In this document: positions 1 to 21,494 of the stretch, piece by piece | How the letters are laid out: each line of letters starts with the position of its first letter | How positions within the stretch are numbered: position 1 is the first letter of the stretch | IMG/VR virus record: IMGVR_UViG_3300031851_005298 | Location: 1-21,494 of that record | Source of the DNA: a virus | Direction: 5' to 3' (one strand) | DNA: 21,494 bases | The notes under the pieces: generated by a model | The model's database searches: none | Seen by the model: the letters and a program-made list of their open reading frames with translations, nothing else | Told to the model about the DNA's origin: nothing | Position numbers and translations under genes: made by a program

Positions 1-1480
1 ACATAACGTTGCGAGCAGCGATTCCAATCGCTCTTTCGATAGTCAAGAACAAACGACGTACGTTAATACGATCGAATGCAGAAGGTCTTGCAAGCTTTGT
101 CTTATCACCGAATAGTAGCAACCCTTGACCAGGAATATTCGCAATCGGGTTAATACCGTTACGATATAGTACATCTCTCTGAGATTTGTTCGGAGAGTAT
201 GAGATACCTGTCACACCAAGATATTGACCACGTCGTGGACCAGCTGGTGAGAACCAAGTTGCCGCAGTTACATCAGTCGCAGCCATAACACCTGCGGTTG
301 ATGAGTTTGCGGGGATAAAAATAAACTCATCGTTATATTTATCATAAACTTTAAGATAGTTGTTATCAACTACTAGATATGATGACGCTGTAAACGTGGC
401 TGCCGTCGCGACAGCATTAGTATTAGCAGCGGTGGCTTGTAGGCCTACAATATCTGATCTAGCGGGAGATGCAACGACAACGCAATCTTTACGTTGACCT
501 TGAGCAATACTTACAAGATCATTAACTATTGTAGTAGTATCTGTCCTTGAAGTCATTTGAGGAGCAATCATAAGATCTACTTGGATATTATCTTTGTCTT
601 CAAATTGATCAAAACCAGTAATATAGTCACCTACGTCCATATTTTCTGATTCATCACCTTCGGTAAGATCGTAGTTTTTAGCAGCCAAGACGCCAGATGA
701 AAGTTGGAAATCAACGTTTGTATCAGCGTCTAACCCAGAATTTGCAACTGTATAATCAGAGTCATGCCCAGCCATCCAAATGTATGATGACTTTCTATTG
801 ATTACGTCTCTTACATAATTTGTAGATCCGTCAGGTGTCTTAGCATTTTTTGCCAACGACATGAACGGATATGTTTCTAAGACTGTGCCTTTAGTACCTG
901 AGAATTTGCCAAGGTTGTCAATTACAGCGACGTGAACTTCGTCATTAGTAGCTGTTTTACCTTCAGCAAACGGTGAAGTACCTGGTGCTGTGTCAAAGTT
1001 GTCTTTATATGCCCAAGCGTCAAATGCTGAATCAGCACCTTGTTGTGGGCACAAGGAAACTCTTAAGCTATTGCCCAATGCGCCGGGCCATTTAGCTATA
1101 AATGTGTGTTTATCGGAATCAAATCCTGCAAGCGCTGCATCCCATGCATCACCGTCTTTGATTCTGACATTTGCTCCATTTGCTGCTTCGTTGTGGTTAT
1201 AAGCGTTATAACCGTCTGTATCGCCTAATACGCGAACAACTTGAAGAGCATTTGTATACTTGAGAAAGTACGCTGCCGAATGGAAATCGACAGATGTTGC
1301 AGCCGTAGGAGTGCCGAAAGTGTCTGCCAGTTCTGCTTCATTTGAAATCAGAATTGGTTTTTCGACTGGGCCCCAACGGAAATTACCAACAAATGCACCG
1401 GTAGAAGAAGAAACTGCTGGCACCACACCAGATGCGTCAACCTCTCTAATGGTAATTGCTGGAGATTCTGAAAATGCCAT
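1..1480 (-). CDS. gp18: Tail sheath protein gp18, N-terminal part (cut by window edge)
   Basis: This is the contractile tail sheath subunit of a T4-like myovirus, which polymerises around the tail tube and contracts on infection. The reading frame opens at an ATG ending at 1480, preceded by a good ribosome site (GAGAGGACAG), and stays open for 493 codons to the left edge, so the C-terminus is missing (T4 gp18 is about 659 residues). The N-terminus reads SPAITIREVDASGVVPAV followed by GAFVGNFRWGPVEKP, the typical sheath start in which a peptide segment leads into a GP-containing strand. Near the visible end, PRRGQYLGVTGISYSPN and DRINVRRLFLTIERAI are typical of the sheath core domain. It lies downstream of terminase gene 17, as in T4, and has its own late promoter at 1549-1556. 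The antisense open frames inside it are shadows. Confidence 0.93.
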   Translation of the reverse strand, partial: MAFSESPAITIREVDASGVVPAVSSSTGAFVGNFRWGPVEKPILISNEAELADTFGTPTAATSVDFHSAAYFLKYTNALQVVRVLGDTDGYNAYNHNEAANGANVRIKDGDAWDAALAGFDSDKHTFIAKWPGALGNSLRVSLCPQQGADSAFDAWAYKDNFDTAPGTSPFAEGKTATNDEVHVAVIDNLGKFSGTKGTVLETYPFMSLAKNAKTPDGSTNYVRDVINRKSSYIWMAGHDSDYTVANSGLDADTNVDFQLSSGVLAAKNYDLTEGDESENMDVGDYITGFDQFEDKDNIQVDLMIAPQMTSRTDTTTIVNDLVSIAQGQRKDCVVVASPARSDIVGLQATAANTNAVATAATFTASSYLVVDNNYLKVYDKYNDEFIFIPANSSTAGVMAATDVTAATWFSPAGPRRGQYLGVTGISYSPNKSQRDVLYRNGINPIANIPGQGLLLFGDKTKLARPSAFDRINVRRLFLTIERAIGIAARNVM

Positions 1481-1548
1481 AATTTCTGTCCTCTCGAAAA
1501 TTTAAATTATATGCGGGTTCATAATGCGGATTCTTTTTCACTCAGTCT

Positions 1549-1556
1549 TATTTATA
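1549..1556 (-). promoter_or_regulatory. T4-type late promoter for gene 18
   Basis: The minus strand reads TATAAATA, an exact match to the T4 late-promoter octamer. It sits between the gene 17 stop (1561) and the gene 18 start (1480). By T4 spacing, transcription would start near 1543, leaving a leader of about 63 bases with the ribosome site at its end. The sheath is needed in high amounts, so a dedicated late promoter is sensible. The octamer is seen directly; its activity is inferred. Confidence 0.75.
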
Positions 1557-1560
1557 ATAT

Positions 1561-3162
1561 TTAAATATCTGGCAAATATTCTATAGCCCACTGTCTGCCT
1601 CCGCGTTCTTCTTCTGATGGTATTCCATCTAGACCGTCATCTATAAATCCAAAAGGAGGTAAATCATCTTCAATTTCTTTCATCTTATTTTTAAACATCA
1701 TTTCTTTTAAGTTAATGTCTGTCATATCCGAGAAATATTGTGTTGATACAAAATAACCTAGCATCACTAAATTCATAACTAGATCGTCATGATTACCGCT
1801 AGAAGCTTCATAAGAAACACCTTTAGCAACAAATGTAGATATTTCTAATATAGTATCATCATCAACAATATCTAACTTATTATTTTCTAATATATCTTTA
1901 AACGACGAACATCCAAGTCTCTTAACTTTACGAGTCATCTCTACGCCTAATGCGTTTGCTTTAATAGCAGATTCGACATGCATATTTTCATATTCTAAAT
2001 CATGATAAAGACCATTTGTCACAAGCGAACCCTGATCATTTGACTCAATTACGACATATGCCTTATTATAAGAATTCGCCCACTTATATATAATATTAGG
2101 GAAGAGTAATGGAGAGATAGTATTATTGCGATATACGGCCACCTGTTTAAAAGGTCTAGAGCTTATGTCGATTAAATTAAATGTAGAATAATCCTGTCCT
2201 CTTCCTTTTGAAACATCTACTAGCATGATATACTCATGTCCGCTTTGTGTTTCTTCATATATTTTAAGGTCGCCTCCTTCCAGGAAGCGCACAGGATTTT
2301 TCATTCGAAGCTTTAATAGAGTTTCTGCGTTAATTAACGTATCACCGGTGCCAAAAAATGTATTACCGAACTCTTGGTCAAATTGTAGCTGAGACGTATT
2401 TGCTACTGTCTGGGTTTTCCATTTCTCATCTCTGCCGGGAACATCCCACCAATCAACGCGAAAAGGCTTAAAGTCGTTTACGCCCTGAGAAGCCCCTTCC
2501 CATATCTTATGAAATACATTACCAATACCATTTGCAGTTGAGGTAATAATAATTTTAGTATCTTTACCAGATGAAACAACCGGATAAGTCGATGTATAAA
2601 ACTGAGCATCATTTTCAACAAACGCAAACTCGTCTAAATACAATAACGACACAGACATACCTCGAATCGAAGATCCAGATGTTGCTGCCGCAACGATACG
2701 CGAATTATTTGAAAACTCGATTGAACCCTTATTCAAAGCCTTACAACCAGGCTGCAAGAAGAAGGGTAAATTTTCTAGCATAAGCGTAATGCGCCCAAGC
2801 ATCTCACGTGCCGTAGCACCTTTGTTCGCCATTACCGCAATAGTTTTTTCTGAGTGAAATAACGCATACCATAAAAGATACGCAACAGAAGATATGGATT
2901 TACCAGACTGTCGGCATGCTAATACAATATTAAATCTGTTTGAGTTAAACTCATTAAACATTTTCTCTTGATATGGATATAGCTCAAATGGAACTAATCC
3001 CTCGTCAAGGGAAATAATTTTACAATACGTTATAGCAAAATACGCTGGATCCTTCATGCAACGAGCGTACTCAAGGACTTCTTCATTTGTCCATTGAGCT
3101 ACTATTCCATCTCGTTTTACATTAGGATTGCCTAGGTATGTGTCATTCTTTTGGAGTAACAT
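1561..3162 (-). CDS. gp17: Terminase large subunit gp17 (packaging ATPase/nuclease)
   Basis: This is the motor and nuclease that packages concatemeric DNA into the prohead. Counting from the upstream TTG codon at 3165, the ATPase domain shows Walker A CRQSGKS at about 84-90, Walker B SLLYLDE at about 173-179 and the coupling motif TSTANG at about 208-213. The RNase H-fold nuclease domain shows VDVSKG (Asp about 317), VIESND (Glu about 374) and HDDLVM (Asp about 460-461), giving the expected acidic triad. I chose the ATG at 3162 (533 residues) over the TTG three bases upstream. Neither has a clear Shine-Dalgarno sequence, and the start lies inside the end of gene 16, so translation is probably coupled. 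Its place between genes 16 and 18 is exactly that of T4. The product looks intact. Confidence 0.96.
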   Translation of the reverse strand: MLLQKNDTYLGNPNVKRDGIVAQWTNEEVLEYARCMKDPAYFAITYCKIISLDEGLVPFELYPYQEKMFNEFNSNRFNIVLACRQSGKSISSVAYLLWYALFHSEKTIAVMANKGATAREMLGRITLMLENLPFFLQPGCKALNKGSIEFSNNSRIVAAATSGSSIRGMSVSLLYLDEFAFVENDAQFYTSTYPVVSSGKDTKIIITSTANGIGNVFHKIWEGASQGVNDFKPFRVDWWDVPGRDEKWKTQTVANTSQLQFDQEFGNTFFGTGDTLINAETLLKLRMKNPVRFLEGGDLKIYEETQSGHEYIMLVDVSKGRGQDYSTFNLIDISSRPFKQVAVYRNNTISPLLFPNIIYKWANSYNKAYVVIESNDQGSLVTNGLYHDLEYENMHVESAIKANALGVEMTRKVKRLGCSSFKDILENNKLDIVDDDTILEISTFVAKGVSYEASSGNHDDLVMNLVMLGYFVSTQYFSDMTDINLKEMMFKNKMKEIEDDLPPFGFIDDGLDGIPSEEERGGRQWAIEYLPDI

Positions 3163-3481
3163 CAATCATTTCATTTTGTAGCATACGCTGTAGATCTGCC
3201 GTAGATCCTACAAACACATTATTATTAGTAGTTCCACCTGGTAAAGCTTTAGTATTTTCTTGATGAAAATCTTTTTTCTTCTTATGCATATCCATAAGAT
3301 TACCATTGATGTCAGCAATGTTTTTCATCATATTAGATAAAACTTCAAAGGCACGAGGATGTTCAGTCGCTCTTGCAACCTCCATCATTTCTTCCATAGA
3401 TTCCGATCCCTTTGCTAAAAGGTCGTGATATATTTTACGAGCGTATTCGAAATCGTTATTAGCAGTATTTGAATCCATCAT
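3143..3481 (-). CDS. gp16: Terminase small subunit gp16
   Basis: This is the DNA-recognition partner of gp17 that regulates packaging initiation. The protein is 112 residues, shorter than T4 gp16 (164). It is mostly predicted helix: YARKIYHDLLAKGSESMEEM, then VARATEHPRAFEVLSNMMKN, then a segment ending NGNLMDMHKKKK. The AxxxxHPRAFEV signature and the following helix are characteristic of the T4 small-terminase family. It starts with ATGATG at 3481, and the first four bases overlap the TGA of gene 15, so translation is likely coupled. Its 3' end overlaps the gp17 start. The short C-terminal tail after the KKKK stretch looks disordered (ENTKALPGGTTNNN). Family assignment rests on sequence signature plus position between genes 15 and 17. 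Confidence 0.9.
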   Translation of the reverse strand: MMDSNTANNDFEYARKIYHDLLAKGSESMEEMMEVARATEHPRAFEVLSNMMKNIADINGNLMDMHKKKKDFHQENTKALPGGTTNNNVFVGSTADLQRMLQNEMIDVTPKE

Positions 3482-4263
3482 AATGCACTGTCAATTCCTA
3501 TAATTGTATTTGTAAATCCAAAGTCACTATCTGGGCTGGCATCGGAAGGATTAGTAGTTACTGTAATTCTTTCTAAAGGAATATCAGAATCGTTTAGACC
3601 TGATCTAATATCAAGAATATCTGTAATAGCAGTACGAATAATACCTGAACTAGAGACCGGACCATGGAAATTAACATGCATGTCAAAGTCCATAGTATAT
3701 ACTATAGTTCTCCTAGAAGCAACTTCTCCTTCATAATCGTCATTCATTGTGACGCCAGTCAAAATAATAGGGACGTCTTCTTTAATAGTTTCAATGTCTT
3801 CGAACGGTTGTATTGATAATGTGTATTGAGGATTAAAGTACGGTATAACCTGCTCAACTACTTGCAACGCATCATCTTGCATTTTTGCAAAAACGCTTAA
3901 TTGAAAGCTGATAATATACGGAACACCTACTTCAATTTTGTTTCTAGACAAGACTGTTCCAGCAACACTAGGTCTAGCGGTGATATTACTTTTTGGCAGC
4001 TGCCTTGCAGGATCGTACGATATATTCATTATTTCAAACGACATACGTGGTAGCTTTATTGCTACTCTAGCTTCTTGTAAATCTGGCACTTCTCTGATTC
4101 TATCGAGAAATTTAGCGCGTGGTCCATACGATAGCGGAACCTTCTGTGTGTTAATTATACCACCACTAGAATCTTTACGTAAAACGTACACATCATTAAA
4201 CATTGCCCCAAAAGTTGCAACTGCTTTACGTATTCGTTGATGATAAAAATAATTGCCAAACAT
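3478..4263 (-). CDS. gp15: Tail completion / sheath stabiliser gp15
   Basis: The T4 gp15 hexamer caps the finished tail and joins it to the neck. The 261-residue protein has the family N-terminus MFGNYFYHQRIRKAVATFG followed by a predicted FNDVYV strand. The signature KVPLSYGPRAKFLDRI comes next, at about residues 41-56. Its length is close to T4 gp15 (272). The start ATG at 4263 shares one base with the TAA of gene 14 (TAATG), and the end overlaps gene 16 by four bases, so genes 14, 15 and 16 form one tightly coupled unit. No separate promoter is seen, so transcription probably comes from the late promoter upstream of gene 13. Confidence 0.93.
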   Translation of the reverse strand: MFGNYFYHQRIRKAVATFGAMFNDVYVLRKDSSGGIINTQKVPLSYGPRAKFLDRIREVPDLQEARVAIKLPRMSFEIMNISYDPARQLPKSNITARPSVAGTVLSRNKIEVGVPYIISFQLSVFAKMQDDALQVVEQVIPYFNPQYTLSIQPFEDIETIKEDVPIILTGVTMNDDYEGEVASRRTIVYTMDFDMHVNFHGPVSSSGIIRTAITDILDIRSGLNDSDIPLERITVTTNPSDASPDSDFGFTNTIIGIDSAL

Positions 4264-5135
4264 TAATTAGGATCCCCAAATGGATTTGTTTCGCTAAAGT
4301 CAATAAAGTCTAGATTGCCAAAATCATCATTTTGCTCATTACCGTGTAACTGATTATCTTCTGTAAACGATGTAACTGTTCCTGTAGCATTTGATTCTGC
4401 GCCAGTAATTATCTTAGCAGTTGAAGGCAGATGAAATTTACCATCATTTCCACCTAAGTGTATAATAGAAAGCGAATTAGTACTGGATACCCATTTAGAT
4501 ACTTCAGCTCCAAGTATTGTTCCATCAGTAAGAGTTTGTGTCACTCGTTCTCCAACGATAAACGATCCTGTTACTCCGCTTAATACCATATCAAACTCGT
4601 ATGCATTAGTTTGCTCTATAGTATCTATCGTAGATAAATCTGTATCAAGATCTTCACCACTATATTCAAACAATTGACAACGCATCTTAAATGTTGGAAG
4701 ATTTGCTAGCTGGTAAAAGGGTTGTTCATGCTCTACGTGCATAACTTCAAACATAGATTTAGACATAGGTAAGAATATAATATCTCCTTCCCTTGGTCGT
4801 TCTCCGTCTATTTGGTTATCAACCTTACCAACCGTAGTATTCCAACGTCGTTTAGACACAATGAAAGTTGCTTCATCGCGTATTTCAACTCCGAACTTAG
4901 TGAATAAGTCTCCTTCGCCATCGAATCCATCCGTGTTTTCTATATACATTTCAATTTTATACGAGTTGCTAAATTTAGAAGATACATCTTCGCCAAGTAT
5001 TCTATTCTCATTAACAATAGTTCTAGGAAGATAATACAGATCTTGACCATACATCTTTAAAGATTCTATGATTATATTCTCGTAGAGCTTTTGTTCAGAT
5101 CTTACAGATTCTGAAAAATAGATATTTCTTGCCAT
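4263..5135 (-). CDS. gp14: Neck protein gp14
   Basis: gp14 is one of the two neck proteins that close the filled head and allow tail attachment. The protein is 290 residues (T4 gp14 is 256) and begins MARNIYFSESVRSEQKLYEN, followed by a region with LYYLPRTIVNENRILGED. That segment is highly typical of gp14 in T4-like cyanophages and pelagiphages. A middle region with VTGSFIVGERVTQTL and repeated beta-type stretches (about 185-260) could be an inserted beta domain and would explain the extra length. The C-terminus ends DFGNLDFIDFSETNPFGDPN, a tail also typical of the family. It sits between genes 13 and 15, one base after the gene 13 stop. Confidence 0.92.
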   Translation of the reverse strand: MARNIYFSESVRSEQKLYENIIIESLKMYGQDLYYLPRTIVNENRILGEDVSSKFSNSYKIEMYIENTDGFDGEGDLFTKFGVEIRDEATFIVSKRRWNTTVGKVDNQIDGERPREGDIIFLPMSKSMFEVMHVEHEQPFYQLANLPTFKMRCQLFEYSGEDLDTDLSTIDTIEQTNAYEFDMVLSGVTGSFIVGERVTQTLTDGTILGAEVSKWVSSTNSLSIIHLGGNDGKFHLPSTAKIITGAESNATGTVTSFTEDNQLHGNEQNDDFGNLDFIDFSETNPFGDPN

Positions 5136-5136
5136 A

Positions 5137-5892
5137 TTAACCTACAAAAAAGTTAGGGGGAAGTTCGTGTTCTAAGCGAATGCGTTCTCTAAGTCTATCT
5201 AATTCTGCTATAGCATCATCAAAAAGTTGTCGACCATTTAGCTGAACTCCTCCTGGAAGAACCATTCCTTCAAATTTAATTAAGTTTGCACCCCATTGCT
5301 GTTTTATCAATTGAGTAGAATAGTCTTTAAGCCACATATCATCGTAGACACTCGTGTGTGTATCCGGATCTACAATTTGATATATTTCGGCAATAATATA
5401 TTCTCCAGCCTTGATTTCTTTGTCAGCAAAAGCACCATGAATATATAGTCTATCTTGTCTCCGTGCAAATTCTACTTGAGGATGACCATTTAATTTAGAA
5501 TCTAACAACGATAGATATTGTTGTAATTGCTCGTAATAAGCCAGATCTCCTGCAAAGTTTTGCATATCAGCAATATCATTAAGCATCATTTGATATTTAA
5601 TGTCAAAGAAGTTTCTAGACGAACCAAACGCAGAATTAGTCGGTAAGAGCCGTGATACATATATAATATCAGAAGAAATAGGAATGTATTCATTAGCTAC
5701 ATCATCTGCAGTAACCAGATGCTTTAGATAAGTCTTTACGGTTGCATCAGAGTGAAATTCTTGGTATAGCTGTAAAGCATCATCGATTCTTTCTTCAAGC
5801 TGATCGTCATCTACGTTTATCTCTATCACAGGATCACCGAGTCTACGAAGACAATAGTCGATTAATCCTTGCCTTGATGTGGGTGCCGCCAT
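5137..5892 (-). CDS. gp13: Neck protein gp13
   Basis: gp13 forms the head-proximal neck ring in T4-like phages. The 251-residue protein begins MAAPTSRQGLIDYCLRRLGD followed by PVIEINVDDDQLEERIDDAL, a family hallmark. The later DDMWLKDYSTQLIKQQWGAN and LPGGVQLNGRQLFDDA motifs are also characteristic. The ATG at 5892 follows a good ribosome site (AAAGGAACGAAC). A T4-type late promoter lies 29 bases further up, so gene 13 appears to be the first gene of the 13-14-15-16-17 operon. In T4 the region upstream of gene 13 continues into whisker and short-fibre genes; here it is replaced by an accessory island on the other strand. Confidence 0.93.
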   Translation of the reverse strand: MAAPTSRQGLIDYCLRRLGDPVIEINVDDDQLEERIDDALQLYQEFHSDATVKTYLKHLVTADDVANEYIPISSDIIYVSRLLPTNSAFGSSRNFFDIKYQMMLNDIADMQNFAGDLAYYEQLQQYLSLLDSKLNGHPQVEFARRQDRLYIHGAFADKEIKAGEYIIAEIYQIVDPDTHTSVYDDMWLKDYSTQLIKQQWGANLIKFEGMVLPGGVQLNGRQLFDDAIAELDRLRERIRLEHELPPNFFVG

Positions 5893-5920
5893 GTTCGTTC
5901 CTTTTTCAAAAACTTTTATC

Positions 5921-5928
5921 TATTTATA
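5921..5928 (-). promoter_or_regulatory. T4-type late promoter for the gene 13-17 operon
   Basis: The minus strand reads TATAAATA, the exact late octamer. By T4 spacing, transcription would start near 5915, giving a leader of about 23 bases that contains the AAAGGA ribosome site of gene 13. It lies back-to-back with the plus-strand sigma70-like promoter at 5931-5959, so this short gap is a divergent early/late switch point. Confidence 0.8.
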
Positions 5929-5930
5929 CG

Positions 5931-5959
5931 TTTACAATCACTAGGAAATGTGTTATAAT
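5931..5959 (+). promoter_or_regulatory. Extended -10 sigma70-like promoter, apparently leaderless
   Basis: The plus strand has TTTACA (5931-5936), a 17-base spacer and TATAAT (5954-5959), with TG at 5951-5952 giving a perfect extended -10 (TGTTATAAT). Counting seven bases from the end of the -10 puts the transcript start at 5966, the A of the first gene's ATG. No ribosome site lies at a usable distance, which fits a leaderless message. The elements are seen directly; the start point is inferred. Confidence 0.7.
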
Positions 5960-5965
5960 AATATC

Positions 5966-6364
5966 ATGAAAACAGTATTTACAAATGGATGCTTCGACAT
6001 TTTACATCGAGGCCACTTAGATTATTTAAAAGAATCTGCCTTTTGGGGAGAAAGACTTATTGTCGGTATCAACTCAGACAGTAGTGTACGCAAACTAAAA
6101 GGTTCAGATCGACCAATAAACAAAGAAGAAGATAGAAAGTTTGCACTAGAATCTTTAAGCTTTGTTGACCGTGTTTATATTTTTGATGAGCCAACGCCTT
6201 ATGAACTAATCAAATATATAAGACCGGATATAATTACAAAAGGCGGTGATTATGCACCAGATAATGTTATTGGTAACGATTTAGCTAGAGTAAAAATTAT
6301 ACCGTACACGCTAGGGTATTCTACTACTAAATTTATTGAAAGGATTCGCAATGACGCAACTTGA
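5966..6364 (+). CDS. hldC: Heptose-1-phosphate nucleotidyltransferase (HldE C-terminal domain / HldC type)
   Basis: The family transfers AMP from ATP to D-glycero-beta-D-manno-heptose-1-phosphate, giving ADP-heptose. The 132-residue protein is a single cytidylyltransferase-like Rossmann domain. It starts MKTVFTNGCFDILHRGHLDY, with the catalytic HxGH at His14-Arg-Gly-His17. It continues with LIVGINSDSSVRKLKG and ends with the STTKFIERI helix, matching the nucleotide-binding STTxxI motif of this family. The segment ITKGGDY matches the bacterial HldE C-terminal domain closely. I chose the ATG at 5966; an upstream in-frame ATG at 5948 falls inside the promoter. It overlaps the cupin gene by 14 bases. 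The kinase half of bifunctional HldE is encoded separately at 9474-10343. A glycerol-3-phosphate or ethanolamine-type substrate is less likely because the match to HldE extends along the whole length. Confidence 0.88.
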   Translation: MKTVFTNGCFDILHRGHLDYLKESAFWGERLIVGINSDSSVRKLKGSDRPINKEEDRKFALESLSFVDRVYIFDEPTPYELIKYIRPDIITKGGDYAPDNVIGNDLARVKIIPYTLGYSTTKFIERIRNDAT

Positions 6365-6710
6365 AGGCTTTGTCGAAAAAGGCTGGGGCCATGAAAATAT
6401 CTTTGCTACTAACGATAAGTACACAGGGAAATTATTAGTATTTAATGAAGCTGCAAGGTTTTCAATGCATTTTCATGCGCTAAAGGACGAAACATTTTTT
6501 GTTCTTGAAGGAGTCTTTGATTTACTTACTATTGAAACAGAAAGTGCAGACGTTAAAAAACAAAGGTTAAATCCAGGAGATTCGGTAAGAATAAAACCTT
6601 TAACACCACACCAAGTAATCTGCGTTAAAAAAGGAACTATTATAGAAGTTTCTACTCCAGATTCAGTGGAAGATAATTACAGGGTTGCCAAAGGCAATAG
6701 TCAAAAATGA
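6351..6710 (+). CDS. Small cupin-domain protein, probably sugar-related
   Basis: This 119-residue single-domain cupin keeps the metal-binding motif 1, HFHALKDETFFVLEG, with His40, His42 and Glu47, and motif 2, GDSVRIKPLTPHQV, with the fourth ligand His87. Its opening (KGWGHENIFATNDKYTGKLL) resembles the cupin domains of type II phosphomannose isomerases and small sugar isomerases. I chose the ATG at 6351 because AAGGA lies eight bases before it; the TTG at 6336 is less likely. It overlaps the preceding gene by 14 bases and the next by four (ATGA), so it belongs to the same unit. The substrate is not known. Because no GmhA-type phosphoheptose isomerase is visible in the window, an isomerase role in the same pathway is a speculative option. 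Confidence 0.82.
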   Translation: MTQLEGFVEKGWGHENIFATNDKYTGKLLVFNEAARFSMHFHALKDETFFVLEGVFDLLTIETESADVKKQRLNPGDSVRIKPLTPHQVICVKKGTIIEVSTPDSVEDNYRVAKGNSQK

Positions 6711-7612
6711 TAATATGGGGTATGTCAAAGAACGGTCATGATTGGTCTGTAGCTATTTTTAAAGACAATAACTTAGGAAATAGATTTAAACTTGTAAATA
6801 CTATTTCAGGTAAAGGCTCTAGACACACGCCAGAATGTATAGATGAAGCCAAGAAAAACGGCAAACCTGATTTAGTTATCTGGTATGAAAATCCATATCT
6901 TAAATCTATTAGACAATTTATAGCAGGACAAAAACATCCTTTTAAAAGAAATAACATTAAAAGATATTTACGAGATCTTAATATAAACTGTAAATGGAAA
7001 TACGTAGGCCATCATGAATCTCATGCTGCAGCCTTTTACAATAGTGGATTTAAAGATGCCACTATTGTGGTTCTTGATAGTATTGGAGAATTTGATTGTA
7101 CATCTATATGGAAAGCCAAAGACGGCAAACTTAAAAAAATAAAGTCAACTAAATATCCTCATAGCATCGGACTATTCTATTCAGCTATGACAGATCGAAT
7201 CGGATTAAAGCCACAGCAAGATGAAGCTGTATTTGAAAAAATGTCTAGATCATATACACCATTTTCACAATTAGTAGTACAAATGGAAAATGATATAATA
7301 AAACAGTGGGATCCATTACCTAAATTTAGAGTAAACTTTCACCGCGGCGCTAGGCAAATGTGGTGGGACAGCGGTAAAAAGGAAATAGCCAGCGCATCGC
7401 GTACAATTTTTGAGAGTTTAGTAACTAAAGTTTTAATTCATGCAAAAGAAATTACAGATAGCCGCAATATTGTGTTAAGCGGTGGAGTCGCATTTAACAA
7501 ATCTGTACCAAACATTGCAAGCAAAATATTTGATAATATATACATACCACCAAATCCAAGCGATAGTGGTTCAGCAGAGGGCGCAGTATTAGCGTATTTA
7601 AATAATGGTTGA
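6707..7612 (+). CDS. Stand-alone Kae1-like carbamoyltransferase domain (YrdC-like half missing)
   Basis: Full NodU/CmcH/TobZ carbamoyltransferases join an N-terminal Kae1-like domain, which performs the transfer, to a C-terminal YrdC-like domain that makes carbamoyl-adenylate. This 301-residue protein has only the first. It shows GHHESHAAAFYNSGF (metal-ligand histidines about 102-106), VVLDSIGEFD (Asp124), LSGGVAFNKSV (about 258-266) and PPNPSDSGSAEGAV (about 281-294). It stops cleanly after that last motif, with no GPRALGNRS or FRPFA region. The stop sits in an 8-base overlap with the next gene, so this looks like an evolved form rather than a frameshift; I see no YrdC-like remnant downstream. 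It could work with the full-length paralogue at 11200-13020, use carbamoyl-adenylate made elsewhere, or have a different role. The start ATG overlaps the cupin stop (ATGA). Confidence 0.85.
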   Translation: MIIWGMSKNGHDWSVAIFKDNNLGNRFKLVNTISGKGSRHTPECIDEAKKNGKPDLVIWYENPYLKSIRQFIAGQKHPFKRNNIKRYLRDLNINCKWKYVGHHESHAAAFYNSGFKDATIVVLDSIGEFDCTSIWKAKDGKLKKIKSTKYPHSIGLFYSAMTDRIGLKPQQDEAVFEKMSRSYTPFSQLVVQMENDIIKQWDPLPKFRVNFHRGARQMWWDSGKKEIASASRTIFESLVTKVLIHAKEITDSRNIVLSGGVAFNKSVPNIASKIFDNIYIPPNPSDSGSAEGAVLAYLNNG

Positions 7613-8204
7613 TATGAAAGCAATGCAAATACCTGACTATAATCCAGCCCAGGTAGATAACAACAATATTCAAAATATGTGGCCTAAAACGTTTCATAAA
7701 ACTAATATAGCGTTTGAACGAAAAGATGTTATTACGAAAGGAACATCGTTAGAACCAATTGAAGGAGCTTTAGAAGCCATAAAAAATTTAAGACTAAAAG
7801 GTTATAAGGTCGGATTAATTATGGACGAAGCTGGTTCCACTGAAGAAAAATCAGAATCTATGCTACAAGGACTTATGAAAATATTTGGTGATGCTGGCAT
7901 TATGTCTATTGACTATATGTATTATTCTATTGGAGTAGAAAGACAAGATTCTTTTGTAAAACCAAGTACTGGAATGTTTAAACGAGCTGAAAGCGAAAAT
8001 CCGCAAATTAAATTTAAAGGAAGTATATATGTTGGAAAAACTATTAACGATGCAAAGGCTGCATTTAAAATAGGCGCTAGAGCCATATTAATTAATCCAA
8101 CAGAAGAAACTGTTAAAAAATTAGGTTCCTTTGCTAATCAGAAAGTAAAGAAAAAGACTCGAATATTTCAATCGCTGCAGGAATTTGAGAAAACCCTAAA
8201 ATAA
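7605..8204 (+). CDS. GmhB-like HAD protein with degenerate catalytic motifs
   Basis: The 199-residue protein looks like the HAD-IIIA phosphatase fold of GmhB, which removes the 7-phosphate of heptose-1,7-bisphosphate. After a 35-residue N-terminal extension comes IAFERKDVITKG, where GmhB has FLDRDGTIN. Next is GALEAIKNLRLKGYKVGLIM, then VKPSTGMFKRA (matching RKPxPGM) and YVGKTINDAKAAFKIGA (matching VGDKxxDMxAA). The overall order matches, but the motif I aspartates read Glu and Lys, and the first motif IV aspartate is Lys. As read, it should lack normal HAD phosphatase chemistry. Possible roles are a sugar-phosphate binding or regulatory protein, or a scaffold. The start is uncertain: ATGs at 7605, 7614 and 7623 are all in frame and none has a strong ribosome site. 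The gene ends the first plus-strand block. Confidence 0.65.
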   Translation: MVDMKAMQIPDYNPAQVDNNNIQNMWPKTFHKTNIAFERKDVITKGTSLEPIEGALEAIKNLRLKGYKVGLIMDEAGSTEEKSESMLQGLMKIFGDAGIMSIDYMYYSIGVERQDSFVKPSTGMFKRAESENPQIKFKGSIYVGKTINDAKAAFKIGARAILINPTEETVKKLGSFANQKVKKKTRIFQSLQEFEKTLK

Positions 8205-8266
8205 TAATAGTTGTCGTTATAATTCCCTTTATAGTAAAAAATATTATAGTGGCTAATCCAATTTGT

Positions 8267-8920
8267 TTAAGTCGGTATTTCAGGGAAGAGACACTCATCA
8301 ATATACTTTCTCACTGTTAAAGGATCTACGCCCATGCTCTCCATAACTCTCGGAGTGTGTGGGTTTTTCTTTTGGTTTATTGCGTACCAGTTATGCTTAT
8401 CCGTATAGTCGTTGTCAGTGCTAAGACCTATATTGTGAACAAAGTAGTCTAAGTTATTAACAGCAAGATCTAATAGCTCTTGTAGTTCGTCAGGATCTCT
8501 AACGTTTCCGGCTGAAACCATTGATCCACTAAAAATTGCTTTAGCCCAGTCAGGTAGTTCTCTTTTCTTTGATGGAATAAAACTGTGTACATTCTTTTTA
8601 AATTGTGATAATATGTGACTATTAGGATCTATAGGACTAAAGTCGTGAAAGGCTCCAGTGACTTTATTTGGTCCTGCGATAACATCAAATCCAAATATTG
8701 GAGCAGGATCATTTGTATGAGGATACACGCACAAATGCATCATCCAAAGTTTACGATCTTCTCGTGCATCGATAATATCTAAATCGGCTCTTCGCCAAAT
8801 ATCTGGAGACAAATAAGTATCTGCAGGCCAGGGAAAATTGTGAGTATGTTTTGTAGTGGCAAGGCTTTCAACTATTGCTCGCATTCTTTCGCTTGTATCT
8901 ATAAGTTTTTCAAAGACCAT
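8267..8920 (-). CDS. pcyX: Ferredoxin-dependent bilin reductase, PcyX/PcyA-like
   Basis: These enzymes reduce biliverdin IX-alpha using ferredoxin electrons. The 217-residue protein carries the family core: MMHLCVYPHTNDPAPIFGFD, then VIAGPNKVTGAFHDFSP, and a C-terminal YAINQKKNPHTPRVMES with YIDECLFPEIP. His62 and Asp79 are 17 residues apart, exactly as PcyA His88 and Asp105. Asp51 lies near where PcyA has Glu76. The retained His points to the PcyA/PcyX branch rather than PebS, which I recall having Asn there. PcyX, described from uncultured oceanic phages beside heme oxygenase, makes phycoerythrobilin; this call is by lineage and neighbourhood, and the product needs a test. It overlaps the heme oxygenase stop by 11 bases, with TAAGGAG upstream (spacing rather long, about 13 bases). 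No ferredoxin gene is in the window. Confidence 0.87.
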   Translation of the reverse strand: MVFEKLIDTSERMRAIVESLATTKHTHNFPWPADTYLSPDIWRRADLDIIDAREDRKLWMMHLCVYPHTNDPAPIFGFDVIAGPNKVTGAFHDFSPIDPNSHILSQFKKNVHSFIPSKKRELPDWAKAIFSGSMVSAGNVRDPDELQELLDLAVNNLDYFVHNIGLSTDNDYTDKHNWYAINQKKNPHTPRVMESMGVDPLTVRKYIDECLFPEIPT

Positions 8921-9443
8921 ATTCTTTTTCTAACTCCTTAAATAGCGCTGTTGCATATTTAAAAACGCCTTGTGCTTCTTTGTACATATCATCATCTAGC
9001 TTAGATCTAACGTATTCTATAAGGCCTTTTTTATCTTCAAATTTATACATGTTATGTAAACCAAAAGGAATACGTTTTGAAATCATATTGCCTCCATACA
9101 TATCTCCAAAGTGACGAACGTACATATGTGCCCAGCATTGATATTCATCAATGCCTTCTACATAATCGCAATATTCTTTTACAACGGGATATAGTTTAAA
9201 ACTATCATTTACTTCTAACGAACGAAGGTCTTCTACAATTTTATGATGTCTTTTAATATCAGGTATATCTTCTAATATGCCAAGTTTATCTGCCCTTTGC
9301 TCTAACCTAAAATATATCATTTCTTGCTGATATAAATAGTTAGCGTACTGATGCTTAGATATAGCACCTGACATGAGCAGCTTTGCAAACGGGCTTTCTT
9401 CTGCTTCAGTATGTACGTCTTTAACGAGATCACGTAACGCCAT
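8910..9443 (-). CDS. ho1: Heme oxygenase (biliverdin-forming)
   Basis: Heme oxygenase opens the heme ring to give biliverdin IX-alpha, CO and iron. The 177-residue protein has the proximal heme-ligand histidine at His11 in VKDVHTEAEESPF. The distal-helix signature is AHMYVRHFGDMYGGNMISKR, with the flexible GDMYGG (residues 113-118) and the conserved Asp114. It is shorter than cyanobacterial HO1 (about 240 residues), mainly at the C-terminus, as expected for compact phage versions. The start at 9443 has a TGGAG ribosome site in a leader of about 15 bases from the late promoter at 9464-9471. It is followed by an overlapping bilin reductase gene, so the two act in sequence: heme to biliverdin to reduced bilin. 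Iron release from host heme could be a second benefit. Confidence 0.92.
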   Translation of the reverse strand: MALRDLVKDVHTEAEESPFAKLLMSGAISKHQYANYLYQQEMIYFRLEQRADKLGILEDIPDIKRHHKIVEDLRSLEVNDSFKLYPVVKEYCDYVEGIDEYQCWAHMYVRHFGDMYGGNMISKRIPFGLHNMYKFEDKKGLIEYVRSKLDDDMYKEAQGVFKYATALFKELEKEYGL

Positions 9444-9463
9444 AACAACTCCATTGAAATAGG

Positions 9464-9471
9464 TATTTATA
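9464..9471 (-). promoter_or_regulatory. T4-type late promoter for the bilin cassette
   Basis: The minus strand reads TATAAATA, an exact late octamer. By T4 spacing, transcription would start near 9458, 15 bases before the heme oxygenase ATG, and the leader contains TGGAG. The octamer ends three bases from the plus-strand kinase start at 9474, so the divergent gene has almost no room for its own leader. The sequence suggests the bilin genes are expressed with the virion genes. Confidence 0.75.
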
Positions 9472-9473
9472 TA

Positions 9474-10343
9474 ATGATTTATGTAACAGGTGATATGATT
9501 ATAGATGAGTACATCTATGGTACTACAACTCGAATTTCTCCAGAAGCTCCAGTTCCCATTGTAGATTTAACTTCTCGCGAAAGGCGTTGGGGAGGAGTAG
9601 GAAATGTATATAATAATATTTCATCAGTTTATTATACAGCAAGATTAGCTTGCTATAAAGATGAATATAACGCAGATTTATTTACTGATAATCCCAATCA
9701 TACGTTTTTTCATACGCATAAAATACCACTAAAAACTAGAATCATGTCTAATAATAGATACATGTCACGCATAGACGATGAAGAATATATAAAGGATTCT
9801 AAATTAGAAGATAATATACTAGAACTTTGGAATACTAATTCAGGAGTCATAGTATTATCTGATTATAATAAAGGGTCTATAAAAAATCCATTAGAGTTTA
9901 TAAAAAAAGCTAAATCTAAAGTGCTAGTAGATCCTAAACTTTCTTTAGATAATTATAAAGGTGCACATATATTAAAGCCAAATAGAAAAGAATTTGAAGA
10001 TTATGTAGGAGTTTGTAAGACGCCTAAAGAACTAATGGCAAAAGCGCAACTTACAAGGGATCATTTAGAACTAGAGCATTTGGTTGTGACATTAGGAGAA
10101 GATGGTGTATTATTAGTAGGAGATACAATAGAACACTATGAGTCACAAGTTGAAGAAGTGTTTGATGTTACTGGTGCAGGCGATACCTTTATGGCTGGAT
10201 TAGCCTTAGGTACAGAAGCTGGTATGTCTATATCGGCTTCAACTAGAGCTGCAAATAAATTAGCTGGTATAGCAGTATCACATAACGGAACATATACTAT
10301 CTCAGGTGAAGACTGGATAGAATCAATAAAGGAATTACAATGA
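9474..10343 (+). CDS. hldA: D-glycero-beta-D-manno-heptose-7-phosphate kinase (HldE N-terminal domain / HldA type)
   Basis: This PfkB-family kinase makes heptose-1,7-bisphosphate. The 289-residue protein matches the N-terminal domain of HldE from end to end: MIYVTGDMIIDEYIYGTTTR, then ISPEAPVPIVDL, WGGVGN (39-44), KTRIMSNNRYMSRID, VLSDYNKGSI, VDPKLSLDNYKGAHILKPN and DVTGAGDTF (231-239) with the catalytic base Asp237. The ISPEAPVP segment is diagnostic of heptose kinases among PfkB proteins. No ribosome site of good quality precedes the ATG; translation may be leaderless, or driven from further upstream inside the heme oxygenase gene. The stop overlaps the epimerase start (ATGA). With hldC in block 1 it makes a split HldE. 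All key residues look intact. Confidence 0.92.
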   Translation: MIYVTGDMIIDEYIYGTTTRISPEAPVPIVDLTSRERRWGGVGNVYNNISSVYYTARLACYKDEYNADLFTDNPNHTFFHTHKIPLKTRIMSNNRYMSRIDDEEYIKDSKLEDNILELWNTNSGVIVLSDYNKGSIKNPLEFIKKAKSKVLVDPKLSLDNYKGAHILKPNRKEFEDYVGVCKTPKELMAKAQLTRDHLELEHLVVTLGEDGVLLVGDTIEHYESQVEEVFDVTGAGDTFMAGLALGTEAGMSISASTRAANKLAGIAVSHNGTYTISGEDWIESIKELQ

Positions 10344-11203
10344 AAATTTTAGTAACAGGATCAGATGGATTTATTGGGAAAAATCTCGTAAAATCTTTAA
10401 AAAAAGACAATATTGAAGTTATTGAATATCCAGTAATGCTAGATATGCCTGATCTTAATGAGGTCGATAAAGTTGTGCACTTAGGAGCTATATCTAGCAC
10501 TACTGAAAAAAATGTAGGTATGATTATGGATCATAACTATGATTTTAGTTATAAGCTTTTAATGCACTGTATTGACAAACAAGTTGATTTTGCATATGCT
10601 TCTTCAGCATCAGTTTATGGTTCTCCTATAACATTTGATGATGTAACTAGAGAAAGTTTTAACGCGGATGGAACCTCAGGATTTGTAGAAGAACAACATT
10701 GTTCTCCACAAAGCCCTTATGCATGGTCAAAGTATATGTTTGATCGTTTAGTGATAAAAACATTACAATACGATTTACCTATAGAGATTCAAGGATTTAG
10801 ATATTTCAATGTGTATGGTCCTCATGAAGAACATAAGGGTGAACAAGCTAGTGTTATAAGTAAATGGGCAAAAAACAAAGAAATAAAATTATTTACCGGT
10901 AGTGAGAACTTTTATAGAGATATGATTCATGTAAAAGACGTATGCGCAATACATAAAAAGTTTTTTGATATCAAAGAATCTGGAATCTGGAACATTGGTA
11001 CTGGCAATGCTTATAGCTTTCAATTCATAGCAACTCAATTATCAAATTTTACCGATATCGAAATAGAATATATTGATTTTCCAGAACATTTAAAATCACA
11101 ATACCAATGCTTCACTAAGGCCGATACGACCAAATTAATGAAGACATTGGTTAATCATGATTTTATAAGTCCAGTAGATCCAGCACTTTTTATAAAAACT
11201 TAA
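10340..11203 (+). CDS. hldD: ADP-heptose 6-epimerase (HldD/RfaD-like)
   Basis: HldD converts ADP-D-glycero-D-manno-heptose to the L-glycero form used by heptosyltransferases. The 287-residue short-chain dehydrogenase-type protein has the NAD(P)-binding GSDGFIGKN at 7-15, LGAISSTTE (48-56), YASSASVYG, the catalytic Tyr127-x3-Lys131 in PYAWSKYMFDRL, GFRYFNVYGPHEEHKG, TGSENFYRDMIHVKDV and NIGTGNAYSFQFIA. The EGACSSTTE-like and GSENFxRDF-like segments and QYQCFTKADTTKL match HldD rather than general sugar epimerases. E. coli HldD is about 310 residues, so this one is slightly short. AAAGGA lies eight bases before the ATG, which overlaps the kinase stop. The 3' end overlaps the convergent carbamoyltransferase by four bases. 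Confidence 0.9.
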   Translation: MKILVTGSDGFIGKNLVKSLKKDNIEVIEYPVMLDMPDLNEVDKVVHLGAISSTTEKNVGMIMDHNYDFSYKLLMHCIDKQVDFAYASSASVYGSPITFDDVTRESFNADGTSGFVEEQHCSPQSPYAWSKYMFDRLVIKTLQYDLPIEIQGFRYFNVYGPHEEHKGEQASVISKWAKNKEIKLFTGSENFYRDMIHVKDVCAIHKKFFDIKESGIWNIGTGNAYSFQFIATQLSNFTDIEIEYIDFPEHLKSQYQCFTKADTTKLMKTLVNHDFISPVDPALFIKT

Positions 11204-13020
11204 TTTTTTATTGTAATTAGTTTTTCGTATTCTGGTAAAAACATATATTCTATAGCAGAGCTTTTTAATGTACGTATAGCGTCTTCAAAAGTTTCTACTA
11301 ATGGCTCACCGCCTAAATTAAACGAAGTATTAAAAATCATTGGAATTCCAGTTTGCTTTTTAAATTCTTTAATTAAATTATAATAATGGAGATTTTGCTC
11401 CTTATTTACAGTCTGAATTCGGCAGGTTCCATCTACGTGTATAATAGATGGGACCATTTCAGCTACCCCATCTTTACAGTCAACAGCGTACATCATATGA
11501 GGAGTGGACTCCATGCCTCGTAGATCGAACCAATCGTGCACGTCTTCTTCTAGAATAGTTCCAGCAAATGGTCTAAAGTATTCTCTACGTTTTACTGAGT
11601 TTACGTGATCTTTGCCATTAGGATCTCCTGGATTATATAATATACTTCTATTTCCCAACGCCCGCGGCCCGGCCTCTGATCTTCCCTGGAATATTGTAAC
11701 AATATTATTATCTTTTATAAGATTTACTACGTCAGAATATGAAGCATCCTGCGTTTCATATTCTAATATGCCTTTATTATCTTCAACATAGTCTTTAGAA
11801 TAATTATATTGCGGACCTAAATATATCCCGCTGACGTCTTTTTTAGTATTTTCATTAATTAAGCTTTGCGACATATGATAACATAATAGTCCTGCACCGA
11901 TACATGTACCCGCATCGCTCGATATAGGCTCAACATATAGTTTAATTGGAGTATCAATTAAATGTTTTAGATACTCGTAATTTGCCACACAATTTAGTCC
12001 GTATCCTCCAGACAGAACTACGTTTTGTTTTCCAGTTATATCTACTGCCTTTTTAATTAGATTTACTATTTCATTTTGAGTTTCTTGTTGCACCTGATAA
12101 GCGACGTCTCTACGATTTTGTAATTTTGTAAGATCTTTGCTATCTCCACTAAACGCCGCGTACTTATTAGTACTGTGTACATACGTTGCTGAATTCGGAT
12201 ATGTAGGTAAAACTTTACCACGATTTACCAAAGGAACATTTAAACCGTCTAGACATACTTTTTCAAACAAGGGTTCTAAATCGTTATTAGGTTTTCCGTA
12301 TGGAGCCAGCCCCATTGTTTTTCCAGCTTCAATCGAACTAAATCCACAATACTCTGTGACGGCTTCATATGCCTTTGTAATTCCAGCTCTATCCGTGAAT
12401 ACTATATCAAATACGTCATCTCCTAACATATCCGGACCATTAAAGTCTTTTATCATAATCGGTGCTATATTTTCAGCATGGCCGTGGTGTTTCCATTTAT
12501 TAGCAAATGTATATGGATAGCTGCAATCAATAATACTTTCTGTTTCATATGTCATTACTTGCCGAGGCTCACCTCTACCTCCGTCAAACGCCATTGGAGC
12601 AAACGTACCAGCTCCATCGGCAATAACCGCAACCGCATCTTCAAATCCGGATCTGTAAAATGCTGCAGCTGCATGTAACTTATGATGAATCTTAGAATAA
12701 TCTAATACTTGAGGGTGATCATAGATATTTTGTTTTCTATCAATAAGTCCTAATTTTCTAGCCAAACCAGTATATATGTTATCGCCAGTAAAGTCAATTT
12801 TACCTGCTGTTTCAGATACTGGTTGAGTATGGGCTATTACAAGATAGTCAACTTTATCTGTATAGTCTAATACCTTTATCATTCCTGCTAATGGACCGCC
12901 ATCATATTTATGGCGGCTAAGTCTTTCTTCTTCTAGCATGAATACAATTTCGCCGTCTTTTAATAGACATGTGGCACCGTTATGCCCGCGGGCAATTGCT
13001 AAAATATATCCAGTTTCCAT
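11200..13020 (-). CDS. Full-length O-carbamoyltransferase (NodU/CmcH/TobZ family)
   Basis: The family uses carbamoyl phosphate and ATP to carbamoylate hydroxyl groups of sugars or antibiotics. At 606 residues it is complete. The Kae1-like part shows ARGHNGATCLL (10-20), HHKLHAAAAFYRSGF (metal histidines 112, 113, 116), IADGAGTF, LSGGYGLNCVANYEY (337-350) and EPISSDAGTCIGAG (364-377). The YrdC-like part shows GPRALGNRSILYNP (451-464), YFRPFAGTILEED and FNTSFNLGGEPLVETFEDA. AAAAGGA precedes the ATG, which lies one base after the stop of the GT9 gene, so the two are co-translated. The acceptor cannot be read from sequence; beside heptose genes a heptosyl group is the most economical choice. Its paralogue at 6707-7612 has only the first domain. 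Confidence 0.95.
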   Translation of the reverse strand: METGYILAIARGHNGATCLLKDGEIVFMLEEERLSRHKYDGGPLAGMIKVLDYTDKVDYLVIAHTQPVSETAGKIDFTGDNIYTGLARKLGLIDRKQNIYDHPQVLDYSKIHHKLHAAAAFYRSGFEDAVAVIADGAGTFAPMAFDGGRGEPRQVMTYETESIIDCSYPYTFANKWKHHGHAENIAPIMIKDFNGPDMLGDDVFDIVFTDRAGITKAYEAVTEYCGFSSIEAGKTMGLAPYGKPNNDLEPLFEKVCLDGLNVPLVNRGKVLPTYPNSATYVHSTNKYAAFSGDSKDLTKLQNRRDVAYQVQQETQNEIVNLIKKAVDITGKQNVVLSGGYGLNCVANYEYLKHLIDTPIKLYVEPISSDAGTCIGAGLLCYHMSQSLINENTKKDVSGIYLGPQYNYSKDYVEDNKGILEYETQDASYSDVVNLIKDNNIVTIFQGRSEAGPRALGNRSILYNPGDPNGKDHVNSVKRREYFRPFAGTILEEDVHDWFDLRGMESTPHMMYAVDCKDGVAEMVPSIIHVDGTCRIQTVNKEQNLHYYNLIKEFKKQTGIPMIFNTSFNLGGEPLVETFEDAIRTLKSSAIEYMFLPEYEKLITIKN

Positions 13021-13021
13021 T

Positions 13022-13930
13022 CTAATATCCTTTTACCACATCTAGAATTTCTTTTTTAGTTGAGTCATCCATAAGCATTAGGCCTTCATTATTTAAATCA
13101 TAGGATGGATCATATGTAACTCTCATAGGAGAAAATCTTCTTTTTCCTTCACCTAAATCAAATATTTTAAATTTTTTATTATGAGGATATGAAATATTTT
13201 CTGGAGCTGTTCCTCCAATTACGACTGTTGCTGGTTTATCCAGGGCGTGAGCAAGATGCTGACCTACTGAATCACAGCCAAAAAATCCGTCTGAGGCGTT
13301 TACTATTGCTGCCCATTGTATGAGATTTAAATCTTTTGGTGTTAATATACCAAGATCTTGATCTGTTGGAATAGGAAAAGTAGACATCATTATAATAATA
13401 TATTCTTCCTTTAGGGCTTCTATCATATGTAACGCATCAGATAGTTCAAAACTTCTACCAGTAGAATCAATAATAAATCTGCCCTCTATAGAAGCTGCAG
13501 AACCAAACGGCTGAAATACGATACACTTTTCTTTTCTTAAGTTTTGTTTTGCATCATCAATAAAATTATATCCAAAAACCTGATCTCGTTTTGAAATTTC
13601 TAATTTTAATGGTTCAATATCTGGAACTTCATCTAAATCATTAATAATCATGTCAAAGGCTTGACTTAGATTACATTTCTGATTATAGTATGCGTTGAGC
13701 CTATAAGGCTCTGGGGTTATGCATTCTCTATTTAATAATTTGTCTTCAAATAAATTTTTTGTATTAGGAACATAAGAACAATCTCTGAGAATTGGACTCA
13801 TTAGAAATAGCTCTGGCCAAGCTTCTGCTACAATAATATTATTTGGATTTTTTTGAATGCTTTTTTCTAAAGCTGGAATAGCAGTTAATACTCTTCCTGC
13901 GCCCCCATTCAAGAAGAAGGCTTTGTCCAT
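13022..13930 (-). CDS. GT9 family, heptosyltransferase-like glycosyltransferase
   Basis: GT9 enzymes transfer heptose from ADP-heptose to LPS core sugars. The 302-residue protein has a GT-B layout: an N-terminal GGAGRVLTAIPALEKSI (9-25), the counterpart of the GDxLLTLPAL loop, then VFQPFGSAAS (138-147) opening the second domain. The donor-binding segment is FFGCDSVGQHLAHALDKPAT (216-235), matching the family GxDSGxxHLAxAL motif with Asp220 and His225. It is a little shorter than typical heptosyltransferases (320-350). TGAGGT lies upstream of the ATG. It is located between an SGNH hydrolase and a carbamoyltransferase, and the same island encodes ADP-heptose synthesis, so a heptosyl donor is the natural inference. 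The acceptor is unknown. Confidence 0.83.
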   Translation of the reverse strand: MDKAFFLNGGAGRVLTAIPALEKSIQKNPNNIIVAEAWPELFLMSPILRDCSYVPNTKNLFEDKLLNRECITPEPYRLNAYYNQKCNLSQAFDMIINDLDEVPDIEPLKLEISKRDQVFGYNFIDDAKQNLRKEKCIVFQPFGSAASIEGRFIIDSTGRSFELSDALHMIEALKEEYIIIMMSTFPIPTDQDLGILTPKDLNLIQWAAIVNASDGFFGCDSVGQHLAHALDKPATVVIGGTAPENISYPHNKKFKIFDLGEGKRRFSPMRVTYDPSYDLNNEGLMLMDDSTKKEILDVVKGY

Positions 13931-13948
13931 AATCTACCTCAGTTCAGT

Positions 13949-14869
13949 TTAAAATAATTTAAGTTTATGTTCTCGTGAAGCAATAGTCCCGTTAGATACA
14001 ACGTCTGCAGGACCATATACGTGATTATATATATTGTCTGGATTTACGTCCATGTAGTTGTCTTCATTGATAAGACTTTTTTGAAAATTAGACGTTAGAT
14101 CTATATCCTGGCCCATCACTAAACAGTTGTATACTTTTTTTGCTAAAATTTCATGATTAGGCTCACTAAGATGATTTAGTCTTTGATCACATCCGTGCCA
14201 TTTGTCGGAAACGATATTGTGCCACGTTTTTTTTGCACTACCGTTTTCATTACCATCACCCATTTCTTCGGTAGATATTGTAGTTAAATTTCCAAAAACA
14301 TTGCACATCTTTCCCATTGGGCTAATTTCTGTAATTTTATGTGAAAGATGTTTATAAGCAGATTTACCATTTTCCGTATAATTTACTGTAACATGTGGAG
14401 TAAACGCTGGAAGTACGGCAAATTTTATTCCATGGTATGAGCATACATGGTTAATTATTCCTATTGCTCCATAGTATAAAGACATTAATGATGCTTCATT
14501 TTGTAAATGATTTTTATACGCATCAATAGCGGCTACTACTTTTTTAACAGGATATTGGTGGTATCCTCCCCGCATATTTAGGTTTCCCCAATCAGGTCTG
14601 TCCTGTATAAACCATCTTCTACTTGGTTCGCTTAAAACAAAAATAGCGTAATCACCTCTGCTCATAGCATCTTTATTTTCTAAAAGCATTGTAATTAGAT
14701 AATCTAAAGATGAGCCATTAACTGCTGTGCTATGCACGTCAGCGTGTAGCAACATTGCTATTTGATTAAACCATGTTTTTTGTAAAATTTCGGTAGGGGT
14801 ACCTTTGGGTTGTTCGGAAAGAAAACTGTCTCCGAACAACCATAATTTTTTATCAGAAGTAACGCTCAT
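13949..14869 (-). CDS. SGNH/GDSL-type hydrolase-like protein
   Basis: SGNH enzymes are esterases or acyl-transfer enzymes, often acting on O-acetyl groups of glycans. The 306-residue protein has block I LWLFGDSFLSEQ with the nucleophile Ser15 in GDS, block II VNGSSLDYL with Gly52, a block III-like DYAIFVLSEPSRRW (73-86), and a C-terminal NHLSEPNHEILAKKVY with the likely catalytic His233. The usual DxxH aspartate position is Arg230; Asp228 lies two residues earlier and may serve instead. There is no signal peptide or membrane segment. The ribosome site is weak. It is the first gene of the minus-strand glycan block, 18 bases from the GT9 gene. It could trim or add acyl groups on the glycan that the neighbouring enzymes build. 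Confidence 0.75.
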   Translation of the reverse strand: MSVTSDKKLWLFGDSFLSEQPKGTPTEILQKTWFNQIAMLLHADVHSTAVNGSSLDYLITMLLENKDAMSRGDYAIFVLSEPSRRWFIQDRPDWGNLNMRGGYHQYPVKKVVAAIDAYKNHLQNEASLMSLYYGAIGIINHVCSYHGIKFAVLPAFTPHVTVNYTENGKSAYKHLSHKITEISPMGKMCNVFGNLTTISTEEMGDGNENGSAKKTWHNIVSDKWHGCDQRLNHLSEPNHEILAKKVYNCLVMGQDIDLTSNFQKSLINEDNYMDVNPDNIYNHVYGPADVVSNGTIASREHKLKLF

Positions 14870-14907
14870 ATATAAAAGGATCTCGCTTTTTCATCAATTT
14901 TTCAGTT

Positions 14908-14925
14908 CTTCTTTTTTTAAAGAAG
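14908..14925. repeat. Perfect AT-rich inverted repeat in the SGNH leader
   Basis: CTTCTTT (14908-14914) and AAAGAAG (14919-14925) are separated by TTTT and can form a 7-bp hairpin. On the minus strand it falls within the first 20 bases of the transcript predicted from the promoter at 14934-14962. It lacks a GC-rich stem and a following U-run, so it is a poor terminator; a 5' stabilising hairpin or protein site fits better. Confidence 0.55.
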
Positions 14926-14933
14926 TATTTAAT

Positions 14934-14962
14934 ATTATACCATAAATTAGTAATCATGTACA
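14934..14962 (-). promoter_or_regulatory. Extended -10 sigma70-like promoter for the glycan block
   Basis: The minus strand has TGTACA (14962-14957, a 4/6 match to TTGACA), a 17-base spacer and TATAAT (14939-14934), with TG one base before it (TGGTATAAT). The predicted transcript start is near 14927, about 58 bases before the SGNH hydrolase ATG. The promoter lies in the 106-base gap after the upstream cysteine-rich gene and shares the extended -10 design of the plus-strand island promoter at 5931-5959. Confidence 0.62.
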
Positions 14963-14975
14963 TACCTATTATATA

Positions 14976-16226
14976 TTAGGGACAAATAAAGCTAATCCTT
15001 ACAGCTCCACCTCTACCAGCGTCTCCACAGTTACTATTACCACCCATTGTATGAGTCATAGTACCACCCAGACCCGGCATACGTCGCCAACCAGTATTAG
15101 TGTTGTTGCAACATGCTGCGCAACACTTACCATAACAAGTTCCACTTGTCCAACAGAAATTACATCCTACGCAACACGTCCAGTTATAGTTTTCTCCACA
15201 CATAAATGGAACACCTGGTTCAGTAGTATGTCCGTAGTTATTTGTGTCGTAGCAATATCCACCGTAGTGCCCTTGAACTTTGTAAATAATTGCTCTTGGC
15301 GAACAGCCGTAAGCAAACATTCTACTTCCTACATTAGCTATGCATCCGCATGATGCGCAAGAGTTGTCGAAGCAATAGAAGGTTGAACACTGACACCAGC
15401 ATCCACCACCCGAGTTATTGAACTGACACCATGCAACCCCAGCCCTACATGTACACGACATACCGTTATTAAACGCTTGCAGATTTTGAAAGCTGTGTCT
15501 ACCTGGATCAGCACATACTTGGCACATGCCTGGGCCGTTGACCCATGTAGGTCCACCGTTGTTATAATATACATCTGCATTTCCTGGATAACAACAATAT
15601 GCACAACCAGCACAAACCGTATAGGATTCTCCTGCAGTTACAGGAATAGTCGTAGTAAAGAAAGCGCCTGTAGATCCGTATGGAGATCCACCACAACCTG
15701 GTGATGCACCACTAGAATTACCTGGACCCCACCCTGTAAATTGTACCTTTGTAACGCCAGCTGGTACAACAAAATTACAACATGAACCACATCTCCAATA
15801 ACCGTTGCAACAACAGTTTAGTCCAGTATTATTTCCGTTAGATCCAAAAACATTGCCATAGGGTAGTGTGTCATTATCTATAACCCAGATGTGGCACCTT
15901 TCGCTCGGACAGCTGCCGTCTTTATAAGTGTCCGGAATACAGCACCAAGCTTGACAATATGTATTATAACCTCGGTAAGAATCTCTTTCTAAACACTGAT
16001 TTAGCGTAATAAGTCCAGCTAAGCCTGCAGCTGCATTCTCTTTATTATATTGAACACAGCAGTAACAACATTTACAACACTCCAAGCACGTCTTGCACTG
16101 GTTTAGTGTACTTTGTGCCGTTTGGTATTGGTTGTTTGCCCGGTTCGCTTGTTCGGTTGCTGCCGTTAGCTGAGTATCGGCATACAAGTACTTATCTAAT
16201 GCTGCGTAAAATAATACGTCTGCCAT
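14976..16226 (-). CDS. Cysteine-rich, glycine-rich-domain protein (paralogue A), probable virion/adhesin protein
   Basis: The function is not recognised. The 416-residue protein has 51 cysteines (about 12%). The first 40 residues look helical (TAATEQANRANNQYQTAQST) and are followed by a dense cluster at 44-57 with pattern C-x2-C-x2-CC-x-CC-x-CC. A beta-type glycine-rich domain begins at NFVVPAGVTKVQFTGWGPG (about 151-169), as in glycine-rich domains of phage tail fibres, with many CC and CxxC pairs inserted. It ends GGTMTHTMGGNSNCGDAGRGGAVRISF. There is no signal peptide. The ATG has a strong ribosome site (AAGAGGA). The upstream neighbour is 13 bases away, so it is probably co-transcribed from the late promoter at 17149-17156. 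The 415-residue protein at 17163-18410 is its paralogue. A tail-tip or adhesin role is inferred from position beside the long fibre gene. Confidence 0.85.
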   Translation of the reverse strand: MADVLFYAALDKYLYADTQLTAATEQANRANNQYQTAQSTLNQCKTCLECCKCCYCCVQYNKENAAAGLAGLITLNQCLERDSYRGYNTYCQAWCCIPDTYKDGSCPSERCHIWVIDNDTLPYGNVFGSNGNNTGLNCCCNGYWRCGSCCNFVVPAGVTKVQFTGWGPGNSSGASPGCGGSPYGSTGAFFTTTIPVTAGESYTVCAGCAYCCYPGNADVYYNNGGPTWVNGPGMCQVCADPGRHSFQNLQAFNNGMSCTCRAGVAWCQFNNSGGGCWCQCSTFYCFDNSCASCGCIANVGSRMFAYGCSPRAIIYKVQGHYGGYCYDTNNYGHTTEPGVPFMCGENYNWTCCVGCNFCWTSGTCYGKCCAACCNNTNTGWRRMPGLGGTMTHTMGGNSNCGDAGRGGAVRISFICP

Positions 16227-16239
16227 ACTCTAATTCCTC

Positions 16240-17106
16240 TTAATCTGTTATTTCTTTATAGAAGTCTGTATGACTTATTGGCTCAGGTAATTGATACGGA
16301 AGCCTGTCGCGAGGATCGTTAACCGGGCCTGTGCCATTAGTATGCCCATTGGCGGTTATTTCGCCAATTGTTAATCCAGCATCACCAGCATCTTTTACAA
16401 TTTTAATAGCCTGATTTACTGACAATGGTATTTTAGGAACTAGGCTTGTTGACGGATGGGTTGTATACGCCCATGGCCATTTACCTTCTTCACCTGCAAT
16501 AAATGTATCTAGCTTGGCTAAATACGCACCTGCATCAGATTCGCCAGCAGCACCTAAGTCATACGTATCATAATAATGTTGTACGGCCGCTTTACGTGTT
16601 CTCGCAATAAACGCATTGTGCGATTCTGGTGAACGAAGTATCTGTTTAAATTTTATATTATCAAACTTATTGCCATCAGAATCTATATCTTTACTAACTT
16701 CCATCTGAAATACTTGATGTATATTTGGATTTGTTGATACTTGATACTTGACGGATGGGTCGGCGGCTAAAGTCTTTTCTTCAAACACTTCTTCGTGTGG
16801 CATGTCTGTTCGATCTTCGTCATGAAAATTCTGTAGATACCAGCAAGCCATAGCATGTTTATTGCTAGATGATGCTTTTAATCTTATATTTAAAGTAGGT
16901 GATCCATCACCTAGTAAAGCATCACTATTCATATCATGTGCGCCATCGCTATCATAATCAAACGATGTTCCAAAGACTTGACCGTCTGCATTAGCATACA
17001 AGGTGACTTCATCTGGCCCATTGTATGTTGTAGTTAAAGTTTTACCTTCATCCCAAGAGTTTACATATTGCTCATCGGGAATTGGATATGTAATTGTAAT
17101 TGGCAT
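16240..17106 (-). CDS. Unrecognised protein in the fibre region, probably structural
   Basis: I do not recognise this 288-residue protein. It begins MPITITYPIPDEQYVNSWDE and is acidic and soluble, with no signal peptide or membrane segment. It has only one cysteine, in sharp contrast to its two neighbours. The first half looks beta-rich (TLTTTYNGPDEVTLYANADG) with aspartate-rich DYDSDGAHDMNSD and DIDSDGNKFDN segments (about 51-63 and 140-150) that could bind calcium. The middle is helical (IARTRKAAVQHYYDTYDLGA), and the C-terminus is proline-rich (DPRDRLPYQLPEPI). An AGAGGGA ribosome site precedes the ATG, and an exact late promoter lies upstream at 17149-17156. Its placement between two cysteine-rich paralogues and behind a late promoter suggests a virion component or an assembly factor for them. 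Confidence 0.8.
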   Translation of the reverse strand: MPITITYPIPDEQYVNSWDEGKTLTTTYNGPDEVTLYANADGQVFGTSFDYDSDGAHDMNSDALLGDGSPTLNIRLKASSSNKHAMACWYLQNFHDEDRTDMPHEEVFEEKTLAADPSVKYQVSTNPNIHQVFQMEVSKDIDSDGNKFDNIKFKQILRSPESHNAFIARTRKAAVQHYYDTYDLGAAGESDAGAYLAKLDTFIAGEEGKWPWAYTTHPSTSLVPKIPLSVNQAIKIVKDAGDAGLTIGEITANGHTNGTGPVNDPRDRLPYQLPEPISHTDFYKEITD

Positions 17107-17148
17107 TTTATATCCCTCTTAGAGAATTAAGAATTTTATTGTTTAATA

Positions 17149-17156
17149 TATTTATA
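17149..17156 (-). promoter_or_regulatory. T4-type late promoter in the fibre region
   Basis: The minus strand reads TATAAATA, an exact late octamer, in the 56-base gap between the two structural genes. Transcription is predicted to start near 17143, 37 bases before the ATG at 17106, and would cover the 288-residue protein and the cysteine-rich paralogue A. Confidence 0.75.
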
Positions 17157-17162
17157 CTCATT

Positions 17163-18410
17163 TTATATGCAACCCCAGCGTGCGTACACAGCTCCGCCGC
17201 GGCCTATGTCACCGCACCAAGCAGTACCGCCGCCCATTCCGTGGGTACCCATACCGCCTGCACCTGGAGATCGTCTATGGCCACAACAGTTTTGACATTC
17301 CTGTCCACCCCAACATGTTTGCGATGTGTAGCAATAACATTGAACACATGGAAATTTAGGAGTACCTTGAGAACATATATTTCCGTACTGATCTTGGTTA
17401 AACATTCCTTTTGGAAGAATACTTGGTATGCTAAAGCACATGGCTGGAACTGTTACAGCTGACCAACTGCCTGAGTTTATTGCTTCGTAATTTATTCTAC
17501 ATCTAGATAGCTTATATGGAATAGTACACTGACAATACCCATTTTGTCCCAAATGGCTTTCATAACCTCTAGAACCTCTACTGTTGTCATGGCACATCCA
17601 GTAACCTTGTGTACATAAACAGTTACCAGATCCCCAATAACCTTGGCAATAACCCTGTGCTGCAGAACCACAACATGCTTCTCGTTCCTGCATCTCTTGA
17701 TACAAACTAGCGGCTCCGCCCTGAACACATAGACAAATACATACGTTTGAACCAGTTGCTGAAGTACAACCGTACACCATGCTGGCTGAACCCGAATTGG
17801 ATGCTGGATATCCGCCTTCACAACCTTTTGCATAGCAGCATATTGCACATCCTGATATAAGACAAAAGACATCTCCCGGAGCTACACAGAAGACGTTTGA
17901 ATAATAACCTCCTGTAGCTCCATTAGGTGCAAATGCGCAACAAGATCCCCAAGTAGTAGATGCTCCAGGACCCCATAATTCTACTTGCAGTCTATTAGTG
18001 CCTGCTGGAACTGTGAAGGTACACTGAAAACCACATTGGCCATAACAGCAGTTAGTACTAACTCCATCAAGACAAAGACATCCTACAGATGAATATCCAG
18101 GCAAATCGCATACGTTTCTAATATGCTGCCATGAACAAACACAAGATATATCATGTGAATAAAATGCAAAGTTACATTCGCTTAAACCTAGAAGTGAAAG
18201 ATCACCGCCGAAGTTGTCGATATAGTCCTGTGCGCTGTCTATTGCGCTATCATAATTAGCGATCGAATCAACGACTAATTGTATTTGTGCTGGTAAAGTA
18301 CCACACGCAGAATCAGCTGAATCTCGTAATCTACGCTGTGCAGCAATCTGCTCAGATTTCGCGTTGACTGTTTTTATCAGCTGATTATATTGTAAAACGT
18401 TAATTGCCAT
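17163..18410 (-). CDS. Cysteine-rich, glycine-rich-domain protein (paralogue B), probable virion/adhesin protein
   Basis: This 415-residue protein has 43 cysteines (about 10%). It opens with a helical stretch (residues about 5-65, with KTVNAKSEQIAAQRRLRDSA) containing a single cysteine, then changes sharply to a cysteine-rich part from about residue 79. A glycine-rich beta domain starts at CTFTVPAGTNRLQVELWGPG (130-149). It ends GGMGTHGMGGGTAWCGDIGRGGAVYARWGC, closely parallel to paralogue A, so the two arose by duplication. Unlike A it lacks the packed CC cluster near the N-terminus. The ATG follows TAGAGGT and lies 15 bases after the fibre gene stop, so the two are co-transcribed. A fibre-associated tip or adhesin is the likeliest role; the cysteines could form disulfides once outside the cell, or bind metal. 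Function is unknown. Confidence 0.85.
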   Translation of the reverse strand: MAINVLQYNQLIKTVNAKSEQIAAQRRLRDSADSACGTLPAQIQLVVDSIANYDSAIDSAQDYIDNFGGDLSLLGLSECNFAFYSHDISCVCSWQHIRNVCDLPGYSSVGCLCLDGVSTNCCYGQCGFQCTFTVPAGTNRLQVELWGPGASTTWGSCCAFAPNGATGGYYSNVFCVAPGDVFCLISGCAICCYAKGCEGGYPASNSGSASMVYGCTSATGSNVCICLCVQGGAASLYQEMQEREACCGSAAQGYCQGYWGSGNCLCTQGYWMCHDNSRGSRGYESHLGQNGYCQCTIPYKLSRCRINYEAINSGSWSAVTVPAMCFSIPSILPKGMFNQDQYGNICSQGTPKFPCVQCYCYTSQTCWGGQECQNCCGHRRSPGAGGMGTHGMGGGTAWCGDIGRGGAVYARWGCI

Positions 18411-18425
18411 TTTTTACCTCTACCA

Positions 18426-21400
18426 TTATAACACGGTCGTTTGTATTCGTTCTATTGATCCGTCGCTATTATATGTAATTACGACGTTCTTTTCTTCTGT
18501 AAAGCCAAAGCCTAAAACCATTTTTTCTTTGTAAGATTTAATTTCATCAGTATATGAATCATAATCGATGTCAGAAATAGTTATTGGGCCATTTACATAT
18601 CCTAATGCTCTTCTTCCACCAGAGTCTCCACGATCAGAGTCAAGGAATGGATTTCCTGTATTTGCGCCAGTCGCCCAAGTAGTATTAGCAGAGTCGTAAT
18701 TTCCAGCACCTATAGCATCAACCAAAGAATTAAGTGCTTCATCTACATAACCTTTAGTTGCTTTCTCCGTTGGAACAGCAAGGTTTGAGTTACCAGATAA
18801 CGTTGCATCTGATGAGAACTCGTTAATTGATTCACCAATTTGTGCACCAATTGAACCAAGTCTCAATGATGTCAAACCAGAAAGATCAAATGCAGATGCA
18901 TCCAATGTTGCTCGTCCAGTAGCCTGATCGATTCGGAAATAGTTACCAACTCTAAAGTTACCATCTTGGTCAGTCGAGATAAAGTAAACTCGACCAGGAG
19001 CAGTCTCAACAACTTCATTTCCTTGAGAAGCAGCTTGCGTTGGAGTTCCAGGATAATTTGTTGTGGTTACTCCACCAGTACCAACGCTCAAGAAGTCGTG
19101 ACCCGTAAGTCTTACCTGAGAATAATTAGTTCGTATGGTAGCAGCTACGTCATCAGCAGAAGCATTTGTTTCTAGTTTTTGTTGTGACAGCGTTATAGTA
19201 GCATCGCCACCTCCGTAGCCAGACACACTAGATATAACATAGGCTCTTGCGTACCCTGCACTATCAGCATCACCCGCAAACGATATCGAAGCACCGGGTT
19301 TTGGCTCTCCAGTTAAAGTATCAACTGTCACGATATAACCGTATTGGCCTCGGTAGAAGTTTGAGTTAGCAAGACTTGCATTTACTGCGCCTTGGCTAAT
19401 AAGCTCACCGCCGGAAAATCCTGGGAAAGTAATATTTTCTACGTAGATTTTATCTTCGGATGGTTGCGAATTAATGACGTCAGCCGTAGGAGCTTCAGCG
19501 TTCCAATGAGCAGAGTCAAAGTAATCACCTGAGTCCATCAGTCTAGCTTGACCACCAGAAGTATAAACGCTATATGATTGAGCATCGATAAACGGAGGAT
19601 TAACAATGTTGATTGTACCCCTCATTTGAGTTCCGTTTGCCGCACTATCCCAATGGTAATAAAGCGTAGACGGAGTTGTAGGTCCAACTTCAAAGAGTAG
19701 TCCGTCTACTGTACTATCTAGAGTAGAATCACCATCAAGGCTGTTTCTACTATTTAAAATTCCAGTTGTGTATTCATCTGTAAAGTTACTTGAATCCCAA
19801 TTAGTTCCAGTAGCAATGTAGAACCGGCCGCCTTGAAGAGCAGTGCCATCACCTATGAACCGGTAACGAGAACCTCTGTAAAGAGTTATATCTGGTTGGT
19901 TGGTTGAAGGTACAGCTACCCCACCAATATTTCCTCCAGCTGTGAAGGTGGTTGTGTTAGTAGCGCCATCGTTGCCTACTGTAATCTTTTCATTTTCTGC
20001 TATTCTTGCAAAAAGAGTAGATGCAGATGTAGCAGCTCCACTATCAAACGTGACCCAACGGTTATTCATTTGAGTCATACCACCAACACTTTGTATATAG
20101 TGAGGAGCATATGAATCAGCGTTTGCCGCAGTCGTAACAGTTAATCTTACTGGGTTTTGACGAGCAATATCTGTAATTGTTGTACTAACAGTGTTTCTAC
20201 CGCCAGCATTTTGCGTATCAATACCAGTAGATCTTGCTGAGTCGATATAAGGTATAAAGTTAGAAGAGTCTGTAGCCGTAACCCAATAACTATCAGCCGT
20301 AAACAATGACGCCCATGTTGAAGGTGTCAAACCTGTAATAGATATTTTTTGACCAGTTGTTAGGCCGTGATTGGGAGAATGGAAGGAAACGTTAGCAGCA
20401 CGAGTCGCTCTATCTATTTTTTCATTGCTTGTCTCACCAACAATCTTCGATCCTACAGAGAATTCAGTACCACCAGTTATTGTATTACCGTCGTAATGAA
20501 GTGAAGTACCTCTAATTTTACCTGTAATTGCAACTTCGTTGGAATCAAATCCTTCAGCAACCGCGCCGTAAGTACCATAAGAGTTATTACAGTTAAGAGC
20601 TCTAATCTTACCACCGCTAGATGTTACAAGGCCAAAATCGCAATAATATGTAAAGCAAGAAACGATTTCAGATTTACCATTTTTGCGAACATGGAAACCA
20701 GCGCCACCGTTATGTACTTGCGTAAATGTGTGGAAAACCATAGAACCTTGGTTTGCTGGATTACTATTAAGTCCGCCATCGATAATAGCTCCAACACCAC
20801 CGGTTGAGAATGCTGTTGATTCTTTAATATATGGAGATTTTAGAATAACTGCAGTTGGGTCAAGTCTAAAGTAAACTCCACCAATTGTAGCGTCTTCAAT
20901 ATCGTGAGGATTAGCCGAATCTAGCGCAAAGCCAGTAAGTCCTGTAAATTTAAGTTCTTCAACAAGAACTCCACTATTTACAAAGAACATAGTTTTGTTT
21001 GAGTCACCAGCGGCTGGATGAATTTCGGTGTTCCTTTGACCATCACCCTTAAGTGTAATGTTAGCAGGAATTGTCATAGGTAAGTTTTCGCGATATTTAC
21101 CATCTTTAATAAAGATAGTAGCTGGACCAGTCACATTTTCTAATGCGAATTTTAAAGATCCCCAAGCTGTATCGACTGTTTGACCTAAATCAGAATCTGC
21201 GTTACCGTTTTCAGCAACATAGTAAACTTTATCAGCTTTACCAGGATATTGCCAGCTATAAGCAACACCATCTGTAGATCCTAAAAATTTACCTTTATCG
21301 CTTGTTGCAAGAGAAGGAAGAACCGAACCGCCACCAGCAGCGAGTAATTCCCATTTACCAGCTGTTAGTTCGTTACCAAAGTTTCCAGAGGCAGCAAAAT

Positions 21401-21494
21401 CCTGAAGAGCTATATAAGAACTAGTACTATATTGTACAACATCGTTAATTAAATAATTAGTACTGCTATCATATCCGCCAGCTCTATAGTTTAG
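18426..21494 (-). CDS. Long fibre-like virion protein with beta-helix segment (5' end off the window)
   Basis: The frame is open from the right edge (1022 codons plus stop), so the GTG at 21134 is not the true start. Residues near the edge read YDSSTNYLINDVVQYSTSSY, which resembles a small carbohydrate-binding module. The VYYVAENGNADSDLGQTVDT and AWGSLKFALENV segment leads into GPATIFIKDGKYRENLPMTI and PANITLKGDGQRNTEIHPAA. That is the start of a right-handed beta-helix of the kind seen in large structural proteins of T4-like cyanophages and in pectate-lyase-like tailspikes. The middle has repeated beta-type modules. Near the C-terminus, VPTEKATKGYVDEAL matches a motif common in tail fibres before the distal tip. 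It is the most upstream visible gene of the minus-strand virion block. A receptor-binding or baseplate-attached fibre is likely; no catalytic residues can be assigned. Confidence 0.82.
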   Translation of the reverse strand, partial: LNYRAGGYDSSTNYLINDVVQYSTSSYIALQDFAASGNFGNELTAGKWELLAAGGGSVLPSLATSDKGKFLGSTDGVAYSWQYPGKADKVYYVAENGNADSDLGQTVDTAWGSLKFALENVTGPATIFIKDGKYRENLPMTIPANITLKGDGQRNTEIHPAAGDSNKTMFFVNSGVLVEELKFTGLTGFALDSANPHDIEDATIGGVYFRLDPTAVILKSPYIKESTAFSTGGVGAIIDGGLNSNPANQGSMVFHTFTQVHNGGAGFHVRKNGKSEIVSCFTYYCDFGLVTSSGGKIRALNCNNSYGTYGAVAEGFDSNEVAITGKIRGTSLHYDGNTITGGTEFSVGSKIVGETSNEKIDRATRAANVSFHSPNHGLTTGQKISITGLTPSTWASLFTADSYWVTATDSSNFIPYIDSARSTGIDTQNAGGRNTVSTTITDIARQNPVRLTVTTAANADSYAPHYIQSVGGMTQMNNRWVTFDSGAATSASTLFARIAENEKITVGNDGATNTTTFTAGGNIGGVAVPSTNQPDITLYRGSRYRFIGDGTALQGGRFYIATGTNWDSSNFTDEYTTGILNSRNSLDGDSTLDSTVDGLLFEVGPTTPSTLYYHWDSAANGTQMRGTINIVNPPFIDAQSYSVYTSGGQARLMDSGDYFDSAHWNAEAPTADVINSQPSEDKIYVENITFPGFSGGELISQGAVNASLANSNFYRGQYGYIVTVDTLTGEPKPGASISFAGDADSAGYARAYVISSVSGYGGGDATITLSQQKLETNASADDVAATIRTNYSQVRLTGHDFLSVGTGGVTTTNYPGTPTQAASQGNEVVETAPGRVYFISTDQDGNFRVGNYFRIDQATGRATLDASAFDLSGLTSLRLGSIGAQIGESINEFSSDATLSGNSNLAVPTEKATKGYVDEALNSLVDAIGAGNYDSANTTWATGANTGNPFLDSDRGDSGGRRALGYVNGPITISDIDYDSYTDEIKSYKEKMVLGFGFTEEKNVVITYNSDGSIERIQTTVL

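Follow-up and report, generated by a model that had tools for sequence, protein, structure and literature searches.

A heme oxygenase and PcyX-type bilin reductase cassette, probably under late control, in a marine T4-like phage

The IMG/VR virus fragment analyzed here (the window, 21,494 bases) comes from a marine T4-like phage. Its minus strand carries a T4-like structural block, with genes for the tail sheath, the large and small terminase subunits, the sheath stabilizer, and gp14- and gp13-like neck proteins. The large terminase is nearest to that of phage C48C1 (73%), followed by cyanophages at ~46%, and the portal protein of a 151-kb relative (L013/G006) shares ~52-53% identity with cyanophage, Methylophilales and Pelagibacter phage portals. 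The tRNAs, polymerase and portal were checked for host prediction; no host was obtained, and C48C1 is the nearest named phage. Large minus-strand genes without a Pfam match (306 to at least 1022 aa) fill positions 13949-21494 and probably encode virion or fibre proteins. A copy of the octamer TATAAATA, which is discussed below, precedes one of them. The hemO and pcyX genes (Table 1) run antisense between two plus-strand groups of heptose genes. Genes for parts of an ADP-heptose pathway lie on either side of it at 5948-8204 (+), 9474-11203 (+) and 11200-13930 (-), including a split HldE (adenylyltransferase and kinase halves), an HldD-like epimerase and a GmhB-like phosphatase; the flanks also hold NodU-type carbamoyltransferases and a heptosyltransferase-like gene.

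Table 1. Features of the hemO-pcyX locus and octamer sites in the window
Feature	Position	Strand	Basis or remark
pcyX-type ferredoxin-dependent bilin reductase, 217 aa	8267..8920	-	Pfam Fe_bilin_red, E 8.2e-11
hemO, heme oxygenase, 177 aa	8910..9443	-	Pfam Heme_oxygenase, E 1.6e-13; matches PDB heme oxygenases
hemO/pcyX overlap, 11 nt	8910..8920	-	read directly from sequence
GGAG, likely ribosome-binding site of hemO	9449..9452	-	read directly from sequence
TATAAATA, candidate T4-type late promoter of hemO-pcyX	9464..9471	-	exact match; predicted +1 near 9458
gp13-type neck gene	5137..5892	-	PHROG head-tail adaptor Ad2; downstream of cassette; own TATAAATA at 5921-5928
TATAAATA sites shortly upstream of genes (four of five in window)	1549, 5921, 9464, 17149		tail sheath, gp13, hemO and gene 16240-17106, respectively

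HemO contains a proximal histidine (His11) and the motif GDMYGG in its distal helix, and residues H11, D114, G117 and G118 do not vary across 18 viral relatives. The AlphaFold model (pLDDT 89 for the reductase and 94 for HemO) resembles heme oxygenases in the latter case, with TM scores of 0.80-0.86. The proximal His, the Gly-rich distal helix and the predicted heme oxygenase fold are those of an HO-1-type enzyme. The reductase model has the bilin reductase fold, by which alone PcyA and PcyX are indistinguishable. Its best solved relative is a phage PcyX (PDB 5OWG, E 1.8e-52), and PcyA reaches only ~1e-9. Asp48 aligns with Asp55 of PcyX and Glu76 of PcyA, and His62 and Asp79 align with His88 and Asp105 of PcyA at the same 17-residue separation; all three are without variation among 15 viral relatives. 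For six of the seven reductase pairs compared, dN/dS falls at 0.04-0.08, and for the pair with L015 it is 0.17, indicating purifying selection. The low ratio shows that the genes are real and selected for function. A preliminary reading made from the DNA letters alone (hereafter the sequence-only reading) had described two overlapping genes for a heme oxygenase and a bilin reductase, the latter with the PcyA His/Asp spacing and an Asp near PcyA Glu76. The coordinates, Pfam matches, 11-nt overlap and residue alignments agree with this description.

Two trees place the reductase within a mostly viral clade together with 5OWG and the enzyme of phage Mosig (support 98/91 and 97/88); PebS and the PcyA enzymes of cyanobacteria and cyanophages fall outside it. 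Both were built without alphaproteobacterial PcyA, since a search of 385 genomes of one class found no usable references. Affiliation with PebS or PebA was rejected on the basis of 16-17% identity and a separate clade in both trees, and membership in the PcyA class on the basis of Asp48 in place of Glu and separation from the cyanobacterial and cyanophage PcyA clade. A hypothetical gene of S-SSM4 (L088:651-1331), tried as a PebS, formed a terminal branch of 10 and was left out of the rebuilt tree. Sequence, residues and tree thus support a viral PcyX-type enzyme, and the trees uphold the earlier placement on the PcyX branch rather than with PebS. That reading had also spoken of uncultured oceanic phages; "uncultured" is out of date, as the isolate Mosig carries the cassette. 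A scan of bacterial genomes gave five matches (L089-L093). The Nonlabens match (L093) is a PcyA-like bacterial gene, and three others lie on short MAG contigs of 3-30 kb (L089, L090 and L092), perhaps of phage origin. On the 335-kb contig L091, binned as Neomarinimicrobiota, positions 6240-8537 hold three consecutive genes, those for HemO, a carbon-nitrogen hydrolase and a bilin reductase; given its phage-like neighbours, this contig is perhaps a large phage.

Within the viral PcyX clade the query and 5OWG lie on different branches, and it is the latter branch that was assayed, so we infer the product rather than read it off; it is likely to be phycoerythrobilin (PEB). The enzyme might instead work as a PcyA and yield phycocyanobilin (PCB), which we consider unlikely. 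PcyX is related to PcyA, the query sits on a branch of its own, and one phage PcyA/X enzyme proved to be a true PcyA (PMC11480375). Against this, the PCB-making phage enzyme lacks Asp55, whereas the query has the invariant D48, and 5OWG is much nearer to the query than any PcyA. On the side of PCB, reverting the Asp to Glu reportedly did not convert PcyX into PcyA (Ledermann 2018), and this one residue would therefore not decide the product.

The overlap of the two genes suggests translational coupling. A heme oxygenase gene was found in all 77 records that have sequence upstream of the reductase; the two genes overlap by 8-23 nt in 73 of these, lie 10 nt apart in one, and are separated by 0.56-1.35 kb in three. 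The pairing is constant, but the partner is not. Three dissimilar types of heme oxygenase occur beside reductases that are 87-95% identical to that of the query. Type A is the window's own. Type B (L006, L009 and L014) is 41-42% identical to the window enzyme and 68-70% identical to that of L025, although the L025 reductase shares only ~51% identity with the reductases that accompany type B. Type C (L007, L008 and L019) has an insertion of ~30-45 residues after the distal helix, and is also found in L016 and L017 beside reductases of 74%. In the heme oxygenase tree, type B groups with L024/L025 (100/99), and monophyly of A, B and C is rejected (AU p 0.001), for a grouping that had been defined after the identities were known. 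Types A and C have the promoter and the divergent kinase gene in common, and nucleotide similarity to the window returns within the final stretch of hemO. Because the flanks are shared and similarity resumes near the gene end, hemO has been exchanged while the promoter on one side and pcyX on the other were retained. That hemO was swapped repeatedly next to an almost constant pcyX is a new detail. It also implies that the two steps are held together without an apparent need for a matched protein pair.

The cassettes of ~20 relatives of the query share a position upstream of gp13-gp14-gp15-terminase, with the same strand used throughout, and those of the Mosig lineage separately show it too. 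The occurrence of this arrangement in two distant lineages, and its absence from that place in others, is likewise new. The gp13-gp14-gp15-terminase region of marine T4-like genomes is a hot spot for accessory genes, and position by itself is thus weak evidence. In five other records (L061, L062 and L076-L078) the neighbours of hemO-pcyX are not virion genes but gp32, uvsX or gp41. Lineages may therefore differ in when the cassette is expressed, and late timing would not be a general property of hemO-pcyX.

For the query, the evidence on timing comes from the DNA ahead of hemO. Transcription starting at 9458 would give a 15-nt leader containing GGAG (9452-9449). The octamer upstream of this point matches the late promoter described for T4-like cyanophages, NATAAATA/TATAAATA (PMC2984593). 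Across the long relatives it precedes gp2, gp48, gp25, gp13, gp18 and others, and no copy was observed immediately ahead of DNA polymerase, gp41, UvsX or gp32. As in T4-type late promoters, the motif is situated ~20-40 nt before late genes, and the late-transcription proteins gp55 (76% to C48C1), gp33 and gp45 are encoded by the 151-kb relative; the window is a fragment without them. Motif placement, conservation and these genes make TATAAATA at 9464-9471 a credible late promoter. The sequence-only reading had noted an exact octamer before hemO, which is confirmed, and had proposed expression together with virion genes. We regard late timing of hemO-pcyX expression as likely on these genomic grounds.

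It could be objected that the octamer matches by chance or only comes along with the divergent gene start, with the cassette being transcribed early or by read-through. The motif is not in excess in the window (5 found vs 4.1 expected), it is missing from L020, and in the three type B records hemO directly follows another gene and has no octamer. Furthermore, the bilin genes that neighbour replication genes in some lineages would suit early expression. Placement, however, points the other way. Four of the five octamers in the window are shortly upstream of same-strand genes, those nearby including gp13 and the tail sheath. The 151-kb relative has 27 octamers, of which 20 precede a same-strand start by <=80 nt (p 1.5e-15), compared with a fraction of 0.095 for the null of octamers made of the same letters; in the 135-kb relative (L006/G005) the same holds for 15 of 24 (p 3.6e-11). 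The octamer is also exact before hemO in 10 of the 11 relatives with the divergent layout, L020 being the sole exception, while the remaining leader sequence has diverged. Chance or a by-product of gene layout is accordingly an improbable explanation.

The cassette very probably converts heme to a pink bile pigment. HemO would open the heme ring, yielding biliverdin IX-alpha along with free Fe(II) and CO, and the PcyX-type reductase would then add four electrons, probably from host ferredoxin, to give PEB. A T4-type late promoter of its own, dependent on gp55, gp33 and the clamp, probably drives transcription of the pair together with the virion genes. Setting its physiological role aside, a hemO-pcyX cassette under late control is the probable reading of the locus. 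As to the role, we tentatively favor late turnover of heme and iron with removal of biliverdin, a proposal that is largely speculative and has somewhat less than an even chance of being correct. Iron would be freed and heme removed from a host under dismantling, and the reductase would clear biliverdin, pulling the flow onward and leaving a reduced, antioxidant bilin. Heme turnover is our leading guess ahead of chromophore supply and of photo- or oxidative protection, and these readings overlap. An iron role alone counts for less, because the reductase is not required for iron release and yet is always present.

Family searches found no phycobilisome, GAF or psbA-type domains in ten related records, and no psbA-type, phycobilisome, GAF, ferrochelatase, Fer2 or alaS genes in the long relatives. 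Such searches may miss divergent proteins, and the annotated ferrochelatase of Mosig also escaped them. The exceptions among bilin-binding and heme-supply genes are alaS in the L057 record and a ferredoxin in Mosig, which is the only Fer2 carrier among 18 records searched. L057 is a 140-kb phage record (G017) whose 5-aminolevulinate synthase gene (64169-65335, E 1.4e-162) is situated tens of kb from hemO-pcyX, a broken three-gene cassette. With such genes absent by family search, the electrons would probably come from host ferredoxin, and supply of phycobilisomes is unlikely as a role.

The bilin could instead be loaded as a chromophore into a phytochrome, bilin-binding globin or antenna protein of the host, altering light sensing or harvesting during infection. 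Phage bilin reductases do make known chromophores, and HemO and PcyA of CB_2 assemble a functional phytochrome in E. coli (PMC11480375). That the reductase is always kept with a heme oxygenase suggests that bilin rather than iron is the goal, and the absence of a phage bilin-binding gene does not exclude a bilin-binding protein of the host. Nevertheless, the missing phycobilisome, GAF and psbA-type domains speak against chromophore supply, as does a late promoter, which would leave little time for a signalling effect. In addition, Mosig has the same cassette and infects Pelagibacter, which is not known to possess phycobilisomes or phytochromes. We judge this reading possible but rather doubtful. 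Protection has slightly less in its favor and is also doubtful; here bilins would scavenge the reactive oxygen that arises from late heme release and light, and up to lysis the cassette would keep heme photosensitization and oxidative damage low. It is compatible with late timing and with either end product, PEB or PCB, and a putative peroxiredoxin is also encoded by Mosig, but it overlaps with heme turnover. It is very unlikely that the late pathway serves the virion itself, with PEB bound by a virion protein or heme iron loaded into tail or baseplate proteins. If it did, the phage would be pigmented and possibly light-responsive, or heme breakdown would form part of the virion-building programme.

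Ocean phages with the hemO-pcyX pair have been described before (PMC11480375 and references therein). As it is published and present in a cultured phage, the cassette itself is not new; what is added is the promoter, the conserved genomic place and the exchange of hemO. The role of the pathway has been called enigmatic, with supply of iron and of photoreceptors under discussion, and the benefit of bilin synthesis to phages whose hosts are not photosynthetic is posed as an open question (PMC11480375). A conserved late promoter would turn that question away from early light harvesting and toward heme, iron or pigment late in infection. Marine HemO and PcyX make PEB in vitro, a freshwater pair is active as well, and end products vary between phages, being either PEB or PCB (PMC11480375). 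Varying products and exchanged heme oxygenase types fit a premium on running the pathway over making one exact pigment.

Among the known systems, the marine viral hemO-pcyX pair of PcyX_EBK42635 (5OWG) resembles the query in its genes, their order, the Asp/His/Asp residues and the clade, with ~44-47% reductase identity over the aligned part between the query and the separate 5OWG/Mosig lineage. Mosig (EXVC030M, MT647606) has the same layout, in which hemO overlaps pcyX directly upstream of gp13-gp14 and terminase; its reductase is 47% and its heme oxygenase ~35% identical to those of the query. In contrast to the query, Mosig has no divergent heptose genes and no exact TATAAATA directly before hemO, and unlike the long relatives of the query it carries the Fer2 ferredoxin. 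The valaS-hemO-pcyA/X cassettes, such as that of CB_2, share the pair of hemO and a bilin reductase (PMC11480375), but they contain alaS, which the long relatives of the query lack; the CB_2 enzyme, without Asp55, makes PCB (PMC11480375). PebS (P-SSM2) and PcyA (P-SSM4, P-RSM4 and P-RSM6) of cyanophages are likewise phage-borne and ferredoxin-dependent, with the same predicted fold, but are only 16-28% identical to the query, fall in separate clades and belong to phages of cyanobacterial hosts. In P-RSM6 (L086:672-2004), tandem PebS and PcyA genes are located one endonuclease gene away from the large terminase subunit, and bilin genes are thus found near packaging genes in cyanophages too.

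Follow-up and report, generated by a model that had tools for sequence, protein, structure and literature searches.

Twin cysteine-rich proteins as probable receptor-binding tail-fibre tips of a T4-like marine phage

Cysteine makes up about one ninth of two proteins encoded by a 21,494-nucleotide stretch of viral DNA (IMG/VR record IMGVR_UViG_3300031851_005298, hereafter the window). They are probably the duplicated receptor-binding tail-fibre tips of a T4-like marine phage, with a chaperone encoded between them, and would be stiffened by disulfides after lysis. The features of this region are listed below.

18426..21494, minus strand: long tail-fibre protein, upstream of the twins, open at the window end (0.3% Cys in 1022 aa)
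17163..18410, minus strand: candidate cysteine-rich fibre-tip protein A (415 aa, 43 Cys, 10.4%; PHROG 35878, E 4.8e-20)
16240..17106, minus strand: middle protein, probable tail-fibre assembly chaperone (288 aa, 1 Cys; phrog_9740, E 1.1e-8)
14976..16226, minus strand: candidate cysteine-rich fibre-tip protein B (416 aa, 51 Cys, 12.3%; AF2 model, best PDB match the Pam3 fibre)
16053..16097, minus strand: metallothionein-like cysteine run CKTCLECCKCCYCC, within residues 44-58 of protein B, a region of low model confidence
13022..13930, minus strand: downstream protein with a weak glycosyltransferase family 9 match (T4-GC 302 / phrog_8954)
11200..13020, minus strand: Nol-like carbamoyltransferase, downstream (T4-GC 303)

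The sizes, cysteine counts and coordinates of the twin ORFs are those given in a sequence-only reading of the window, which had also described the twins as duplicated, extreme in cysteine content and of a glycine-rich, fibre-type character. The paralogy was confirmed by an alignment of A and B with 36% identity over residues 132-413 (E 9.5e-12). The cysteine content of 10.4-12.3% is indeed extreme, since among 468 further ORFs from the same loci, all 150 aa or longer, the median was 1.0% and the 99th percentile 3.4%. This median, together with the single cysteine among the 288 residues of the middle protein, indicates that chance and base composition do not explain the cysteines of the twins. 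The fibre-type character, with an overall glycine content of 13% in A and B, was likewise upheld when the claims of that reading were reviewed.

Predicted fold and comparison with the Pam3 fibre

An AlphaFold model of protein B, built on a 107-sequence alignment, reached a mean pLDDT of 78, and ten-residue blocks scored 77-97 over most of residues 150-340; it has a 42-residue N-terminal helix. Its best match in the PDB was the fibre of cyanophage Pam3 (Foldseek E 2.1e-5; Z 11.9, with an rmsd of 3.8 across 188 residues). The Bxb1 tail tip came next (Z 11.5), then the ALK/LTK glycine-rich domain with Z values of about 7-10; the rows below these had Z values of 4.8 and lower, unrelated rows being at about 3.5. 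In BFVD, the matches of the model were mostly phage glycine-rich and tail proteins. The Syn9 'Gp38' found among them was not taken as evidence of a T4 gp38 homologue, as Syn9 apparently numbers its ORFs in this way. From this model, the domain of protein B is predicted to adopt the TNF-like plus glycine-rich fold of receptor-binding fibre tips and, by homology with protein B, protein A is predicted to consist of an N-terminal segment followed by a TNF-like/glycine-rich-type domain. The same TNF-like plus glycine-rich fold is found in the glycine-rich (TG) domain of ALK/LTK, an animal receptor ectodomain, a likeness which does not imply a common function with the twins.

Pfam and PDB sequence searches with single twins and relatives gave nothing useful, and Gly_rich_2 (PF21722) did not match protein A or B. 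The same profile matched 21 of 107 family members at E values up to 1 (best 1.5e-5), and the S-SSM7 homologue scored above its curated cut-off (24.9 versus 24.3 bits); one further family member gave a weak PF12810 match. In deep members of the family, the motif WGGGGGG is shortly followed by CCC, which places the cysteines inside the glycine-rich frame.

The Pam3 fibre is a trimer with a helical N-terminus, a TNF-like domain and a glycine-rich tip whose loops are stacked at about 5 A and whose receptor-binding end is variable; it needs a chaperone, gp25, with N-terminal beta plus C-terminal helical domains (PMC9608196). The predicted architecture of the twins resembles Pam3 gp24/gp25 (PDB 7YPX) in the helical N-terminus, the TNF-like plus glycine-rich tip and the adjacent beta-plus-helical chaperone. 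However, the Pam3 tip domain contains 39% glycine and its description does not mention cysteine (PMC9608196), whereas the twins contain 13% glycine and 10-12% cysteine, so that they are counted as a variant and not as a plain glycine-rich tip. Moreover, Pam3 has one fibre per chaperone whereas two or three tips accompany each chaperone-like gene in the cysteine-rich family. A glycine-rich tip architecture is also present in the distal adhesin gp38 of Salmonella phage S16 (PDB 6F45), which has been compared with Pam3 (PMC9608196). S16 gp38 was absent from our fold-search lists. Its gene is located just after the distal long-fibre gene, a likeness to the twins, and to our knowledge no cysteine-rich version of it has been described.

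Extent of the family and its gene module

A profile search of viral contigs with the family alignment found 126 related IMG/VR stretches, from which 72 distinct loci were retrieved, whereas a back-translated search using protein B alone gave no match. The cysteine content of 150 family ORFs at the retrieved loci ranged from 6.1 to 12.5% (median 9.4%). Cultured carriers are P-SSM2/P-SSM5, S-SSM7, S-SSM6a, Sf-FS3, S-CAM1 and S-CAM3. In P-SSM2 (PSSM2_304-306) and S-SSM7 (SSSM7_114-118), the same families (PHROGs 35878, 4205 and 9740) occur in a similar gene order, and the cysteine-rich members contain 10-11.5% Cys. These proteins were deposited without an assigned function, as hypothetical proteins. 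PHROGs 35878 and 4205, which contain family members, are annotated 'unknown function' and no description of cysteine-rich fibre tips was found in the open-access literature. The family is widespread, conserved and apparently undescribed. No relative was detected in Syn9, and one narrow pattern scan of bacterial genomes gave none, a result which does not imply their absence.

The sequence-only reading had proposed that cysteine positions between conserved end blocks differ. This holds for the outer cysteines, whose set is variable, but not for a core of about 15 which is fixed: among 119 divergent non-redundant proteins, conservation reaches at least 70% in 72 columns, including 29 of glycine and 15 of cysteine, and 11 cysteine columns are invariant among eight representatives. 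Homologues devoid of conserved cysteines, named in that reading as evidence that would speak against it, are thus not what the family shows.

The closest relative of the twins is encoded at locus L004 of IMG/VR contig 3300046171_000193 (blastp identity 73% for A and 67% for B), and a run similar to the metallothionein-like run of protein B is present in the L004 copy. The dN/dS values against this relative (0.17 for A and 0.12 for B) indicate that both coding sequences are under purifying selection. Cysteines are retained at 42 of 45 (A) and 45 of 53 (B) cysteine-bearing positions, versus 70% and 67% for the other residues. Between very close family pairs dN/dS reaches 0.67, yet 36 of 37 cysteines are retained; such a fast change elsewhere combined with retained cysteines is compatible with a rigid scaffold whose contact surfaces evolve. 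Photosystem reaction-centre (psbA/psbD-type) matches are absent from the closest contig (151 kb), whereas another family-carrying contig contains several, which leaves the host assignment of the window phage uncertain.

The module runs in the order long fibre, cysteine-rich A, middle protein, cysteine-rich B, glycosyltransferase and carbamoyltransferase. A homologue of the long fibre lies within the retrieved stretch at 64 of 75 loci, the glycosyltransferase family 9-like protein at 71 and the carbamoyltransferase at 68. The survey of related phages for the same pair, suggested by the sequence-only reading, revealed at nearly every locus two cysteine-rich genes flanking a gene of 209-288 aa with 0-3 cysteines. 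S-SSM7, S-CAM1, S-CAM3 and Sf-FS3 differ from the window in carrying three shorter cysteine-rich genes, the chaperone-like relative of the middle gene being located after the third. On the tree, A and B copies group separately, each with its own kind (7-8 changes versus about 40 when shuffled), which indicates that the duplication is old and that both copies have been retained. The earlier reading had noted neither the conserved module nor the chaperone-like gene that separates the twins.

The family of the middle protein was found at 79 of 81 retrieved loci (some overlapping), between or directly after the cysteine-rich genes. The middle protein of the window has no direct Pfam match. Members of phrog_9740 from S-SSM7 (E 1.1e-9) and Sf-FS3 (E 5.3e-11) match Phage_tail_APC (PF16778) over their C-terminal helical part, and the S-SSM7 homologue also matches phrog_4912 (E 1.9e-11). 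In the AF2 model of the middle protein (mean pLDDT 79), strands are located within residues 2-155 and helices within 163-244, which corresponds to an N-terminal beta domain followed by a C-terminal helical hairpin; a fold search with this model gave no confident match, the top rows being generic helical hairpins. On the basis of the phrog_9740 relatives matching Phage_tail_APC and of a layout similar to that of Pam3 gp25, the middle protein is read as a fibre chaperone, and it probably assists the assembly of the cysteine-rich tips.

Cysteine pairing, metal binding and other explanations

Co-change of cysteine columns on the tree was assessed by a simple parsimony-Poisson count. Three pairs of columns were significant (Bonferroni < 0.05): 235-308, 146-211 and 397-399, the last being only two residues apart so that its signal may be an alignment effect. 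In the same test applied to 15 other residue types (23,453 pairs), none reached p 1e-4. Cysteine pairs that are gained or lost together are the pattern that disulfides would leave. The cysteine total per protein is even in 57 proteins and odd in 56; this parity led us to reject the proposal that all cysteines are engaged in intramolecular disulfides, as odd counts mean that not every cysteine is paired. Disulfide stiffening after release, put forward in the sequence-only reading, remains the leading idea because of the co-variation of some cysteine pairs and of a predicted fold shared with receptor-binding fibre tips.

Each twin would comprise an N-terminal helical segment, serving for attachment or trimerisation, followed by a Pam3-like TNF-like plus glycine-rich-type domain; in the family, cysteine occupies many positions of this scaffold. 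Aided by the chaperone, the chains probably acquire their fold while still in the reducing cytoplasm of the host. After lysis, oxygenated seawater would turn neighbouring cysteines into disulfides, and these would staple adjacent extended loops into a stiff scaffold bearing fast-evolving receptor-contact loops; such a scaffold would not require the bonding of every cysteine. The loop spacing of about 5 A in Pam3 falls within disulfide range. The two copies may correspond to two virion specificities or to one composite tip. More tentatively, the tips could be redox-locked adhesins, soft while reduced in the host and locked after lysis by a dense network of disulfides (or metal sites).

Genes for thiol oxidation were also searched for. 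DsbA was not found in nine phage records with a control that worked, whereas the control of the Erv1 search was itself unmatched, making this search uninformative. Glutaredoxin genes occur equally in Syn9, a phage without a detected relative, and are not specific.

An alternative which we consider unlikely is that clustered cysteines of the tips hold Zn, Cu or Fe, whether for structural reasons or as a means of transporting scarce metal to the host or away from it. It is in agreement with the enrichment of CC (802 versus 507 in shuffled sequence) and CxxC (607 versus 414), with the conservation and correlation of Cys 146, 208, 211 and 212, with the metallothionein-like run of protein B and with the odd cysteine totals. 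However, no known metal-site family was matched and the best tree-aware signals are pairs, not quartets. The iron-binding fibre tips proposed for T4 gp37 and Alteromonas phage R22Y use HxH histidines (PMC11705849), whereas no HxH motif is present in protein A or B. The metal or iron sites suggested by the sequence-only reading are weakly supported; the enriched cysteine motifs and the metallothionein-like run would be compatible with metal held by the cysteines themselves. That reading had also invoked heme oxygenase of the phage as a source of iron. This gene occurs in 8 of 21 records, within about 7 kb of the family in five contigs, and is accompanied in the window by a bilin reductase; nevertheless, the 250-kb L017 contig lacks it, as do three complete genomes with family members, S-CAM1, S-CAM3 and Sf-FS3. 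Heme oxygenase was therefore rejected as a general partner; it is not a required supplier, and the idea of iron supplied through it is unsupported.

It is improbable that the twins are intracellular cysteine-rich proteins (redox buffers or metal traps) that are sited in the tail cluster without being virion parts. No family member was found in published virion proteomes, which is what such proteins would give, but these cover phages outside the family-bearing records found, namely S-SM1 (PMC3037559) and, as far as they are cited in that paper, Syn9 and S-PM2; for family-bearing phages, no virion proteome was found in the open-access literature. The predicted fibre-tip fold, the tail-fibre-assembly relative within the same module, the nearby relative of the long fibre at most loci and the high dN/dS between close relatives argue for a virion component. 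Finally, a covalent exchange of free tip thiols with thiols or disulfides of the host surface, leading to irreversible adsorption, is highly improbable: given the odd counts, about half of the proteins must have one or more thiols unpaired, and the outer cysteine positions are variable, but the best conserved cysteines sit in conserved scaffold blocks and no host receptor is known.

Significance for marine phages

Fibre tips determine which marine bacteria a phage infects. A family annotated as unknown in T4-like marine phages, cultured cyanophages included, gains here a likely function as a receptor-binding tip plus its chaperone. In these phages, cysteine cross-links (or metal sites) may take the place that plain glycine has in related tips. 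Such a density of cysteines, made in a reducing cytoplasm, raises the question of whether oxidation on release is a maturation step or whether the thiols bind metal. If the tips were indeed locked by oxidation, adsorption competence would be switched on outside the cell, and a cysteine lattice replacing the polyglycine lattice would be a widespread marine solution.

Neighbours of the Cys-rich module

The link of the Cys-rich module of predicted fibre-tip genes to its neighbours was counted at 75 fetched loci, where the GT9-like protein was found at 71 and the Nol-like carbamoyltransferase at 68; the chaperone-like gene between the two Cys-rich genes is slightly more tightly linked. By modification, these two proteins might target the fibre tips or a host surface sugar. 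The sugar-nucleotide gene cluster of the window holds two carbamoyltransferase-like ORFs of unequal size.

6707-7612, carbamoyltransferase-like ORF, 301 aa (assigned by eye only)
11200-13020, carbamoyltransferase-like ORF, 606 aa (the Nol-like carbamoyltransferase)
11200-13930, GT9-like protein and Nol-like carbamoyltransferase
8267-9443, a heme oxygenase gene (Pfam PF01126) and, directly next to it, one for a ferredoxin-dependent bilin reductase (PF05996)

The last two genes overlap by 11 bases, and the distance between the Cys-rich pair and a heme oxygenase gene is about 7 kb or less in several contigs that carry the family.

Divergent copies and range of the family

Divergent copies were found at two other carrier loci.

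L043:5782-7901, two directly adjoining Cys-rich genes
L057:10849-11889 (-), third, very divergent Cys-rich protein, 10% Cys

At L043, the genes are separated by 36 bases, without the middle gene, and the second copy is very divergent. The L057 protein, encoded on the opposite strand, retains GGGG runs despite its cysteine content and looks like an intermediate from glycine-rich to Cys-rich tips.

Photosystem reaction-centre genes were detected in the 250-kb carrier contig L017, but none in the 151,681-base contig of L004, to which the window is most closely related; the Cys-rich family may therefore extend beyond cyanophages.
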